DNA of 64,000 nucleotides from an uncultured Flavobacteriales bacterium (GTDB lineage: Bacteria > Bacteroidota > Bacteroidia > CAIKAF01). Within the stretch, counting starts at the first letter, position 1. Each line of letters begins with the position of its first letter. A program made the position numbers and the translations under genes. Location: positions 1 through 64,000 of the forward strand of contig CAILUT010000021.1 of NCBI GenBank assembly GCA_903837495.1. The letters run 5' to 3'. Shown piece after piece: positions 1 to 64,000 of the stretch. The notes under the pieces are model-generated. The model had not been told where the DNA came from and ran no database searches. It saw nothing but the letters and a program-made list of their open reading frames with translations.

Positions 1-1721
1 TGATTTACTAAGTCCACAACAGAATGCATGCCCTTGGTAAAAAGGCCTTGTTGAACCAAGACATTGTCGGCGGATTTTTTATTGAGTTTTTGGCTAAACT
101 TTTCAAGGGTAATTTTACCTGCCACCAGTTTGTCGGCCAATTTCCTTGCTTCTTGTTCAATGGCTTCGTTCTTGCAATCAATCACAATGGCCTCGCTCCG
201 CACATCCCACATGTACCTGTTCTTATTTTGTTCGTGGAAGGCAATTAAGCCTATCGTATCGCGAACCGAACGCTTCCATACTTTTTCATCCATTAAGCTG
301 AACAACAGAATTCCTTCACGGTATTCATTCATCAAATAGCGGAATTTGATGTTTTCTTTGGGCAATTGTTCTTCTTTGTACGAGAGCAGGACAGATTCTA
401 CAAAAGGTTTTAGCACCTGATTTTCAAATGAGCAGGCGTCTTTTTGTTGAACTGTTTTTCGCTCAGCCTGTACGTAATCCAGCAAGGTTTGAACGGTCAG
501 TTGGGTTTCGGCAAAACGGGCCAAAACCACGTTTGAGTGGGCACTTAAGGTTTCCGTTGTATAATCTCCTTGAGCGTTGGCCAAGAATCCAAGGTCTTTT
601 TTCAACCAGCTAAATGCGTAATCCTTTTTTAATTTTTCTACAAAAGCATCTGCGGGTTGTTTCCAGCGTGTAGATTTGGCCAACATTTTTTTCAAATCCG
701 ATTCAAAATCTTTAAAACTTGGAATGCCGGCTTGTTTTTCTAGGCGCAGAACGTGGAAACCTTGGGGGGTTTTAATAACCTCAGAAACATCGGCAATAGA
801 CACCAATGAAAAAGCAGCGTCTTCAAAAGAGGGGATGTATTCGTTGATTCCGAACGGTTCTAAAATACCACCCCGGCTGGAGTTTTGGTAGTTTTCCGAG
901 TAATTTCGCACCAAGGCTTCCCAGGGTTCGCCTGCTTTGGCCTTTTGCTTCGCTTCTTCCGCTTTGGCTTTGGCCTTGGCGTTCATTTCTGAATCTTCGC
1001 TGCTCGAAATGAATATATGAGAAACCTGTACCCGGCCTCTGGCAGGCCGTTCTTGTTCCACATATATAAGGTGGTATCCCAAAGAAGAGCGGACTGGATT
1101 TGAAACTTTTCCGATTGGGGTAGAAAACGCCGCGGTTTCAAATGCCCAAGAAATCGACGGCGAGCCGGTAATCCAGCCCAATTCGCCCCCGTTCAACCGA
1201 CCAATACTGTCTTGACTCACTTGTTTAACCGCATCGGCAAAACTTAAGCTTCCTTTATTGATGCGTGCGGCCACTTTCTGCAATTGATTGAAGGCTAAAA
1301 GACTGTCCTTCTCGGATGCACATTTGGGCAATCGAACTAAAATTTGACGAATCTTCCTGTCCTTCAACATGCGTTGATAGGTGGTTCTAACCATATTATT
1401 CTCAACAGAGGTGTCTCGAAGAAAGGGCTGTGCCAATTGCTTTACATAGGCATTTAATTCCCGATTAAAAGCGGCCGAGGTGTCCATTCCCAATTGCTTT
1501 GCTTCAAACACCTTAAGTTTGAAAATTCGAAACAAATCCAGGTATTCATCCAATTCGGCTTTGCTTGTTTTTTTCTCTTGATTGTTTTTCCTGAAAATCG
1601 CGTTAAACTCCTCAAGAGTAACCTGCTCGGAGCCAACGGTCATCACAACCGCGTTCTGATTTTGAGCAGATAAAAGAGCACAGGCCATAAGACCTGATAA
1701 AATCAACCATGAAGTTTTCAT
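1..1721 (-). CDS. PpiC/SurA-type peptidylprolyl isomerase (3' end outside window)
   Basis: The reading frame runs from an ATG at 1721 to the left edge without a stop, giving about 573 residues, and it continues beyond the window. It starts with a signal peptide (MKTSWLILSGLMACALLSAQ) and so should act in the periplasm. Two parvulin rotamase domains are visible. The first covers about residues 125-230 (IRQILVRLPK, then GGELGWITG and GYHLIYVEQ). The second covers about 230-330 (VSHIFISS, then SRGGILEPFG and TPQGFHVLRLE). This is the usual layout of Bacteroidota periplasmic foldases, which are about 650 residues long. The expected role is folding of outer-membrane or secreted proteins. It lies downstream of guaB on the same strand but has its own promoter-like sequence at 1745-1776. 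The family is certain; SurA-like or PpiD-like cannot be decided. Confidence 0.9.
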   Translation of the reverse strand, partial: MKTSWLILSGLMACALLSAQNQNAVVMTVGSEQVTLEEFNAIFRKNNQEKKTSKAELDEYLDLFRIFKLKVFEAKQLGMDTSAAFNRELNAYVKQLAQPFLRDTSVENNMVRTTYQRMLKDRKIRQILVRLPKCASEKDSLLAFNQLQKVAARINKGSLSFADAVKQVSQDSIGRLNGGELGWITGSPSISWAFETAAFSTPIGKVSNPVRSSLGYHLIYVEQERPARGRVQVSHIFISSSEDSEMNAKAKAKAEEAKQKAKAGEPWEALVRNYSENYQNSSRGGILEPFGINEYIPSFEDAAFSLVSIADVSEVIKTPQGFHVLRLEKQAGIPSFKDFESDLKKMLAKSTRWKQPADAFVEKLKKDYAFSWLKKDLGFLANAQGDYTTETLSAHSNVVLARFAETQLTVQTLLDYVQAERKTVQQKDACSFENQVLKPFVESVLLSYKEEQLPKENIKFRYLMNEYREGILLFSLMDEKVWKRSVRDTIGLIAFHEQNKNRYMWDVRSEAIVIDCKNEAIEQEARKLADKLVAGKITLEKFSQKLNKKSADNVLVQQGLFTKGMHSVVDLVN

Positions 1722-1744
1722 TGTTCTTACATTTTTAAGGCCTA

Positions 1745-1776
1745 CGAAGGTACAAAATCGAAGGGAATCGAGGCAA
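1745..1776 (-). promoter_or_regulatory. Bacteroidota-type promoter for the prolyl isomerase gene
   Basis: On the minus strand TACCTTCG (1752-1745) matches the -7 consensus TAnnTTTG except for one base. A TTG at 1776-1774 lies 21 bases upstream, as expected for the -33 element. The start codon is 23 bases further on. Confidence 0.6.
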
Positions 1777-1874
1777 GGGAAAAAATCCCTTTTAGGACGA
1801 AGCAAATCGGGTCAATGGGAAAAGGGCAAAGGTTGAATTCGGAATGCGGATGAAAGGGCCGTTTCTGCTAAGGC

Positions 1875-3380
<1,506 letters not shown>

Positions 3381-3393
3381 TTATCAAGCGATG

Positions 3394-3464
3394 CCATCTT
3401 ATAACAGATGGAAAGAACTTGAAGTTGAAAATGTAAGGAACTGGAATAATTGCTTGCAAAGGTA
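3394..3464 (-). promoter_or_regulatory. guaB promoter (-7 element) and leader hairpin
   Basis: TACCTTTG at 3464-3457 (minus strand) is an exact TAnnTTTG -7 element about 107 bases before the guaB ATG; no good -33 TTG was seen. The leader contains a perfect 6-bp hairpin (CCATCT, six-base loop, AGATGG; 3411-3394) with no T run. It is too small to assign to a known riboswitch. Confidence 0.45.
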
Positions 3465-3521
3465 CGACCTCAAATTGGTTCGTCCGTCCTTTTTGGATTA
3501 AATTTTAAGTTCTTGTGCGGT

Positions 3522-4994
3522 TCAATCCCTTCCCGTTTTGTAGATCGCTTGACCTTGTTCAAATCCAATAATGCGGACCCTTCGGTTTAAACCGGCAGCC
3601 CCCGAAATGGAATTTGAACTGAAATCAAACCGCAGATTTGGCCGGTCGCCATCGGTACTTTTAATGGCTTCCACCCAATTTCTGTCCTCTAAAAAGAAGG
3701 ATTTCATAAACACATGCGATGCCAATAGGTAGCCCATTTCGGCATAGGCATCGGGCCAGGCATGGAAAAAAGCCTTGTACCGTTCGGGCCAAGAAGAACC
3801 ATCTAGGGGAAATTCCAAGAAATGAGAGGGAGCCAAAATGTGGATGTTAAATTTTTGATAATAACCCACCTCCATCACTTGAAAATTGAGCCAGTCATCG
3901 GGTACAAGCAACTGTACATTTCGAGTATTTACAGAGGAGCGCGTTAAACCGGTTAGGATATTCCGAACCCGCAATTCATTCGAAACGAACAAGGCGAACA
4001 GGGATTCCCGGCCCCCTGCAGTTTGTGCCGAAATTCCAGATCCGGAAGCTTCGCAGGTGGAGAAGGGTATTCCTTTTTTTCTCAATTCACTAACAACCTG
4101 AGATCGAAGCAAACTGTCTTTGCCAATAGAGGCTTTTGAAAGGAAAATAGAACTGTTTGGGTTTTGATTGTGAAATCCTGAAATATAGGTTGTCCAAGCT
4201 TCAACTTCAGAATGATTCACTTTGAACTCGGTTTTCGATTTAGGCTCCCATTGTTTTGAAAAAGGGGAAAAAATCGGAATGTTTTGCTGTGTAATTTTGG
4301 GGCTTATTCGGGCATAATTTTGCGTCAAAAAAGGGCCAAAGACCAAAGTTGGCTTGCCGCCCTCAAAGCCATTAAAGGGCTCAAATTCATTGTACACGGT
4401 TAAGGAAAGGCCGCCTGTAAGGCTATCCGACCAATCGGACATGGCCAATTGCACCCCTTCCATAAAAGAAAGTGCGACTTCAAAATACTCTGGCTTTGTT
4501 TCGTCAAAAGGGGCAAAAAGGGCAATGTTAATTTTATTTGAGGAAGGGGTGGCAGGCCTTTCCATCTTGGTTTTTTCAGGAACTGCGGTTTCCTCTTGCC
4601 GTTTAATTGGGACTCGAATTTTTTGACCGCTGAACAATCCCGTTTCCAATAAAGTGGGATTCAACAGGTACAAAGTGTCTATGGAGCATGCGTATTTATT
4701 GCTTATACCATAAATAGATTCACCTAAAACAACCGTATGGAATAGGCTGGATTTTGATTCCTCTACATCAGGCCTTGGTGTTTGAATTCGGGGAATGCAA
4801 ACTGAGGCTGCTTCTTGCAACGGCAAGCCAATGCCGGGATTTGCAGACAGCAATTGGTCAACCGTACAACCGTTGGCCCGGGCTATGCCGTACAAGGTTT
4901 CGCCCTTTAAAACAAGGTGAATCTTTGAGCAGTCTTGAGCATGCATGGACAAGACCGAAAAAAGCGCTAGAATTAGAACTTTAATGCGAAACAT
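3522..4994 (-). CDS. LysM-domain protein with periplasmic-binding-protein-like C-terminal domain
   Basis: The chosen start (MFRIKVLILALF) gives a clean signal peptide ending in SMHAQ and a mature protein of about 470 residues. An upstream ATG at 5000 and one inside guaA (5033) are possible but less natural; TACCTTTA ends five bases before the chosen ATG. Two LysM peptidoglycan-binding modules follow: HLVLKGETLYGIARANGCTV with its partner half, and HTVVLGESIYGISNKYACSI, together about residues 24-130. After a linker, a domain of about 330 residues (NKINIALFAPFDETKPEYFE, ALSFMEGVQLAM) resembles type I periplasmic binding proteins. The catalytic or ligand role is unknown; cell-wall anchoring is inferred from LysM. 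It sits between guaA and guaB on the same strand. Confidence 0.85.
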   Translation of the reverse strand: MFRIKVLILALFSVLSMHAQDCSKIHLVLKGETLYGIARANGCTVDQLLSANPGIGLPLQEAASVCIPRIQTPRPDVEESKSSLFHTVVLGESIYGISNKYACSIDTLYLLNPTLLETGLFSGQKIRVPIKRQEETAVPEKTKMERPATPSSNKINIALFAPFDETKPEYFEVALSFMEGVQLAMSDWSDSLTGGLSLTVYNEFEPFNGFEGGKPTLVFGPFLTQNYARISPKITQQNIPIFSPFSKQWEPKSKTEFKVNHSEVEAWTTYISGFHNQNPNSSIFLSKASIGKDSLLRSQVVSELRKKGIPFSTCEASGSGISAQTAGGRESLFALFVSNELRVRNILTGLTRSSVNTRNVQLLVPDDWLNFQVMEVGYYQKFNIHILAPSHFLEFPLDGSSWPERYKAFFHAWPDAYAEMGYLLASHVFMKSFFLEDRNWVEAIKSTDGDRPNLRFDFSSNSISGAAGLNRRVRIIGFEQGQAIYKTGRD

Positions 4995-4999
4995 AGGCA

Positions 5000-5007
5000 T
5001 AAAGGTA
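5000..5007 (-). promoter_or_regulatory. -7-like element immediately upstream of the LysM gene
   Basis: TACCTTTA reads 5007-5000 on the minus strand and ends five bases before the ATG at 4994, in the short gap after guaA. The last base deviates from TAnnTTTG and no -33 TTG is seen at the right distance, so this is tentative. It would give a nearly leaderless transcript. Confidence 0.35.
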
Positions 5008-5023
5008 CATATACTATCAAGAA

Positions 5024-6559
5024 TCATTCCCATTCTATGGTAGCGGGTGGTTTTGAGCTGATGTCATAAACAACGCGATTGATGCCTCTGACCTGATTGA
5101 TGATTTTATTGGCTACCCCTTTTAAGAATCCCTCTGGAAATTCAAACACATCGGCGGTCATTCCATCGGTACTGCTAACAGCTCGAAGGGCTACTACCTT
5201 TTCATAGGTACGCTCATCGCCCATGACGCCTACAGAACGAATTGGCAATAAAATAGCTCCTGCCTGCCAAATGGCATCGTACAGATTGGCCTCTTGAAGG
5301 GCTTGAATGTAGATGGCATCGGCCTGTTGCAGCAAGGCTATATTTTCTGGGGTAATGTCGCCCAAGCATCGAATGGCCAATCCGGGACCCGGAAAAGGGT
5401 GTCGGTTGATAAAGGTAGCCGGTATTCCAAGGGAATTGCCTACTCTTCGAACTTCGTCTTTAAACAAAGAACGAAGGGGTTCAACCAATCCCATTTTCAT
5501 TGCTGCGGGCAAGCCCCCTACATTGTGGTGGCTTTTTATGGTAACCGAGGGGCCTGTAACCGATACCGATTCAATCACATCGGGATAAATGGTGCCCTGG
5601 GCCAGCCAATGTATGGGATGTGGTATGGCTTTGGCTTCCGATTCAAAAACCCGAATAAAAAGTTCACCGATGGTTTTTCGTTTGGCTTCTGGATCGGTTT
5701 TGCCCGATAAGGCATCCAGAAAAAGGGAAGCTGCATCGGCACGTTTAACCGAAAGCCCCAAATCGGAATACGTTTCCATCACCCGATCGGCTTCACCCAA
5801 TCTAAGCAAACCATTGTCAACAAATATGCAATGCAGTTGCTCCCCAATGGCTTTATGCAGCAGTATGGCTGCCACCGTTGAATCTACGCCTCCACTCAAA
5901 GCCAAAATGACATGGTCTTTCCCAACCTGCTTGCGTATTTTCTCGGTAATTTCCTGAATAAAATGGCCTTCTGTCCAATCGCCGGTACATCCACAAATGG
6001 CATAGGCAAAGTTTTGAAGCAATAGAGCTCCGTCATTGCTGTGAACTACTTCTGGGTGAAACTGAAGACCAAACCAAGGTTTAGATTGGTGTTGAAATGC
6101 AGCCACCGGAATTTCGGGCGTTTTGGCCGTCAAGCTAAAGGCATTGGGCAAAGTCTGAATGCTATCGCCATGCGACATCCAAACCGTTGAACCCGATTGA
6201 ATGCCCGAGAAAAGCAGGTTTGTTTCAACTAAATCCAATTTGGCTCTTCCGTATTCCCGGTGCTTGGACGCCGCAACAATACCTCCGTGGGCATGCACAA
6301 GCCATTGGGCACCATAGCAAATCCCCAAAACGGGCACACCTAGATTCAGCCAGCCCAAATCGGGAATCAAAGGTTGTTCTTGCCGTACGGAGGCTGGGCT
6401 TCCCGACAAGATAATCCCATTGATTCCGGTGGTATTTATGGATTGAACTGCGGAATGAAAAGGCAGAATTTCGCAATACACCTTTAGCTCTCTTAATCTT
6501 CTTGCAATAAGTTGGGTGTATTGAGACCCAAAATCTAAGATGAGTATTTTGTCAGACAT
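5024..6559 (-). CDS. guaA: GMP synthase (glutamine-hydrolysing)
   Basis: This 511-residue enzyme aminates XMP to GMP using glutamine and ATP. The N-terminal class I amidotransferase domain (about 1-195) carries the nucleophile Cys81 in GVPVLGICYGAQ and the His of FGLQFHPEVVHS. The ATP pyrophosphatase domain has the SGGVDST P-loop near residue 220. The C-terminal dimerisation domain ends in the family-typical KPPATIEWE. All catalytic motifs are present and the length is standard. It starts 26 bases after the stop of the PD40/OmpA gene on the same strand, so the two may be co-transcribed. Confidence 0.98.
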   Translation of the reverse strand: MSDKILILDFGSQYTQLIARRLRELKVYCEILPFHSAVQSINTTGINGIILSGSPASVRQEQPLIPDLGWLNLGVPVLGICYGAQWLVHAHGGIVAASKHREYGRAKLDLVETNLLFSGIQSGSTVWMSHGDSIQTLPNAFSLTAKTPEIPVAAFQHQSKPWFGLQFHPEVVHSNDGALLLQNFAYAICGCTGDWTEGHFIQEITEKIRKQVGKDHVILALSGGVDSTVAAILLHKAIGEQLHCIFVDNGLLRLGEADRVMETYSDLGLSVKRADAASLFLDALSGKTDPEAKRKTIGELFIRVFESEAKAIPHPIHWLAQGTIYPDVIESVSVTGPSVTIKSHHNVGGLPAAMKMGLVEPLRSLFKDEVRRVGNSLGIPATFINRHPFPGPGLAIRCLGDITPENIALLQQADAIYIQALQEANLYDAIWQAGAILLPIRSVGVMGDERTYEKVVALRAVSSTDGMTADVFEFPEGFLKGVANKIINQVRGINRVVYDISSKPPATIEWE

Positions 6560-6585
6560 AATGCGAATGAAGCCGGGAAGGCCTA

Positions 6586-8538
6586 TTAGGGTTTTAAAAT
6601 AAGAAACTCGGTGCGGCGGTTTTTTGACCGGCCATCGGCCGTTGAATTTGGTGCTATTGGTTTCGTTGAACCATAGCCTTTGGCTTCAATGCGCTGAGAA
6701 TCCACACCGAAATCCATCAAAAGTTGCTTTACTCCATTGGCCCTGTCTGAAGAAAGGGTTAGATTCGCCTCTGAATCGCCTACATTATCGGTATGACCTT
6801 GAATAGCAATTCGAGCCGTTTTGTTTTTATTCAACCAACGTGCAAAAGCCTTTAGGTAGGTTTTGGCCTTCGGGCTAAGTGCGGTGCTGCTGGTTTCGAA
6901 ATAAAGTTCAGAAAGGGTAAAGGCAGCGCCTTCGCTTACTTTGCCGGTGGTCAGGGAAAGGGTATCGTTTAAAATTTCTTTGCTGATGGCTTTTGCCGAG
7001 AAAGCCAAGTTTGGCGATTCGACAGAAATAATATGTTCCTCGTTTGACCTCAATATGGCTACAAACTCTCCGTCCCGTTGATCTGCCTCGATGGTGGTTT
7101 TTTGCTGTGTGGATTCATTAAACACCTCGATGCTCCCCCCAATCCGTTGCCCATCGTTGTCTTTCAACACGCCTCTAACCACAACCACTTCGGCAGGTCT
7201 AGCCTCCTCGTACAAATCAAAGGAGTACACGTCCAATCCTCCTGGGCCGATGTTCTTTCCCTCTTTTGATGCGAGGTTGTTCGAGGAAAAATAACCTGTT
7301 TTTCCGTCTAAGGAAACAAAAAAACTAACCTCATCGGCCTCGGTATTGATAGGGTTCCCAATGTTCACTGGTTTTTCCCAGCTTCCATCGGTTTTGCGGC
7401 GGGTGTAAAACACATCGTAGCCGCCAATATTGTCGTGGCCTTTGGACGAAAAATAAAGGGTTTGAGAATCGGAATGCAAGAAGGGCGTAAGTTCGTTTTT
7501 GTCGGTATTTAAAACGGCTCCAAGGTTTTTGGGTGGTCCCCACTGATTGGTTTGTGGGTTTCTTTCAGACATGTATAAATCGGTTCCGCCCAAACCTCCT
7601 GGGCGATTGGAAGAAAAAATAAGGGTATTCCCATCGTAAGAAATGGTAGGTTGAGAATCCCAATGCGCAGAATTGATGTTTTGGCTTACCCTTTGAAGGG
7701 CGGACCAAGCGAAACCTTCCCAATGGCTAAACCAAAGGTCGCAGGCTTGGTATTCGTTGTTGGGGCACACCACAAAGTACATGGTTTTATTGTCGGCCGT
7801 TAAGGCGGCGGCTCCGTTGGTGTGGCCTTGGTTGAAAGGGCTTAGCATTTCTTCTGCTGTGGACCAAGTATTGTTTCCTTGAGATTTAGAACGGTAAAAG
7901 ACTTCAACCCCAACCGGCGCTTTGGCGACGGAACCGCCAAATGCACTTGGGCTTCGGTTTTCTTTTCGGGTAAAAAACAAAAAGGTGTTGTCGGGCGATA
8001 AGGAGGCCGAGTATTCATCGCCTGGGGTGCATACACCACGAACAAAGCTGGGATTAAAATCGACCGATTTTTTAAACAGATCTTCTTTTTTCTTGAGTTC
8101 AGGCAAGGCAGATTTCACTTCTTCGTAATGGGAGTCTGAGATGTCATCTCGTTTTAAAAAGGTTTCCCAGGCGAGAATGGTTTGGCCATACTCCTTTTTT
8201 TCAAGCTGGGCTTTCCCAAGAAAATAGAACACATCTGGGTGGAGGCCAGGGCATTGTTCAGCAACCACCTTAAAATGCTCCAACGACTCCTCTTTCATGT
8301 TGTTGGTCCAGGTGCGGCGCCCCAATTCCCAAGCGGCGATGTAGTGGTTGGGTTCTAATTCTAAGGTTTTACGCAGCAGCATTCTAGCCTCACCTTGCAC
8401 GTCTGACTTTAAGGCCTTTTTCAGTATTTTTTCGGCCTCTTTGTTGCTCAATTCAGGGCAGCCTTCCAAATTGACTTTCTGAGCGTGTATGGCGAAGAAG
8501 CTTAATAAAAAAGCAGCAGCAGCAAATAGATTTCGCAT
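6586..8538 (-). CDS. TPR-PD40-OmpA family envelope protein
   Basis: From the ATG at 8538 (MRNLFAAAAFLLSFFAIHAQ, a signal peptide) this is a 650-residue exported protein. Domains in order: TPR-like helices at about 35-140; PD40/WD40-like beta-propeller repeats at about 165-440 (SLSPDNTFLFFTRKENR, YDGNTLIFSSNRPGGLGGTDLY, LYFSSKGHDNIGGYDVFY); a carboxypeptidase-regulatory-like beta domain at about 450-530; and a C-terminal OmpA peptidoglycan-binding domain (IQGHTDNVGDSEANL, RSKNRRTEF). This order matches PorE, which links the T9SS ring to peptidoglycan, but many paralogues share it. It precedes guaA by 26 bases. A longer open frame upstream lacks a signal-peptide start. Confidence 0.88.
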   Translation of the reverse strand: MRNLFAAAAFLLSFFAIHAQKVNLEGCPELSNKEAEKILKKALKSDVQGEARMLLRKTLELEPNHYIAAWELGRRTWTNNMKEESLEHFKVVAEQCPGLHPDVFYFLGKAQLEKKEYGQTILAWETFLKRDDISDSHYEEVKSALPELKKKEDLFKKSVDFNPSFVRGVCTPGDEYSASLSPDNTFLFFTRKENRSPSAFGGSVAKAPVGVEVFYRSKSQGNNTWSTAEEMLSPFNQGHTNGAAALTADNKTMYFVVCPNNEYQACDLWFSHWEGFAWSALQRVSQNINSAHWDSQPTISYDGNTLIFSSNRPGGLGGTDLYMSERNPQTNQWGPPKNLGAVLNTDKNELTPFLHSDSQTLYFSSKGHDNIGGYDVFYTRRKTDGSWEKPVNIGNPINTEADEVSFFVSLDGKTGYFSSNNLASKEGKNIGPGGLDVYSFDLYEEARPAEVVVVRGVLKDNDGQRIGGSIEVFNESTQQKTTIEADQRDGEFVAILRSNEEHIISVESPNLAFSAKAISKEILNDTLSLTTGKVSEGAAFTLSELYFETSSTALSPKAKTYLKAFARWLNKNKTARIAIQGHTDNVGDSEANLTLSSDRANGVKQLLMDFGVDSQRIEAKGYGSTKPIAPNSTADGRSKNRRTEFLILKP

Positions 8539-8564
8539 GAAAAGGATGCATTTTTTGCAGAAAC

Positions 8565-8572
8565 CAAAAGTA
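8565..8572 (-). promoter_or_regulatory. -7 element upstream of the PD40/OmpA gene
   Basis: TACTTTTG reads 8572-8565 on the minus strand, a full TAnnTTTG match 26 bases before the ATG at 8538. No convincing -33 TTG was found. Confidence 0.45.
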
Positions 8573-8750
8573 CAATTCAAATACCAATGAAACGGGGGGA
8601 GGCTCACAAAATTGCTTAAACAGGGTGTTGTGTATAAATCGAAATGCGGCCGGGCAACGCAGGTCGAAATTGCTGTTGAAGGTTGTTGGAGGATGCAGCA
8701 AACCTGAGTAGTATTGAATTTCAGGCACTTGTCTATTTTTTACCCATTTT

Positions 8751-8781
8751 TTTGTTCACAATATTAATTCCCCTACATTTG
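8751..8781 (+). promoter_or_regulatory. tRNA-Lys promoter
   Basis: TTTG (8751-8754), a 19-base spacer and TACATTTG (8774-8781) match the Bacteroidota -33/-7 consensus exactly. Transcription would begin just before the tRNA at 8801. Confidence 0.75.
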
Positions 8782-8800
8782 CACTCCGATTTTAAAGCCT

Positions 8801-8873
8801 GAATCCTTAGCTCAGTTGGCAGAGCACAACACTTTTAATGTTGGGGTCCTGGGTTCGAACCCCAGAGGATTCA
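8801..8873 (+). tRNA. tRNA-Lys (anticodon UUU)
   Basis: A complete 73-base cloverleaf. The 7-bp acceptor stem is GAATCCT/AGGATTC with discriminator A. The D-arm is AGCTCAGTTGGCAGAGC. The anticodon stem CAACA/TGTTG encloses the loop CTTTTAA, giving anticodon TTT, and the T-arm contains GGTTCGAACCC. The 3' CCA is not encoded. It is a single-gene unit with its own promoter and terminator. Its U34 is a known type of substrate for MnmE-dependent modification. Confidence 0.97.
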
Positions 8874-8876
8874 CAC

Positions 8877-8901
8877 AACCGCCTTAGGGCGGTTTTTTTT
8901 T
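8877..8901 (+). terminator. Rho-independent terminator of tRNA-Lys
   Basis: The hairpin AACCGCC-TTAG-GGCGGTT (8877-8894) is followed by an unbroken T run to 8901. It starts four bases after the tRNA. Confidence 0.92.
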
Positions 8902-8915
8902 GCTTTCGATTTTGC

Positions 8916-8923
8916 TACCTTCG
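8916..8923 (+). promoter_or_regulatory. -7-like element upstream of acnA
   Basis: TACCTTCG lies 40 bases before the acnA ATG. It deviates from TAnnTTTG at one base and has no TTG at the usual -33 distance, so it is tentative. Confidence 0.4.
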
Positions 8924-8963
8924 CGGTTGAACGATGATTGTACGTTAAACGCTGAATTGCATT

Positions 8964-11666
8964 ATGAATCAAGATTTATTTTCTGTAAAACGCCAACTAA
9001 ACACCCAATCTGGAGAGGTCTCATATTACAGTTTGAGAGCTTTAGAGGAGCAAGGATATTCCATTCAAACGCTGCCCTATTCCATTCGAGTATTGATTGA
9101 GAATGCATTGCGCAACTTTGATGGATTGCGTGTTACCGAAGAAAATGTACATACCTACTTAAATTGGAAGCCTGAGAAATCAGACAAAGATGTTCCCTTT
9201 ATGCCCGCTCGGGTTCTGCTCCAAGATTTTACGGGAGTACCCTGTGTGGTTGACTTGGCGTCCTTGCGTGCAGAAGCTGGGCGCAAAGGAAAAGATGTTT
9301 CGAAAATAAACCCGTTGATTCCTGTGGATTTGGTTATAGACCACTCGGTTCAGGTGGAATATTTTGGAAGCAGCGATGCCTTGCAAAAGAACGTCGATCT
9401 TGAATTTGAGCGAAACGGAGAGCGGTATGAACTGCTTAAATGGGCTCAAAAAGCCTTTGACAACTTTACCGCAGTCCCCCCCGGCATGGGCATTTGCCAT
9501 CAGGTTAACTTAGAATTTTTAAGCAAAGGGGTTTTGGTGCGCGACGGTGTAGCCTTTCCAGATTCTTGCTTTGGTACCGATTCGCATACGCCCATGGTAA
9601 ATGGAATTGGAGTGGTGGCTTGGGGTGTAGGTGGAATTGAAGCCGAGGCCGCCATGCTGGGACAGCCTTCGTATTTTATTTTGCCTGAGGTGGTAGGTTT
9701 AAAATTAACAGGGAAAACCCCAGCAGGCGTTACGGCAACCGATGTGGTTTTAGCCATTACAGAGGCACTACGCAAACATGGAGTTGTAGGCAAATTCGTT
9801 GAGGTGTTTGGGGCTGGATTAGATGCTTTATCGGTACCCGACAGGGCTACCATTTCAAACATGTCGCCCGAATTCGGTTGCACCATCACCTACTTCCCAA
9901 TTGATGGCCAAACCTTAGAATACATGAAGCGTACGGCACGTACAGACGAACAAGTTGATTTGGTGGAATCGTATTGCAAAGAAAATTTGTTGTGGAGAAC
10001 CGGAAATGAAAACATCGCTTATTCTAGCCTAGTAGAACTGAACTTGTCGGATTTGGAGCCTGCCGTTGCCGGCCCAAAACGCCCTCAAGACCGAATCCTT
10101 GTTCGCAACCTTAACTCCAAGGTTCAAGAAATTTTAAAGGATAGCTTTCAACGGGCGTATGTTCCAGAAGGTTCTAGGCAAACAGATTTTGTGGAAGGAC
10201 AACTGAAATCGGTCGCCGTGCAAGACGGTGAACATGCATTCCACCTTTCAGATGCATCGGTGGTGATTGCGGCCATAACCTCGTGCACCAACACCAGCAA
10301 TCCCAGTGTGATGCTGGGCGCCGGTTTGGTGGCGAAAAAAGCCATTGAAAAAGGCCTGCAAGTGAAACCTTGGGTTAAAACCTCTTTGGCCCCAGGTTCA
10401 AAAGTGGTGACCAGCTATTTGACCAATGCGGGTCTGCTTCCTTATTTGGAACAGTTGAAATTCCACGTGGTGGGATATGGCTGTACCACCTGCATTGGAA
10501 ATTCAGGGGCCTTACCTCCCCATGTTGCAAAAGCAGTGGAAGACCACGACCTGGTGGTTTCCAGTGTTTTGTCGGGGAATCGGAATTTCGAAGCCCGTGT
10601 ACACCCACAGGTAAAAATGAACTTTTTGGCATCGCCTATGTTGGTGGTGGTTTACGCCATTGCAGGGAGAACCGACATTGATTTAACGACCGAACCGATT
10701 GGCGTTGACCAGCAGGGGCAGCCCGTTATGATGAGCGATATTTGGCCCAGCGATCAGGAAATTGCCGACATCCGAAATCAGGTGATTGTACCCGAAGATT
10801 ACCGTGCCACCTATGCCACCGTTTTTGATGGCGATGCGGCATGGCAAGACTTGAAAGTGCCCGAAGGACAACTGTTTCAATGGAGTCCCAATTCGACGTA
10901 CGTTAAAGAGGCCCCCTTTTTCCAAGGCATTTCAGAACAGCTGAACGACCCTAAAGATATTTTGGGCGGAAAGGTTCTGTTGATGTTGGGCGACAGCATT
11001 ACCACCGACCACATTTCTCCGGCCGGTTCCTTCAAACCCGACAGCCCGGCTGGAAGCTACTTGATTGAACTTGGCGTTGAAAAGGGAGATTTTAATTCCT
11101 ATGGAGCCCGCAGGGGCAACCACGAAGTCATGGTTCGAGGCACCTTTGCCAACGTTCGGATTAAAAACCAAATTGTTGAAAAAGAAGGCGGTTGGTCCTT
11201 GCACCAACCCAGCGGCGAGGTAAGCAGCGTGTATGAAGTTTCAATGCGGTACCAGCAAGAGGGAGTGCCCTTGGTGGTTTTAGGTGGAAAGGAGTACGGT
11301 TCCGGTTCCAGCCGCGACTGGGCGGCCAAAGGACCAAACTTGTTGGGAATAAAAGTGGTCATTGCCGAAAGCTACGAACGCATCCACCGCTCAAATTTGG
11401 TGGGCATGGGCGTATTGCCATTGCAGTTCCTTGAGGGGCAAAACGCCATGTCCTTGGGACTTTCTGGCTTAGAAACCTTCAGCGTTACAGGTATTAGCAG
11501 CGGACTTCAGCCTCAGCAGTTGTTGCAGGTAGAAGCCAAAAAGAACGATGGCCATGTAATTTCATTCCAAGCCTTGTCGCGCTTGGATTCTGAAATTGAA
11601 ATTGCCTACTTCAAAAACGGCGGCATACTTCACTATGTGCTTCGGGACTTGCTGAAAAAGGCCTAA
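8964..11666 (+). CDS. acnA: Aconitate hydratase A
   Basis: This 900-residue aconitase interconverts citrate and isocitrate in the TCA cycle. It is of the AcnA/IRP type by length and by N-terminal motifs (GVPCVVDLASLR, CFGTDSHTPMVNGIGVVAWG). The three cysteines that hold the [4Fe-4S] cluster are visible: Cys441 in ITSCTNTSNP, and Cys507 and Cys510 in GYGCTTCIGNSG. The C-terminal swivel domain carries GDSITTDHISPAGSF and GGKEYGSGSSRDWAAKG. It is transcribed alone, between the tRNA unit and a convergent small gene. Confidence 0.98.
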   Translation: MNQDLFSVKRQLNTQSGEVSYYSLRALEEQGYSIQTLPYSIRVLIENALRNFDGLRVTEENVHTYLNWKPEKSDKDVPFMPARVLLQDFTGVPCVVDLASLRAEAGRKGKDVSKINPLIPVDLVIDHSVQVEYFGSSDALQKNVDLEFERNGERYELLKWAQKAFDNFTAVPPGMGICHQVNLEFLSKGVLVRDGVAFPDSCFGTDSHTPMVNGIGVVAWGVGGIEAEAAMLGQPSYFILPEVVGLKLTGKTPAGVTATDVVLAITEALRKHGVVGKFVEVFGAGLDALSVPDRATISNMSPEFGCTITYFPIDGQTLEYMKRTARTDEQVDLVESYCKENLLWRTGNENIAYSSLVELNLSDLEPAVAGPKRPQDRILVRNLNSKVQEILKDSFQRAYVPEGSRQTDFVEGQLKSVAVQDGEHAFHLSDASVVIAAITSCTNTSNPSVMLGAGLVAKKAIEKGLQVKPWVKTSLAPGSKVVTSYLTNAGLLPYLEQLKFHVVGYGCTTCIGNSGALPPHVAKAVEDHDLVVSSVLSGNRNFEARVHPQVKMNFLASPMLVVVYAIAGRTDIDLTTEPIGVDQQGQPVMMSDIWPSDQEIADIRNQVIVPEDYRATYATVFDGDAAWQDLKVPEGQLFQWSPNSTYVKEAPFFQGISEQLNDPKDILGGKVLLMLGDSITTDHISPAGSFKPDSPAGSYLIELGVEKGDFNSYGARRGNHEVMVRGTFANVRIKNQIVEKEGGWSLHQPSGEVSSVYEVSMRYQQEGVPLVVLGGKEYGSGSSRDWAAKGPNLLGIKVVIAESYERIHRSNLVGMGVLPLQFLEGQNAMSLGLSGLETFSVTGISSGLQPQQLLQVEAKKNDGHVISFQALSRLDSEIEIAYFKNGGILHYVLRDLLKKA

Positions 11667-11717
11667 AAGCCAAAGGCAAGCAAGGAAATCTTGAGCAGTT
11701 CATTTAGACGCTGTTGT

Positions 11718-12140
11718 TTAAGGAACAACATTGAATTCGATGATGCTCAAGTACGATATGTTGGTTTGGGGGGTTAAAATGCTTCCCGCTGGCAGCCACA
11801 TTGGGAAGGTAAAGTTTGGATTCACACTTGATGTTGCGTTAAAGGTATTGGTCAAGTAGGCAACAGGCAAAACAACTGGACTGCCATTGATTAGAAAACG
11901 GGCGATTCCGTCAAATCCACGGTTTCCATTAAAAACGTGGTTGTACGAATTTGCTCCACTGGCAAAAGGAGCTCCCCCGTTGTAAGCAAGGGCTTCAATT
12001 TTCCATACTTTATTGGCGGGAACAGTGCTTGCGGTGGAAACCAGCAAAACCTGATTGAATTGAAGGCTTCCCTGAGCGAAAACCGAATTTAGAGGCCCAA
12101 TGAGCAGGCAAAATAACGTTGGGAGCAAGAGTCTGGGCAT
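11718..12140 (-). CDS. Small secreted hypothetical protein
   Basis: This 140-residue protein has a clear signal peptide (MPRLLLPTLFCLLIGPLNSVFAQ). The mature part is rich in Asn, Ser, Thr and beta-prone residues (VPANKVWKIEALAYNG, SYLSIIEFNVV). I do not recognise a family; it looks like a small extracellular or periplasmic beta-rich protein of a type common in Bacteroidota. It converges with acnA, and a 6-bp hairpin (GTTGTT...AACAAC, 11713-11729) overlaps its stop codon. A TACCTTAG at 12182-12175 (minus strand) may be its -7 element. Confidence 0.7.
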   Translation of the reverse strand: MPRLLLPTLFCLLIGPLNSVFAQGSLQFNQVLLVSTASTVPANKVWKIEALAYNGGAPFASGANSYNHVFNGNRGFDGIARFLINGSPVVLPVAYLTNTFNATSSVNPNFTFPMWLPAGSILTPQTNISYLSIIEFNVVP

Positions 12141-12174
12141 TGTTTTAAGGTTTTAAAGAGATTGCATGGCAAAG

Positions 12175-12182
12175 CTAAGGTA
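12175..12182 (-). promoter_or_regulatory. Possible -7 element for the small secreted protein gene
   Basis: TACCTTAG on the minus strand, 34 bases before the ATG at 12140. It deviates from TAnnTTTG at the next-to-last T. A TTG at 12200-12198 is only 15 bases away, a short spacer. Confidence 0.3.
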
Positions 12183-12222
12183 TGTTGGCCGTCTGCACAA
12201 CCGTCGATTCATGTATTCCACC

Positions 12223-12253
12223 TTGCAAGCTATTCCAAGCCTACGTACCTTTG
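12223..12253 (+). promoter_or_regulatory. xerD promoter, leaderless geometry
   Basis: TTG (12223-12225), 20 bases, TACCTTTG (12246-12253): both elements match the Bacteroidota consensus. Only four bases (AAGC) separate the -7 element from the xerD ATG at 12258. Transcription would therefore start at or next to the start codon. Confidence 0.75.
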
Positions 12254-12257
12254 AAGC

Positions 12258-13157
12258 ATGCCAACAAGCCCAGACCTGCCAGAGCGCTTTTACCGATGGC
12301 TTAGCTTAGAGCAAGGGCTTAGCGACAACAGCCTGCAAGCCTACAACCACGACCTAAGGTTGTGGCTGCGGTTTTTGGAACGGCAGAACATGGATGTATT
12401 GCAAGCCGATGTACCTGAATTGCAGCAGTTTTTGGCCGAACTCCACGACCTGGGCATCTCAGCTCGAACACAGGCCCGATTCATATCGGGATTGCGTGCC
12501 TTTTACCGGTTTTTGCGGCAAGAAAAACTCTGCGAACGCGACCCCAGTACCGAGGTGGATATGCCAGAACTATCAAAGCCCCTACCCCATTACCTGGAAA
12601 TTCATGAGGTGGACGCCCTGCTTAAAATTGTGGATCGAAGCAAGCCAGAGGGAATCCGCGAGTATGCCATCTTTCAATTGCTGTATGCCTGCGGTTTAAG
12701 GGTTTCCGAATTGGTCAACCTAACCTGTTCTCAACTGTATTTTGACGATGAATTTATTCGCGTCATTGGAAAAGGCGATAAGGAGAGGCTGGTGCCCATT
12801 GCCGATTCGGCGGTTTTGGCCATACAGCACTACCTTGATACCGTTCGGTTGGGCATTCCCAGCGCAAACGGCCACAGCGACACCTTGTTTTTGAATCGCC
12901 GAGGCAAAGGATTGTCTCGGCAATGGGTGTTTTTAAGCCTAAAAAAATACCTGGCACTGGCGGGAATACGCAAGAATATTGGGCCCCACTCCCTAAGGCA
13001 TTCTTTTGCAACCCATTTGATTGAAGGGGGCGCCGATTTGCGGGTGGTTCAAGAATTGCTGGGGCATGCCTCGATCAGCACCACCGAAATTTATACCCAT
13101 TTAGACCGAAGCTTTATCAAAGAACAGCTTATTCAATTTCATCCATGGAACCGGTAA
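12258..13157 (+). CDS. xerD: Site-specific tyrosine recombinase XerD
   Basis: This 299-residue recombinase is expected to resolve chromosome dimers at dif together with FtsK. An N-terminal core-binding SAM-like domain (about 5-95) is followed by the catalytic domain. Every active-site residue is present: Arg148 (CGLRVSEL), Lys172 (GKGDKERLVP), His244 and Arg247 (HSLRHSF), His270 (LLGHASISTT) and the nucleophile Tyr279 (IYTH). The C-terminus has the typical IKEQLIQFHP. Length and motifs are those of housekeeping XerC/D rather than a phage integrase. XerC versus XerD was chosen by overall resemblance. The downstream cyclase gene overlaps its last 13 bases, so the two are probably translationally coupled. 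Confidence 0.92.
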   Translation: MPTSPDLPERFYRWLSLEQGLSDNSLQAYNHDLRLWLRFLERQNMDVLQADVPELQQFLAELHDLGISARTQARFISGLRAFYRFLRQEKLCERDPSTEVDMPELSKPLPHYLEIHEVDALLKIVDRSKPEGIREYAIFQLLYACGLRVSELVNLTCSQLYFDDEFIRVIGKGDKERLVPIADSAVLAIQHYLDTVRLGIPSANGHSDTLFLNRRGKGLSRQWVFLSLKKYLALAGIRKNIGPHSLRHSFATHLIEGGADLRVVQELLGHASISTTEIYTHLDRSFIKEQLIQFHPWNR

Positions 13158-14887
13158 AACCCTTAGACGCTTCGGCAGTAAGCAAGGCAAAGGCCTTTGT
13201 AATCCGGCAAATGGAAATGCAACCCCAGCCTTCGCTGATGTTTCATAATTTAAAGCATACCACCGAAGTTGCTGCCACTGCCTATCGGTTGGGGCAAATG
13301 GAAAACCTAAGCAGCAGCGATTTGGTTTTGCTTCAAGTGGCGGCCTGGTTTCACGATTTAGGGTATTTAAGTTCCTACATCGGACATGAGGAAAGCAGTG
13401 CAGGCATGGCCCAAGAATTTCTGGAGGAACTGCAAATGCCAATCGATGGCATTCAGCGCGTCATGGATTTGATTGCAGCAACCAAATTCAACCAAATTCC
13501 TGAAACCGAATTGGAAAAAATACTCGTAGATGCCGATCGAGCCAACATGGGCAGCCGAGAATTTCTGCAAAGGGGTGAACTGCTCAGGCACGAATGGAAA
13601 GTGTACTTATCGAAAACCTACACCGATATTGAGTGGTTGGAGCATCAATTGAATTACATACAAACCACCTTATTTCATACCGAATCGGCCAAGCACCTAT
13701 TTGAAGAAAACCGGCAATTCAACATCGGTGCACTTCAAAATGCATTGGGAGCCAAGCGGTTAAAGCGACAACAGGAGTTTCATTTTCGTTGGCCTAGGCA
13801 ATGGGTACGCGAGGGAAAAGGACTGCTTAGGTCGTTGTTTTTGGGCATTTTGATTGCCATAACCATGAACGTAGCGGTGTTGGGTTCTGAATGGCGGGCG
13901 TTTACCCAAGGGCTGTTGAGTGGAATACTGATTGGGCTGATTTTACGCTGGGGCGACAAACCTTTTGACAGGTACATCACGCGAAAATTTAATTTCCCTA
14001 CCACCTTGGCCTTGGGAACCGGCCTGCTGTTGAGTTTGTTTATTGGAGCCGAAATTTTCACCTTGACCTATGTTCAGTACTTTGAACGTGGGCAATGGGT
14101 AATTTCGAAGGACTTTTTGCAACCCAGCTTGTATTTAGGCTTGGCTTGGAATGCCTTTTTACTGAGTTTGATATTGAATATCATCAAACTTACATCGAGA
14201 ATTATTGGGCCACAGATATTTTGGAGTTACCTGCGCGGAAAATACCACAAACCTGTTGGGGAAGAACGCATCTTCATGTTTATAGATTTAAATTCAAGTA
14301 CGGGCATGGCCGAGACCATGAGCTTGGAGAAATACCATTCCCTGCTCCGGAATTTCTTTAATTCCTTGTCGGGGCCTGTGTCGAGGTTCAACGGAGAAAT
14401 TTATCAATATGTAGGAGATGAAGCGGTAATAACCTGGCCCATGAAAGAAGGACTGAAGGGAGCCAACTGCTTGCGGTGTTACCATCGAATTGTGCAAACC
14501 GTAGAGCGGCAACAGCGGTTTTACATTCGAAAGTATGGATTTATGCCCGACTTTAAAGTGGCCATACATGGGGGTTGGGTGATTGCCGGAGAGATTGGCA
14601 AAACCAAAGCCGACATCGTATTTCATGGCGATGTAATGAACACCACCGAACGGATTTTGCAGCAATGCCGGAACATGGGGCAGCGCTTGCTGATGTCGGA
14701 ATACATTGCCAAGCGGCTTGATTTTCCGGCTCCAATGCAGGCGGTTTTTGTAGATACCTTGGTGTTGAAAGGAAAGAAAAAAAGCATCGGGGTTTATACC
14801 GTATCGACCCAAACCCTGGGCTTTAGAAAAACAACGGCGGCCGATGCGGAGGAAGGCGCTGAGCGGCAGGGATTGCAACGGCAGTGA
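13145..14887 (+). CDS. HD-domain / membrane / class III nucleotide cyclase fusion protein
   Basis: The protein has 580 residues. The N-terminal part (about 15-195) is an HD phosphohydrolase-like domain: FHNLKHT, the HD pair His70-Asp71 in AAWFHDLGYL, and a later VDADR Asp. Four hydrophobic segments lie at about 229-248, 254-267, 285-310 and 327-350. The C-terminal part (about 374-560) is a class III adenylate/guanylate cyclase domain. It has metal-binding Asp381 (FIDLNSS) and Asp425 (YVGDEAV), and the Asn499/Arg503 pair (VMNTTERI). By eye, the residue three before the conserved Gly of that motif is Val rather than the usual Asp or Thr, so the nucleotide specificity is unclear. It overlaps xerD by 13 bases. 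The last ten residues (GAERQGLQRQ) lie inside repeat copy 1. Confidence 0.85.
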   Translation: MEPVKPLDASAVSKAKAFVIRQMEMQPQPSLMFHNLKHTTEVAATAYRLGQMENLSSSDLVLLQVAAWFHDLGYLSSYIGHEESSAGMAQEFLEELQMPIDGIQRVMDLIAATKFNQIPETELEKILVDADRANMGSREFLQRGELLRHEWKVYLSKTYTDIEWLEHQLNYIQTTLFHTESAKHLFEENRQFNIGALQNALGAKRLKRQQEFHFRWPRQWVREGKGLLRSLFLGILIAITMNVAVLGSEWRAFTQGLLSGILIGLILRWGDKPFDRYITRKFNFPTTLALGTGLLLSLFIGAEIFTLTYVQYFERGQWVISKDFLQPSLYLGLAWNAFLLSLILNIIKLTSRIIGPQIFWSYLRGKYHKPVGEERIFMFIDLNSSTGMAETMSLEKYHSLLRNFFNSLSGPVSRFNGEIYQYVGDEAVITWPMKEGLKGANCLRCYHRIVQTVERQQRFYIRKYGFMPDFKVAIHGGWVIAGEIGKTKADIVFHGDVMNTTERILQQCRNMGQRLLMSEYIAKRLDFPAPMQAVFVDTLVLKGKKKSIGVYTVSTQTLGFRKTTAADAEEGAERQGLQRQ

Positions 14888-15004
14888 GCGAAGCCGGCAG
14901 GCGCAGGGGCCAGGTTGGCCCGGCGACCAGGGGGAGCCCCGCCAGCCTGAAGCCCCTGCCCCTGCCGGCAAGTGAGCTACAGTGGAAAGCCCGCGGCCGC
15001 CCCA
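14855..15004 (-). repeat. GC-rich structured repeat, copy 1 (minus orientation)
   Basis: This member of the seven-copy family shares the 5' motif GGGCGGCCGCGGGCTTTC and the core GGGGCTCCCCCTGGTCGCC (minus strand), plus a 3' CAATCCCTGCCGC. The two variable arms, 14893-14910 (GCCGGCAGGCGCAGGGGC) and 14952-14969, are complementary at 17 of 18 positions. Its 3' end overlaps the final ten codons and the stop of the cyclase gene. Its 5' end abuts the rpsF promoter region. The outer ends pair less well than in copies 2, 4 and 6. Confidence 0.8.
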
Positions 15005-15039
15005 CTCTTCTGCTGCAAAGTGCCTTAAAACCACTTGCC

Positions 15040-15070
15040 TTGCATTATTCAACATTAAACCCTATATTTG
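15040..15070 (+). promoter_or_regulatory. Promoter of the rpsF-rpsR-rplI operon
   Basis: TTG (15040-15042), 20 bases and TATATTTG (15063-15070) give a full Bacteroidota consensus. The rpsF ATG follows 32 bases later, leaving a conventional leader, unlike many genes in this window. Confidence 0.75.
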
Positions 15071-15102
15071 CCGTCCAATTTTAAACGGAAAAACACATTT
15101 TC

Positions 15103-15441
15103 ATGAATCAGTACGAATCGATGCTCATCCTAACCCCCGTGTTAAGCGATGAGCAGCTTCGGGAGGCCGTTGATCGCTACAGAACTTTGCTGAAAGACAA
15201 CGGTTGTGAAGTCATTAATGACGAATCCTGGGGCCTACGCAAATTAGCTTACCCGATCCAAAAGAAGTCGACCGGGTTTTATCAATTGTTTGAATTTAAA
15301 GCCGATCCGGCTTTTATTGACCAATTGGAATTAACGTATCGCCGCGACGAGCGCATTATTCGCTTTGGCACCTTCCGTCAGGACAAGCATGCCATTGCCT
15401 TTAGTGAAAAACGTCGGGGCAAACTTTCAGGTAAATCTTAA
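15103..15441 (+). CDS. rpsF: 30S ribosomal protein S6
   Basis: This 112-residue protein begins [18 protein letters not shown] and contains the S6 signature [19 protein letters not shown] followed by [10 protein letters not shown]. It binds the central domain of 16S rRNA as a heterodimer with S18, whose gene is 11 bases downstream. It is the first gene of the rpsF-rpsR-rplI operon, behind a strong consensus promoter. The size is normal. Confidence 0.98.
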
Positions 15442-15452
15442 TTTGCAGCAAC

Positions 15453-15749
15453 ATGAGCACCAACATTGACGTAAATCAAAAAGAGGGAAACCAAAGCGAA
15501 ATTCGCTATTTGACTCCCCCGCCCATTGAAGTGAGCAACACTAAATATTGCCGGTTCAAGAAATTAGGAATTAAGTACATCGATTATAAAGACCCTGATT
15601 TTTTGCTCCGTCTGGTAAACGAACAAGGCAAATTGCTGCCGCGCCGCATTACTGGAACCTCTGTTAAATACCAGCGCAAAGTGGCCCAAGCTGTGAAACG
15701 CTCACGCCACATGGCCCTGATGCCTTATGTTGCCGACCTTTTAAAATAA
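15453..15749 (+). CDS. rpsR: 30S ribosomal protein S18
   Basis: This 98-residue protein has the S18 core [20 protein letters not shown], then [18 protein letters not shown] and a C-terminal [12 protein letters not shown]. About 25 extra N-terminal residues ([20 protein letters not shown]) precede the core, an extension typical of Bacteroidota S18. It pairs with S6 on the platform of the small subunit and is the second gene of the operon. Confidence 0.98.
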
Positions 15750-15755
15750 GAAGCC

Positions 15756-16205
15756 ATGGAAATCATATTGAAAAAAGACGTGGAGCACGTTGGTTTTGCC
15801 AACGAAATTGTAAAGGTTCGTGCAGGCTATGCTAGAAACTTCTTAGTGCCAAGCGGTTTGGCTGTAATGGCGACCGATTCGGCCCGAAAAGTGCATGCCG
15901 AAAACATGCGTCAACAGGCGCACAAAGCAGAGCGGGTATTGACCGATGCAAAAGACTTGGCAGCTCGTTTGGCCGAGTCAAACGTAAAGGTGGGAGCCAA
16001 AGTAGGAAGCGATTCCGAAAAAATCTTCGGATCAATAAACACCATTATGTTGGCAGATTCTTTGCTGAAAGCGGGGATTTCTGTTGAACGCCGTCAGTTG
16101 AAAATCAAAGAAGAAAGCATCCGCACCATTGGAACCTACCGGGCCAGCGCTTTGCTTCACAAAGAAGTAAGCGTGGAGTTTGATTTCGAGGTGGTCGCTG
16201 AATAA
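15756..16205 (+). CDS. rplI: 50S ribosomal protein L9
   Basis: This 149-residue protein begins with the L9 N-terminal RNA-binding motif (MEIILKKDVEHVGFANEIVK, then VRAGYARNFLVP). A long helical linker (about 42-75) and the C-terminal domain (KIFGSINTIMLADSL) follow. It binds 23S rRNA near L1 and helps reading-frame maintenance. It starts six bases after the rpsR stop and ends the operon; a terminator follows at 16222. Confidence 0.98.
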   Translation: MEIILKKDVEHVGFANEIVKVRAGYARNFLVPSGLAVMATDSARKVHAENMRQQAHKAERVLTDAKDLAARLAESNVKVGAKVGSDSEKIFGSINTIMLADSLLKAGISVERRQLKIKEESIRTIGTYRASALLHKEVSVEFDFEVVAE

Positions 16206-16221
16206 ACCAAATTGCATATCC

Positions 16222-16247
16222 AAAGCGCCTTCGGGCGCTTTTTTTTT
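16222..16247 (+). terminator. Rho-independent terminator of the rpsF operon
   Basis: The hairpin AAAGCGCC-TTCG-GGCGCTTT (16222-16241) is followed by a T run to about 16247. It sits 17 bases after rplI and only about nine bases before the next gene's ATG. Confidence 0.93.
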
Positions 16248-16255
16248 GCTCGCGC

Positions 16256-17023
16256 ATGAAAATAATCTCTTACAACGTCAACGGAATCCGGTCGGCCCTT
16301 AACAAAGGGCTGCTCGAATGGCTCCGCACAGAAAATCCAGATGTGCTTTGCCTGCAAGAATTAAAAGCCATGGAAGAGCAGGTCGATTGGACAGCGCTAA
16401 AAGAAATGGGCTACCACATATACTTGAATCCGGCCCAGAAAAAGGGCTATAGCGGGGTGGGCATATTATCGAAAATGCCGGCCGATCGGGTTGTTTGCGG
16501 AATGGGAATTGAGCAACACGATGCAGAGGGCCGGGTTATTCGGGCCGATTTTGCAGGCCTTACGGTGGTGAGCGTGTATTTTCCCAGTGGAACCTCGGGG
16601 GCTGAACGGCAGGATGTGAAATACATTTTTTTAGCGGATTTTCGGCAATGGGCTTCCACATTGGTACAAGAGCGGGCAGCGGTGCTGATTGCGGGCGATG
16701 TGAACATTTGCCACCAAGAAATGGACATTCACAACCCGGTTTCGAACAAGAACAGCACGGGGTTTTTGCCCGAGGAACGGGCTTGGGTCGATGCCTTTTT
16801 GAATGCGGGTTGGGTGGATAGTTTCCGGGCGCTGAATCCGGACTTGCAGCAGTATTCCTGGTGGAGTTTCCGGGCCAATGCCCGGGCCAACAACAAGGGC
16901 TGGAGAATTGATTATCAATTCGCATCACAGGCTCTGAGGCCGCGGCTCAAGGCGGCAGGCCTACTGCAGGAGGCCACGCATTCAGACCATTGCCCTACGG
17001 TGGTTGAGATTTCGGCGTTTTAA
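16256..17023 (+). CDS. xth: Exodeoxyribonuclease III / AP endonuclease
   Basis: This 255-residue enzyme of the exonuclease-endonuclease-phosphatase fold has the ExoIII motifs MKIISYNVNGIRSAL, DVLCLQELKA, GYSGVGILSK, AGDVNICHQEMD and a C-terminal THSDHCPTVVEI. These contain the catalytic Asn, Glu, Asp and His residues. It acts in base excision repair, cutting at abasic sites and trimming 3' ends. The ATG lies directly after the rplI terminator, and repeat copy 2 begins 15 bases after its stop. Confidence 0.95.
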   Translation: MKIISYNVNGIRSALNKGLLEWLRTENPDVLCLQELKAMEEQVDWTALKEMGYHIYLNPAQKKGYSGVGILSKMPADRVVCGMGIEQHDAEGRVIRADFAGLTVVSVYFPSGTSGAERQDVKYIFLADFRQWASTLVQERAAVLIAGDVNICHQEMDIHNPVSNKNSTGFLPEERAWVDAFLNAGWVDSFRALNPDLQQYSWWSFRANARANNKGWRIDYQFASQALRPRLKAAGLLQEATHSDHCPTVVEISAF

Positions 17024-17037
17024 AGCAGGTTCATTGT

Positions 17038-17183
17038 GGGCGGCTGCGGGCTTTCGCAGGTAGTACGCGGTTGCCGGGCAACTGCCCAGCGGCCTTGCGC
17101 GGGCTCCCAAGGTCGCCTGCGCGGCACGCGGGCAGTAACCCGCCACCCTTGCGCGCTACCTTGCTCAATCCTTGCCGCAGGCC
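17038..17183 (+). repeat. GC-rich structured repeat, copy 2 (plus orientation)
   Basis: The element begins GGGCGGCTGCGGGCTTTC and ends CAATCCTTGCCGCAGGCC. Paired regions visible by eye: an outer stem (GGCTGCGG with CCGCAGGCC, one bulged G); GGTAGTACGC with GCGCGCTACC; ACTGCCC (17081-17087) with GGGCAGT (17130-17136); and an apical hairpin GCGCGGGC (17097-17104), loop TCCCAAGGTC, GCCTGCGC (17115-17122). It lies just 3' of xth in the same orientation. Confidence 0.85.
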
Positions 17184-17267
17184 GATTCATTAAATACACC
17201 CACTTCAAATTGCTAACATGTCCGTATTTTTTTTGCAGATTTGATTTACACCCTAAAAAAAGCCCCC

Positions 17268-17603
17268 ATGAAAAACCTATGTATTGTTGGATTGTTGTCC
17301 CTGACTTTCGGATTAACCCGTGCACAAAAGGTGTTTTCGGTTGATTATGAAAACCAAGCCGATGTAAAGATTTTTGCCGTCAACTACGAAAACCAAGCCG
17401 ACCTCAAGGTTTTTAAGGTGAAATATGAAAACCAAGCCGGAAGCAACGACGGCAAATGGTTTTTTACCCAATATTCAAACCAGGCAAAAAAGAAAGTGTA
17501 TTTCGTTAAGTATGAAAACCAAGCCGATTTAAAGGTCTTTTTTGTTGATTATGAAAATCAAGCAGGTTGGAGAAATTCGGCGAAAAAGAGCCTGATGTAC
17601 TAG
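17268..17603 (+). CDS. Secreted YENQAD-repeat protein
   Basis: From the ATG at 17268 (MKNLCIVGLLSLTFGLTRAQ, a signal peptide) this is a 111-residue exported protein. Its mature part is six tandem repeats of about 12-18 residues with core V-x-Y-E-N-Q-A-D/G, each alternating with a short beta strand such as LKVFFV or VKIFAV. It resembles the small DUF6150-type proteins I recall from Bacteroidota, but I cannot confirm that assignment. The function is unknown; the regular strand pattern suggests a small beta-repeat fold. It stands alone after repeat copy 2. Confidence 0.8.
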   Translation: MKNLCIVGLLSLTFGLTRAQKVFSVDYENQADVKIFAVNYENQADLKVFKVKYENQAGSNDGKWFFTQYSNQAKKKVYFVKYENQADLKVFFVDYENQAGWRNSAKKSLMY

Positions 17604-17686
17604 GCTTCGCGGAATCATGAAAATTCAGCCGCAGCTTCAAACTGGCTTGCTGCTAAGCCCATCGATTCATTCTGCGATTTGAGGGC

Positions 17687-19255
17687 CTAGAACCCCACAA
17701 CCACCCTAGCCGTCCAGCCCTGACTTAGCTGCAAAAAATACACCCCCGCCGGCAGGCCTTCTAGGTTTACCGATTGGCTTTCTTGCTCTACCCTACCCGA
17801 TTTCCATTCCCTTCCCAAGGCATCTCTTAAACAGTATGTCTGCCCAATGCCCGCCGCCTCTACATTTAAAACAAAGCGGTTGGCAGCGGGATTTGGAGCC
17901 ACTTGTCCCCAGAGTTCAGGCAGCTCTGCCTGCCCCAGCCAGCTGTCGGAACACAGGCTGCCTGTTCTGCGCTCGTCGTACTGAAACATGGCCCACTCCG
18001 GACCTTGCCCTGGCCCCAAATCAAAGGCAAAAGCCCGACCGTAGTTCGACTGAAAGTTTGGGTACTTGGTGTGTCCGGCCACAATCACGGCGTCCCTGCG
18101 TCCATCTCCGTTCAGGTCGCCCACCACCGGAGCCGCGCCCACTTCCATGGTATCGCCGTACAAAGCCCCCAGGTCCACCACAAACAACTCTTGCCCTGTG
18201 TTGCCCTGCAAACCCACAAAATGTCCGCCGGTGGTTCCAAAAAGCACATCGGGCAATCCATCGTTGGTTACATCGCTCAAAGCCGCACCTCGAAAACTGC
18301 TGCCATAGCCGGGTATGGTATAGGCCCATTGCTGCTGCCCCAAGGTATTCAGGGCGTACATTCGATATCCACCGCCAAAAACCAGTTCGCAAGACCCATC
18401 TCCGTTTAGATCGGCCACCGAAACGGGAGAGCCAACATAGCCCACCGCATCAAAGGTCCATAAAACCGCACCTGTGCTGCCCTTCAAAGCCCAGAGCCGG
18501 CCGCTGTAATCGCCCAGAACCAGGTCGGGGGCTCCGTCGGAATCCAAATCGGTAACCGCGGTGCCGTGGTACACGTAATCGTCAACGGGTGCCGACCACA
18601 AGATTTGCCGAGTTAAGCCGTCGTAGGCATACACCCGGCTGCTGTCTGAAAAATTCCAGGTAGCCACCACAATATCCAAGCGTCCATCGGCGTTCAAATC
18701 GACCAAGGTGGGCGCGGTTTGCACCCAGGAATTCACATCAACGGCAATTTCCCATTTTACCGCCCCGTTTTGGGGATTGATGCAGAGCAGGTAGCCTCCA
18801 AACTGACCGTGCAGCAGTTCCGGTAATCCGTCTCCGTCCACATCGCCCAGGGTGGGTGGCGAATCGGATCCGCGGGTAGGGGTTGACCATTTTAATTGTC
18901 CGTTGTTGGCATCGAAGCAAAAGGTGGTGGGGTTGCAGGAAGAAGCCAAGACCAGGTCCAATTGCCCATCACCGTCCACATCGGCAAGCAGGGGAGCGGT
19001 ATCGTTGCAGCCTTCGGCAAATCCTGCGGCATTGAACGACCAGCGCAAGCTTCCCGAAGAATTTAAGGCATACAGCATGCCGTCGTTTCGGTAGCAGCCA
19101 AAAAAAGCCTCGGGCCGTCCGTCTCCGTCCACATCGGCCAAAGCCGTCTGTCCAAAGGCATTGTCTTGGGTATCAAAGGTCCACAGCAAATTGGGGGTTT
19201 GGGCAGAAAGCACACTACAGAAAAACAGCGCAAGGCCAACAAAAAGATAATGCAT
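17687..19255 (-). CDS. FG-GAP/VCBS-repeat beta-propeller protein with T9SS sorting domain
   Basis: The start at 19255 (MHYLFVGLALFFCSVLSAQ) gives a signal peptide and a 522-residue protein. At least eight FG-GAP-like repeats follow, each with the calcium-loop pattern DVDGDGxPD/E (LADVDGDGRPEAFFGC, VADLNGDGSCELVFGG, VGDLNGDGRRDAVIVA). Together they would build a beta-propeller. The last 75 residues look like a type A T9SS sorting domain (PNPAANRFVLNV, then LEGLPAGVYFLQLSQG). The protein is therefore probably exported through the T9SS to the cell surface or medium. Ligand and role are unknown. The long open frame upstream of 19255 is not needed. Confidence 0.88.
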   Translation of the reverse strand: MHYLFVGLALFFCSVLSAQTPNLLWTFDTQDNAFGQTALADVDGDGRPEAFFGCYRNDGMLYALNSSGSLRWSFNAAGFAEGCNDTAPLLADVDGDGQLDLVLASSCNPTTFCFDANNGQLKWSTPTRGSDSPPTLGDVDGDGLPELLHGQFGGYLLCINPQNGAVKWEIAVDVNSWVQTAPTLVDLNADGRLDIVVATWNFSDSSRVYAYDGLTRQILWSAPVDDYVYHGTAVTDLDSDGAPDLVLGDYSGRLWALKGSTGAVLWTFDAVGYVGSPVSVADLNGDGSCELVFGGGYRMYALNTLGQQQWAYTIPGYGSSFRGAALSDVTNDGLPDVLFGTTGGHFVGLQGNTGQELFVVDLGALYGDTMEVGAAPVVGDLNGDGRRDAVIVAGHTKYPNFQSNYGRAFAFDLGPGQGPEWAMFQYDERRTGSLCSDSWLGQAELPELWGQVAPNPAANRFVLNVEAAGIGQTYCLRDALGREWKSGRVEQESQSVNLEGLPAGVYFLQLSQGWTARVVVGF

Positions 19256-19448
19256 TCCAAGGGTAATTAGAGTTCTAAAGTAGGTAAAAATGGGGATTGG
19301 GGGCTTAGAAATGCACTCCGAATGCGTTTTACAGGTGGAGTTCAATGGCAACTAAACTTGCCGAGCCGTAACTTTGCACGTTGGGAATTTTAATCTAGAT
19401 GTTGTTTGAGGATATTTTTTGGGCTTTTCGGGTCGGTGGGGTTGTGGT

Positions 19449-19540
19449 ATTCGGGGTGGCGGCATTCGGGGTGGCGGCATTCGCGGTCGCGAGGGGCTGC
19501 ACCCCTCGCTGGGGTATTACGCCCTTTCAGGGCTGGGAGC
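19449..19540. repeat. Tandem 15-bp repeat and palindrome cluster
   Basis: Two exact copies of ATTCGGGGTGGCGGC (19449-19463, 19464-19478) and a diverged third are followed by two hairpins: GAGGGG-CTGCA-CCCCTC (19491-19507) and GCCC-TTTCA-GGGC (19521-19533). The second kind of palindrome is, from memory, common between genes in Bacteroidota. The block adjoins repeat copy 3 and contains no convincing gene. Confidence 0.7.
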
Positions 19541-19686
19541 CGCCCGCGCCCGGGATCGAGGCGGCATGAAGGCGGTGGTGGGCGCTTGCCCCCGGACGAG
19601 GAGGCGACCAGGGGGAGCCACCGCAGGCCGATGGGGCAAGCAGCACGGCAGCAACTGAATACAGCCAAGAGCCCGAATTGGCGCCC
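19541..19686 (-). repeat. GC-rich structured repeat, copy 3 (minus orientation)
   Basis: On the minus strand it starts TTTTTTGGGCGCC, carries the core GCGGTGGCTCCCCCTGGTC then GCCTCCTCG, and ends near CGATCCC. The variable arms GCTTGCCCC (19584-19592) and GGGGCAAGC (19633-19641) are perfectly complementary. It lies 3' of recG in the same orientation. With copies 5 and 7 it forms a subfamily with a TTTTTTGGGGCGC-type start. The remaining 256-bp stretch between here and the gene start at 19255 holds only the palindrome cluster. Confidence 0.75.
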
Positions 19687-19748
19687 AAAAAATCCCATTT
19701 ACCGTGAACAGCCTATAAATCTTGAATAGCCTTTGTACCCTGGTCTGC

Positions 19749-21848
19749 CTACGAAATCATGGACCAAGGGCCCTGGCTGCGCTCCCGGGCCTGCAAATAG
19801 CGCAACAGGTTGGCGTGCTGGGGGTCAAGCAAATCCGGGTCGCGCTCTACGATGTGCCAAACCGCCTGCCGAGCCTGCTCCAACACGGGAGCGTCTTCCA
19901 ACAAACTGGCCAGCTTGAACTGCATTTCTCCGCTCTGCCGGGTCCCCTCTAAATCGCCCGGACCACGCAACTCCAAATCCTTTTCAGCAATCTTGAACCC
20001 ATCGTTCGTGGCCACCATTACCGCCATGCGCTCCCTTGCTTCGGTGCTCAACTGCCGCCCCGTTAGCAAAATGCAGTACGATTGGTCGGCCCCCCGCCCT
20101 ACCCGACCGCGCAGCTGGTGCAGCTGACTCAGACCAAAACGCTCGGCACTCTCAATCACCATAACCGAGGCATTCGGCACGTTCACCCCCACCTCGATCA
20201 CCGTGGTGGAAACCAAGACTTTGATGTGCCCTTTCACAAATCGAGCCATGGCGTTTTCCTTGTCGGCCGACTTCATTTGCCCATGCAGTACGTCGGCCGG
20301 AATGTCGGGCAGGTGTTGCTTGAACACTTCGAATCCCTCCAACATGTTTTTGTAGTCCAGCTTTTTCGACTCGTCAATCAGGGGGTACACCAGGTAAATT
20401 TGCCGGCCCGCCTCTACCTGCTGCCGAATAAACCGGTACACCTCTTGCCGAACCTCTTCGCCTTTGTGTATGGTTATAACGTTCTTTCGGCCCGGGGGCA
20501 GCTCGTCGATCACCGATACGTCCAAATCGCCGTACAAGGTCATGGCCAAGGTGCGGGGTATGGGCGTGGCGGTCATAACCAAAACATGGGGAGGCGTAGA
20601 ACGGGCTTTTTCCCAAAGCCGGGCCCGCTGGGCCACCCCAAACCGATGCTGTTCATCGATGATGGCCATGCCCAGGTTGTGGAACTGAACCTCTTGCTCC
20701 AACAAGGCGTGGGTGCCCACCAACAGTGAAATTTCGCCCTGCTGCAATGCGGCATGCAGCTTAGTACGCTCGGCCTTTTTTGTGCTGCCCGTAAGCAAAC
20801 CCACCCGAATGCCCAGGGGCGCCAACAGCTCTGATATGCCTAAAAAATGCTGCTGGGCCAGAATTTCGGTGGGGGCCAGCAAGGCGGTTTGATAGCCGTT
20901 GTCATGGGCCATAAGGGCGGTGAGTACGGCCACTACGGTTTTTCCGGAGCCCACATCGCCCTGAAGCAAGCGGTTCATTTGCCGGCCCGATTTAACATCG
21001 GCCCGAATTTCTTTTAATACCCGCTTTTGGGCCTGAGTAAGGGAAAAGGGCAGGTGCTGTTCGTAAAAGGTATGAAAGGCCGGCCCCAACTGGGGCAAGG
21101 GAATGCCGGGCTGAGCGGTTTGGTTGCGGGCTTTGGTTTGCAGCATGCGAAACTGGGCCATAAACAGCTCTTCGAACTTGAGCCGAAAGCGGGCCGATTG
21201 CAGGGCCTGGCTGTCGGGCGGAAAATGAATCCAGCGAAAGGCCTGGTCGCGCCCAATCAAGCCGTAGCGGCTTAGCACGGCCTCGGGCAGGTTCTCGGGT
21301 ATGGGAGCCGGCAAGCCATCGATGATTTGCTTGAGCAATTTGCCAATGCCTTTGGGGTCTAAACCGGCTTTGCGCAGTTTGTCGGAGCTGGGGTACATGG
21401 GGCTTAGGCCCGGTTGCAGCTGCTGCCCAGGCTGCATGATTTCGAAGTCGGGATGCGACATGCCCGGTTGGCCTTTGTAAAAAATGGGCTTTCCGGCAAC
21501 AATCAAAACCTGTCCGGGCTTCAGTTTTTCGTCCAGCCAGGCCATGTTGCCGAACCAGGTTAGTTCCATGCTGCCGCTTTTGTCGCGCAAATGCACGGTA
21601 AAACGTGATTTTCCCTGACCGGGCAGCCATTCTTTGTGTTCAATGGCTCCGATGGCCTGCACATAAGGCATGGACTCGCTGATGAGTCCAATGGGTTGAA
21701 ACCGGGTGCGGTCTAGGTAGCGAAAGGGAAAATGCGTTAAGGCATCGGCAAAGCTGTGCAGGCCCAAGTCTTTGGACAAGAGAGCGGCCTTGTTGGGTCC
21801 GCAGCCCTTTAAGTACGCCAACGATGTAGATAAATAATGACCTTGCAC
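19749..21848 (-). CDS. recG: ATP-dependent DNA helicase RecG
   Basis: This 699-residue helicase remodels stalled replication forks and Holliday junctions. An N-terminal wedge/OB domain (about 1-230) is followed by the helicase core. Walker A is GDVGSGKTVVAVL, the Walker B variant is DEQHRFG, and motif III is VLVMTATPIPRT. Motif VI is LHQLRGRVGRG, followed by the RecG-specific C-terminus (LELRGPGDLEGTRQSG). Full length for the family. The start codon is GTG; no earlier in-frame ATG is plausible. Confidence 0.97.
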   Translation of the reverse strand: MQGHYLSTSLAYLKGCGPNKAALLSKDLGLHSFADALTHFPFRYLDRTRFQPIGLISESMPYVQAIGAIEHKEWLPGQGKSRFTVHLRDKSGSMELTWFGNMAWLDEKLKPGQVLIVAGKPIFYKGQPGMSHPDFEIMQPGQQLQPGLSPMYPSSDKLRKAGLDPKGIGKLLKQIIDGLPAPIPENLPEAVLSRYGLIGRDQAFRWIHFPPDSQALQSARFRLKFEELFMAQFRMLQTKARNQTAQPGIPLPQLGPAFHTFYEQHLPFSLTQAQKRVLKEIRADVKSGRQMNRLLQGDVGSGKTVVAVLTALMAHDNGYQTALLAPTEILAQQHFLGISELLAPLGIRVGLLTGSTKKAERTKLHAALQQGEISLLVGTHALLEQEVQFHNLGMAIIDEQHRFGVAQRARLWEKARSTPPHVLVMTATPIPRTLAMTLYGDLDVSVIDELPPGRKNVITIHKGEEVRQEVYRFIRQQVEAGRQIYLVYPLIDESKKLDYKNMLEGFEVFKQHLPDIPADVLHGQMKSADKENAMARFVKGHIKVLVSTTVIEVGVNVPNASVMVIESAERFGLSQLHQLRGRVGRGADQSYCILLTGRQLSTEARERMAVMVATNDGFKIAEKDLELRGPGDLEGTRQSGEMQFKLASLLEDAPVLEQARQAVWHIVERDPDLLDPQHANLLRYLQARERSQGPWSMIS

Positions 21849-21926
21849 GAATTTGATACTTGGGCTTGATGGCCGGAAAAAATCAATGTACCTTGCAGCG
21901 ATGTACTCGGTATTTTTACAAAGTTA

Positions 21927-22763
21927 ATGGTTTCAGCGTTTATTTGCAGGTGGGCATGGGGGCTTGTTGCTCTGCTGGGTTTTGGGGTTTTATCGGCCCA
22001 AGACACCCTAAGGATTTATTTTAGGTCGGATTCGGCGGTGCCCTTGAATGCCGAGGTTTTGGAGGAATGGAAGGAAGTAGGCGGCGTTTTTGAATTGCTT
22101 GGGCATACCGACCAAAAGGGCCCGGAGGCCTACAACCTTCGGTTATCAAAGCGGCGCATTGCTGCCGTGCGGGCCTTGTTGCAGCCCCAAGAGCCAAGCT
22201 GGCATGAGGGCAAGCAAATTACGGAGAGGGCCCTGGGTGAGGCTCGGCCGGTGTCGCAGAACGATGCCTTGAACCGCAGGGTAGAGATTGTGGTTAAGAG
22301 GCCTGTTGCCCCGCCGCAGGTGTTAAATCCCCCGCGCAAGGGCTGTCAGGCGCATTTTAGCGGAGGCATTTTGGGCAACTACCCTTTGCCCGACTATGTG
22401 GATGTGATTTTTGATTCGAATGCCATGGCCAGCGAATGGGTGGGCGAAGGCGAGTATCCAATCAACCGGCTGGCCTTTCCGAACTCGGTCGAAAACACCT
22501 TTGACGGCATAGCGGCCGACAAAGGCACCCGGGTGATTTTGTATGAGAAGGAGCATTTTCAGGGGCGTGTATTGGCCGATTTGGAGGGTCCTTTTGTGTT
22601 GACGAACGTAATTTGGGCGGAGATTCCGGCGATGGAGTCGCATGCCTTGAGGGCGCATCCGGTGTTGGACAGTTTGATACCCAGGAGCCGTAGGCGGTAT
22701 TCGACGGAGGACATGCATGCCTGGTCGTTTGGGTCGGTCAAGGTTATTTGTTCCGAACCGTAG
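21927..22763 (+). CDS. OmpA-like protein with beta/gamma-crystallin-like C-terminal segment
   Basis: The 278-residue protein has a signal peptide (ending GFGVLSAQ). The first mature domain (about 28-125) resembles OmpA-type peptidoglycan-binding domains: IYFRSDSAVPLNA, LLGHTDQKGPEAYNLRLSKR, NDALNRRVEIVV. After a short linker with KGC, the rest is unlike OmpA. One stretch (GTRVILYEKEHFQGRVLADL) resembles a beta/gamma-crystallin Greek-key motif, which often binds calcium. The combination is unusual. The gene is divergent from recG. Its stop codon overlaps the first base of the hairpin at 22763. The OmpA part is probable, the crystallin assignment tentative. Confidence 0.75.
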   Translation: MVSAFICRWAWGLVALLGFGVLSAQDTLRIYFRSDSAVPLNAEVLEEWKEVGGVFELLGHTDQKGPEAYNLRLSKRRIAAVRALLQPQEPSWHEGKQITERALGEARPVSQNDALNRRVEIVVKRPVAPPQVLNPPRKGCQAHFSGGILGNYPLPDYVDVIFDSNAMASEWVGEGEYPINRLAFPNSVENTFDGIAADKGTRVILYEKEHFQGRVLADLEGPFVLTNVIWAEIPAMESHALRAHPVLDSLIPRSRRRYSTEDMHAWSFGSVKVICSEP

Positions 22764-22821
22764 GGGCAGACCTTGCGTCTGCCCCGTCTGCCCCGTCTGC
22801 CCCGTCTGCCCCGTCTGCCCC
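22763..22821 (+). repeat. Palindrome with one arm expanded as five 9-bp tandem repeats
   Basis: GGGGCAGAC (22763-22771), loop CTTGC, and GTCTGCCCC (22777-22785) form a perfect 9-bp hairpin starting at the last base of the upstream stop codon. The 3' arm is then repeated in tandem, giving five exact copies of GTCTGCCCC (22777-22821). There is no T run, so it is not a canonical terminator. Confidence 0.9.
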
Positions 22822-22864
22822 GTCGGGGAAAATTCCAATGGTTCAAAATAACCATGGAAAAATT

Positions 22865-22971
22865 AGCCACGAATGCACGAATGTTTGCAAAATCGGGGCT
22901 GAATTGTCGGTGCCCCGGTAAGCCATAATCTTAAAAACGCGGTGGAACGGGCAGCCACGAATGCACGAATG
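22865..22971 (+). repeat. Pair of 19-bp direct repeats upstream of mnmE
   Basis: AGCCACGAATGCACGAATG occurs at 22865-22883 and again at 22953-22971. Each copy is internally repetitive (CACGAATG CACGAATG). The 323-bp gap between 22763 and mnmE holds these, the expanded palindrome and the mnmE promoter-like sequence, but no gene. Confidence 0.85.
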
Positions 22972-23071
22972 GTTTCGGCTATATTATCCGTGCCTTTGCA
23001 GGCAGCCACATGAAACGGCCCCTAAAAGCCCGCATCACAAACGGCCTCGCGTCTGCCAAATAAAAAATGCA

Positions 23072-23079
23072 GACCTTTG
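23072..23079 (+). promoter_or_regulatory. -7-like element of mnmE
   Basis: GACCTTTG differs from TAnnTTTG at the first T and lies seven bases before the chosen mnmE ATG (23087). No -33 TTG is seen at the usual distance. It supports the short start over the longer open frame. Confidence 0.35.
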
Positions 23080-23086
23080 CACTGGA

Positions 23087-24454
23087 ATGTTTGAATTGAC
23101 CCAAAACATAGCAGCTTTGTCCACTCCATTAGGTGGGGGTTTGGCGGTAATTCGGGTAAGCGGTCCACACAGCTGGCCGGGGGTTGCGCAGTTTTTCAGT
23201 CCCATGGGAAAGAAACATGCACCATGGAGCCACAGGCAGGCCTTGGTTGGGAATTGGATGGACGGAGAGGAAGTGTTGGATCAGGTGGTTCTGCTGCCGT
23301 TTAAAGGCCCAAACTCCTTTACCGGCGAAGATTTGGTTGAAATCAGTTTTCATGCTTCGCCCTATGTGGTCGAGCGGGCCTTGCATCAAATGGCAGGACT
23401 TGGAATTCGGCCGGCCCAAGCCGGGGAATTTACCCGCAGGGCTTTTATGAACGGTAAAATGGACCTGGCTCAGGCCGAAGCGGTGGCCGATTTGCTCTCG
23501 GCCAGCCACAAAGCCGCCGCACGCATGGCCATGCAGCACCTCGGCGGAGCCTTTTCAAACCGCATTGCCCAAATGCGGTTGGGTCTGCTGGATTTTTGCG
23601 CTTTGCTGGAACTGGAACTGGATTTCTCGGAAGAAGAGGTCGAGTTTGCCTCGCGCAGCGACCTGGCAGAACGCGTACAGCAGATTGAACAGCAAATTCA
23701 GGCATTGCTGCACACCTACAGCATGGGCAGGGCCATCAAGCAAGGCATTCCCGTGGCCATTGTGGGTAGGCCAAATGCGGGCAAAAGCACCTTGCTAAAC
23801 GCCTTGCTGCAAGAGGAACGGGCATTGGTATCCGACATTCCCGGCACCACCCGCGATACGGTAGAAGACGAGTTGATTTTAGAGGGCATTCGGTTTCGGT
23901 TTATTGATACGGCGGGAATCCGCGACACCCAAGACCCAATCGAAAAACTGGGCATTGAACGCAGTTTCGATGCCCTGCGCCGCTCGGGAATGGTCTTGCA
24001 TTTGGGCGATGCCCAAAGCCAATCCCTGGAAGAGTTTGAGCTGGAAGAGGCAGACTGGAGGGAACGGCTAGGGTTGGAAGACAAGCCCATTTTGCGGATT
24101 TGGAACAAAATGGATGTGCCCGAGGCTCAAATGCCGGCAGCAGGCGGCATGGCGATTTCGGCGAGGAACGGCGAAGGTCTGGAAGAACTAAAGCAGGCCT
24201 TGCTCGACAATCTCGCTGAAATGGGCTACGGCAACCAAGACCTGTTGATTAGTCAGGCACGGCATAAGGGCTTGCTGGAGCAGGCGGCTCAGGCATTGGA
24301 GCGGGTGCGGCAGCACCTGGAAGCGGGCTACAGCGGCGATCTGCTGGCCTTGGATTTGCGGCAGGCCATGCGTCCGTTGGAGGAATTGACTGGGCAAATT
24401 GGCACGGAGGAGGTGCTGGGGCATATTTTTGGGCGGTTTTGTATCGGGAAATAA
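23087..24454 (+). CDS. mnmE: tRNA modification GTPase MnmE
   Basis: From the ATG at 23087 (MFELTQNIAALSTPLGGG) the protein has 455 residues, the normal MnmE length. The N-terminal tetrahydrofolate-binding domain is followed by a helical domain, into which the G domain is inserted. The G domain shows G1 GRPNAGKST, the G2 region DIPGTTRDTVEDE, G3 DTAGIRD and G4 NKMD. The C-terminal FCIGK carries the invariant Cys. With MnmG it modifies U34 of tRNAs such as the tRNA-Lys(UUU) found at 8801. A longer frame from 22961 runs through the direct repeats and is rejected. Repeat copy 4 follows the stop. Confidence 0.96.
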   Translation: MFELTQNIAALSTPLGGGLAVIRVSGPHSWPGVAQFFSPMGKKHAPWSHRQALVGNWMDGEEVLDQVVLLPFKGPNSFTGEDLVEISFHASPYVVERALHQMAGLGIRPAQAGEFTRRAFMNGKMDLAQAEAVADLLSASHKAAARMAMQHLGGAFSNRIAQMRLGLLDFCALLELELDFSEEEVEFASRSDLAERVQQIEQQIQALLHTYSMGRAIKQGIPVAIVGRPNAGKSTLLNALLQEERALVSDIPGTTRDTVEDELILEGIRFRFIDTAGIRDTQDPIEKLGIERSFDALRRSGMVLHLGDAQSQSLEEFELEEADWRERLGLEDKPILRIWNKMDVPEAQMPAAGGMAISARNGEGLEELKQALLDNLAEMGYGNQDLLISQARHKGLLEQAAQALERVRQHLEAGYSGDLLALDLRQAMRPLEELTGQIGTEEVLGHIFGRFCIGK

Positions 24455-24466
24455 GGGTTTAATTTG

Positions 24467-24612
24467 GGGCGGCTGCGGGCTTTCGCCGGTAGTCCGCTGT
24501 TGCCGGGGGCTGCCCCAGCGAGCTTGCGGTGGCTCCTAAAGTCGCCTCCGCGCCACGCGGGCCAGGCCCCGCCACCATTGCGTGCTACCCGGCTCAATCC
24601 CTGCCGCAGGCC
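24467..24612 (+). repeat. GC-rich structured repeat, copy 4 (plus orientation)
   Basis: Same length as copy 2 (146 bases), with the shared ends GGGCGGCTGCGGGCTTTC and CAATCCCTGCCGCAGGCC. The outer stem is identical to that of copy 2; GGTAGTCCGC pairs with TGCGTGCTACC. The apical hairpin is GCGGTGGC (24526-24533), loop TCCTAAAGTC, GCCTCCGC (24544-24551). The variable arms differ from copy 2 yet are still partly complementary (GGGG/CCCC runs). It lies between the convergent ends of mnmE and the next gene. Confidence 0.85.
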
Positions 24613-24648
24613 CCATCGGCAAATAACCTTCCATTCAACTACGCTCCA

Positions 24649-25050
24649 TCAGCGCCGAATCAAAGGGTGACTGAGCCCCCTCGATTTCTTTTTTTGCTGC
24701 CAAAACAAGGCCCTACTTTGACTGCCCAGCCAGCCCCCCAAAACCCCATACATGGCTCCCAACAAAAAAGTAATGCCCACCAATCCATAGCCGGCAAAAC
24801 TGCGGCCCGCTATGATCTGTTCCAATTGAGCATAAAACAAAAATCCCCTGGCCTGCTGCAACAAGGGCATGGTCAAAACCCAAGCCAAACCGGTAGCCAA
24901 AAAACTCCCCAAAAGCTGTTGCCAAACCGAGGGATTCCAGAAAAAAGCCCAAAGCATGGCCAAAATTAAACTCAGGTAGCCAAAGGGCAGAAATTGAGCC
25001 ATGAGCCATTGAAGGGCCAACCCGCCAATAAAAAAGACTGCCGTTTTCAT
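24649..25050 (-). CDS. Small integral membrane protein, unknown function
   Basis: This 133-residue protein has about four hydrophobic segments (roughly 3-21, 25-41, 45-65 and 85-110) and a basic C-terminal tail (WQQKKKSRGL). I do not recognise a family. Its ATG overlaps the stop of the penicillin acylase gene as ATGA (25050-25047), so it is very likely co-translated with it. Being the second gene of that pair is the only functional hint. Confidence 0.72.
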   Translation of the reverse strand: MKTAVFFIGGLALQWLMAQFLPFGYLSLILAMLWAFFWNPSVWQQLLGSFLATGLAWVLTMPLLQQARGFLFYAQLEQIIAGRSFAGYGLVGITFLLGAMYGVLGGWLGSQSRALFWQQKKKSRGLSHPLIRR

Positions 25051-27404
25051 GGTTTTGAGCTGGGTTTAAAGGTCCATTTTTGCGAAAATTTGGGCAGGGA
25101 ATCCAGTTTTACCACATGGTATTTCCCCTGTTCCCAGGTTCCCAGCTGATTTAAATAATACGTGGAGGCGGGATTGCCCGATTGCCCGCCCGGATAAATA
25201 ACCTGAGCCCAAACTTTATTTTCTAGGCTAACAACCATTCTCCAGCTGGGGCCATTGTGGGTTTTCATGGCGTTGGGCGCCGAACCATGCCCTCCGTTTT
25301 TTATTAGCCCCGAACCAAAGGGCTCCAGCCGGGCCAAATGCCGCATTTTGGTCCCCCGAACCGCGTACCATGCCTTGGCCTTGTACTCTTTTAGCGCCTC
25401 AGAAAACGCTAAAACCACCGCTTTTCGGTGCTTTTGGCGCTGGGCCGAATCCACATGCAAGGGCAAGCCATCAAACCCATTCGGCTGCAATGCCTCTAAG
25501 AGCAACCACGATTGTGGATACACGGTCTTTTGGTCGTCAATTTCAGGCCAAACCCCTGCCATGGTTTTTTTCAACCAAAGTTCAAAAAAGAGGGCTACCC
25601 GGCTGCTGTCCGAATAATTTCCATTCCATTTCTTCAATTCCTGGGTAAAGGCCGATTGGTTTGGCAAGCAACCCAGCATCACCGGCAACAGGGTTGAGGC
25701 TTCTCGGGAATGGTTGTCTAACTGCAATTCGGCCATGCTTTTCATGCTGGCCTTGGTGCTTGCCCCAAGCCGCTCGAAAATGCGCAGGTTTCTCCAAATC
25801 TCAAACCTACCGGTGTAATAATAGGGACTGCTGCTGCCAAAAGGGTGTTGGTTGGCCGAAAAAACAAAACCGCTGCTTGGATTTCGAAGGTGTGGACTTA
25901 ACGAATCGGGGACGCTGCCTGTCCAAGGGGCTTTTCCAGCCATAGGCTGCCCTAGGCTTCGGCCATACCCAGCCACGCGCTTGGGGAAATACCCTTTTTG
26001 CCAAAGCCCAATGTTCCCTGCCGTATCGGCATACACAAAGTTCTGGGGCGGACAGCGAAAGGTTTCTAAAGCCTTTTCTACCTCTTTCACAGAACGGCTT
26101 CTATTTAATCCATAAAAGGTTCTAAGTTCGTTCGAGGGTGCAAACCCAGTCCAGGCAAAAGCCAAACCGTAGTGTTTGTTTTGAAAAACCGTGTCGGCAT
26201 CTACCACCGGACCAAAATCGGTGTAAGGCACCTTAAACTCAACCGAGGCCTGCCCTTTAATGCCAATGACCTCCGGTCTAAACTTTAAATCCTTCCAGGT
26301 TGAATCAAGCTTGTAGGCCGTTTTCTTGTCGTTCAACTCCAGCACAAACCAGTCTTTAACGTCCACGGTTCCGTTGGTTACACCCCAAGCGGTGGCGGGG
26401 GTAAATCCAATAATAACGGCGGGCGTGCCCGGCAAACTAACCCCATGCACCTGATGCGCGTTGTCGCGCAGGTTTATTTCGTACCAAATGGAGGGCAAAT
26501 TCAAGGGCAGGTGGGGATCGTTGGCCAACATAGGCTTTCCGCTTTGGGTTTTGCTTCCGTGCACCGCCCAGTTGTTGCTTCCCAGTCCTTGGGTAGAATC
26601 TCCCGGGATTGCCCGTTTAAACCAAGGCAAATACCGCCCATAATCCAAGGTAGGTTGTCCATTTTCCAAAGCAGGTGAAGACAAGTAAGGCTGAACAGCG
26701 GCCTGGGGATAAGGATTGTGGTCGGGATACCACTGCTCCAAATACCGCACACCCAGATTGCGTAAAACCCAACCCAGTTCCATGTCGTAGGTGGTTCCCG
26801 TCAACAAGTCGGCCATGTATTTGAGCATAAGCGCGCTCTTGAAGTTGGTCCAAGGTTCGGGCGCATAATTCAGGAGTTTAAATTCCAGGGGATAATCGGC
26901 ATAGTCTATTGATTCAATCCAGGCATTTACGCCAGCGGTGTAGGCGTCTAGCACCATTTTCATTTCGGGGTCGCTTTCAAAGGCTAGTAAGGCCTGTTCT
27001 GAGGCAAAAGTCATTCCTTTTAGGCGTTGCTCCATGTCAAGGGATAGGGCTTTCTCACCCACGATTTCAGAAAGTCGACCCGCGGCAAATCGGGTTTGAA
27101 AATCCATTTGCCACAATCGGGCACGGGCGGTAGCATAGCCCTGCAGAAAATACAAATCGCTTGCGTTTTCGGCCTGAATGTAAGGTACTCGGCGCTCATC
27201 AAATCCAATGGACGCAGGAGCCAATAAATGCCGCTCTACCTTTTCTGGAATAGAAAAAAACTCGGGCTCATGTAAGGCTTGCACCAACCCCTTGCCGGGG
27301 TGCAGCAGTTTGCCTAAGGCCGGCAACTCCCCTACTCCTTTTTCAAGCAAAAAAAGAAAGGCCAAACTCAACAGCAAGGAGCCTGCAAAACCAATGCGCT
27401 TCAT
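25047..27404 (-). CDS. Penicillin acylase family protein (Ntn hydrolase)
   Basis: The protein has 785 residues, with an N-terminal hydrophobic signal or anchor (GFAGSLLLSLAFLFLLEKG). The family pattern is alpha subunit, spacer and beta subunit. The cleavage and nucleophile site is GLGSNNWAVHGSKTQSGKPM, in which the Ser after Gly would become the N-terminal nucleophile. NDPHLPLNLPS and the C-terminal GGQSGNP...YYLNQLGTW motifs also fit. Such enzymes cleave amide bonds in beta-lactams, N-acyl homoserine lactones or other N-acyl compounds; the substrate here cannot be inferred. TACATTTC ends three bases before the ATG, an extreme leaderless promoter geometry. Confidence 0.93.
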   Translation of the reverse strand: MKRIGFAGSLLLSLAFLFLLEKGVGELPALGKLLHPGKGLVQALHEPEFFSIPEKVERHLLAPASIGFDERRVPYIQAENASDLYFLQGYATARARLWQMDFQTRFAAGRLSEIVGEKALSLDMEQRLKGMTFASEQALLAFESDPEMKMVLDAYTAGVNAWIESIDYADYPLEFKLLNYAPEPWTNFKSALMLKYMADLLTGTTYDMELGWVLRNLGVRYLEQWYPDHNPYPQAAVQPYLSSPALENGQPTLDYGRYLPWFKRAIPGDSTQGLGSNNWAVHGSKTQSGKPMLANDPHLPLNLPSIWYEINLRDNAHQVHGVSLPGTPAVIIGFTPATAWGVTNGTVDVKDWFVLELNDKKTAYKLDSTWKDLKFRPEVIGIKGQASVEFKVPYTDFGPVVDADTVFQNKHYGLAFAWTGFAPSNELRTFYGLNRSRSVKEVEKALETFRCPPQNFVYADTAGNIGLWQKGYFPKRVAGYGRSLGQPMAGKAPWTGSVPDSLSPHLRNPSSGFVFSANQHPFGSSSPYYYTGRFEIWRNLRIFERLGASTKASMKSMAELQLDNHSREASTLLPVMLGCLPNQSAFTQELKKWNGNYSDSSRVALFFELWLKKTMAGVWPEIDDQKTVYPQSWLLLEALQPNGFDGLPLHVDSAQRQKHRKAVVLAFSEALKEYKAKAWYAVRGTKMRHLARLEPFGSGLIKNGGHGSAPNAMKTHNGPSWRMVVSLENKVWAQVIYPGGQSGNPASTYYLNQLGTWEQGKYHVVKLDSLPKFSQKWTFKPSSKP

Positions 27405-27407
27405 GCC

Positions 27408-27415
27408 GAAATGTA
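27408..27415 (-). promoter_or_regulatory. -7-like element abutting the penicillin acylase start codon
   Basis: TACATTTC (minus strand 27415-27408) matches seven of the eight positions of TAnnTTTG and ends three bases before the ATG at 27404. No -33 TTG is visible, so this is moderate evidence only. Confidence 0.4.
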
Positions 27416-27464
27416 CGCTTTTTTTACTTGCAGCCCTTTATTTCTTTGAGGAATCCCTTCAAAA

Positions 27465-30400
27465 TTACCGCTTCACCAAAACCGCAAATCGATGCCCCTT
27501 CTCGTTTAAAAGGGCATACCAACCGGGCGTTATTTCTTCAGCAAACTGAAGTTTGTTTTCACCTGCCTGCACCTGCCCGGTCCATACCGTTTTACCTAGA
27601 ACATCGATCAATCGGGCGTTAAAGGCCATGGGCGACTCCAAGGTTAGGTCTAAGAAAAAGGGATTGGGGTACACATGCAAGGGCATTTCAGCTAGGGCAT
27701 CGACAGAGGTTTGGCAGGTTTTAAACCAAGTGCCTGGACTGCCTTCGGGGCAACCGGGGAACCAGTTTTGAGCCTGGTTCATTTTGCCCGTGCTGTCCAG
27801 CATTTCAAGCGAAGGACCTCCTCCATTGGGCTGATTGGGCCAAGGAGCATTTCCATCAAAACAGAGACTGAATTGAAGATTGCCAACAGCGTCAGCAACA
27901 AAAACAGACTCTAGGTTGGAAGACAAAGCGATGCCCGTGGGGCCCAAAGGATTTAGAACGCCGGAGTGAATTTGCGAAAACAGGCTTAGGTCTTGAGCCA
28001 GCACACGGCGTTGCCCTGCAGCCAAGGTTTCGCCCATAGGTAGTGTGAAACTGTTTCCCGCCTCATCGTTGACCCGCCAAGCCGATATATCAATGGGTTG
28101 ACTTCCTGGGTTGAACAACTCAAACCAATCTCCACTGGGCTGAGTGCTGGCGGGCTTGTACATCACTTCAGAAACCAAAACTCGTTCTTGGCAAGGCGTA
28201 TATGGAGCCAATGGCGAGCCTTTCATGCAGCCGTCGAACCAGCCTGAAGGTTGCATGCCCGGCATAGAAACCGCCCTTTCCAGGGTTCTTCCCCGGCCGT
28301 TGGCTCCGCGGGGCCAACCGGCTCCATCGGAATAACCCACCGAGTCGATGGTGTTTCCGTTTTTGTGGATTAAGAATAGGGAATCAGAGCCATTGCCCAG
28401 GCCAAAAGACAAAGGCGAAGACAAGGCTTGCAAGCCCGGATGAATTGTTGCAAAGGCAGCAGTATCTCGGCTAATTAGGGCAAAGCCGCCGGGCGGCAAC
28501 ACCAAATCGTCGGGGAAAGACCATGTGTTTTGATTGGCATCACGAAGAGACCACCCTTTTAAGTGGGCGGGGGTGCTACCTTGGTTTTGTACTTCAACCC
28601 AATCGCCCTGAACCAAACCGGGGTGGTCTTGGTAATTAAGTTCGGTAATTCGAACGGAATCGGAAGGTGAATACAGAAAGGTAAAGTGCGCTTTAAACAA
28701 AACAGAATTGTCGGTAATGGTGTCTTCCCAAACAGGATTGTTGCCGTTTATGATGTGGGGTTGGGGTTCCCAGTGGCTAAAAGCATATCCGGGCTCAGCA
28801 AGGGCGGTGAGTTTAACAGGAACACCGTCAAAATAGATGCCTTGCCAGGGCAGGGGGCCAGGATTGATGGTTGAAATTTGAATGCTTCCACCGGCCAAAG
28901 GAACGGCATCAAGCGCCACATTCACATTTTTAGGCAGGCTAAAATGGTACCTTAAATAATCACGAATATTGGCCGATCGACCAACAAGTTCAGACCTCAT
29001 TGTTAAGTGATTATTTTGGTAATCGGCCATATGGGTAGCCACCGGATTATAACCCCATCGGGCAAATTGTCCGGGCATCTCGGTTAAGGAAGCTTGATAC
29101 ATGTTTGATTCGACTGAATCCATTGCAGACCATAGCCATGCGGTATTCATCAAATCGGCATAGCGATTCAAAAAGTAATTTTTATACGTTTGGTTTTGAA
29201 TCAACCTATGCCAAAAAAAGGTTGGTTGGTTGTTTGCTGAATTTTGAATCAAATAGTCAATCGAATTGAAGTAGGTATCAGTCCAGCCATTAGGATTCAA
29301 AGCCCATTCCAAATCGATTAATCCAAACCTCCATTTTTTTTGGGTGTGAGTACCACGGTAAATTTTAATGTTATTCCAAGGCCAGTCGGCATTTCCTGTC
29401 CAAGATTCGGCGGCAATGTAATCGGTATAATAAGGAAGGTCTACCAAAGAATCTGCTTGTTTTAAAAACAAACTATCGCTCGGATTTAACGCAGCAAAGG
29501 CATAATAATCCTGATAAAATTCATCAACAGACCCTTCAACTGCTCGTAACACGCCTCCGTACCAATAGCTAACCGATAAAATATCTAAAGAATCTGGATC
29601 AGCCTGATAGAGAGATTCGCAATAATTCACATCCAGTTTTTCTCGCATTTCATACACCCCGTTGTAACTGCCGTTCAAATAAACAACCACGGGCGTATAG
29701 GCAGCATAATAATTCAGGGTGTGCTTTCCCATTAACTTTACCAACAAAGCATCTTTATGCGGAAAAATGAGGTATTGATTGGACCCGTTTCGTAGATAAA
29801 ACCGTTCATAATCAGTGCGGGTATTTCGGTCGGGTATAAGAGGGAAGTTTACATTTCCATCACCCAAGGCTCCATTTCCTGGTTCTACCCGAAAACTCTT
29901 TTGGGGGTGAGAGCGACTTCCTCCAGCGCCCCCTTCTATTTTTATTCCAGCCTTTTGCGACCATTTTAATTGCCCATTCTTATCGTAATAATCAACATGG
30001 CATGGCTTTTTCCAATCGGTCCACCAATTATCGCAAATTCCATTTTGACCAAACATATCATCCGGATTGGCGCTGATGCTAATTACTGGCAAATCATGAT
30101 TTACTTGAATGTAATAGGAAGCAAATCCGACATCTGAAGGGAGAATTTGGCTGGCTACATGAAAGGTCCGAGCACGCAAAAATGTTGTTTGCCCAATCCC
30201 GAAATTGCCACCTAGGTAAAGCGAATCGGTTAAATTGGGAATACCGCCATTGGTGGTATATCGTATCTCAAATCCTGGCGGAGGCATTTGAAATCCCACG
30301 GAAATGGCTCCCCCGTAAAATCCGGCGGGCGTAGTAAAAACAGGAGCCGGTGCCCAGCCTTGAGGAAATCCTGTTTGGGTGTTGTTGGTAGAACCCGGGC

Positions 30401-31436
30401 TGGCTTGCTGGAAGGTAACCCGAAGGATTGAGCCATCGGTTTGGCTTCCCACCGACCAATCGGTCATTAAACTATCTACCGTCAAGGCATCTACAAGGGC
30501 CCCTTGGGGGTCAAAAAGAAAAACCGTCTCTCCTTCAGAAGAGAGTTTAAAATTTGTGTGAAGCGAGCCTAAACCGCCCCCCGCAAACCAGGGTTCGGGT
30601 GCCGACCAGTAGGTATTGGCATCGCGAAGGCCAACATGCAACCAAGGTCGCAAGGTTAAATCGGAACTGTTTTGGCTGGCATTGATAACCACAAGCGACA
30701 GGGTGTTGCTGCCTTGATTCCAAATGCCCCGAATTTGGTTCATGTCTAAAATAAAATGCTCTGGAGCTCCGCCTTGATACATGGCAGCCTCGTGTTGCCC
30801 GTCGGCCAGCACATTGTGAGCCACCTGCCCGCTAAAATTATTTCGGGCAATTTCAACTCCGTTCAGGTAGGCTACAAAAGCATCGTCGTAATCGACGCTT
30901 AAAGTCATACGCTCCACCTTTGTGGTATCTGAAATTTGAAAGTCGGTTCGGATGTACGCCGTAAATATATCTGTTGGCAGCACGGTGGCATCGTCGTTGT
31001 CGCCAAATCCAAAGCCACCTGGACCCGTAGAAAAACCCAAGGGGTTTACCCCTACTTGATTCCAATTGGCAGGAATAAAAGCCGCCCCAACCCGATACAA
31101 CCAGGGTTGTCCTTCCACCACGGCGGCCTCCCAATGGTCAACATCACTGCTTAAATTTCGGCCAGAAGCAAACAAAAGCAAATGGCTGCCCGGCTGCAAA
31201 GCAATGGAAGGAAATATCCATTTTTGGGGCAAGCCTGGATCATCGCTTAACCCATACCCCAGCAAAGATTGAGCTTGGCTTCCGGCATTGTATATTTCAA
31301 TCCAATCCTCGGTTTCTCCGAACTCATCGTACACTTGAGAAAAATTGCGGTTCCCGGCCTCGTTGATGCGCAGTTGAGACCTCAGTCCAAATGAACAACA
31401 CACATAAAGACAAAGGATTATGGTATTTTTAAGCAT
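27465..31436 (-). CDS. Very large CotH / lamin-tail-domain protein with T9SS sorting domain
   Basis: This is a 1323-residue exported protein (signal: LCLYVCCSFGLRSQ). In order it shows a lamin-tail domain (LRINEAGNRN, then ETEDWIEIYNAGSQ); a chitobiase C-terminal-like segment (GFEIRYTTNGGIPNLTDSL); a CotH kinase-like domain at about 510-780 (HPQKSFRVEPGNG, YNGVYEMREKLDVNY, GLIDLEWALNPNGW); two more lamin-tail domains (VRITELNYQD, VLVSEVMYKP); and a type A T9SS sorting domain (LHVYPNPFFLDLTLE to the end). CotH proteins phosphorylate coat proteins in Bacillus; extracellular phosphorylation here is only inference. A minus-strand TACCTTAG at 31465-31458 may be its -7 element. Confidence 0.9.
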   Translation of the reverse strand: MLKNTIILCLYVCCSFGLRSQLRINEAGNRNFSQVYDEFGETEDWIEIYNAGSQAQSLLGYGLSDDPGLPQKWIFPSIALQPGSHLLLFASGRNLSSDVDHWEAAVVEGQPWLYRVGAAFIPANWNQVGVNPLGFSTGPGGFGFGDNDDATVLPTDIFTAYIRTDFQISDTTKVERMTLSVDYDDAFVAYLNGVEIARNNFSGQVAHNVLADGQHEAAMYQGGAPEHFILDMNQIRGIWNQGSNTLSLVVINASQNSSDLTLRPWLHVGLRDANTYWSAPEPWFAGGGLGSLHTNFKLSSEGETVFLFDPQGALVDALTVDSLMTDWSVGSQTDGSILRVTFQQASPGSTNNTQTGFPQGWAPAPVFTTPAGFYGGAISVGFQMPPPGFEIRYTTNGGIPNLTDSLYLGGNFGIGQTTFLRARTFHVASQILPSDVGFASYYIQVNHDLPVISISANPDDMFGQNGICDNWWTDWKKPCHVDYYDKNGQLKWSQKAGIKIEGGAGGSRSHPQKSFRVEPGNGALGDGNVNFPLIPDRNTRTDYERFYLRNGSNQYLIFPHKDALLVKLMGKHTLNYYAAYTPVVVYLNGSYNGVYEMREKLDVNYCESLYQADPDSLDILSVSYWYGGVLRAVEGSVDEFYQDYYAFAALNPSDSLFLKQADSLVDLPYYTDYIAAESWTGNADWPWNNIKIYRGTHTQKKWRFGLIDLEWALNPNGWTDTYFNSIDYLIQNSANNQPTFFWHRLIQNQTYKNYFLNRYADLMNTAWLWSAMDSVESNMYQASLTEMPGQFARWGYNPVATHMADYQNNHLTMRSELVGRSANIRDYLRYHFSLPKNVNVALDAVPLAGGSIQISTINPGPLPWQGIYFDGVPVKLTALAEPGYAFSHWEPQPHIINGNNPVWEDTITDNSVLFKAHFTFLYSPSDSVRITELNYQDHPGLVQGDWVEVQNQGSTPAHLKGWSLRDANQNTWSFPDDLVLPPGGFALISRDTAAFATIHPGLQALSSPLSFGLGNGSDSLFLIHKNGNTIDSVGYSDGAGWPRGANGRGRTLERAVSMPGMQPSGWFDGCMKGSPLAPYTPCQERVLVSEVMYKPASTQPSGDWFELFNPGSQPIDISAWRVNDEAGNSFTLPMGETLAAGQRRVLAQDLSLFSQIHSGVLNPLGPTGIALSSNLESVFVADAVGNLQFSLCFDGNAPWPNQPNGGGPSLEMLDSTGKMNQAQNWFPGCPEGSPGTWFKTCQTSVDALAEMPLHVYPNPFFLDLTLESPMAFNARLIDVLGKTVWTGQVQAGENKLQFAEEITPGWYALLNEKGHRFAVLVKR

Positions 31437-31457
31437 AAAAAGGTGTATTTTTTAACA

Positions 31458-31465
31458 CTAAGGTA
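31458..31465 (-). promoter_or_regulatory. Possible -7 element of the CotH gene
   Basis: TACCTTAG on the minus strand, 21 bases before the ATG at 31436. It deviates from TAnnTTTG at one base and no clear -33 TTG was found. Confidence 0.35.
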
Positions 31466-31515
31466 ACATTAAGTTTCGGTGTGGCACATTTTGACCAAAA
31501 ACGATAAAGGAACGA

Positions 31516-31664
31516 GGGGGTTGCGCCCCCGATTGAACCGGCAGGCGGTGCAGCCCAAGCCCAGCGAAGCCAGGGCGAGGAGGCGACCAGCGGGAGCCAC
31601 CGCAGCCCCAGGCTGAGCAGGCTTGGGCAAGCCGACTACAGGTGAAAGCGGGAATAGGCGCCCC
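31516..31664 (-). repeat. GC-rich structured repeat, copy 5 (minus orientation)
   Basis: On the minus strand it begins TTTTTTGGGGCGCC, has GTAG in CACCTGTAGTCGG, the core GCGGTGGCTCCCGCTGGTC then GCCTCCTCGCC, and ends TTCAATCGGGGGCGC. The variable arms GCCCAAGCC (31553-31561) and GGCTTGGGC (31620-31628) pair at 9 of 9 positions. The 3' end forms a hairpin GGGGG-TTGCG-CCCCC (plus strand 31516-31530) resembling one beside copy 3. It lies 3' of the hydrolase gene in the same orientation. Confidence 0.8.
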
Positions 31665-31677
31665 AAAAAATAAAGGT

Positions 31678-32574
31678 CTAACTCCCATTTAATGCCTTTT
31701 GAACAAACCTTCCTGCGGCCAGGAGCGAGGCCTCTGACTCCGGCAACCAATTGCCGGCGGCCTGAAAAACATGAAAAAGCCCGGGCCAAACCTGCTCGTC
31801 TACCTCAAGGCCCGAAGCCATCAACAACCGTGCAAGTTGCTGACATTGAAGCGACAGCAGCTCGTCAGAGCTGTAATGCAGCAGCACAGGAGCCTGGGTT
31901 TTATGGGCATGCAGCAGGGGCGACACCGCCGGATTTTCACGCTGCCCAGGGGCGTACAGCTCTGCAAAGCGCTCTAAATCAACGGCCCGAATGTAGGCAT
32001 CTTGCGGTTCCAAGGCCAAAGCCTGGGGCTGCAAGGGCCGCAAATCGACCCAAGGGGAAAACAGCAGCAATGCCCGGCCGGCCGAAAGCGCTTGGGCGAG
32101 CAAATGGTGGTGCAAAGCCAGGGCCAAGCCCCCCCCTGCCGAATCGCCCGCCAACACAAAAGCCTGATTTAGCGAGGCCGACCAGCCGGGCAACCAAGCA
32201 CTCAAGGCATGAAACGCCGACGGAAAGGGATGCTCGGGCGCCAAAGGGTACTCAGGCATAAACACCCTGCAGCCGGAATTCAGCGCCAATTGCGCCACCC
32301 AAGGAGCGTGGGTACGGCCCGAGCCCAAGGCGTAGGCGCCACCATGCAAAAACAAAATGCAAGCCGAATGCGACACCGTTTCTGGCTCGATGCTCCAGCC
32401 CCGCATGCCCTGTTCTGTCTTTTTTTTAACCTGAACCCCCGCCGGCATCGGGAACCGCGACATCAACACCTCAAAGCCCTTTCGCATTGGCAAAATGGAC
32501 ATGTTTTCGCGGTAAAAGGCCTTGCGCATGCCTCTGAGCATCAACACCATGGCACGGGCTTTTACCGAGGGCAT
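31678..32574 (-). CDS. Alpha/beta hydrolase, hormone-sensitive-lipase family
   Basis: This 298-residue enzyme has the family signature HGG oxyanion motif (LFLHGGAYALGSG), the nucleophile elbow GDSAGGGLALAL, and late Asp and His candidates (LHYSSDELLS, WPGLFHVFQA). It probably hydrolyses carboxyl esters; the natural substrate is unknown. The start follows the symporter stop by one base (TAATATG), so it is the third gene of an aroC-symporter-hydrolase cluster. No signal peptide is apparent, suggesting a cytoplasmic enzyme. Confidence 0.9.
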   Translation of the reverse strand: MPSVKARAMVLMLRGMRKAFYRENMSILPMRKGFEVLMSRFPMPAGVQVKKKTEQGMRGWSIEPETVSHSACILFLHGGAYALGSGRTHAPWVAQLALNSGCRVFMPEYPLAPEHPFPSAFHALSAWLPGWSASLNQAFVLAGDSAGGGLALALHHHLLAQALSAGRALLLFSPWVDLRPLQPQALALEPQDAYIRAVDLERFAELYAPGQRENPAVSPLLHAHKTQAPVLLHYSSDELLSLQCQQLARLLMASGLEVDEQVWPGLFHVFQAAGNWLPESEASLLAAGRFVQKALNGS

Positions 32575-32575
32575 A

Positions 32576-33880
32576 TTAATCCTCTTTTTCGTGGCTGTTC
32601 ACAATGTAAGCCACCATGCAATCGGAGGTTACATTGGCCGTGGTTCGAAACATATCCAGCAAGCGGTCGGGAGCAATAATCAAGGCAATGCCCGCCGGAT
32701 CCATTCCCACCGATTTTAACACAATTACCAGCATAATCATGCCGGCACCGGGCACGGCGGCCGAGCCGATGGAAGCCAAAACCGAGGTTAGAAGAATGGT
32801 AAGTTGATCGGATAAACTTAAATCCAAACCAAAAGCTTGGGCAATAAAAACAGCTGCTATACCTTGATAAAGCGAAGTTCCGTCCATGTTTATGGTGGCG
32901 CCCAAGGGCAAAACAAAGCCCGCCACCCGGGGGCGAACTTTTAAATGTTGCTCTACCCGTTCAAAGGTTAAGGGCAAGGTAGCTGCTGAGCTGCTGGTTG
33001 AAAAGGCAAGCAATTGAGCGGGGAAAATAGATTTGTAGAAGAAAACCAAATCTTTGAATTTAAATTTCTTTGAAAAAACAAACAGAACCAAAGGATTCAT
33101 AATAAAAAGGAGGCAAAAAATCCCTGCCACAACACACAGGGCGTAGGTTCCAAGTGCCAGGAGCAAATCAACAGCACCGGCGGCATTTCCCGCTAAATTC
33201 GACAGCACCGAAGCCATTAAGGCGGCCACACCGATGGGAGCCGCGGCCATAATTAAATCAACCATTTTCAGCACCACGGCATTCAGCGATTCAAAAAACC
33301 GAAGCAAGGGCCGCCCTTGATCGGCCGGAACCAAGACTAAGGCCAATCCCAGCAACAGGGCAAAGGAGATAACCTGCAGCATGTTGCTGTTGTCGGATGC
33401 TGCACCAAAGATATTTTTAGGTATGGCATCGGTCAAAAATTGAAGGGCGGGCTGTTCTTCAAGGGCCTGTTGCCTACTTAACGCTGCAGAATTGCTGCTT
33501 TGTGCGCTTGCATAGGTTTCCTGAAGTTCGGCGCGAACTTTGGCCGAGAGTTGATTTCCGGGTTTTACCAGATTGGCGATTCCAAGTCCAATGGCTACCG
33601 CCATAAACGTGGTCATCAAAAACAAAATTAGGGTGCGAACACCCAAGCGGCCCAGGCTTGCAATGTCTTTCATTTGAGCCAGACCTGTTACCAAAGATGC
33701 AATAACCAGCGGCACGGCAATCAACTGGAGCAGGCGCATAAACACATCGCCCAGGGGTTGAATGTAGTTGAAGGTAAAAAACTGCCATTGCTGCAGAATA
33801 GAAAACCAGCCATAGAGCAGGCCCAAGAGCATGCCAATGAGAATTTTCTGGTACAGGGGCAAATTCAATCGTTTTTTCAT
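32576..33880 (-). CDS. Dicarboxylate/amino acid:cation symporter (GltP/DctA family)
   Basis: The chosen start (MKKRLNLPLYQKILIGMLLG) overlaps the aroC stop as ATGA; an ATG nine bases upstream (33889) is possible. The protein has about 434 residues and the eight-helix, two-hairpin fold of the DAACS family. It shows the serine-rich reentrant loop FSTSSSAATLPLTFERVE and the cation-binding NMDGTSLYQG. The second hairpin AAVPGAGMIMLVIVL and RLLDMFRTTANVTSD near the C-terminus also fit. It imports acidic amino acids or C4-dicarboxylates with Na+ or H+. An extra Ala/Gln/Ser-rich stretch (about 125-145) lies between helices 3 and 4, as in several Bacteroidota relatives. Confidence 0.93.
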   Translation of the reverse strand: MKKRLNLPLYQKILIGMLLGLLYGWFSILQQWQFFTFNYIQPLGDVFMRLLQLIAVPLVIASLVTGLAQMKDIASLGRLGVRTLILFLMTTFMAVAIGLGIANLVKPGNQLSAKVRAELQETYASAQSSNSAALSRQQALEEQPALQFLTDAIPKNIFGAASDNSNMLQVISFALLLGLALVLVPADQGRPLLRFFESLNAVVLKMVDLIMAAAPIGVAALMASVLSNLAGNAAGAVDLLLALGTYALCVVAGIFCLLFIMNPLVLFVFSKKFKFKDLVFFYKSIFPAQLLAFSTSSSAATLPLTFERVEQHLKVRPRVAGFVLPLGATINMDGTSLYQGIAAVFIAQAFGLDLSLSDQLTILLTSVLASIGSAAVPGAGMIMLVIVLKSVGMDPAGIALIIAPDRLLDMFRTTANVTSDCMVAYIVNSHEKED

Positions 33881-34962
33881 GGTTTCCATTGTTTGGCATA
33901 GGCCTTGGCGGCCAGAATATGGTCGGCCACCACCAAGGCGGCCATGGCTTCCACCACGGGAACGGCGCGGGGCACCACACAGGGGTCGTGCCGGCCTGCG
34001 GCACTCAAGGCAACGGCCTCGCCTTTTGCATTTACTGTTTGCTGGGCCTTGGCTATGGTTGAGGTGGGTTTAAAGGCCAGCCGAAAATACACCGGCATTC
34101 CGTTGGTAATTCCGCCTTGCACCCCAGCCGAATGGTTGGTTTTAGTTTCAATGCCCGATTCCCCTGGCACAAAGGCATCGTTGGTTTCTGAGCCCAATTG
34201 GCTAGCCATGTCAAAGCCCTCGCCCCACTCTATTCCGCGCACAGCATTGATGGAAAGCATCGCGCTGCCCATGTCGGCATGAAACTTTGCATAAACGGGT
34301 TCGCCCAGGCCAATAGGCAGGCCCAAAATCTGACAACGCACCGTGCCGCCTAGGCTATCTCCATCGGCTTTTGCCGCGTCAATGGCTTGCATCATGCGGT
34401 GGGCCGCATGGGCATCGGGGCAATGAATGGGACTGCTGTACACCTGTTCGTCAGAGTACTCTTGGGCCTCAGCCCGGTGTTTTCCGATTTGATCGACGTA
34501 GGCCAGAATAGAAATTCCCTGCTGGTTAAGCCAGGGCAAGAGCAGGGACCCTGCCGCCACGCGGGCGGCGGTTTCGCGGGCCGAGGAGCGTCCCCCGCCG
34601 CGCGCATCGCGAATTCCGTACTTTTCGGCGTAGGTAAAATCGGCATGCGAGGGCCTGAAAACGGTTTCCAGAGCCTGGTAATCGGCGGGGCGGGCATCGG
34701 TATTTCGAATCAAAAAAGCCAGGGGGCTGCCCAGGGTAAATCCCTTGTACATGCCCGAAAGCCATTCAATGGCATCTGATTCGTTGCGGGCCGAGGCATA
34801 CGGGGTCCGTCCCGGTCGGCGTCGATTCATGCACGCTTGCACCCGTTCTAGGTCAATCGGCAGCCCTGCGGGCAGTCCGTCCAGAACACCGCCAATGCAA
34901 GGTCCATGCGACTCACCAAAGGTGGTCAAGGTCAGCAGTCGCCCAAAACGATTCACAGCCAT
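33877..34962 (-). CDS. aroC: Chorismate synthase
   Basis: This 361-residue enzyme carries out the last shikimate-pathway step, turning EPSP into chorismate with reduced FMN. Signatures are FGESHGPCIGGVLDGLPAG at the N-terminus, RRPGR near residue 50, GIRDARGGGRSSARETAARV in the centre, and AGGR-type GRHDPCVVPRAVPVVEAM near the C-terminus. Length and motifs are complete. It heads a cluster with the symporter and hydrolase genes, and has one of the best promoters in the window, placed so close that the mRNA should be leaderless. Confidence 0.98.
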   Translation of the reverse strand: MAVNRFGRLLTLTTFGESHGPCIGGVLDGLPAGLPIDLERVQACMNRRRPGRTPYASARNESDAIEWLSGMYKGFTLGSPLAFLIRNTDARPADYQALETVFRPSHADFTYAEKYGIRDARGGGRSSARETAARVAAGSLLLPWLNQQGISILAYVDQIGKHRAEAQEYSDEQVYSSPIHCPDAHAAHRMMQAIDAAKADGDSLGGTVRCQILGLPIGLGEPVYAKFHADMGSAMLSINAVRGIEWGEGFDMASQLGSETNDAFVPGESGIETKTNHSAGVQGGITNGMPVYFRLAFKPTSTIAKAQQTVNAKGEAVALSAAGRHDPCVVPRAVPVVEAMAALVVADHILAAKAYAKQWKP

Positions 34963-34967
34963 GCCCC

Positions 34968-34998
34968 CGAAGGTAAGGGAATTTTGCGGGCCGCCAAA
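34968..34998 (-). promoter_or_regulatory. aroC promoter, leaderless geometry
   Basis: TTTG (minus strand 34998-34995), a 19-base spacer and TACCTTCG (34975-34968) fit the Bacteroidota consensus with one mismatch. Only five bases remain before the ATG at 34962. Confidence 0.7.
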
Positions 34999-35055
34999 GT
35001 ACAGAAATGGCCAGGGATAGGTAAGTGCTGAAAGCGAGTCATTTTAAAAGGATAA

Positions 35056-35203
35056 GGGCGGTTGCGGGCTTTCCCCGGTAGTACGCATCGGCCGGCCTAA
35101 GCCACTGCGGCTTTGCGGGGGCTCCTAAAGTCGCCTCCGCAGCACGCGTGGCTTTGGGCCGGCCGCTTTGCGCGCTACCTGGGTCAATCCCTACCGCGGG
35201 GCC
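35056..35203 (+). repeat. GC-rich structured repeat, copy 6 (plus orientation)
   Basis: This copy folds best by eye. The outer stem is GGTTGCGG with CCGCGGGGCC, where G-T pairs replace the C-G and T-A pairs of copies 2 and 4 while the same G stays bulged. GGTAGTACGC pairs with GCGCGCTACC. The long variable stem is GGCCGGCCTAAGCCAC (35090-35105) with 35148-35164, 16 pairs and one bulge. The apical hairpin is GCGGGGGC (35115-35122), loop TCCTAAAGTC, GCCTCCGC (35133-35140). It sits between aroC's promoter and the 3' end of the next minus-strand gene. Confidence 0.87.
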
Positions 35204-35230
35204 TCAATTCTTTAAACCTGGTTGATTGCA

Positions 35231-35464
35231 TTAATTCGTTATGGAATCCAACAGCCCATTGGCTTTGTCCTTTCCCTCATTCAGGGTTTCTTTAACATCT
35301 CCCCCCGTAAAATGAACATAGGCCAAAAACAAACCAAGTGCGATTAAAACAACCAGAACCAATTTTATCAATTTCTTGATGAGGAAATACACCAAAAAGG
35401 CCAAAAGGCCAATGGCAACGGCAATAAAAATAGGGTTAGAAACCAGTTTGTCTAAAAATTCCAT
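35231..35464 (-). CDS. Small membrane protein, unknown function
   Basis: From the ATG at 35464 (MEFLDKLVSNPIFIA) the product has 77 residues. There are two adjoining hydrophobic segments (IFIAVAIGLLAFLVYFLI and LVLVVLIALGLFLAYVHF) separated by a KKLIK basic turn, then a polar tail (VKETLNEGKDKANGLLDSI). It looks like a small inner-membrane hairpin protein; I do not recognise a family. The longer open frame upstream to 35581 overlaps the protease gene's end and lacks support. Confidence 0.65.
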   Translation of the reverse strand: MEFLDKLVSNPIFIAVAIGLLAFLVYFLIKKLIKLVLVVLIALGLFLAYVHFTGGDVKETLNEGKDKANGLLDSITN

Positions 35465-35547
35465 AATGAAAACCGATTGTTTAATGGCACAAAATAAGGG
35501 AAATGGGCCAAAAACCTTGAAAAAAGAACCGTTAACCCAGCTTAATC

Positions 35548-37398
35548 TTAAAACGGAAAACGATTGGCGGCATAATCCCAAGGGGCATCAAGGGCATTGG
35601 CCGAATTTAAGGGCAAGCAATAGCGAACCGAATAGCTAGCCAAATCTATAAAAACAACCCAGGCCTGGGTTTTGCTTTTGGGCAAGTCGGGCAGTTGTTC
35701 CAAAGCCGCAGGAAGCCATTGTATAAAAGGCTGACTTTGATTGGCCGACTCGGCTTTTGCGCTGCGAACCAAGACGCCTAGGTACCGAACGTTGTGTTCT
35801 TTCCGAAACGCAAGAATGTCTAAATGGTTGGCGGGGATGTGCTGCCAAGCGGGATTCGTTAATACGTTGAAGCATAAATCCCACAAATTGCTTTTCTCGG
35901 CACAAGAAAGGCGACTCCCCTGAGCGCCAATTTGAGCATTTAATGCAGGCACATTTGACCTGCTGTTGCCCGGTACCCCATGCAGCATTTCCCAATTCAT
36001 GGGCAGCCATTTAGAACCAGACAGCAATTCGGGATGTAGATTCCCCCGCCCTGAAAACCATTCCATCGTTTGCCTTGGATTGCTGGGCAAAAACCGCTGA
36101 TAGGCTAATTTAAGTTCTAAAAACCAATCGGATTCCAACATTTGGCCTGTTTGAAAAAAGATCGGCGATTCCAATTGACTGCTAAGCTTCTCAGAAAGGG
36201 AAAACCGTTTCCAGGCCGGCCAGTCGGTGCGCCGCTGAATGCGGTGTAGGCTATCGCTGAGCTCTTGGTACTTTTCTAGGTCGAATGCTTTTCCTGAAAA
36301 TTCATTCCAGGTTTGCCTTCCGGCACAATTTAACTGCAAGGCAACAGACTCGGCAAGCGGTCTGATTGCAGCTGAATCCTGAGGAAACCGCAATTGAGCA
36401 TCAAAGGTGTGCCGAAGTGCCCAAGCCGCTAACTCCCTTGCGGTCCACCTATAAAAAATGGATTCGAGGCGGTGCAGCTCAGGATTTCCCATGCCATGCG
36501 GCATGGGCAATGCCAAGGCGTTTTTTAAGGTTGCCAATTGAAGCACAATAAAAACCCGACTCCGTTCCATTTGCAGATCGCTGATGGAATCAGACAGCCA
36601 AATTTGTAGGGCCCGAATCGGCTTTGATTCCATTAAATAGGCTTGAATCAAAGCCAAATTGGCCTGATGTTGAATTTCAATTGGAATGCGTAGGGAATCC
36701 AATCGGGTTGAAGGGCGCAAGGAATTGCGGGAGGCCAACAATTTCATTCGTTCAGCTATCGCCTGCCGTTCTTCAGAAAATCCATCGTAGGGTAAGCCGT
36801 CCACCGTGCTTATTTCGGCTTCCAAAGGCAGCATGCCCGATGGAAAAAAACGGGGAGGAAGCGAGGCCGCTGTTGGGCTTTTGGGCGAAAAAATCAGGAA
36901 CGCAGATTCGGCCGCAAAATTGGAGTAGCCCGCGGCTTTTACCAAGGCTAAAGCCCGCCGATCTGCTTCTTTTTCAACTTGAACCTCGTTGGCCGAAGAA
37001 ATCGAAGAGTAATGGGCTTTAGGATAGGAATGCCTTAACTCCAAATGAGCCAATTCATGGGCCAAAACAAAGGCCAATTCAGCCCTACCTTGGCATGCCT
37101 GAACAAACCCAATGCTAATGGAAATTTCGCCCTGGGCTTCGGCATAAACCGTCTTATCGCCAGTAGCCAACAACCGAACCCGTACCGGGGCCAAATAGCT
37201 GCTTTTGGCCTGCAAAGCATGTAAAATGGATTCCAATTCCGATTGAATCAAGCGGGTTTGGCACTCCAACCAAGGACGTTCAACCACACCTTGCTCAGAA
37301 ACAGCGATGCAAGATGCGGGCGATTGGGCCTGGTAAAATCCGCATAAACCCAGCCAAAAGAACAAACCAACCAAAAGCCAAATACGCGTAATTTGCAT
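35548..37398 (-). CDS. M48-like zinc metalloprotease, exported
   Basis: The start at 37398 (MQITRIWLLVGLFFWLGLCG) gives a signal peptide and a 616-residue protein. The zinc site HELAHLELRH contains HExxH (His114, Glu115, His118). VQVEKEADRRALALV about 25 residues later supplies the third ligand Glu, as in M48 peptidases. The large C-terminal region (about 200-616) is helical and has no motif I recognise. A periplasmic role in protein quality control is inferred only. Its start codon and the truB region are divergent and closely spaced (52 bases between starts). Confidence 0.8.
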   Translation of the reverse strand: MQITRIWLLVGLFFWLGLCGFYQAQSPASCIAVSEQGVVERPWLECQTRLIQSELESILHALQAKSSYLAPVRVRLLATGDKTVYAEAQGEISISIGFVQACQGRAELAFVLAHELAHLELRHSYPKAHYSSISSANEVQVEKEADRRALALVKAAGYSNFAAESAFLIFSPKSPTAASLPPRFFPSGMLPLEAEISTVDGLPYDGFSEERQAIAERMKLLASRNSLRPSTRLDSLRIPIEIQHQANLALIQAYLMESKPIRALQIWLSDSISDLQMERSRVFIVLQLATLKNALALPMPHGMGNPELHRLESIFYRWTARELAAWALRHTFDAQLRFPQDSAAIRPLAESVALQLNCAGRQTWNEFSGKAFDLEKYQELSDSLHRIQRRTDWPAWKRFSLSEKLSSQLESPIFFQTGQMLESDWFLELKLAYQRFLPSNPRQTMEWFSGRGNLHPELLSGSKWLPMNWEMLHGVPGNSRSNVPALNAQIGAQGSRLSCAEKSNLWDLCFNVLTNPAWQHIPANHLDILAFRKEHNVRYLGVLVRSAKAESANQSQPFIQWLPAALEQLPDLPKSKTQAWVVFIDLASYSVRYCLPLNSANALDAPWDYAANRFPF

Positions 37399-37438
37399 GG
37401 AAAATAGACCGCTTAAAGGTAGGGATTGTTGCATAATG

Positions 37439-37446
37439 TATCTTTA
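37439..37446 (+). promoter_or_regulatory. -7-like element four bases before the truB start
   Basis: TATCTTTA (last base deviates from TAnnTTTG) is followed by CCGC and then ATG at 37451, the same spacing as at xerD. No -33 TTG is present at the right distance. It favours the ATG at 37451 over one at 37436. Confidence 0.35.
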
Positions 37447-37450
37447 CCGC

Positions 37451-38203
37451 ATGCTTACGGATGCCTATTTTAGAGAAGGAGCCATTTTGGTTTTTAATAA
37501 GCCCTTGAAAATGAGCTCGTTTGGACTTGTACGATTTGTGCGTGGAGTAATTACTGACCGAGGCAATCCCCGAATCAAGGTTGGACATGCAGGCACCTTA
37601 GACCCCTTGGCAGAGGGCGTCATGGTCATTTGCACCGGAAAAGCTACGCGTCAATCTTCAGAACATTCTGGAGCAGAAAAAGAATACATTGCCGAAATAA
37701 CCCTGGGTGGCATTACTGCCAGCTACGATTTGGAAACCGAAGTCATTCCACAAGTGGGAGCACCGATGCCAAATCAGGCAGAAATACAATCCACATTGGA
37801 AACATTTAAGGGCGAACAGTGGCAGACTCCCCCCATATTTTCTGCCAAAAAAATGGACGGCAGGCGGGCCTACAAATCCGCCCGAAAAGGACAAGAAGTG
37901 CGTTTATTGCCTAATGCTATTGAAATCAAAGAACTGGAATTGTTGGCGTTTGAAGCTCCTGCGGTTCGAATCCGGGTCCTTTGCAGCAAAGGCACCTACA
38001 TTCGCAGCTTGGCTCATGACTTAGGGCAAAAATGCGGGTGTGGAGCGTATTTAAGCGGACTCCAGCGCACTCGCTCTGGCGCATTCACCCTTCAAGAGGC
38101 CTACACCATGGACGGATTCCGAGCGGCGGTGCAGTCAGCACGACAAGCCATGCTCCAAATGCAAGATTTCAGCTCTGCCAATGCGGTTGGTAACGAAAAC
38201 TAA
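37451..38203 (+). CDS. truB: tRNA pseudouridine(55) synthase TruB
   Basis: From 37451 the protein has 250 residues. Motif II, GHAGTLDPLAEGVMVICTG, holds the catalytic Asp. The N-terminal AILVFNKPLKMSSFGLV and the C-terminal KGTYIRSLAHDLG motifs are typical. It makes pseudouridine 55 in the T-arm of elongator tRNAs. An ATG at 37436 would add five residues. The last 69 bases overlap the 3' end of the convergent yraN gene, and both reading frames look genuine there. Confidence 0.95.
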   Translation: MLTDAYFREGAILVFNKPLKMSSFGLVRFVRGVITDRGNPRIKVGHAGTLDPLAEGVMVICTGKATRQSSEHSGAEKEYIAEITLGGITASYDLETEVIPQVGAPMPNQAEIQSTLETFKGEQWQTPPIFSAKKMDGRRAYKSARKGQEVRLLPNAIEIKELELLAFEAPAVRIRVLCSKGTYIRSLAHDLGQKCGCGAYLSGLQRTRSGAFTLQEAYTMDGFRAAVQSARQAMLQMQDFSSANAVGNEN

Positions 38204-38506
38204 ATCAAAGCGAACCTCACCTTGTGGTGGGAATTTCTCCAAATAGCGTTCTGCCAATTCAAACAAATGCGAAACCTGCTTTTTGCTTGGGCCCATGTCC
38301 TCAATAGGAACCAGGGCAGAGCGGGTTTTTACCTCTACAAAAACCAAGGTCTTTTCGCAATCCATAATCAGGTCAATATCTCCCCTGCCCATAGACCAGT
38401 TTTGGTGTAAGCACCTATACCCTTTGCTTTCCAAAAATGTTTTTGCCAGCTGTTCGCCAGAAGCACCGGTTTGTTTTCGGGGATCTTTAGGCTTTGTATC
38501 GTTCAT
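38135..38506 (-). CDS. YraN family (UPF0102) putative endonuclease
   Basis: This 123-residue protein has the UPF0102 pattern: GEQLAKTFLESKGYRCLHQN, the PD-(D/E)XK-like active-site residues in GDIDLIMD and VFVEVKTRS, and a later FDLVFV strand. The family is predicted to be a Holliday-junction-resolvase-like nuclease, but its function is not firmly known. It overlaps truB tail-to-tail by 69 bases. The coding end (RIGRAEILHLEHGLSC) lies wholly within truB's 3' part. Confidence 0.88.
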   Translation of the reverse strand: MNDTKPKDPRKQTGASGEQLAKTFLESKGYRCLHQNWSMGRGDIDLIMDCEKTLVFVEVKTRSALVPIEDMGPSKKQVSHLFELAERYLEKFPPQGEVRFDLVFVTNRIGRAEILHLEHGLSC

Positions 38507-38757
38507 GCAGCAAGTTAATCGAAAGGCAGGAACTTGTCAAGGGGCAGCGCTTAGCAACGAATTGAATTTTTTAATCCAATCTAAAAACAAGGCATCCGCC
38601 CAATTCTTCGGCCCTCTCATTCCCTTTGCCTTTAATGCCATTCTCTGTGTCCTTTGTGCTTAAATTAGGGTAAACGTCTTCTGCTTTTCTTCTTGGTTTA
38701 ACTGAAACCAGAAGACCACATTCTGCATCTTTTCCATCGAATCCCCTCCCTTTTCTC

Positions 38758-38765
38758 TACCTTCG
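38758..38765 (+). promoter_or_regulatory. -7-like element of the aldo/keto reductase gene, leaderless geometry
   Basis: TACCTTCG is followed by CAGC and the ATG at 38770, again a four-base spacing. No -33 TTG is seen. The preceding stretch 38507-38757 contains no other feature that I can support. Confidence 0.45.
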
Positions 38766-38769
38766 CAGC

Positions 38770-39819
38770 ATGGAATTAGCATCAATTTTATTAGGAAAAT
38801 CCGGCATGCGCGTTTCAAACGTTTGCTTAGGAACCATGACTTTTGGCACCGAATGGGGATACGGGGCCGATGCCCAGGAATCGCGCCGACTTTTCGAGTC
38901 GTTTTTAAACATGGGCGGCAACTTTTTCGACACCGCCAACCGCTATACCGAAGGCAGCAGCGAACGCATTTTGGGGGAACTAATACGGGAGTTTAGCGTC
39001 CGAGACCAGGTAGTGGTGGCCACAAAATATTCCTTGCGCACTTTAGATGGCAAACCCAACGACGGAGGCAACCACCGAAAAAACATGGTGCAATCTCTGG
39101 ATGCGAGTTTAAAAAGGTTGGGCATGGACTATGTTGACCTGTTTTACCTGCATGCCTGGGATTTTTCCATTGAGCCTGAAGAATTGATGTACAATTTGAA
39201 CCTCTTGGTACAATCGGGGAAGGTGTTGCACATTGCCTTGTCGGACCTTCCAGCTTGGGTGTTTTCTGCTTGCATGAGCATAGCTCGTGAACGGCATTAT
39301 GCCCAGCCCGTAGCCCTGCAGGGCGAATACAGTTTGCTCACCCGCGATATGGAACGCGACATGATTCCTGCGGCAGCCCACTTTGGCGTTCCCGTCTTAG
39401 CATGGGGTACTTTGGCCGGTGGCGCTTTTAGCGGAAAATACTTAAAAGGAGAGCAAGGTCGTGTGCCCGAAAACAGCATACGTCGAAGCGAACGGGCAAT
39501 CAAATTAACCCAAAAAGTGGTTGAACTGGCTGCCAACCTTGGCGTTGAGCCTATTGGTTTGGCCTTGGCCTGGACCCTTCATGCCCCAGGAAACATAATT
39601 CCCATCGTTGGAGCCAGAAGCGCCAAACAACTAGAACAAACCATGCAGGGAATGGCCCTGAATGTGCCTATGGAAATGTTGGCTGAATTGGATGCCGCCT
39701 CCGCTATCTCCTATGGATTCCCCCATGATTTCTTGCGTGGCGATTTAATTCGACAACTCCAATTTGGCCACCAACACCACCAACATATCATTCCAGCCCT
39801 GTACCGCCAAAATCCCTAA
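38770..39819 (+). CDS. Aldo/keto reductase
   Basis: This 349-residue protein has the (beta/alpha)8 AKR fold motifs: CLGTMTFGTEWG, FDTANRYTEGSSERILGELI with the catalytic Asp and Tyr, VVVATKYSL with the Lys, and DYVDLFYLHAWD with the His. A C-terminal cofactor region (IIPIVGARSAKQLEQTM) is present. It should reduce carbonyls with NADPH; the substrate is unknown. Three bases separate it from the thioesterase gene, and a third small gene overlaps that one, forming a three-gene cluster. Confidence 0.94.
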   Translation: MELASILLGKSGMRVSNVCLGTMTFGTEWGYGADAQESRRLFESFLNMGGNFFDTANRYTEGSSERILGELIREFSVRDQVVVATKYSLRTLDGKPNDGGNHRKNMVQSLDASLKRLGMDYVDLFYLHAWDFSIEPEELMYNLNLLVQSGKVLHIALSDLPAWVFSACMSIARERHYAQPVALQGEYSLLTRDMERDMIPAAAHFGVPVLAWGTLAGGAFSGKYLKGEQGRVPENSIRRSERAIKLTQKVVELAANLGVEPIGLALAWTLHAPGNIIPIVGARSAKQLEQTMQGMALNVPMEMLAELDAASAISYGFPHDFLRGDLIRQLQFGHQHHQHIIPALYRQNP

Positions 39820-39822
39820 ACT

Positions 39823-40248
39823 ATGTCCCGCATTAAAATCGATTTGCCCGAAACATGGCATTTTGAAGCCAACATTCAGGTGCGCATTACCGACCTAAAC
39901 TACGGCAGCCATGTTGGAAACCAGCATTTCTTAACCTATATGCACGAAGCTCGGGTTCAATGGCTTAGCCAACATGGATGGTCTGAAATGGATGTTGACG
40001 GTGTGGGATTGATTATGGCGGATGCCGCTATCCGGTTTCGCCGCGAAATTTTTTATGGCAACCCATTGCTTATTAAATTGGCTGTGGCCGATTTGGGCAT
40101 AAGCAGTTTTACTTTGCTGTATGGATTTTATGAAGCAAATTCTATGGATTGGCTCGGCAGCGGCCAAACTGGAATGGCCTTTATGGACTATCAAAACCGC
40201 AAATTGGCTACCATGCCGCAGGCCTTTCGAAATAAATACCCAGCATGA
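39823..40248 (+). CDS. Acyl-CoA thioesterase, hotdog (4HBT) fold
   Basis: This 141-residue protein has the 4HBT pattern VRITDLNYGSHVGNQHFLTY, then MHEARVQWLSQHG, with the N-terminal Asp/His region and the long central helix. MADAAIRFRREIFYGNPLLI follows. It resembles YbgC/FcbC-like thioesterases that hydrolyse acyl-CoA; the substrate is not evident. It lies between the aldo/keto reductase (3-base gap) and a small membrane protein gene (ATGA overlap at 40245-40248). Confidence 0.88.
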   Translation: MSRIKIDLPETWHFEANIQVRITDLNYGSHVGNQHFLTYMHEARVQWLSQHGWSEMDVDGVGLIMADAAIRFRREIFYGNPLLIKLAVADLGISSFTLLYGFYEANSMDWLGSGQTGMAFMDYQNRKLATMPQAFRNKYPA

Positions 40249-40583
40249 AATTCGGTTACTTAAATTACGGGAACGACCCCAACGATAAGGGCCGAAAAAT
40301 GTTCGTTTATCTAAACCAAGTTGAAGCCGAAGACATGCTGCAACGAACCCAAGACGCCGGCATCGATGCCCACATTGAGCACCGAGAAAAAACAGGTGTC
40401 TGGTTGGTCAGTATCCCAAAAACCCACTTCGATAAAGCCTTCGACTGCAATGCTCAGGTTAAAGCAGCAGGCAAATCTTACCTCATTGCCGACCGCCCAC
40501 TTCGGTTTTTTTTGTTGGGGATATTTTTTATAGCCCTGTCTATTGCTCTCACCGGAGCCATTGTAACTGCTATAAAAGGTTGA
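40245..40583 (+). CDS. Small protein with one C-terminal membrane segment
   Basis: The 112-residue product has a soluble N-terminal part (about 1-85) and one transmembrane helix (FFLLGIFFIALSIALTGAIV). The N-terminal part, with YLNQVEAEDMLQRTQDAGID and HREKTGVWLVSIP, resembles DUF2007-like putative signal-transducing domains only loosely; I do not assign a family. Translation is probably coupled to the thioesterase gene through the ATGA overlap. The 212 bases after it up to tpiA contain no other supported gene. Confidence 0.72.
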   Translation: MKFGYLNYGNDPNDKGRKMFVYLNQVEAEDMLQRTQDAGIDAHIEHREKTGVWLVSIPKTHFDKAFDCNAQVKAAGKSYLIADRPLRFFLLGIFFIALSIALTGAIVTAIKG

Positions 40584-40779
40584 TCCGCTGGGCTGAAAAG
40601 GCCTTTTTTGCTGCGGCCTAACGCGAATTGCATGAACATCCTCTGCTCCCTTGTGTGTTGCGGCCCATTTTATGTGCGGGCTTGCTCGAAAAACATTCGG
40701 AACCAAAATTACAAAGACGGGAGCCAAAAAAACGCAAAGCAGCCTAGCCAAGGCAAACCCAATAATGCGGCTGAAATCC

Positions 40780-40787
40780 TACCTTTG
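40780..40787 (+). promoter_or_regulatory. tpiA -7 element
   Basis: TACCTTTG is an exact TAnnTTTG match. Eight bases separate it from an ATG at 40796 and 20 from the ATG at 40808. No -33 TTG is found about 20 bases upstream. Confidence 0.5.
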
Positions 40788-40807
40788 CACATCCAATGTA
40801 CACGTAT

Positions 40808-41563
40808 ATGAAACGACCCCTTATTGCCGGAAACTGGAAAATGAATACGAGCCCTGCTGAGGGAATTGCCTTGTACAAAACGTTTCTTGAAGGAAAGAAA
40901 AAAGGTGGATTTCGGCAGGAATTGGAATGGTTGGTTTTGCCGCCCTTCACCCATTTGGCGGGATTGCAAAATTTGGGCGACATTCAGGTGGGTGCCCAAA
41001 ATTGCAGCCATCAGTCAAAAGGAGCTTTCACCGGAGAAGTCAGTGTAGATATGCTCAGGGATTTGGGCTGCAGATATGTTTTGGTGGGACATAGCGAACG
41101 AAGACAGTATTTTAAGGAAGAAGAAGAAGAATTGACAGGAAAAGTCGCCCTTTTGTTGGAATCAAATTGCATACCCATCTTTTGCATAGGCGAAACATGG
41201 GAGGAGCGGGAAAAGGGATCAACAGAAACGGTTTTGGAGCGGCAAATTCAAGAGGTATTCGGTCATTTTAAAGCCATTTCTTCAGAGGTAGTATTTGCTT
41301 ATGAACCCGTTTGGGCCATTGGCACAGGAAAAACAGCCAGCGTAGAACAGGCCCAAGCTGCCCATGCATTCATCCGGCAAGTGTGGACGCGCTTTGTAGG
41401 GGAAAATAAAGCCCAATCTACCCGCATTCTTTACGGAGGCAGCATGAAGCCCGACAATGCAGAGGGCTTGCTGAGCCAAAAAGACATTGATGGAGGATTG
41501 ATTGGAGGGGCCGCTTTGGATGCCGAAGCCTTTTTAAACATAGCGCGGCAATTCCCAAAATGA
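40808..41563 (+). CDS. tpiA: Triosephosphate isomerase
   Basis: From MKRPLIAGNWKMN the protein has 251 residues, the family length; a start at 40796 would add MYTY. Catalytic residues are visible: Asn and Lys in GNWKMN, His in VLVGHSERRQYF, and Glu in FAYEPVWAIGTGKTAS. Loop 7/8 motifs LYGGSMKP and GLIGGAALD are also present. It interconverts dihydroxyacetone phosphate and glyceraldehyde 3-phosphate. It heads a cluster of tpiA, prmA, a giant secreted protein and plsY, joined by ATGA overlaps. Confidence 0.97.
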   Translation: MKRPLIAGNWKMNTSPAEGIALYKTFLEGKKKGGFRQELEWLVLPPFTHLAGLQNLGDIQVGAQNCSHQSKGAFTGEVSVDMLRDLGCRYVLVGHSERRQYFKEEEEELTGKVALLLESNCIPIFCIGETWEEREKGSTETVLERQIQEVFGHFKAISSEVVFAYEPVWAIGTGKTASVEQAQAAHAFIRQVWTRFVGENKAQSTRILYGGSMKPDNAEGLLSQKDIDGGLIGGAALDAEAFLNIARQFPK

Positions 41564-42396
41564 GGTACTATGAAACGCTGCGTTATCGAGTCCAGCCTGC
41601 CGAATTTGCCGAGGTGGTGCTCGCTTTTCTTGCAGAAGAGGGTTTTGATGGGTTTTTAGAGGAAGAACAGGGCTATACGCTTGCTTCACGTTCCTTACAC
41701 TCAGAAAAAATGACCAGCATAGGGGACATCATAAATACCCTGCCCGGCAAGCTAGAATGGACCAGCGAGCGCATTCCAGAAGAGAACTGGAATTTAGCAT
41801 GGGAACAATCTTTTCCAATGGTTGACATTGGCGATTCCATTCGAATTCGAGCTCCTTTTCACCCAAAAGGGAGCAGCAGAGAAGAATTTGAATTAGAGCC
41901 CGACATGGCCTTTGGAACAGGCCACCACCCAACCACATATTTAATGGCCGAGGCATTGCGCCATCGAAGTGCCGGCAAAACCTGCCTTGATTTTGGAACC
42001 GGGACAGGAATTTTAGCCATGGTTATGTTGCGGTTTGGAGCCATTCATGCAACAGCCATCGACACCGATGAACGGGCAGTTCAAAGTGCAAAACGGCACA
42101 TTCATTCCGAAAAACTCGGGAAAGAACGTTCGCAAATTTTATGCACCTCTGCCCTACCCAATACAGCATTCGATCTTATTGCAGCCAACATCCACCTAAA
42201 TGTCTTGGTTGAAAAATTGCCTGAAATGTACGCCCGTTTAAAACCAGAAGGCCAAATTCTGCTTTCAGGAATTCTGGAACACCAAGAAAAAAGCTTGATG
42301 AATGCCGCCGAAAAAAGTGGTTTTATATCTACCTTCAAGCAATCAAAAAAGGGTTGGGTTTGCCTGGCTCTAGAAAAATTGAACAAAACCCCATGA
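41560..42396 (+). CDS. prmA: Ribosomal protein L11 methyltransferase
   Basis: This 278-residue SAM-dependent enzyme methylates L11. The N-terminal substrate-recognition domain is followed by the Rossmann domain. It shows FELEPDMAFGTGHHPTTYLM, motif I CLDFGTGTGILAMVML and the catalytic-loop-like LIAANIHLNVLVEKLP (the family's NI-x-x-N). The start overlaps the tpiA stop as ATGA, and its own stop overlaps the next ATG the same way (42393-42396). The tpiA-prmA pairing is familiar in Bacteroidota. Confidence 0.95.
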   Translation: MRYYETLRYRVQPAEFAEVVLAFLAEEGFDGFLEEEQGYTLASRSLHSEKMTSIGDIINTLPGKLEWTSERIPEENWNLAWEQSFPMVDIGDSIRIRAPFHPKGSSREEFELEPDMAFGTGHHPTTYLMAEALRHRSAGKTCLDFGTGTGILAMVMLRFGAIHATAIDTDERAVQSAKRHIHSEKLGKERSQILCTSALPNTAFDLIAANIHLNVLVEKLPEMYARLKPEGQILLSGILEHQEKSLMNAAEKSGFISTFKQSKKGWVCLALEKLNKTP

Positions 42397-45300
42397 ATAT
42401 TAAGCAGATTTTGCTGTGGTTGAGCCTGTTGTTTGGCGGGACGGCACTCGGGCAAACACTCCCTGAAAACCAGGCCGATTTTTTAAAATTCTACCTGGAT
42501 TTAATGGACGACGGGGCTACAGGAAAAGAATGGAAATCTGCGTTTAAAGACAATGAAACGTACTTTGAATCGGCTACTTTTTTGGCCATTGAAGATTCCT
42601 TAAAAGAAACCACCAAAGTGTTGATGCGCAAAAAAATGAGGGCAACCCATTATCAGTCGCTAATGAAATCTGTTTTGGCATTAAATACCTGGAAAGAAGA
42701 ATTAAAACCCTATTTTGATTACTTAGAACTGGTTCGAAAAACAGCACTAAAAGCCTCGCCAACTTCCGTTCAGGAACTGCTGGATTTTGGGGAAGGATTT
42801 TTTGTCAATAGAACCCTATACCAATCATCAGGACATGCCTGGAAAGCCGAAGGCGATTTTCGTTTTTTTGTGGAACAGGGCAAGCCAAAATTAGAATGCC
42901 GGCGCTGTTTGCTTTCCCTGGCGGCCTCGTTCGACTCTAGCCTGGTGGAAGGCAGTACCCTTATTTATGAGCCTTTAGAACATCTGATTTTTTTACAGGG
43001 TGGCCGGGTGTATTTCACCCGGAACGAAATCCCCGCCGACATGGCTTATATCACTCTGAATACCGCAAAAATCAATGCAAAGCGAAATTCCTTCACCGCC
43101 GACAGCGTGTGGATGGTTCAAAAAGATTTTTTTGAAGAGCCCTTGCTGGGAAAAATGGAAGAAAAGCTCACCGCCACAGGGGAAGATAGAGATTCCCGTT
43201 ACCCTAAATTTGATTCGTACGAAGCACGATTTGAACTTGAGGATGTGGTGCCGGGTGTAGATTATCAGGGTGGATTTTCGTACTACGGAAATCGATTCAT
43301 TGCCAAATCGATAAACAACGAATATTCACGCTTGACTTTTAAGCGGGAAGGGCGGCCCTTTATGGTATTTCGGAGCAAAACATTTTCAATCAGCAAAGAA
43401 AAAATTTCGGGCAACCAAGCCTCGGTTACCATGATATTGGAAGAAGATTCCATTTTTCACCCTGGAATTCAATTCAAATACTTAACCGAAAACAAAGAAG
43501 TTTCTTTGCTTAGAATTGGCGATGGAACGGCGAAAACACCGTTTTTCAATTCCTACCACAAGTTGGACATGTATTTCGAGGCTTTGTATTGGAAAACCAA
43601 TGAAGATTATTTGAGAATCGCTATGGCTAAAGGCAGCGCCAATAGCCGTGCTTTATTTAAATCGGCTTCGTATTTCAGCACAGCAGAATCAGATGCCATA
43701 CGCGGATTGGCAGAAACACACCCGGTGATACCCATCTTTAATCTATTGAAATCACTTGAATTTCCAGCCGCATTTACAGCGGCCGATTTAGCCAAGTTTA
43801 TGCGCATGAATATCGACCAGGTTGAAAATATGCTCATACAAATGAGCATATCGGGCATTGTATCCTATCAATCCGAAACCCAAACGGTGTACATTAACGA
43901 ACGGTTTTTTAATTTTTACTTTGCCCGTACCGGCCAAAAAGATTTTGATGTGTTGGCTTTTGAATCGGTAATCAATAAAGACAATGCCCGATTGTCGCTG
44001 CTCGATTTTCGGTTGGATTTGTTCGGGGTAAGCCGTTTTACCGTGTCCGATAGCCAAAGTGTTTTTATTTATCCCGCAGAACAACAGGTTCAGGTTAAAA
44101 AAAATCGGGATTTGAGCTTTAGCGGAACCATAGAAGCCGGCAAATTTGGCATTTATGGCAAAACCTTTGAATTCAATTACGACCGCTTTAAAATTGGACT
44201 AAACAACGTGGATTCGGTCAAAATTGCGGTCCAAAGTTTTGAATCCGAAGCATCAGGTCGAAACGACGTACGCTTCGTAAAAACTGTAATTGAAAGGCTG
44301 AAAGGCGAACTGTTGATTGATGACCCCGGCAATAAATCGGGAACCAAAGGCCTGCCAGAATACCCTCGGCTTGTTAGCCACAGCGACTCATACACCTTTT
44401 ACGATAGGCCACAAATTGAAAAAGGAGTGTACAAACGCGATCATGTTTTTTTTAAAATTGCCCCCTTTACTTTAGATAGCTTAGATAATTTTCGAACAGA
44501 ACAAATTCAACTGAAAGGGGACTTCCACAGCGGCATTTTTCCTGTTTTAGATGAGAAACTAAGCATTCAACCCGATTACTCGCTGGGCTTTCAACGTTTC
44601 TTAAAACCAGAAGGCTTACCGGCGTATGGAGGTAAAGGACAATTTTACGACACCCTTCAGCTGTCGCACCGAGGAATTCGAGGGGCCGGAAAATTAAAGT
44701 ATTTAACCTCCAATATTTGGAGCCACGACTTTGTTTTTTATCCCGATTCTACCAATACAATGGCCTATAAATTTGGTATTGAAAAAAGCAAAGGAGCCAT
44801 TGAAACCCCCGATGTGAAGGCCCTCGATGTATATGTGCACTGGGAACCCAAGAACGACCTTTTGGAAGTGTCAAACTCAGACAAACCTTTAGAAATGTAC
44901 GAGGGCGAAAGCGCCATGTCAGGGCAGCTTACTCTGACCCCTAAAGGGTTGACCGGAGATGGTAAAATGGACTTTGGAACCGCTGAAATGGAATCCTCTG
45001 TTTTTAACTATAAAGCCAATGATTTTAAAACCGATACCACTTCGTTTGCCTTGAAAGACGAAACCACCGGCACCGATACGGCAAATGTGGGCCTTATAAC
45101 CGACAATGTGCGGGCAGACGTAACCTTTGAAGGCCGAAAAGGCATTTTGAAATCCAACAGCGCCGAAAGCCACGTGGAATTCCCTCAAAATAAATTCAAG
45201 GCCTACATGGAAGAACTTGAATGGTTTATGGACCGAAATGAGGTAGATATGAATTCTTCGAAAGTAGATGACCTAGGACTTAAAGGAGCCCTGTTCGTTT

Positions 45301-46877
45301 CTACCGAACCCGGAATGGACTCCTTGGCCTTCGCAGCCCCCATTGCCAAGTTTGTGATGAAAACAAAAACAATTTTCTGCGAGGGCGTAGAATATATTGA
45401 CGTCGCCGATGCCCGCATAAAACCAGGCGATAAAAAAGTTACCATTCAAAAAGGCGCCGAAATCGACCCCCTTGCCAATGCCACAGTTTGGGTCGGAAAA
45501 GAAATGCAAACCCATGTATTGACCAAAGCCGATGTACGTATTTTTACCAGCCACGACTATACAGGTACCGCAGATTACACCTATGTTGATGAACTGGGAA
45601 CCGGGCAGCTCATCCATTTTTCTTCGGTTCGAAGCCAAAATGACATTACTTTCGCCAGCGGAAAAGTAGAACAAGTCTCGAATTTTACCATGAGCCCTTA
45701 CTTCGCCTTTAAAGGAGGGGTCGAACTGCTGGGTAGCGACCCTTTGCTTACGTTCACTGGGTTTACTAAAATTATTCACCCTTGCAGCAACCTGATCAAC
45801 GAATGGCTAAACTTCAATGCCAAAATCGACCCCAAAGACATCCTGATTCCAATCGGCGACAATCCTAAAAACGACGACGATTTACCCCTGTTCAATGGGT
45901 TCCTCTTCGCCAGCGACTCCACAGGTCTATACCCTGCCATTTTTACCAAAAAAAGACGGTTCACCGATTATGAAGTGATGAAGGCAACCGGTTACCTAAA
46001 ATACGACCGCAGAAATAAAGAATTTAGAGTAGGAAGCAAAGAAAAATTAGCCGACCGAACCCTTTCTGGCCCCTACTTTTCATTTAATACCATGAATTGT
46101 ACATCCTACGGAGAAGGCCGAATGGATCTGGGATCAAAAATGGGACAAGTAGAACTTAAGGCAGCAGGAAATATTCTGTACTTCCCCGACAGCGATAGCA
46201 CGGAACTTAACCTAACTCTGAGCATTAACTTCCCGTTCCCGAACGAATTGAAAAAAATCATGGGAACTACATTTGAAAACCTAACAGGAAATACCCTCGA
46301 CTTAAAAGACGAAGAAACAGTGAAATACCTGACCGACATGCTGGATAGCACCACCTCAGAAAAAGCCTTCGCTGGCATCAAAGAAGACGGAAAATTTAAA
46401 CGCCTGCCCAAAGAATTTGACCGAACGCTCGTCTTTAATAAAGTTAAATTAAGCTGGTGGAAGCGCGATAAAGCACTCCAATACAGCGGCGAATCTGGAT
46501 TGGTGGTTTTCGATGGAGAACAAATACTCAAACCCCTCAACATCATGGTGGAATTAAACCGGAAACCCTCCGGCGATTTATTCTCCTTGATCTTAATCCC
46601 AGAAGAAAACAAGGAGTTCTATTTTCAATACAAAGCAGGTACCCTGCAAGCCTTTTCCAGCATAAAAGAATTCCAACAAACCCTAATCGGATTGGATGCC
46701 AAAGACCGCCAATTTACCGAAAAGAAAGGCGGAACCTTAACCGTAATACCCTCCTCTAAAAGACGGTCTGACCGATTCAAAAGTCGGTTCGTACAGGTTG
46801 ACGACATTCCTTCCGACCTGCCAACCGACCCAGAAGCCCAACCCGATTCCAATACCCAACCTCCCGCTAATGAATAG
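42393..46877 (+). CDS. Giant secreted protein of unknown function
   Basis: The chosen ATG (MNIKQILLWLSLLFGGTALG) overlaps the prmA stop and yields a signal peptide and 1494 residues. Much of the sequence is beta-rich with repeating strands and few Cys. At about 458-506 a segment (FTAADLAKFMRMNIDQVENM, then SGIVSYQSETQTVYINERFF) looks like a winged helix, surprising in an exported protein. A Pro/Gln-rich tail ends the protein. I recall similar long uncharacterised Bacteroidota proteins but can name no family. The position between prmA and plsY, with coupled starts, suggests co-expression; an envelope role is inferred. Confidence 0.82.
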   Translation: MNIKQILLWLSLLFGGTALGQTLPENQADFLKFYLDLMDDGATGKEWKSAFKDNETYFESATFLAIEDSLKETTKVLMRKKMRATHYQSLMKSVLALNTWKEELKPYFDYLELVRKTALKASPTSVQELLDFGEGFFVNRTLYQSSGHAWKAEGDFRFFVEQGKPKLECRRCLLSLAASFDSSLVEGSTLIYEPLEHLIFLQGGRVYFTRNEIPADMAYITLNTAKINAKRNSFTADSVWMVQKDFFEEPLLGKMEEKLTATGEDRDSRYPKFDSYEARFELEDVVPGVDYQGGFSYYGNRFIAKSINNEYSRLTFKREGRPFMVFRSKTFSISKEKISGNQASVTMILEEDSIFHPGIQFKYLTENKEVSLLRIGDGTAKTPFFNSYHKLDMYFEALYWKTNEDYLRIAMAKGSANSRALFKSASYFSTAESDAIRGLAETHPVIPIFNLLKSLEFPAAFTAADLAKFMRMNIDQVENMLIQMSISGIVSYQSETQTVYINERFFNFYFARTGQKDFDVLAFESVINKDNARLSLLDFRLDLFGVSRFTVSDSQSVFIYPAEQQVQVKKNRDLSFSGTIEAGKFGIYGKTFEFNYDRFKIGLNNVDSVKIAVQSFESEASGRNDVRFVKTVIERLKGELLIDDPGNKSGTKGLPEYPRLVSHSDSYTFYDRPQIEKGVYKRDHVFFKIAPFTLDSLDNFRTEQIQLKGDFHSGIFPVLDEKLSIQPDYSLGFQRFLKPEGLPAYGGKGQFYDTLQLSHRGIRGAGKLKYLTSNIWSHDFVFYPDSTNTMAYKFGIEKSKGAIETPDVKALDVYVHWEPKNDLLEVSNSDKPLEMYEGESAMSGQLTLTPKGLTGDGKMDFGTAEMESSVFNYKANDFKTDTTSFALKDETTGTDTANVGLITDNVRADVTFEGRKGILKSNSAESHVEFPQNKFKAYMEELEWFMDRNEVDMNSSKVDDLGLKGALFVSTEPGMDSLAFAAPIAKFVMKTKTIFCEGVEYIDVADARIKPGDKKVTIQKGAEIDPLANATVWVGKEMQTHVLTKADVRIFTSHDYTGTADYTYVDELGTGQLIHFSSVRSQNDITFASGKVEQVSNFTMSPYFAFKGGVELLGSDPLLTFTGFTKIIHPCSNLINEWLNFNAKIDPKDILIPIGDNPKNDDDLPLFNGFLFASDSTGLYPAIFTKKRRFTDYEVMKATGYLKYDRRNKEFRVGSKEKLADRTLSGPYFSFNTMNCTSYGEGRMDLGSKMGQVELKAAGNILYFPDSDSTELNLTLSINFPFPNELKKIMGTTFENLTGNTLDLKDEETVKYLTDMLDSTTSEKAFAGIKEDGKFKRLPKEFDRTLVFNKVKLSWWKRDKALQYSGESGLVVFDGEQILKPLNIMVELNRKPSGDLFSLILIPEENKEFYFQYKAGTLQAFSSIKEFQQTLIGLDAKDRQFTEKKGGTLTVIPSSKRRSDRFKSRFVQVDDIPSDLPTDPEAQPDSNTQPPANE

Positions 46878-47496
46878 TGTTTTGGTTCTTTTTATGCTCG
46901 GCGCTTACTTGATTGGCAGCATTCCCTTCGCTGTCATCATTAGCAAATATAAATTTGGAAAAGACATTCGAAATCTGGGCAGTGGAAATGCAGGTGCAAC
47001 CAACATGGCCCGGAATTTTGGAAGAAAAGCAGGAATTAGCATCCTGATTTTGGACCTCTTAAAGGGGGCAATCCCCCCTTTGGTTTACATAAGCTACCTG
47101 AATTTGCAAACAACAACAATCCCCAATTCTCAATTCGATGCCTTCCTCATTGCCTATGCTACCGGCCTAGGGCATATTTATCCGGTTTTTGCCAATTTTA
47201 AAGGCGGAAAAGGCGTGGCTACCCTGTTGGGCAGCATGCTGATTCTTCAAACTCCGCTGGCTTTGATTGGATTGCTCGCCTTTGTGGGTATTCTGCTTTT
47301 TTCAAACTATGTCTCCCTCTCTTCCATTTTATCCGCTTTGCTTTTTGCCTTCCTTTTTAACTGGAAAGAATCCTTCCACATCTCTGCCTTCGTGGCATGG
47401 GGATTCCCCGCTTTATTCATTTTTACGCATCGTTCTAATATTCAACGCTTAATCAAGGGAAATGAAAACAAAACCCTGCTTTTGAAAAAGAAATAG
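46870..47496 (+). CDS. plsY: Glycerol-3-phosphate acyltransferase PlsY
   Basis: The start at 46870 (MNSVLVLFMLGAYLIGSIPF) gives 208 residues, the family size; the longer open frame from 46798 lies inside the previous gene. The three PlsY motifs are present: the SIPFAVIISK region, then LGSGNAGATNMARNFGRKAG, and FANFKGGKGVATLLG. There are about five membrane helices. It acylates glycerol 3-phosphate from acyl phosphate in the inner membrane, the first step of phospholipid synthesis. It overlaps the giant protein gene by eight bases. Confidence 0.95.
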   Translation: MNSVLVLFMLGAYLIGSIPFAVIISKYKFGKDIRNLGSGNAGATNMARNFGRKAGISILILDLLKGAIPPLVYISYLNLQTTTIPNSQFDAFLIAYATGLGHIYPVFANFKGGKGVATLLGSMLILQTPLALIGLLAFVGILLFSNYVSLSSILSALLFAFLFNWKESFHISAFVAWGFPALFIFTHRSNIQRLIKGNENKTLLLKKK

Positions 47497-47528
47497 TTTC
47501 TGCACCTTTGTATCCAATTGCAACTCAA

Positions 47529-48044
47529 ATGAAAATACGCCTTTCCTCCTTTCTCCTACTTGGCATTTTGATGTCAAGTGGCTTTGGATGCTCCGGCATC
47601 TCTGATTTATTCTCCAATGAATCAGAAGCAGTTGAAATTGCGGAATCCTACCTAAAAGCCCTGCAAGAAAAAGACTGGGCCAAAGCTAAATCCATGGCTA
47701 CCGAAGAATCGGCAACCTACATCGACATGCTCGAAAGCATTAAAGATGAAATGCCCGGTTTAGATTCCATTTCCTCCATTACCAAAAAAGGTTCCTATAA
47801 AGTGGTGCTGGTTGAATACTGCTGCAATCAAAAAGGAGAACCCGAAACCCTTGAAATATCTAATAAATCAGGCGATTGGAAAGTGCATCAAACTAAATTT
47901 GGAGGCAACATGCCCTTGGACCCCATGAGCGATAAAATGTTTGATAATGCCGACATGGACGAAGCCGAATTCAACCCCGAGGAAGAAACCCCGGCCGTTG
48001 AGCCCGAAGCCGAATTCATTCCTGAAGAAAATTCTGGGAACTAA
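47529..48044 (+). CDS. Lipoprotein with DUF4878-like domain
   Basis: The ATG at 47529 gives MKIRLSSFLLLGILMSSGFG followed by Cys, a lipobox-type signal for lipid attachment. The next ~100 residues (AVEIAESYLKALQEKDWAKA, VVLVEYCCNQKGEPETL, GDWKVHQTKFG) resemble the NTF2-like DUF4878 domain of small lipoproteins. The acidic tail is rich in Glu and Pro (EEETPAVEPEAEF). An upstream in-frame TTG at 47508 would add seven residues and spoil the signal. CACCTTTG at 47503-47510 is a weak -7-like sequence. Confidence 0.8.
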   Translation: MKIRLSSFLLLGILMSSGFGCSGISDLFSNESEAVEIAESYLKALQEKDWAKAKSMATEESATYIDMLESIKDEMPGLDSISSITKKGSYKVVLVEYCCNQKGEPETLEISNKSGDWKVHQTKFGGNMPLDPMSDKMFDNADMDEAEFNPEEETPAVEPEAEFIPEENSGN

Positions 48045-48053
48045 TCCTACACA

Positions 48054-48671
48054 ATGGCAGTTCTGAATTGGAGGCCCAGCTCCCTCCTTTTTGCTCTGTT
48101 CCTCGTTTCCCTGGGTTGTCAAAAATCCAAACCTGTCCGAAAACCGATTAATTCCCCTGAGCTAAATTACTGGATGCACGAAATTCAAGAAGGAGATATC
48201 ATCTTCCGACATGGATATGGAGCTGTTTCCGATTGGATTAATGCACAGCAATTGTCCCCTTTTAACGTCTCGCATGCCGGTTTGGTGGTTCGATTGAACC
48301 AAAGTTGGATTGTAATTCACAGCATCTCAGGAATTTTAGAGGCTGAGGACGGAGTCCAAGCCTCGTCCCTAAACCAATTTTTAATGGAGGCTCAACCCCA
48401 AACCGTTTTCATTGTACGCCCCAACCTAAACCAAAAAAATCGACAATTAGCGGCACAAAATGCCTGGGCCTGTTTAAAAAAAGGAGTTCGATTCGACCAC
48501 CATTTTAACGCCAACGACCCCTCTTATATGTACTGCAGCGAATTTATTTTCTATTGCTATAAAATCGGGGCTAGGCAGCACCCAAATACCGATTTTAAGG
48601 TCTTAACCGACACCGCTTTCGGAAAACGAATCGCTCCCGTCATTCCTTGGAAAGAAACCCAAGTGCATTAA
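48054..48671 (+). CDS. YiiX-type NlpC/P60-related cysteine hydrolase, lipoprotein
   Basis: The 205-residue protein has a lipoprotein-like signal (LLFALFLVSLGCQKS). The catalytic domain is a permuted papain-like fold: EIQEGDIIFRHGYGAVSDWI, the active His in NVSHAGLVV, and the Cys in SYMYCSEFIFYCYK. This order (His before Cys) is that of the YiiX/YebB group. A role in amide or ester cleavage at the cell envelope is inferred. It follows the DUF4878-like lipoprotein gene by nine bases. Confidence 0.85.
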   Translation: MAVLNWRPSSLLFALFLVSLGCQKSKPVRKPINSPELNYWMHEIQEGDIIFRHGYGAVSDWINAQQLSPFNVSHAGLVVRLNQSWIVIHSISGILEAEDGVQASSLNQFLMEAQPQTVFIVRPNLNQKNRQLAAQNAWACLKKGVRFDHHFNANDPSYMYCSEFIFYCYKIGARQHPNTDFKVLTDTAFGKRIAPVIPWKETQVH

Positions 48672-48672
48672 T

Positions 48673-48680
48673 TACCTTTG
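48673..48680 (+). promoter_or_regulatory. -7 element of the TPR gene, leaderless geometry
   Basis: TACCTTTG is exact and ends five bases before the ATG at 48686. A TTG at 48647-48649 is 23 bases upstream, at the long limit for -33. It starts directly after the YiiX-like gene's stop (48671). Confidence 0.55.
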
Positions 48681-48685
48681 AGCCC

Positions 48686-49711
48686 ATGCGGTTTTTATTG
48701 CTTTTCCTGTTTTGCCTCCCCCCTTGGCTCTCAAGCCAAGAGTTTCTGCATAGGCAATCCGTGTGGGACTCAACCCTGACCTGGATTGGAGAAAAGGATT
48801 ACCTGCCCGCTCAAAAAGCCTTAGAACAGCTTTCCATCGAATTCCCCCTCTCAACAAAGGTCCTTTACAATTTGGGCGTTGTTTACGCTCGTGAACATTT
48901 GGATTCGAAGGCATACGAAACCTTTAACAAATTGGCTCAGTTGGATTCCGCTTTCCCAAATCTACAAAGAACCCTTGGCCTTCTTGCCCTAAAAACCGGC
49001 TTAAATCCCACCCTGGCCGTTTCGCATTTTAAAAAAGCCATTTCTGAAGACCCTAGCCGTTTCGATGCATGGATGAATCTAGGAAGCCTATCCTTGGGGT
49101 TAAACGATTACCGCTCGGCATTGCTTTACCTTAAAAAGGCAAAGGAACTAACAAAAACAGAATGGGCCCCAAACCTTGAATTGTCTAGGTTGTACCGAAG
49201 AACCCGACACCTGGATTCCGCAGCAAAAATCTGGGAAAAAACCCCTACCCCCGTCTTAAACCAAGCCGATTTCTCGGCCGAACTCGCTTTGGTTTTAATC
49301 GAATTCAATCAATGGGATTCGGCAATGACCATGCTGCGTAGAGCATTTAATTACGACATGGACGACCCTATTCATCGGCTCAATTACTCCGTTACCTTGC
49401 TCGAAACCAATCGCTTTGAAGAAGCCGAAAAAATCCTAGAAAGCCTGAAAGAATACCCCGATCTAATAACCCCCGTAACCCTAAACACCGCAGCACTAAA
49501 TTTAAAGCGCGGAAAAATAGACGATGCCATTGATGCCCTAACTGCCTTAATTAAATCCCAACCCGAACTGGGTGTAGCTTGGATGAATCTAGGTATTGCC
49601 TACGAACACAAACTCATGAAAAAGGAAGCCTGCCATTGTTGGCAAAAAGCCGCCGATGTAGGTACCCCTAATGCTCAACTCTTTTTAGCCAACGAATGCG
49701 TAGAATTTTAA
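48686..49711 (+). CDS. Exported TPR-repeat protein
   Basis: The start at 48686 (MRFLLLFLFCLPPWLSSQ) gives a signal peptide; an earlier ATG (48647) would add 13 residues ahead of it. The 341 residues hold about eight tetratricopeptide repeats (YNLGVVYAREHLDSKAYETF, AWMNLGSLSLGLNDYRSALL, AWMNLGIAYEHKLMKKEACH). It should form a periplasmic protein-interaction scaffold. Its end overlaps the next gene's start by 16 bases, so the TPR and PD40 proteins are likely made together and may work together. Confidence 0.85.
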   Translation: MRFLLLFLFCLPPWLSSQEFLHRQSVWDSTLTWIGEKDYLPAQKALEQLSIEFPLSTKVLYNLGVVYAREHLDSKAYETFNKLAQLDSAFPNLQRTLGLLALKTGLNPTLAVSHFKKAISEDPSRFDAWMNLGSLSLGLNDYRSALLYLKKAKELTKTEWAPNLELSRLYRRTRHLDSAAKIWEKTPTPVLNQADFSAELALVLIEFNQWDSAMTMLRRAFNYDMDDPIHRLNYSVTLLETNRFEEAEKILESLKEYPDLITPVTLNTAALNLKRGKIDDAIDALTALIKSQPELGVAWMNLGIAYEHKLMKKEACHCWQKAADVGTPNAQLFLANECVEF

Positions 49712-51615
49712 TCCTAAGCCTTTTATTGGTAATGCAAACCGAGGCCTCAAGCCAGGGTTGGCCCATTTGGAAACGTCCAAAAACCCATGCGGATTCGCTA
49801 GTCTGGGCCGAAAATAAACGGGCACGCTTTAAAGCCAGCTCCCTGAAAAACTGGCAAAAAAACCATTTCAAAAAAAACCAATTTCGCGATTCCCACACCA
49901 TCCCTCTGCTCTTAAAGCTGTACTCCGATGATGCAGGACTTTGGACCGCCCGCGCTAAAAATGCCTTTTTGCAACGGCATTTTCTTAAGGCCGATAGTTT
50001 GTTGATTGCAGCCGAATCAAAAGGCCATATCCTGCAAAGCCCCGATATGCTTATTCGTGCTATGGCCCAACATCTAAGAGGAGAATTTGACGCCGCAACC
50101 CTCTCCTATAGACTCTATTTTAGAGACCTAAAACGAGAACCCGCCGAACGCGTTACTTGGGCAAAAAACCGGTTGATTCAAGCCGAAACAGCAACCCGAC
50201 TTGTGGACCGCCGCGACCAGCTTTTTTCCCAAACCCTCTTCGATACCAACTCCGATTCTTTATTTTCTCCTCTGAGTTTTGCCTCTGAAAAATTCTTCTT
50301 TTGCGTAGATTTTGACCCAATAAAAAAGGGATACCAAATACGGCGCATCTCATATCTAGCTCAAGAACCTGGGCCCGGAAAAGCTGAAGCTGTATTCAAA
50401 CAAAAACCCGTTTGCTTGTCGGCCGACGGTCAATTGATGATCCTAAAATCTGAACACCCAAAAACTGGATTCGATTTATGGTATGCCCAAAAATTAAATG
50501 GAATCTGGTCTAGCCCCATTCCTTTTCCACCCGGAGTGAACTCCGATGCCGATGAAATATCGGCCGCGTTCTCTCCAACCCTCCAACGCCTTTTCTTTAG
50601 TTCTAATAGACCCGGGGGATTCGGTGGCTTTGACATCTACTCCGCCGATTTCCATCCCGACCGTGGCTGGTGCAACATCCAAAACCTAGGACAAACCATC
50701 AATACCCGAAAGCATGAACCTTTTGTTTGGTGCCACATGGACAGCAAAACCCTGTATTTTTCTTCCTATGGACACTCCAGCATTGGAGGCGCCGATATTC
50801 ATTTTAGTGAAATGCGCGGAAATCAGTTCCAAGCACCCCAAAACGTTGGATATCCCATCAATACCCCCGCCGATGACCTTCACTTAAACCTAAGTCCCGA
50901 TGGCCATTTCGCCCTTATGCAGGTAAGACCCAACGAAATAAACCCCATTTCAAAACTGAGGCTGGTTTCGATGTTTGCCCAAACCAAAGAACCCATGCTG
51001 GTGCTGGCCGACAAATCCTCTGTTCACCAACCCAAACCCATTGTGGTTCCCATTCAACGAAAAGACCTTTGCCCTTCTTGCTCACCCGTACGCCAATGGA
51101 ATTTAAAACTGCCTCAAAACCACCTGGGTGGACTGATTTGGATCGAAGACGATGTTATTCAGCAACCTTTGTTTCAAATTGGCTACGGCCCCATCGATAC
51201 CCTTATTCAATTGGCCCTGCCCGCAGAACGCCGATATAAAATCACGCTGCTGCCAACCGGCCGAATCCCCAGAATGTTTAGCATCGACCACCTTTACCCC
51301 GAAGGTTTTAGTAAAAGCCAACACCGACTTCCCCCTACCGATATTGCCGGTTCTTGCCTGCCCATTCGACCCACTTTGGAAGATTTGCCCTCGGCTTTGC
51401 TGCCCCAAGTCTTTAAGGTCCTAGACCAGTGGAATCAATATCAACCCGGGCAAACGTTTGAACTCAGTTACAACCTCGAAGCGCTGTCCTTGCCCTTAAC
51501 CTACCTTAAAAACCACCTGAGTCGTTTGCATCCCGATATGCAAATGTCCATTCGATTCTCGACAGAAACTCCCCGAAATTGCCTACAACTCTCTATTCCT
51601 AAAAATGACCCCTGA
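49696..51615 (+). CDS. Exported PD40 beta-propeller protein
   Basis: This is a 639-residue protein with a short signal peptide (MRRILILSLLLVMQTEASS). A helical region (about 20-175) precedes PD40 repeats at about 185-430 (FSPTLQRLFFSSNRPGGFGG, KTLYFSSYGHSSIGGADIHF, LHLNLSPDGHFALMQV). After a CxxC (CPSCSP) a C-terminal part of about 170 residues might be a degenerate OmpA-like domain, but I see no clear OmpA signature. It resembles the two OmpA/PD40 proteins in this window without their anchoring motifs. It overlaps the upstream TPR gene and the downstream mnmD-like gene (11 bases). Confidence 0.83.
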   Translation: MRRILILSLLLVMQTEASSQGWPIWKRPKTHADSLVWAENKRARFKASSLKNWQKNHFKKNQFRDSHTIPLLLKLYSDDAGLWTARAKNAFLQRHFLKADSLLIAAESKGHILQSPDMLIRAMAQHLRGEFDAATLSYRLYFRDLKREPAERVTWAKNRLIQAETATRLVDRRDQLFSQTLFDTNSDSLFSPLSFASEKFFFCVDFDPIKKGYQIRRISYLAQEPGPGKAEAVFKQKPVCLSADGQLMILKSEHPKTGFDLWYAQKLNGIWSSPIPFPPGVNSDADEISAAFSPTLQRLFFSSNRPGGFGGFDIYSADFHPDRGWCNIQNLGQTINTRKHEPFVWCHMDSKTLYFSSYGHSSIGGADIHFSEMRGNQFQAPQNVGYPINTPADDLHLNLSPDGHFALMQVRPNEINPISKLRLVSMFAQTKEPMLVLADKSSVHQPKPIVVPIQRKDLCPSCSPVRQWNLKLPQNHLGGLIWIEDDVIQQPLFQIGYGPIDTLIQLALPAERRYKITLLPTGRIPRMFSIDHLYPEGFSKSQHRLPPTDIAGSCLPIRPTLEDLPSALLPQVFKVLDQWNQYQPGQTFELSYNLEALSLPLTYLKNHLSRLHPDMQMSIRFSTETPRNCLQLSIPKNDP

Positions 51616-52258
51616 CCAACATATCGTGGTTACGGCAGACGGAACCCCTACCCTCTTTTCAAAGCAATTTAATGAGCATTACCACTCTACCCACGGGGCC
51701 CGTCAAGAATCCCTGCATGTCTTTATTCAAATGGGCTTGGCTTCATTGCCCTTTACCCCAAATCCCATCCCCATTTTAGAAGTGGGCGGCGGCACCCTGC
51801 TCAATGCGCATCTAAGCCAAAATTGGCTCATTCAAAACAACCGCTCTGCCATCTACCACATCGCAGAAGCATACCCTCCACACCCGCAAACGCTGAACGC
51901 CTTCTGGGCCAATGCGCCACTGCCCCAAAATTGGATGAACCTGTATGGCCAACCTGCCCCCATCCATTCCCAGTCCCTTTCTCTCGAACACCGATACAAT
52001 AAATTGGAAGAGGCGGAACTGCCCGCCTCGTTTTATAGCCTTGTTTACTTCGACGCATTTGCCCCATCCAAACAACCTGAATTGTGGACAACCCAGGTGT
52101 TTTTGAAATTGGCCGATTCCATGACTCAAGGAGCAATCCTAGTTACATACTGCGCTCAAGGCCAATTTAAACGAAATTTGAAACAGGCAGGCTTTCGAAT
52201 CGAATCCCTTCCTGGCCCACCCGGAAAACGCGAAATGACGCGGGCAACCAAAGCTTAA
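51605..52258 (+). CDS. mnmD: MnmD-like tRNA (5-methylaminomethyl-2-thiouridine)-methyltransferase
   Basis: This 217-residue protein has the MnmC methyltransferase-domain signatures: FNEHYHSTHGARQESLHVFI, YFDAFAPSKQPELWTTQVF and YCAQGQFKRNLKQAGFRIES followed by PGPPGKREM. Standalone versions without the FAD oxidase domain are called MnmD and complete mnm5U34 in tRNA. SAM motif I reads LEVGGGTLLNA, whereas relatives usually show a GFGTGLN-like sequence; the second conserved Gly is replaced by Leu. Activity is therefore probable rather than certain. It is coupled to the PD40 gene by overlap. Confidence 0.85.
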   Translation: MTPDQHIVVTADGTPTLFSKQFNEHYHSTHGARQESLHVFIQMGLASLPFTPNPIPILEVGGGTLLNAHLSQNWLIQNNRSAIYHIAEAYPPHPQTLNAFWANAPLPQNWMNLYGQPAPIHSQSLSLEHRYNKLEEAELPASFYSLVYFDAFAPSKQPELWTTQVFLKLADSMTQGAILVTYCAQGQFKRNLKQAGFRIESLPGPPGKREMTRATKA

Positions 52259-52284
52259 TTCCATCGCCTTTCCGTATTTCTGAC

Positions 52285-52292
52285 TACCTTTG
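52285..52292 (+). promoter_or_regulatory. -7 element of the gene at 52297, leaderless geometry
   Basis: TACCTTTG is exact and is followed by AACT and the ATG at 52297, the same four-base spacing as xerD. A TTG at the -33 distance is not evident. Confidence 0.5.
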
Positions 52293-52296
52293 AACT

Positions 52297-53619
52297 ATGA
52301 TTCGGGGCCTTCGTCTTCTATCCCTCCTTTTCTGCTTGCAGCCGCTTCAATCCCATTTATGGGCACAAGTTCCCGCTATCTTAATCACAACCAAAGGCGA
52401 TACCCTAAACGGGTTCATCGACGAACCAAATGCAACGCAAGCCTTAAGGCAAATCCTGTTTTATCCGACAGCCAATGCCGATAACCCTCAAAAATTCTAC
52501 CCTAGAACCCTGCAAACCCTTTTCTTCCAGCCCACAGGCAGCTCCGATACCCTTGGCATTCGATCAATACGCCTCGACGATTCCTACCTCTTTGGCTGGA
52601 TTGCCGAAAATGGGCCCCTGCAATTAATAGAAATTGGCCAAAAAGAAAAAATCAATGGAAAGTCCACCCTAAAATGGAGGTATTACCTACTGGACTCGAA
52701 CACTACAGCACTTCCCGACGAAATTCAACCCAGCAGCTTTAGGCGGATAGCCGGACGCCACATCAAAGACCATGTGCGCTTGTACAAAGACCTGAACGCT
52801 AGAATGTATGAGTTTGAGCAACGCCGCGAATTGGTAGCCGAATACAACCGATGGATTCGGGCGGGAAAACCGGCCAACACCTGGACCGAAGAAAATGGGA
52901 ATTATACGCTGAAAGAAGCCCCCAAACCTTCAATACAAGCCAAAAAGCCAGAACCCGATTTGAGCCATTCACCCATTCATTTTAATCTGGAAGCCGGCGG
53001 ATATCTCGGCCTTGGTATTATTCAATACGATGAATTCACCTTCAATACCATTGGGCTTCGCTTTAGCACACCCGGCCCTGGATACCAATTGCAACTCGGT
53101 GCAAACATGGAATGGAACAAACGCCTCTTAATACGCGCGGGCCTTAACCTCTCTGCCAAAGGACTTCGGGTTTCCTATCCTGGAAAAATTGAGGTGGATT
53201 CAACAACTCAAATCCCTGTACAGCTCACCGAAACCTGGAACATGACCTACCTGGGCGGATACACCATATTCGAATACCACCAAAACGATTTTTTTGTAGG
53301 TGGCGGTTTTGATTTTACTTTTCACCCCTTTGTCAAAAAACAAATTTCAGAGTCGAGCGGCTCCTTTCAAATCGATCAGCAAGACACATTGCTGTTTAAA
53401 AGGGCGCTAAATCAGTTTGATTTGGTTTTGAGCACCGGCTTTTCGCTCAGCGACCCCCAGGGCAAATTCCGAATCAAACCCCTATTAACCTATCATTTGC
53501 CCGTCCAAAATCTGTTGGAATTTGTAGACCCGATTGGCGTCATAACTGGCCTAAATCAGTACCCTTTGGCGGGCATTAGCTTCCGACTGGGTGTCATCGT
53601 TGATTTTAAATTAAAATAA
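52297..53619 (+). CDS. Predicted outer-membrane beta-barrel protein
   Basis: The 440-residue protein has a signal peptide (LLSLLFCLQPLQSHLWAQ). The N-terminal domain (about 25-195) has short beta strands (AILITTKGDTLNGFID, RRIAGRHIKDHVRLYKDLNA). The C-terminal half (about 230-440) shows alternating amphipathic strands (YQLQLGANMEWNKRLLIRAG, NDFFVGGGFDFTFHPF) and ends in a strand finishing VDFKLK, as in Bacteroidota porin-like barrels. I do not recognise a named family. Repeat copy 7 follows about 47 bases after its stop. Confidence 0.75.
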   Translation: MIRGLRLLSLLFCLQPLQSHLWAQVPAILITTKGDTLNGFIDEPNATQALRQILFYPTANADNPQKFYPRTLQTLFFQPTGSSDTLGIRSIRLDDSYLFGWIAENGPLQLIEIGQKEKINGKSTLKWRYYLLDSNTTALPDEIQPSSFRRIAGRHIKDHVRLYKDLNARMYEFEQRRELVAEYNRWIRAGKPANTWTEENGNYTLKEAPKPSIQAKKPEPDLSHSPIHFNLEAGGYLGLGIIQYDEFTFNTIGLRFSTPGPGYQLQLGANMEWNKRLLIRAGLNLSAKGLRVSYPGKIEVDSTTQIPVQLTETWNMTYLGGYTIFEYHQNDFFVGGGFDFTFHPFVKKQISESSGSFQIDQQDTLLFKRALNQFDLVLSTGFSLSDPQGKFRIKPLLTYHLPVQNLLEFVDPIGVITGLNQYPLAGISFRLGVIVDFKLK

Positions 53620-53665
53620 AGTCAAATTAAAAGTTCGACCTAAGCAGCTCTGTTTTGTTTTTTTT

Positions 53666-53807
53666 GGGGGCGCTGTCCGGCTGTCTCAGGTAGCGGCTCG
53701 ATACAGCCTGCCCGGGGCTGCTGTCTGCGGTGGCTCCCAAGGTCGCCTCCTCGCCAGGCCCCGGGAAGGCCGTACCCCCGCCGGCTACCTTGTTCCATCC
53801 GGGCGCC
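53666..53807 (+). repeat. GC-rich structured repeat, copy 7 (plus orientation)
   Basis: It begins after a T run with GGGGGCGCTGTCCGG, carries AGGTAGC/GGCTACCT as inner pair and the core GCGGTGGCTCCCAAGGTC then GCCTCCTCGCC. The variable arms at 53706-53720 (GCCTGCCCGGGGCTG) and 53755-53770 pair at about 13 positions. The outer ends GGCGC and GCGCC pair with a sequence different from copies 2, 4 and 6. It lies in the gap between two convergent genes. Confidence 0.83.
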
Positions 53808-54142
53808 ATGCCGCCTCATTCTTTTGCCCTTTTCAATGTCCTTAATGCCCAATGAACTTGAACCCTGTTCTGCCTCCAATGCCCTAAACGGAATTCCGCT
53901 GATTCAAATTGCCTTTAGTACAATCCGTTTTTATTGCCCTTTTCAATTTCCCCAAAGCCCAATCCACCTAAATCTTGGTCTGTTCCTGTACCCTAGACTT
54001 CATTTCGCCAATTAAAATCGACTCTGCTGCCCCTCTGTTTAATAGCACAAAAACCAAGGGCATCGAACCCAAACAGCCTACACGCCTAATTTAAAAGCGA
54101 GCCGAACTGCCAGAATTCTTTGGCCGCTTTTTGAGGCTCAGG
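53808..54142. other. Intergenic stretch with imperfect direct repeats
   Basis: No credible gene is seen. Two imperfect copies of a segment of about 50 bases occur at 53823-53872 and 53931-53984. They share an exact 14-base TTGCCCTTTTCAAT (53824-53837 and 53934-53947) and later GCCCAAT and TGTTC blocks. This looks like decayed duplicated sequence. Confidence 0.5.
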
Positions 54143-56401
54143 TTAATCCTTTAAAAACTTGAACTCTACCCTACGGTTCAATTGCCGATTGGCGGGCGTA
54201 TTGTTCGGAACAACCGACTTATCAAAAGCATACCCACGCGGGTCAAGGCGCTCTTTCTTGATTCCATTGCGGACCAACCAGTCAACAACAGCCTCGGCCC
54301 TGCGGCGCGACAACACCAGGTTGTAAGACCTGCTTCCAACATTGTCGGTATGGGCAGACAATTCAATTCGGACGTTCGGATACCGTTCCAACAGGAATTT
54401 TAAATCCTTCAACTCTTTAATGGAAGTTGGTCGCAGACTCGCACGGTCAAAATCAAAATAAATTTTAGACAAGGTATAGTCTTTGTCAAAATCCAGTTTA
54501 TTCAAATAGAAATCTCGAATGTATTCAGGCGCATCGCTTTCGGCAATTTTAGCTGTTTCAACCACAGTTTGGTATCCTTCTGAACTCACTTTCAGCGTAT
54601 AAACCTCCTCTGGGCTAATCGCAGTTTTAAACCGCCCAGATTGGTCGGCTTGAATCAATTGTGCAAAATGCTCTTCCGAACTAATTTCAATCTCACCGGT
54701 GATTTTTTCACGGGTAAAGGCGTCGTACACTGTGCCTGCCAAGGTTACCACATCCTCGCCCAAATTCATATAGATGGTATCGCGAAAGTCAATGGTTTCA
54801 GCCGTTTCATATACCGTGCTGATTTCTCCAATGTGCGATTTATAGCCCAAGGAGGTTATTTTCACAAAAAATTTCTTGTACACGGGCAACACGGTCATGT
54901 AGCCGTCGGGCTGCTCAAAACTTTTGTATTCCTTTTGCTCTTCACCCCCTACAACCTGAATGGAAGAACTAATCTGCTCGCCGGTTACCGAGTCAATAAC
55001 CAAGAAATGATAAGGAATGGTTTTGTTGGCCATGTTTTCGACCAAATACATGTCTTTTTCACCCAAACTCTTTAAGCGGTCTGAATCGATGTACATTTTA
55101 TCGCCTCCATTTAAAACACTTAAAAACACATCATCGCCGGGTGAGTTGATTGGATAGCCAAGATTGACGGGTTTTCCCCATTTGCCTTCTGGGCTTAGCT
55201 CTGTCTTAAACAAGTCTTTCCCGCCCATAGAGGGATGCCCCTCCGATGAAAAATACAAGGTTTTTCCATCTGGACTAATAAATACGCCTTCTTCATCGTA
55301 CTCTGTATTGATGATGCCGCCAAGATTCACGGGTTGCGTCCACCGACCTGAAGCTGAATCTTGCGTAACTTTATAAATATCTAAACTGGCCGTTCCCAAT
55401 TCCGAATTGTTCGATGTAAAATAGATTGTTTTGCCATCGGCTGTCATGGAGGCATGAGCCTCCCGATGCGGAGAATTAAGCATGCGCATAGGTTTGGGCC
55501 TGCCCCATTTTTGAGTATTGTCTTCTCGAGTTGACAAATACAAATCTCCTCCGTTCTTAAATCTGTAAATAATGCAGGTGTTTGCGTCCTTCGATAACCA
55601 GACCGTGGCATCGTGCTTGCGGGTGTTTAATTCGCTAAGCGCTTGTGCCGGCACCCAATATCCGGTTTTGGTTTTCATAGAATAATAAACATCCTCGTTT
55701 CCAAACAATTCCTGAATTCCCCTGCCCTTTTTCTTTTTATCGGCAGACGGACGGCGGCTGGTAAACATCATGTAACTTTCGTCTCCATTCACACACACCG
55801 AATAATCTGGATAAGGGCTGTTTAAGCGGCTTCCTAAATTAACGACAACAACCGGCATGGTATCGGCCAACAATACTTTACCGTTATCGCACTGCATCAT
55901 ATACCGATTCACCACTGCACGGTCAGATTCCAAGTCAAAACGCTGTTCGGCTGTCATAAACTCTAAATTGACCGATGCCAACTTTAAGTATTGCCTGTAT
56001 TTTGATTGTGCGGCATCCCATTCCCCTTGCTGATGAAGCAACCGGGCTCTTTGATATACGGCGTCGGGCTTGTGTTTCGGATCAAACTCCATGGCCCGTT
56101 CCATAAAAAAAACGGCCTTTTCAAGTTGACCCAATTCAGAATATATGCTTCCAATCTGGTGATTTAACCTTGCCTCATTGGGATTAAACCCGTGGGCATT
56201 CATGTACTTCTCCAGCGCTTGTCGATAAAAAGCGGGACCTTTACTAAAAAGTTCATCTCCTTCGTTGTACTCGTCAACGGCTATATTAAACTCCTCTTCT
56301 TGATCTGGAAATTGAAGAGGGTCAAAGGGAACATTTTGAGCAAAGCCCAAACTGGGCAACAGAAACAGGAAAGGGAGAACAAAACGATAAATTAAAGGCA
56401 T
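54143..56401 (-). CDS. PorE-like TPR-PD40-CRD-OmpA protein
   Basis: From the ATG at 56401 (MPLIYRFVLPFLFLLPSLGF) the protein has 752 residues and a signal peptide. TPR repeats (about 35-130; EARLNHQIGSIYSELGQLEK) precede PD40 repeats at about 210-440 (MTADGKTIYFTSNNSELG, ISPDGKTLYFSSEGHPSMGG). Two carboxypeptidase-regulatory-like domains follow (VLPVYKKFFVKITSLGYKSH; LAGTVYDAFTREKITG). A C-terminal OmpA domain has IELSAHTDNVGSRSYN and QLNRRVEFKF. This layout is that described for PorE, the T9SS component that tethers the ring to peptidoglycan. It is the better of two candidates in this window; orthology is not proven. Confidence 0.85.
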   Translation of the reverse strand: MPLIYRFVLPFLFLLPSLGFAQNVPFDPLQFPDQEEEFNIAVDEYNEGDELFSKGPAFYRQALEKYMNAHGFNPNEARLNHQIGSIYSELGQLEKAVFFMERAMEFDPKHKPDAVYQRARLLHQQGEWDAAQSKYRQYLKLASVNLEFMTAEQRFDLESDRAVVNRYMMQCDNGKVLLADTMPVVVVNLGSRLNSPYPDYSVCVNGDESYMMFTSRRPSADKKKKGRGIQELFGNEDVYYSMKTKTGYWVPAQALSELNTRKHDATVWLSKDANTCIIYRFKNGGDLYLSTREDNTQKWGRPKPMRMLNSPHREAHASMTADGKTIYFTSNNSELGTASLDIYKVTQDSASGRWTQPVNLGGIINTEYDEEGVFISPDGKTLYFSSEGHPSMGGKDLFKTELSPEGKWGKPVNLGYPINSPGDDVFLSVLNGGDKMYIDSDRLKSLGEKDMYLVENMANKTIPYHFLVIDSVTGEQISSSIQVVGGEEQKEYKSFEQPDGYMTVLPVYKKFFVKITSLGYKSHIGEISTVYETAETIDFRDTIYMNLGEDVVTLAGTVYDAFTREKITGEIEISSEEHFAQLIQADQSGRFKTAISPEEVYTLKVSSEGYQTVVETAKIAESDAPEYIRDFYLNKLDFDKDYTLSKIYFDFDRASLRPTSIKELKDLKFLLERYPNVRIELSAHTDNVGSRSYNLVLSRRRAEAVVDWLVRNGIKKERLDPRGYAFDKSVVPNNTPANRQLNRRVEFKFLKD

Positions 56402-56467
56402 AGAAATCAATTGTAAGCAAAAATACATTTATTCCAGATAATAAAACTCATTCCAAAAAATGGAAAA

Positions 56468-57226
56468 TCATAAATTAAGTTTAATTCCGGTAATAATTTT
56501 TTTTGTGTAAGCTGGGAAATCGCCATCCATCATCCAGGAATAATACGAGGGCTCAAGCCGAAAAACCTCAGCTACGTTTCGGCCTTTGTGTTTTCCAAAA
56601 TTAAACTTAACCGATCCGTCTTCTCCCTTAATTAGCTTGCCTTCCATATCTACCCGCAGGTGATTCCCCGTAAATTCGGCTATTCCTTGTACGGTTTCAG
56701 GCAAAACATTGTACCGCTGCGTTTGGGCTTGAAAAACCTCCCAAGTAGCTCGAATATCGGCTTCCGCGGAATGGGCATTTTCCAGTTCTTTCTGGCAATA
56801 AAATCGATAAGCGGCACTTAAATTTCGCTCCTCCATTTTATGAAAAATTAACTGAACATCAACAGTTTGACGCCGTTCCACCTCCAAATCCAACCCCACC
56901 CTAAAAAACTCTTCTGCCAGCATGGGAATGTCAAACCGCAGGGCGTTGAAACCGGCCAAATCGGTATTTTGCAGAAATTCATACATTTCCCCGGCTACCT
57001 GCTCAAATTTAGGAGCAAAACGCACGTCCTCGTCGGTAATTCCATGTATAGCCGAAACCTCTGCTGGAATAGGGATTCCAGGATTCATCAAATACCGTTT
57101 AAAGTCGGTATTCCCATCTGGCTGTACCTTTAAAAAAGCTACCTCAACCATCCGGTCTCGAGTTATAGATAAGCCCGTTGATTCGATATCAAAAAATACG
57201 AGCGGACGGGTTAATTGAAGCACCAA
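56468..57226 (-). CDS. DnaQ-like DEDDh 3'-5' exonuclease
   Basis: The 252-residue protein has ExoI FFDIESTGLSITRDRMVEVA, ExoII FNALRFDIPMLAEEF and ExoIII AHSAEADIRATWEVF (HxxxxD). It therefore has the full DEDDh set of the proofreading exonuclease family. The C-terminal ~75 residues (VKFNFGKHKGRNVAEVF, YYSWMMDGDFPAYTK) form a small domain often fused to these enzymes in Bacteroidota. It starts at a TTG (57226) or the GTG directly after it; no ATG is available. It follows the dehydrogenase E2 gene by 17 bases. Confidence 0.92.
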   Translation of the reverse strand: MVLQLTRPLVFFDIESTGLSITRDRMVEVAFLKVQPDGNTDFKRYLMNPGIPIPAEVSAIHGITDEDVRFAPKFEQVAGEMYEFLQNTDLAGFNALRFDIPMLAEEFFRVGLDLEVERRQTVDVQLIFHKMEERNLSAAYRFYCQKELENAHSAEADIRATWEVFQAQTQRYNVLPETVQGIAEFTGNHLRVDMEGKLIKGEDGSVKFNFGKHKGRNVAEVFRLEPSYYSWMMDGDFPAYTKKIITGIKLNL

Positions 57227-57243
57227 TTCAGTAAGTATTTAAG

Positions 57244-58581
57244 TTAAATAGATCGTTGAGAATCAAAATCTTCCAATAGATCGGCCACCCGTTTCACAAA
57301 GCTACCGCCCATGGCTCCGTCCACGACTCGGTGATCGTAGGAGTGCGACAAAAACATCAAGTGTCGAATGCCAATAAAATCACCGTCGGCCGTTTCAATA
57401 ACGGCTGGCTTTTTGCGAATGGCCCCAACGGCCAGAATGGCAACCTGAGGTTGATTTATGATGGGAGTTCCCATCACATTTCCAAAAGTTCCTACATTAG
57501 AAACCGTGTAGGTTCCTTCCGAAATGTCATCTAAACTTAATTTATTGGCTCGGGCCCGATTGCTTAAATCGTTTACGGTTCTAGTTAAGCCAATAAGATT
57601 CATCTGATCGGCATTTTTTATCACAGGAACAATTAAATTTCCAGAAGGCAAAGCCGCCGCCATTCCTATGTTTACATTTTTCCGCAAAACGATCCGGTCT
57701 CCATCTACCGATGCATTCACGCCGGGGAACTCCCTCAAGGCCTGAGCAACCATTTCTAGAATAATGGGCGTGTAGGTTAATTTCTCCCCATATTTTTTAA
57801 AAAATTCGTCTTTTACCCGGTCTCTCCATTTTACCATTTCGGTAACATCGGCTTCCACAAAACTTGTTACATGCGGAGAAACCTGTTTGCTCATAACCAT
57901 GTGGCCCGCAATGAGTTTGCGCATCCGGTCCATTTCTATGATTTCATCGCCCCCACCAATAACAACGGCAGGTTTGGCCGCCGCAGGAAGGGGGCTTGAA
58001 GCCGGTATTTCTTTTGGCACCTCTACAGCTTTGGGTGCAGAATCAATAGCCCGGTCAGCGGTTGCCGTTTCATTCCTCCGAGTTTTTAAATACCCCAGTA
58101 GGTCTTCTTTGGTTATTCGGCCCTCTAATCCTGTTCCTTGAATGCTCGAAAGCTCCCGATCTGAAATATGTTCTTTCTGAATGATGGTTTTGACCAAGGG
58201 CGACAAAAATCCCAGGGAAGCAGAAGCTCCTGTAGCCACATTGGGCACCGGAACCGAAGGCATGTCAGGCAATACATCAACCGGTTGATTTTTCGTAGAA
58301 GCCTTTTCTTCAAGGGCTGCAACCGGTTCCGAAGCCGTTCCGCCTCCATTTAATTCGGCAAAGGCTTCTCCAATTTTAACAACATCTCCTTCCGCATACA
58401 ACTGCCGAGTTAAAACTCCAGCAAAGGGAGAGGGCACCTCTGAATCTACCTTATCGGTAGCAATTTCTACCAATGGCTGATCCAAAGCAACCGATTCGCC
58501 CACCTGCACCAACCATTTGGTTAAGGTAGCTTCCATTACACTTTCGCCCAACTTGGGCATTTGAACGGCAGTTGATGACAT
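57244..58581 (-). CDS. 2-oxo acid dehydrogenase E2 (lipoyl acyltransferase)
   Basis: This is a 445-residue protein. The lipoyl domain (about 1-80) has the lipoylated Lys in EIATDKVDSEV. The peripheral-subunit-binding domain (about 120-165) contains SPLVKTIIQKEHISDRELSS and TGLEGRITKEDLL. The catalytic domain ends with SHSYDHRVVDGAMGGSFV, which has the catalytic His and Asp. Pro/Ala-rich linkers join them. It transfers acyl groups to CoA in a dehydrogenase complex. Pyruvate, 2-oxoglutarate or branched-chain specificity cannot be decided by eye, though branched-chain-like E2s of Bacteroidota look similar. Confidence 0.93.
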   Translation of the reverse strand: MSSTAVQMPKLGESVMEATLTKWLVQVGESVALDQPLVEIATDKVDSEVPSPFAGVLTRQLYAEGDVVKIGEAFAELNGGGTASEPVAALEEKASTKNQPVDVLPDMPSVPVPNVATGASASLGFLSPLVKTIIQKEHISDRELSSIQGTGLEGRITKEDLLGYLKTRRNETATADRAIDSAPKAVEVPKEIPASSPLPAAAKPAVVIGGGDEIIEMDRMRKLIAGHMVMSKQVSPHVTSFVEADVTEMVKWRDRVKDEFFKKYGEKLTYTPIILEMVAQALREFPGVNASVDGDRIVLRKNVNIGMAAALPSGNLIVPVIKNADQMNLIGLTRTVNDLSNRARANKLSLDDISEGTYTVSNVGTFGNVMGTPIINQPQVAILAVGAIRKKPAVIETADGDFIGIRHLMFLSHSYDHRVVDGAMGGSFVKRVADLLEDFDSQRSI

Positions 58582-58597
58582 ACGCTAAAACTTTGGG

Positions 58598-58628
58598 CAA
58601 AGGTAATGAAACTCCCCTGCCCCTGCAA
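58598..58628 (-). promoter_or_regulatory. Promoter of the dehydrogenase E2 gene
   Basis: TTG (minus strand 58628-58626), 20 bases and TACCTTTG (58605-58598) match both consensus elements. The ATG at 58581 is 16 bases downstream. Confidence 0.7.
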
Positions 58629-58672
58629 GGAAATCCGAATTCAGCTCCAAGGATTGCATTGGCTTTTGGCCC

Positions 58673-61144
58673 TTAATCGTAAACAAATACTCGGGGAATG
58701 CGGGAAGCTATCGATGTTAAAATTTCATAGGGAATGGTTTCGGCCTGCTCTGCATGTTGCCACAAGGGGAATCCCGGGCCAAAAACTAGAACTTCATCGC
58801 CCTCTTGAATAAGGTTCTCTGGAATTCCACTTACATCTACCATACTCAAATCCATGCACACATTGCCTAAAATGGGACATAGGTGTCCATGAATGAGCAA
58901 CTGGCCTTTTCCACAGCTCAAAATACGTTTAAATCCATCGGCATACCCTAAGGCAACTACCGCCACTCGGCTGTCTTTAACAACCTTAAATTCTGCCCCA
59001 TACCCCACATGCGCTCCTGCTTTTACTTCTCTTACCTGCAAAACATAGCTGCTCAGTTTTAAGGCCTCTTCCAACGGTTGTTTTGAATACTGAGGTCCGT
59101 ACAATCCAATTCCCAAGCGAGCCATATCAAATTGGAATTCTGGGAACCGTTCTTGGGCATCGCTGTTTGAAATATGCCTAAAAAAAGGTGTTTCAATCCA
59201 ATCTGAAATTAGAGCACAAGCTTGAGTAAAAAAGAGGGCTTGCTGCCGAGTTGCATGGTCTTTATTGGGATTTCCCGAAGCCATAAAATGAGAAAAAACC
59301 GAGAGCAGCCTAAATCCCTTTGGCAAAACGGGAAACATACCCTTTAACCTTGGAATCTCGTCTAAATCAATGCCCAAACGATTCATTCCGGTGTTGATTT
59401 TCAAATGGCAGCCAGGTATAGGCCCCTGCTTGCTCGAAGAGGCAAATTGCATCCAGGCTTTTACCATAGAAACGGAATACAATTCGGGCTCTAAATCGTA
59501 GCGCTGAAGCAAATCAAATTCGGCCGCTTGGGCATTCAAAACCAGAATAGGAATTTGAATCCCCAGTTTCCTTAAAGCCACTCCTTCGTCTGCAAAGGCC
59601 ACCCCAAAATAATCCACCCCATAGTTTTGAAGTAAAATGGGCAATTCCCTGTATCCAATCCCGTAGTTGGCCGCTTTTACCATGACCATGAGCTTCACTC
59701 CTTCGGGAAGTTTTGATTTGAAATAGGCCAAATTGCGCAACACTCCAGAAACCGAAATACTCAACTGGCTTCGGTGGGAAGCTAACTTTAACTGTTGAAC
59801 CAGTTCTTCTAAACGTGCCGACCGACCGCCTTTAACCAAGACGGCCGCGTCCTCCGGCAAAATAGAATGTATAATTTCCTTCGCCGCTCCCAAGTTTTTG
59901 AAAAAACGACACTCTGTTCCTACCTGCTCCTGCAGCTTCCCCCATTTTTCTCCAATCCCGACAAATAAATCAAACCCATAAAGCCTTAACCGTTCCAACA
60001 AGTCTGAATAAAATCCAACCGCCCCATCGCCCTCGGGGAAATCCGACAAAACAATGGCCTTAAATCGAGTGCCGGCGATCAAATGCAATTTCTGAACCGC
60101 CAAAAACAGGGCCTCTTCGTCCATCGAATACGAATCGTCCAAAATTAACCGTCCCCTTTTACCCTCCTCTGTCCGAAGCCGCATCGGCAACGATTCCAGC
60201 TTTAGCAAAGAAGCCTCAAATTCGGTGGGCTCAAAACCAATTAATTTTAAGCATGCAAGAACGGTTCGTGCATTTTCCGCATCCACCAAGGTCCAATTTT
60301 CAGCAGGGAAATGCAGGCTTCCCCCCGAAAAAAAAAATTGAAATGGAGCATTCGAATTGCCCCAAACATCGGCTGCTGAGCTATCTCCGGTTGTGAAAAC
60401 CGGGGCTGAAACATCGGGCATCAATGAGGCTAAGGCCTTTGCTTTATAGGGCCCAATCCAGGGTATTTGAGAACGAAACAACAGAAGCTTTTCATGCAAA
60501 ACCGCATGAAGGTCGCCACCAAAGTGCGCTGCATGTGCAGAGCCCCAATGAGTAAGCACCCCAAAGTCTGGAAGCACTAGCTTTTGAATGCAATCCATAT
60601 CGCCAGGATGGGAAATACCGGCTTCAATGAGCGCCCATTCAGCGTTTAAATCCAATTGAATCAAAGACAATGCCACCCCCAATTCAGAATTGTAGCTTCC
60701 GGGGCTCTTATACACCCGGTGTTTTTGTTGCAAAACCTGAGCCAACCATTCCTTCACAATGGTTTTTCCATTGGAACCTGTAATCCCAATGACCTTGCCC
60801 TTAAAAACGGCCCGTTGAGCTTTGGCCCAAGCATTTAAGGCCGCTTGCATTCCATTGGGGGCAAGAAAAACGGGCACATCGGCCAAATGAGCAGGAAGTT
60901 CAACCGCATATTCCAGAACAAGGGCAGCAATATCGCCCGACACCTGAGCTGCCATTTTATGGCTGTCGTGGTTCTTGCCTTTGTGGGCAAAAAACAAGAC
61001 GCCCGGTTCCAAACGCAGGGTTCGGGTATCCAGATTCAAATACTGAATCGCCTGCCCCTGTATTTTTAACTCGGGCCGCAAAGGCTCCAAGCCCATCTTA
61101 GAAACGACATCGTGCAGATTCTGTAAAAAAGAAAGTCGAATCAT
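58673..61144 (-). CDS. Bifunctional UDP-MurNAc-tripeptide:D-Ala-D-Ala ligase / alanine racemase
   Basis: The start at 61144 (MIRLSFLQNLHDVV) overlaps the tdk stop as ATGA and gives 823 residues; the open frame further upstream lies inside tdk. The N-terminal half (about 1-450) is MurF, with P-loop GITGSNGKTIVKEWL, GSYNSELGVALSLI and ILDDSYSMDEEAL. The C-terminal half (about 460-823) is a PLP alanine racemase. It has the cofactor Lys in MVKAANYGIGYREL and the second catalytic Tyr in AGAHVGYGAEF. This fusion makes D-alanine and uses D-Ala-D-Ala in the same polypeptide, and is known in Bacteroidota. Both active sites look intact. Confidence 0.95.
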   Translation of the reverse strand: MIRLSFLQNLHDVVSKMGLEPLRPELKIQGQAIQYLNLDTRTLRLEPGVLFFAHKGKNHDSHKMAAQVSGDIAALVLEYAVELPAHLADVPVFLAPNGMQAALNAWAKAQRAVFKGKVIGITGSNGKTIVKEWLAQVLQQKHRVYKSPGSYNSELGVALSLIQLDLNAEWALIEAGISHPGDMDCIQKLVLPDFGVLTHWGSAHAAHFGGDLHAVLHEKLLLFRSQIPWIGPYKAKALASLMPDVSAPVFTTGDSSAADVWGNSNAPFQFFFSGGSLHFPAENWTLVDAENARTVLACLKLIGFEPTEFEASLLKLESLPMRLRTEEGKRGRLILDDSYSMDEEALFLAVQKLHLIAGTRFKAIVLSDFPEGDGAVGFYSDLLERLRLYGFDLFVGIGEKWGKLQEQVGTECRFFKNLGAAKEIIHSILPEDAAVLVKGGRSARLEELVQQLKLASHRSQLSISVSGVLRNLAYFKSKLPEGVKLMVMVKAANYGIGYRELPILLQNYGVDYFGVAFADEGVALRKLGIQIPILVLNAQAAEFDLLQRYDLEPELYSVSMVKAWMQFASSSKQGPIPGCHLKINTGMNRLGIDLDEIPRLKGMFPVLPKGFRLLSVFSHFMASGNPNKDHATRQQALFFTQACALISDWIETPFFRHISNSDAQERFPEFQFDMARLGIGLYGPQYSKQPLEEALKLSSYVLQVREVKAGAHVGYGAEFKVVKDSRVAVVALGYADGFKRILSCGKGQLLIHGHLCPILGNVCMDLSMVDVSGIPENLIQEGDEVLVFGPGFPLWQHAEQAETIPYEILTSIASRIPRVFVYD

Positions 61145-61725
61145 CCCTTGGGTTTCGATTTCTTTTTGAAGCAATCGCGGCATAAAGCCTGGTAGGTATC
61201 GGTTTCGCCGAGCATTACTAATTTTTCGTCGGCCACCATCCGGTACGAATGGTTGGCAATATGGCCACAATCCACACAAATGGCATGGACCTTGGTTACA
61301 AATTCGGCCACGGCCATCAATCCCGGCATAACTCCAAATGGACGCCCTGAATAATCCATGTCTAATCCCGCACAAATTACCCGTACACCCCTGTTGGCAA
61401 GTACATTGCACACATGCACCAACTGGTCGTCAAAAAACTGAACCTCGTCGATTCCCACTACGTCCACTTGGTCGGCAAGCAATAAGATGGCCCCAGAATT
61501 GGGCACTGCGGTGGAATAAATGGCGTTTGAATCGTGCGAAACCACATCCGATGCATCGTACCGGTTGTCAACTACCGGCTTAAAAATCTCTACCTTTAGC
61601 TTCGCTATTCGAGCCCGCTTTAGGCGGCGAATTAATTCTTCTGTCTTTCCAGAAAACATGGAACCGCAAACCACTTCAATCCAGCCGCGGCGTTCGCCTT
61701 CTTTTAACGTATTTTCTACAAACAT
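61141..61725 (-). CDS. tdk: Thymidine kinase (type II)
   Basis: From the ATG at 61725 (MFVENTLKEGERRGW) the protein has 194 residues. It shows P-loop GSMFSGKTEELIRRL, the Walker B-like VVGIDEVQFFDD, AGLDMDYSGRPFG, and the zinc-binding cysteines in ICVDCGHI and ALCRDCF. The lasso region tyrosine (SYRMVADEKLVMLGETDTYQ) is also present. It salvages thymidine to dTMP. The stop overlaps the murF-alr start, so the pair is co-translated. An earlier in-frame ATG (61779) is less likely. Confidence 0.96.
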   Translation of the reverse strand: MFVENTLKEGERRGWIEVVCGSMFSGKTEELIRRLKRARIAKLKVEIFKPVVDNRYDASDVVSHDSNAIYSTAVPNSGAILLLADQVDVVGIDEVQFFDDQLVHVCNVLANRGVRVICAGLDMDYSGRPFGVMPGLMAVAEFVTKVHAICVDCGHIANHSYRMVADEKLVMLGETDTYQALCRDCFKKKSKPKG

Positions 61726-61792
61726 GGAAAAATGGTACTTTCGAGGTCGAAATTTATTGGTAAAAGCTAAAGCCACCAAATATATTGTTTAA

Positions 61793-62473
61793 ATGAATCA
61801 TTCCGAACAGGTTACTGAACTTAGAAAGCAAATCCGCACCATTGATGCCCTGCTTGCCAAATGTACAACACCCGAATTAGCCACAAATGTGCATTTAGAG
61901 GAGCTGTATGTGCAGGCTCAAGCCTTCTTAAAACATTGCATTTTGCTGCAAGAATACGCTAAAAAGCCAAAACCTGCTGTGGAACTCCCCGACTTCGATC
62001 AATTAGACCTTTCCAACAAAACCGATTCAATTCAAATTCCCGCTGCCGCAACCCCCATTGAAACCAAGAATGAAGCCTCAACCGCATCGCAAGCTCCAGT
62101 CAACCAAGTTCCCCAGGAGTTAAAACTCGAAGAATCCGTAAAAAAGATTGACCTTACCCCAGAAAAAACCGAATCAGACAAAGAGCCGGCAGCGAAAACC
62201 TCAAACACCCAACGGTTGGCCGACAAAATACACCGGGTTCAGGTTAAAGATTTAAGAAAAGCCCTGCCCCTGCACGAGAAATTCCGATTTATCAATGAAT
62301 TGTTCGGTGGCAACTCCGTTGCCTTTGATTCGGCTCTACAGAAACTGGAATCCTCAGCGTCTTCGGCCAACGCCCTTTCTATTTTATCTGAAATGCAAGG
62401 TCAGCTGTCTTGGGAAGCCGACCACCCCTTGTTGGAAAAGTTAATTGAATTGATTGAAAAGCGTTTTTCATGA
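61793..62473 (+). CDS. Conserved cytoplasmic protein, unknown function
   Basis: The 226-residue protein has no signal peptide. The N-terminal ~70 residues are helical and may form a coiled coil (VTELRKQIRTIDALLAKCTT). A polar Glu/Lys/Ser-rich linker follows (about 75-140). The C-terminal part has LRKALPLHEKFRFINELFGG and ALQKLESSASSANALSILSE, a motif pair I recall in many uncharacterised Bacteroidota proteins of this size. It overlaps the M28 peptidase gene by four bases (ATGA), suggesting coupled expression. Confidence 0.78.
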   Translation: MNHSEQVTELRKQIRTIDALLAKCTTPELATNVHLEELYVQAQAFLKHCILLQEYAKKPKPAVELPDFDQLDLSNKTDSIQIPAAATPIETKNEASTASQAPVNQVPQELKLEESVKKIDLTPEKTESDKEPAAKTSNTQRLADKIHRVQVKDLRKALPLHEKFRFINELFGGNSVAFDSALQKLESSASSANALSILSEMQGQLSWEADHPLLEKLIELIEKRFS

Positions 62474-63798
62474 TGAAAAGGCCATTTTTTCTTTGTTTTA
62501 TTTTGCTGCTTCAAATCCCCATGTTTGGGTTTGCCCAAACCCAATCGGATTTTTATGCCCTATATGTTCAGGCTGCCAAAGACACCCTATCTAGCCCGTT
62601 TTTCCATGGACGTGGTTATTTAAAAGACGGACAGAAACTATCTGCTTATCACATTGCCACCGAATTTGTTAAAATTGGGCTAAAAAACTTCAATCCAACC
62701 CCCTCCTATTACCAAAGTTTTGAAATGCCGGTGAATATTTTCACCCAGCATCCAACCTTGGCCTTCGACCAAGACTTTTTAACCTGTGGAATCGATTATT
62801 TGCCCCACCCTTCTTGCCCCTCGCTTCAAGGCAATTATTCCCTTTTGTGGATTGACTCTAGTCATTTTCAAGACCCCAAGAAATTCAAATCGATTTCTAA
62901 AAAAGACCTGCGTTCTACGTTTTTGGTGATGAATATCCCAAAAACAGTTCCCAAAGGCTTGAAAGAAGTGGTCGATAATTTTAGAACAAACCCCTTTAAT
63001 GCTGCTGGCTTTATTGAACTGGAAGACCAATTAATTTGGGGGGTTTCTACCCAGGCTTCTCAGCACGGAATCCTGCAGGTGAAGCGGGGCAAAATCAACC
63101 CCGAACACAAGGAACTGCGCATTTCCATTACAGCGGTCCACATGCCTAATTTCCCAAACGCCAATGTTCTGGGCTACATTCCCGGCAAAAGTGTGAAAGA
63201 CACCTTTATTTTGGTAACTTCTCATTACGACCATTTGGGCAAAATAGGGCCGCATATTGCCTTTCCAGGAGCCAACGACAATGCTTCGGGGGTAGCAACC
63301 ATGTTGGGATTGGCGCATTACTTCAGTCAACCGGAACATCAACCCGACTACTCCATGGCTTTTATTGCATTTAGCGGCGAAGAAGCTGGCTTGTTGGGGA
63401 GCATACATTACATCCGCAACCCCATTGTTCCCTTTCCAAAAACCCGTTTTGTTTTAAACCTTGACATCATGGGAAGTGAAGATGCCCTAACCATGGTAAA
63501 TGCCACCGAACAATCCAACGCGTTTAACCTATTGGATTCTTTGAATAAAACCATTGGAGCCGTAGCGAAAGTAAAACCCAGGGGGCAGGCTGCGAATTCC
63601 GATCATTATTATTTTGCTCAGCTGGGCATTCCAGCTGTATTTTTATACACCGAAGGTTCGGTGAAAGGCTACCACAGTGTATTTGATACCGCCGATAAAA
63701 CCCCCATGGCTAAAGCGGGCGAAATACACACCTTGCTTGTACAGTTTCTAAACGCCCTTCAATCTCCAACATGGAAAGTGCAACGCAAGGTCAATTGA
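62470..63798 (+). CDS. M28-family zinc metallopeptidase, exported
   Basis: This 442-residue protein has a signal peptide (FFLCFILLLQIPMFGFAQ). The dinuclear zinc site of M28 aminopeptidases is complete: His and Asp in SHYDHLGK, the bridging Asp in GANDNASGVATM, Glu-Glu in AFSGEEAGLLGS, the Asp in LNLDIMGS, and the final His in NSDHYYFAQLGIP. A divergent domain with many strands (about 60-220) precedes the catalytic core. It should release N-terminal residues from peptides in the periplasm or outside. The start is one of two adjacent ATGs. Confidence 0.92.
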   Translation: MMKRPFFLCFILLLQIPMFGFAQTQSDFYALYVQAAKDTLSSPFFHGRGYLKDGQKLSAYHIATEFVKIGLKNFNPTPSYYQSFEMPVNIFTQHPTLAFDQDFLTCGIDYLPHPSCPSLQGNYSLLWIDSSHFQDPKKFKSISKKDLRSTFLVMNIPKTVPKGLKEVVDNFRTNPFNAAGFIELEDQLIWGVSTQASQHGILQVKRGKINPEHKELRISITAVHMPNFPNANVLGYIPGKSVKDTFILVTSHYDHLGKIGPHIAFPGANDNASGVATMLGLAHYFSQPEHQPDYSMAFIAFSGEEAGLLGSIHYIRNPIVPFPKTRFVLNLDIMGSEDALTMVNATEQSNAFNLLDSLNKTIGAVAKVKPRGQAANSDHYYFAQLGIPAVFLYTEGSVKGYHSVFDTADKTPMAKAGEIHTLLVQFLNALQSPTWKVQRKVN

Positions 63799-64000
63799 TT
63801 GTTATTCCAACTCCCATTGGAAACCTAGGCGACATGACCCAACGCAGCAAAGAAATGCTGCAAGAATGCGATGCTTTGTTGGCTGAAGACACTCGAGTTA
63901 CCCGCAAGTTGCTGACCATGATGGACTTGCAGGCTACGGTATTCCCTTTCCACCAGCACAACGAGCACCATGCCACTCCAGCCTGGATCAATCAATTGAA
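63771..64000 (+). CDS. rsmI: 16S rRNA (cytidine-1402-2'-O)-methyltransferase RsmI (3' end outside window)
   Basis: The frame starts with an ATG at 63771 inside the end of the M28 gene (28-base overlap) and runs off the right edge. The visible 76 residues read like the RsmI N-terminus: LIVIPTPIGNLGDMTQRSKE, CDALLAEDTRVTRKLL, and FHQHNEHH. The enzyme 2'-O-methylates C1402 in the decoding centre. TPIGNLGD and AEDTR are diagnostic for the tetrapyrrole-methylase-like fold. Confidence 0.93.
   Translation, partial: MESATQGQLIVIPTPIGNLGDMTQRSKEMLQECDALLAEDTRVTRKLLTMMDLQATVFPFHQHNEHHATPAWINQL

Follow-up and report, generated by a model that had tools for sequence, protein, structure and literature searches.

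A dispersed family of long intergenic hairpins related to Flavo-1, probably recognised by structure as DNA

Introduction

The window analysed here, a stretch of 64,000 nt, belongs to contig C21 of a 2.51-Mb genome (G000) and carries seven intergenic blocks that share conserved pieces in a fixed order. A first-pass annotation had proposed a common fold for the seven, had matched them to no named RNA or repeat class, and had considered a structured noncoding RNA, a REP/BIME- or MITE-like mobile hairpin, and a 3′-end processing or termination element. The locus therefore raises the question of what this family is, and whether its fold is read in RNA or in DNA.

Results

Seven copies of one hairpin in the window

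The seven copies, their spacing, their orientation (four plus, three minus) and their division into subfamilies A and B, all as first described, were confirmed by repeat search, a core pattern and a covariance model (R1). The copies are 141–143 nt long, and all are significant with R1 (E 7e-11 to 4e-29):

14862..15002, minus strand: copy 1, subfamily A; R1 59.5 bits, E 7e-11
17038..17179, plus strand: copy 2, subfamily A; R1 145.3 bits, E 4e-29; stop of ORF 16256-17023 14 nt before it
19545..19686, minus strand: copy 3, subfamily B; R1 70.6 bits; about 62 nt behind recG (19749-21848, RecG domains)
24467..24608, plus strand: copy 4, subfamily A; R1 143.9 bits; 12 nt after mnmE (22961-24454, MnmE domains)
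31522..31663, minus strand: copy 5, subfamily B; R1 67.4 bits; 14 nt after a hydrolase gene (31678-32574)
35056..35198, plus strand: focal copy, subfamily A, one 143-nt imperfect hairpin; R1 141.8 bits, E 2e-28; alignment A1
53667..53808, plus strand: copy 7, subfamily B; R1 97.5 bits; behind ORF 52297-53619

The focal block starts at 35056, where it had been placed, but ends near 35198 rather than at 35203. The chorismate synthase gene (33877-34962) starts 94 nt away from the 5′ end of the block, and the minus-strand ORF 35231-35581 has its stop about 33 nt away from the 3′ end. The gene context was as described, with every copy 3′ of a gene: five follow a gene on their own strand, whereas the copies at 35056 and 14862 lie at the 3′ end of an opposite-strand gene. 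The ORF at 13145-14887 (HD and cyclase-like domains) stops 26 nt inside the copy at 14862-15002, which may supply its last codons. In addition, a 39-nt tandem coding repeat of the ..YENQADLKVF.. type occupies window positions 17328-17563, just downstream of the copy at 17038.

Anatomy of the hairpin and covariation of its arms

Each copy folds as a single imperfect, rod-like hairpin of nearly fixed length (141–146 nt in 76 copies, with two exceptions). The rod starts at its foot with P1 (GCGGC/GCCGC) and a basal motif (GGG-C-TT-TC / TC-AA-T-CCC); above P2 (GGTAG/CTACC), which comes next, follow a long variable arm, a GC stem and finally the tip (GGC-TC-C(4 nt)G-TC-GCC). In the focal copy these parts lie as follows:

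35058..35062, plus strand: P1 5′ arm GCGGT, paired with ACCGC at 35193-35197
35066..35073, plus strand: basal motif, 5′ side, GGGCTTTC; stem GGG, C/T mismatch, two pairs, tandem TC/TC mismatch
35077..35081, plus strand: P2 5′ arm GGTAG, paired with CTACC at 35175-35179; compensatory changes between copies
35120..35135, plus strand: tip GGC-TC-C-TAAA-G-TC-GCC with a second tandem TC/TC mismatch; near-invariant in 74 copies
35184..35191, plus strand: basal motif, 3′ side, TCAATCCC

The conserved pieces of the first-pass annotation (the core GGCTCC...GTCGCC, GTAG, CTACC and the CAATCC-like 3′ part) are thus present as the two arms of one long hairpin, but GTAG proved not to be invariant: its partner is CTAC, and the pair is replaced in a compensatory manner by GTTG/CAAC, CTAC/GTAG and also AAG. 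P1 likewise covaries across copies (GCGGC/GCCGC, GCGGT/ACCGC, GCGGG/CCCGC).

Covariation was counted on alignment A1 (74 copies, 50 pairs). Paired cells amounted to 87.9%, compared with 69.4 ± 0.5% after shuffling and 40–47% with slid partners. Double changes were found in 41 of the 50 pairs, with 591 double-change cells against 175 ± 12 in shuffled alignments, which bore out the shared fold that had been proposed. The mismatches C16/T147, basal TC/TC and tip TC/TC are kept in 67–74 of the 74 copies per column; on the 5′ side of the basal motif, the single C was found in 74/74 copies and the tandem T and C in 74/74 and 72/74. Read on the minus strand, these fixed mismatches are A·G and tandem G·A. 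Single-stranded DNA folding energies mildly favour the minus strand, in 54 of 79 copies and by a mean of 2.2 kcal/mol (shuffled control 0.9).

The basal module is related to Flavo-1 (RF01705)

Rfam scanning of the window copies gave no Flavo-1 match, scores staying below the gathering score of 42 bits, and at E ≤ 1e-4 no Flavo-1 was found in G000. When the diverged relatives L278, L274 and L275 were scanned with a permissive threshold, however, the entire Flavo-1 model matched, on the opposite strand, with 30.1, 27.8 and 26.1 bits against the gathering score of 42. No other Rfam family matched the window copies or the relatives scanned.

This relation was approached independently of Rfam with R2, a model of 67 positions for the basal module, built solely from source-genome copies. 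R2 matched 26 of the 40 canonical Flavo-1 loci of genomes G079 and G114, exactly in place and on the opposite strand. The top 26 matches are all Flavo-1 sites, and among the matches listed the sole other one scores weakest. R2 also matched Flavo-1 sites in many other genera; of 119 genomes sampled from the class, 44 carry Flavo-1 itself. The landing of a model made without Rfam on canonical Flavo-1 sites, on the opposite strand, shows homology of the basal module to Flavo-1. The family is thus related to a named one through both R2 and the Rfam scan of relatives, contrary to the first-pass annotation. Formal membership in RF01705 is not shown, since the window copies fall under the Rfam threshold; these copies are probably a long (~143-nt), GC-rich, diverged branch of the superfamily filed as Flavo-1.

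The two share a basal stem, an A·G mismatch, two pairs, a tandem GA/GA, a second stem and a variable apical hairpin. They also share many copies per genome in Bacteroidetes and a T-rich 5′ flank (in the orientation used here). In contrast to the 76-nt Flavo-1, the window branch is about 143 nt long, GC-rich and read on the opposite strand, and it has a long variable arm and a second conserved mismatch motif at the tip. The apical part is longer still in one element of G006 (L215:440-760), where a branched insertion extends the structure beyond 300 nt.

Weinberg et al. (2010, PMC2864571) list Flavo-1 as a motif of Bacteroidetes that is 'probably' an RNA and not cis-regulatory; Rfam files it as an sRNA. 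In the F. psychrophilum transcriptome (PMC9723704), Flavo-1 hits follow no rule as to sense or antisense, and they often fall outside the regions that are transcribed. A search of literature readable without subscription found no treatment of Flavo-1 as a DNA repeat.

Copy number and spread

The pattern GGCTCCN{2,8}GTCGCC was matched 195 times in the 2.51-Mb genome and 3 times when reversed, so chance does not explain it. The family extends well beyond the window, with at least about 200 copies in the source genome. A profile found 101 copies in 778 kb of G000 and 102 in 915 kb of the relative G009, a density of about 11–13 copies per 100 kb in regions chosen partly for holding copies. Exact cores number 3–5 in G006 and G008 and 166–212 in sister species, and by this pattern the family appeared limited to four of the six genomes of the genus. 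Such a restriction was rejected as an artefact of the exact pattern, since the covariance model found at least 114–116 copies in the core-poor sister species. With this model, at least 114–150 copies were found in all six genus genomes, 80 in a genome of another genus and a few in others. Some relatives are merely 81–85 nt long and correspond to the basal module alone. Across 84,980 species, the matches listed for the strict pattern include loci of at least three MAGs assigned to Flavobacteriales/Bacteroidetes, which come from freshwater and the Caspian Sea.

Dispersal and retention of copies

Identity between paralogues reaches 98.6% and stops sharply at the limits of the 144-nt unit, the flanks being unrelated. 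At several orthologous sites one species has an element where another has none: the site of copy 4 (24467) carries no element in G007 and G009, and the G000 site orthologous to a copy of G009 is shorter by 147 nt. No target-site duplication is visible; the empty sites have diverged so that the junction is not legible base by base, and the whole element is an inverted repeat. Together, the core-count differences between species, the near-identical paralogues in unrelated flanks and the empty sites show that dispersal is real.

Most mapped orthologous sites are nevertheless occupied in both species (12/16, 15/20, 9/9 and 11/11). Among the window copies, the place of copy 3 (19545) is occupied in G005, that of copy 5 (31522) in G005, G007 and G009, and the G009 orthologue of copy 7 (53667) directly follows a stop codon in the alignment. 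Orientation is the same in 30 of 31 orthologous occupied sites, and the flanking non-coding sequence is largely unalignable. At orthologous sites, compensatory changes numbered 134 (40 expected) and broken pairs 162 (310 expected). Judged by similarity, most orthologous copies are kept by descent, since 23 of 30 comparisons rank the orthologue first; in the remaining seven the copy was partly or wholly replaced, and the apical part can swap on both arms together. This retention at orthologous sites argues for a role on site, which mobility alone leaves unexplained.

Insertion sites and gene context

A run of five or more T lies within 15 nt upstream of 51% of copies, compared with 4% in a control stretch, and a T5 run lies within 40 nt 3′ of the element in merely 10%. 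A same-strand ORF stop is found at most 80 nt upstream in 151 of 252 copies, with a peak at 5–15 nt, and an opposite-strand stop lies near the 3′ end in 84 of the 252. An intrinsic terminator was considered and rejected: the proposed termination element is unlikely because the T tract lies 5′, not 3′, of the hairpin. One element (L070:1560-1800) is flanked by a direct repeat of about 45 nt that contains another palindrome (AGCACATGTGCT).

The fold is not biased towards G·U

If the fold were that of an RNA made from one strand, G·U should be far commoner than A·C among departures from Watson–Crick pairing. Departures were counted starting from pairs present in the folds of both strands. G·T and A·C were found 65 and 75 times in orthologues, 341 and 281 times in close paralogues, 142 and 142 times in copies with a same-strand stop at most 80 nt upstream, 38 and 31 times in antisense copies, and 107 and 94 times in the remaining copies. 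In canonical Flavo-1 of two distant genomes the counts were 717 and 897 (pairwise counts, not independent). By comparison, tRNA acceptor stems at the same loci, a small control, gave 12 G·T and no A·C. An apparent plus-strand fold with a G·T excess of 308 vs. 102 was discarded, since these counts were biased by two conserved T·G positions and by folding, and the unbiased counts are equal.

The simplest reading, suggested by this lack of a G·U preference, is that complementarity is maintained in DNA, and the position of Flavo-1 relative to transcripts in PMC9723704 fits it. Both element orientations are common, with a bias towards that of the upstream gene of about 58%; this bias, like the proximity to stop codons, would also be compatible with an element that acts within the transcript. 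Replication-strand preference of the copies was not significant (63 vs. 85).

Candidate mobilising or reading proteins

No RVT_1 reverse transcriptase was found in the copy-rich genomes G000, G005, G007 and G009, and a retro-mobile RNA was rejected because of this absence. An integron integrase (TIGR02249) above cut-off was found in none of six genomes, where Xer-like recombinases alone appeared, and identity with integron attC sites was rejected on this ground.

Y1/RAYT genes are present in five of the six genus genomes. In G000 two RAYT-like genes were recovered by protein query, where the PF01797 search had given no Y1 match. Nine Y1/RAYT genes have an element within about 450 nt, every one pointing to the gene, which is suggestive in G000, G006 and G008. 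The RAYT genes are, however, surrounded by a GTAG REP of their own, GTAGAGACGCAATATTTTGCGTCTC, with 23 matches in 58 kb of Y1/RAYT loci vs. 14 in 778 kb of G000, 10 of these 14 at a single RAYT locus. Moreover, the comparison took in 14 genomes of other families, of which 13 carry both Flavo-1 and Y1 genes; a single one of their 30 Y1 loci neighbours a Flavo-1. These two results weaken the link to RAYT. G005 has no Y1/RAYT match, yet it holds 187 copies, some 97.2% alike.

At L302, L301, L299 and L305, GTAGAGACGCAATATTTTGCGTCTC forms clusters of GTAG palindromes at RAYT genes and looks like their REP. In L302 and L301 it also occurs in frame inside the RAYT gene, giving VETQNIASL-like repeats. 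At L306 (G000:C47), a RAYT-like ORF (1459-2445) lies between SAM-I/IV riboswitch hits of the same orientation (1235-1329 and 2646-2740), as if the gene had arrived with a riboswitch duplication.

Discussion

The seven blocks probably belong to a dispersed repeat, related to Flavo-1, whose hairpin is recognised by its structure as DNA. The fold would act as DNA, in a single-stranded hairpin or a cruciform, and the folded strand would most likely be the minus strand, on which the conserved mismatches are tandem G·A. A structure-reading, DNA-handling protein would recognise these fixed mismatches rather than the sequence of the stem. New copies would arise as exact units beside T-rich sites, with no visible target duplication. 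Some use of the folded DNA on site is likely too, because older copies persist and keep the fold. We speculate, more tentatively, that Flavo-1 and the long branch together could be an unrecognised structure-recognised DNA element, in which a protein reads two sets of tandem G·A at a fixed distance on a folded single strand and disperses the element to T-rich sites behind stop codons, the host keeping the copies as DNA hairpins. In that case, a family that Rfam files among the sRNAs would be one of DNA, and a new strand-handling enzyme would await discovery.

The retention of copies could also mean that the element is a host-useful DNA site that is not, or no longer, mobile, such as a cruciform or a nucleoid-protein, topoisomerase or recombination site at gene ends, comparable in role to the gyrase-binding BIMEs of E. 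coli. Orthologous retention with compensatory changes, closeness to stop codons, complementarity at the DNA level and the many copies of G005 without a Y1/RAYT match all agree with such a site, but the history of core counts, the near-identical paralogues and the empty sites point to real dispersal, and we consider this explanation unlikely, though a serious one. A 3′-UTR or antisense RNA family, as in the current annotation of Flavo-1 and among the identities first proposed, is clearly less likely. Although the strong covarying fold, the position and orientation behind genes, the sRNA listing in Rfam and the 'probably' RNA rating in PMC2864571 speak for it, G·T is no commoner than A·C in any subset or in canonical Flavo-1 (tRNAs 12 : 0). 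Furthermore, both orientations are common, Flavo-1 has no consistent strand in transcribed regions (PMC9723704), and on the strand co-transcribed with the gene the fixed mismatches are pyrimidine–pyrimidine.

The proposal of a REP/BIME- or MITE-like mobile hairpin stood as far as a dispersed hairpin repeat is concerned, whereas the invariant GTAG and RAYT association of a REPIN did not. A REPIN-like element moved by a RAYT (Y1 transposase) is very unlikely: GTAG/CTAC in the stem, the one-sided T-rich flank without visible target duplication, the RAYT homologues of G000 and the elements pointing to nine nearby Y1/RAYT genes would fit it, but GTAG is not invariant at the hairpin foot, the local RAYTs have their own GTAGAGACGCAATATTTTGCGTCTC REP, Y1 loci elsewhere are rarely beside Flavo-1 (1/30), and the copies of G005, some 97.2% alike, occur without a Y1/RAYT match. 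Complementarity might, finally, be a by-product of replication template switching that rewrites the arms without selection, which would explain why double Watson–Crick changes exceed single wobble states among close paralogues (1738 vs. 622) and why whole apical parts are swapped on both arms. Such rewriting should erase the C/T and TC/TC mismatches, which are near-invariant, and the total length is fixed; this explanation is therefore highly improbable.

Among other systems, ERIC, BOX, Correia and bcr1 are non-coding, dispersed, hairpin-folding repeats of 100–200 nt in other phyla, and no sequence relation between them and the window family was recognised. In attC sites of integrons, stems vary freely, the protein reads mismatches and fold, the apical part is variable and the site lies behind a stop codon. 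The probable DNA hairpin repeat of the window would work alike in principle, but it forms no arrays, occurs in both orientations and has no RYYYAAC/GTTRRRY boxes visible in its consensus. Like REP/REPIN (BIME) elements (PMC3116915, PMC3733652), it comes as hundreds of short palindromes between genes, close to gene 3′ ends, and its imperfect stems have conserved irregularities; unlike these, it is much longer and has neither an invariant terminal GTAG nor a general association with RAYT genes.

Since 2010 Flavo-1 has been catalogued among the small RNAs, with no function assigned to it. The lack of a G·U preference, the occurrence in both orientations and the sharp-ended dispersal make a direct, testable case for a DNA hairpin repeat, and the G·T : A·C ratio is an inexpensive way to test other 'structured RNA' families whose origin is repetitive. 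Moreover, hundreds of paralogues and orthologues with free stems and fixed mismatches constitute a natural experiment that points to the sites read by a protein. The hairpin family probably also breaks short-read assemblies, since several contigs of G000 (C13, C22, C24 and C25) start inside an element.
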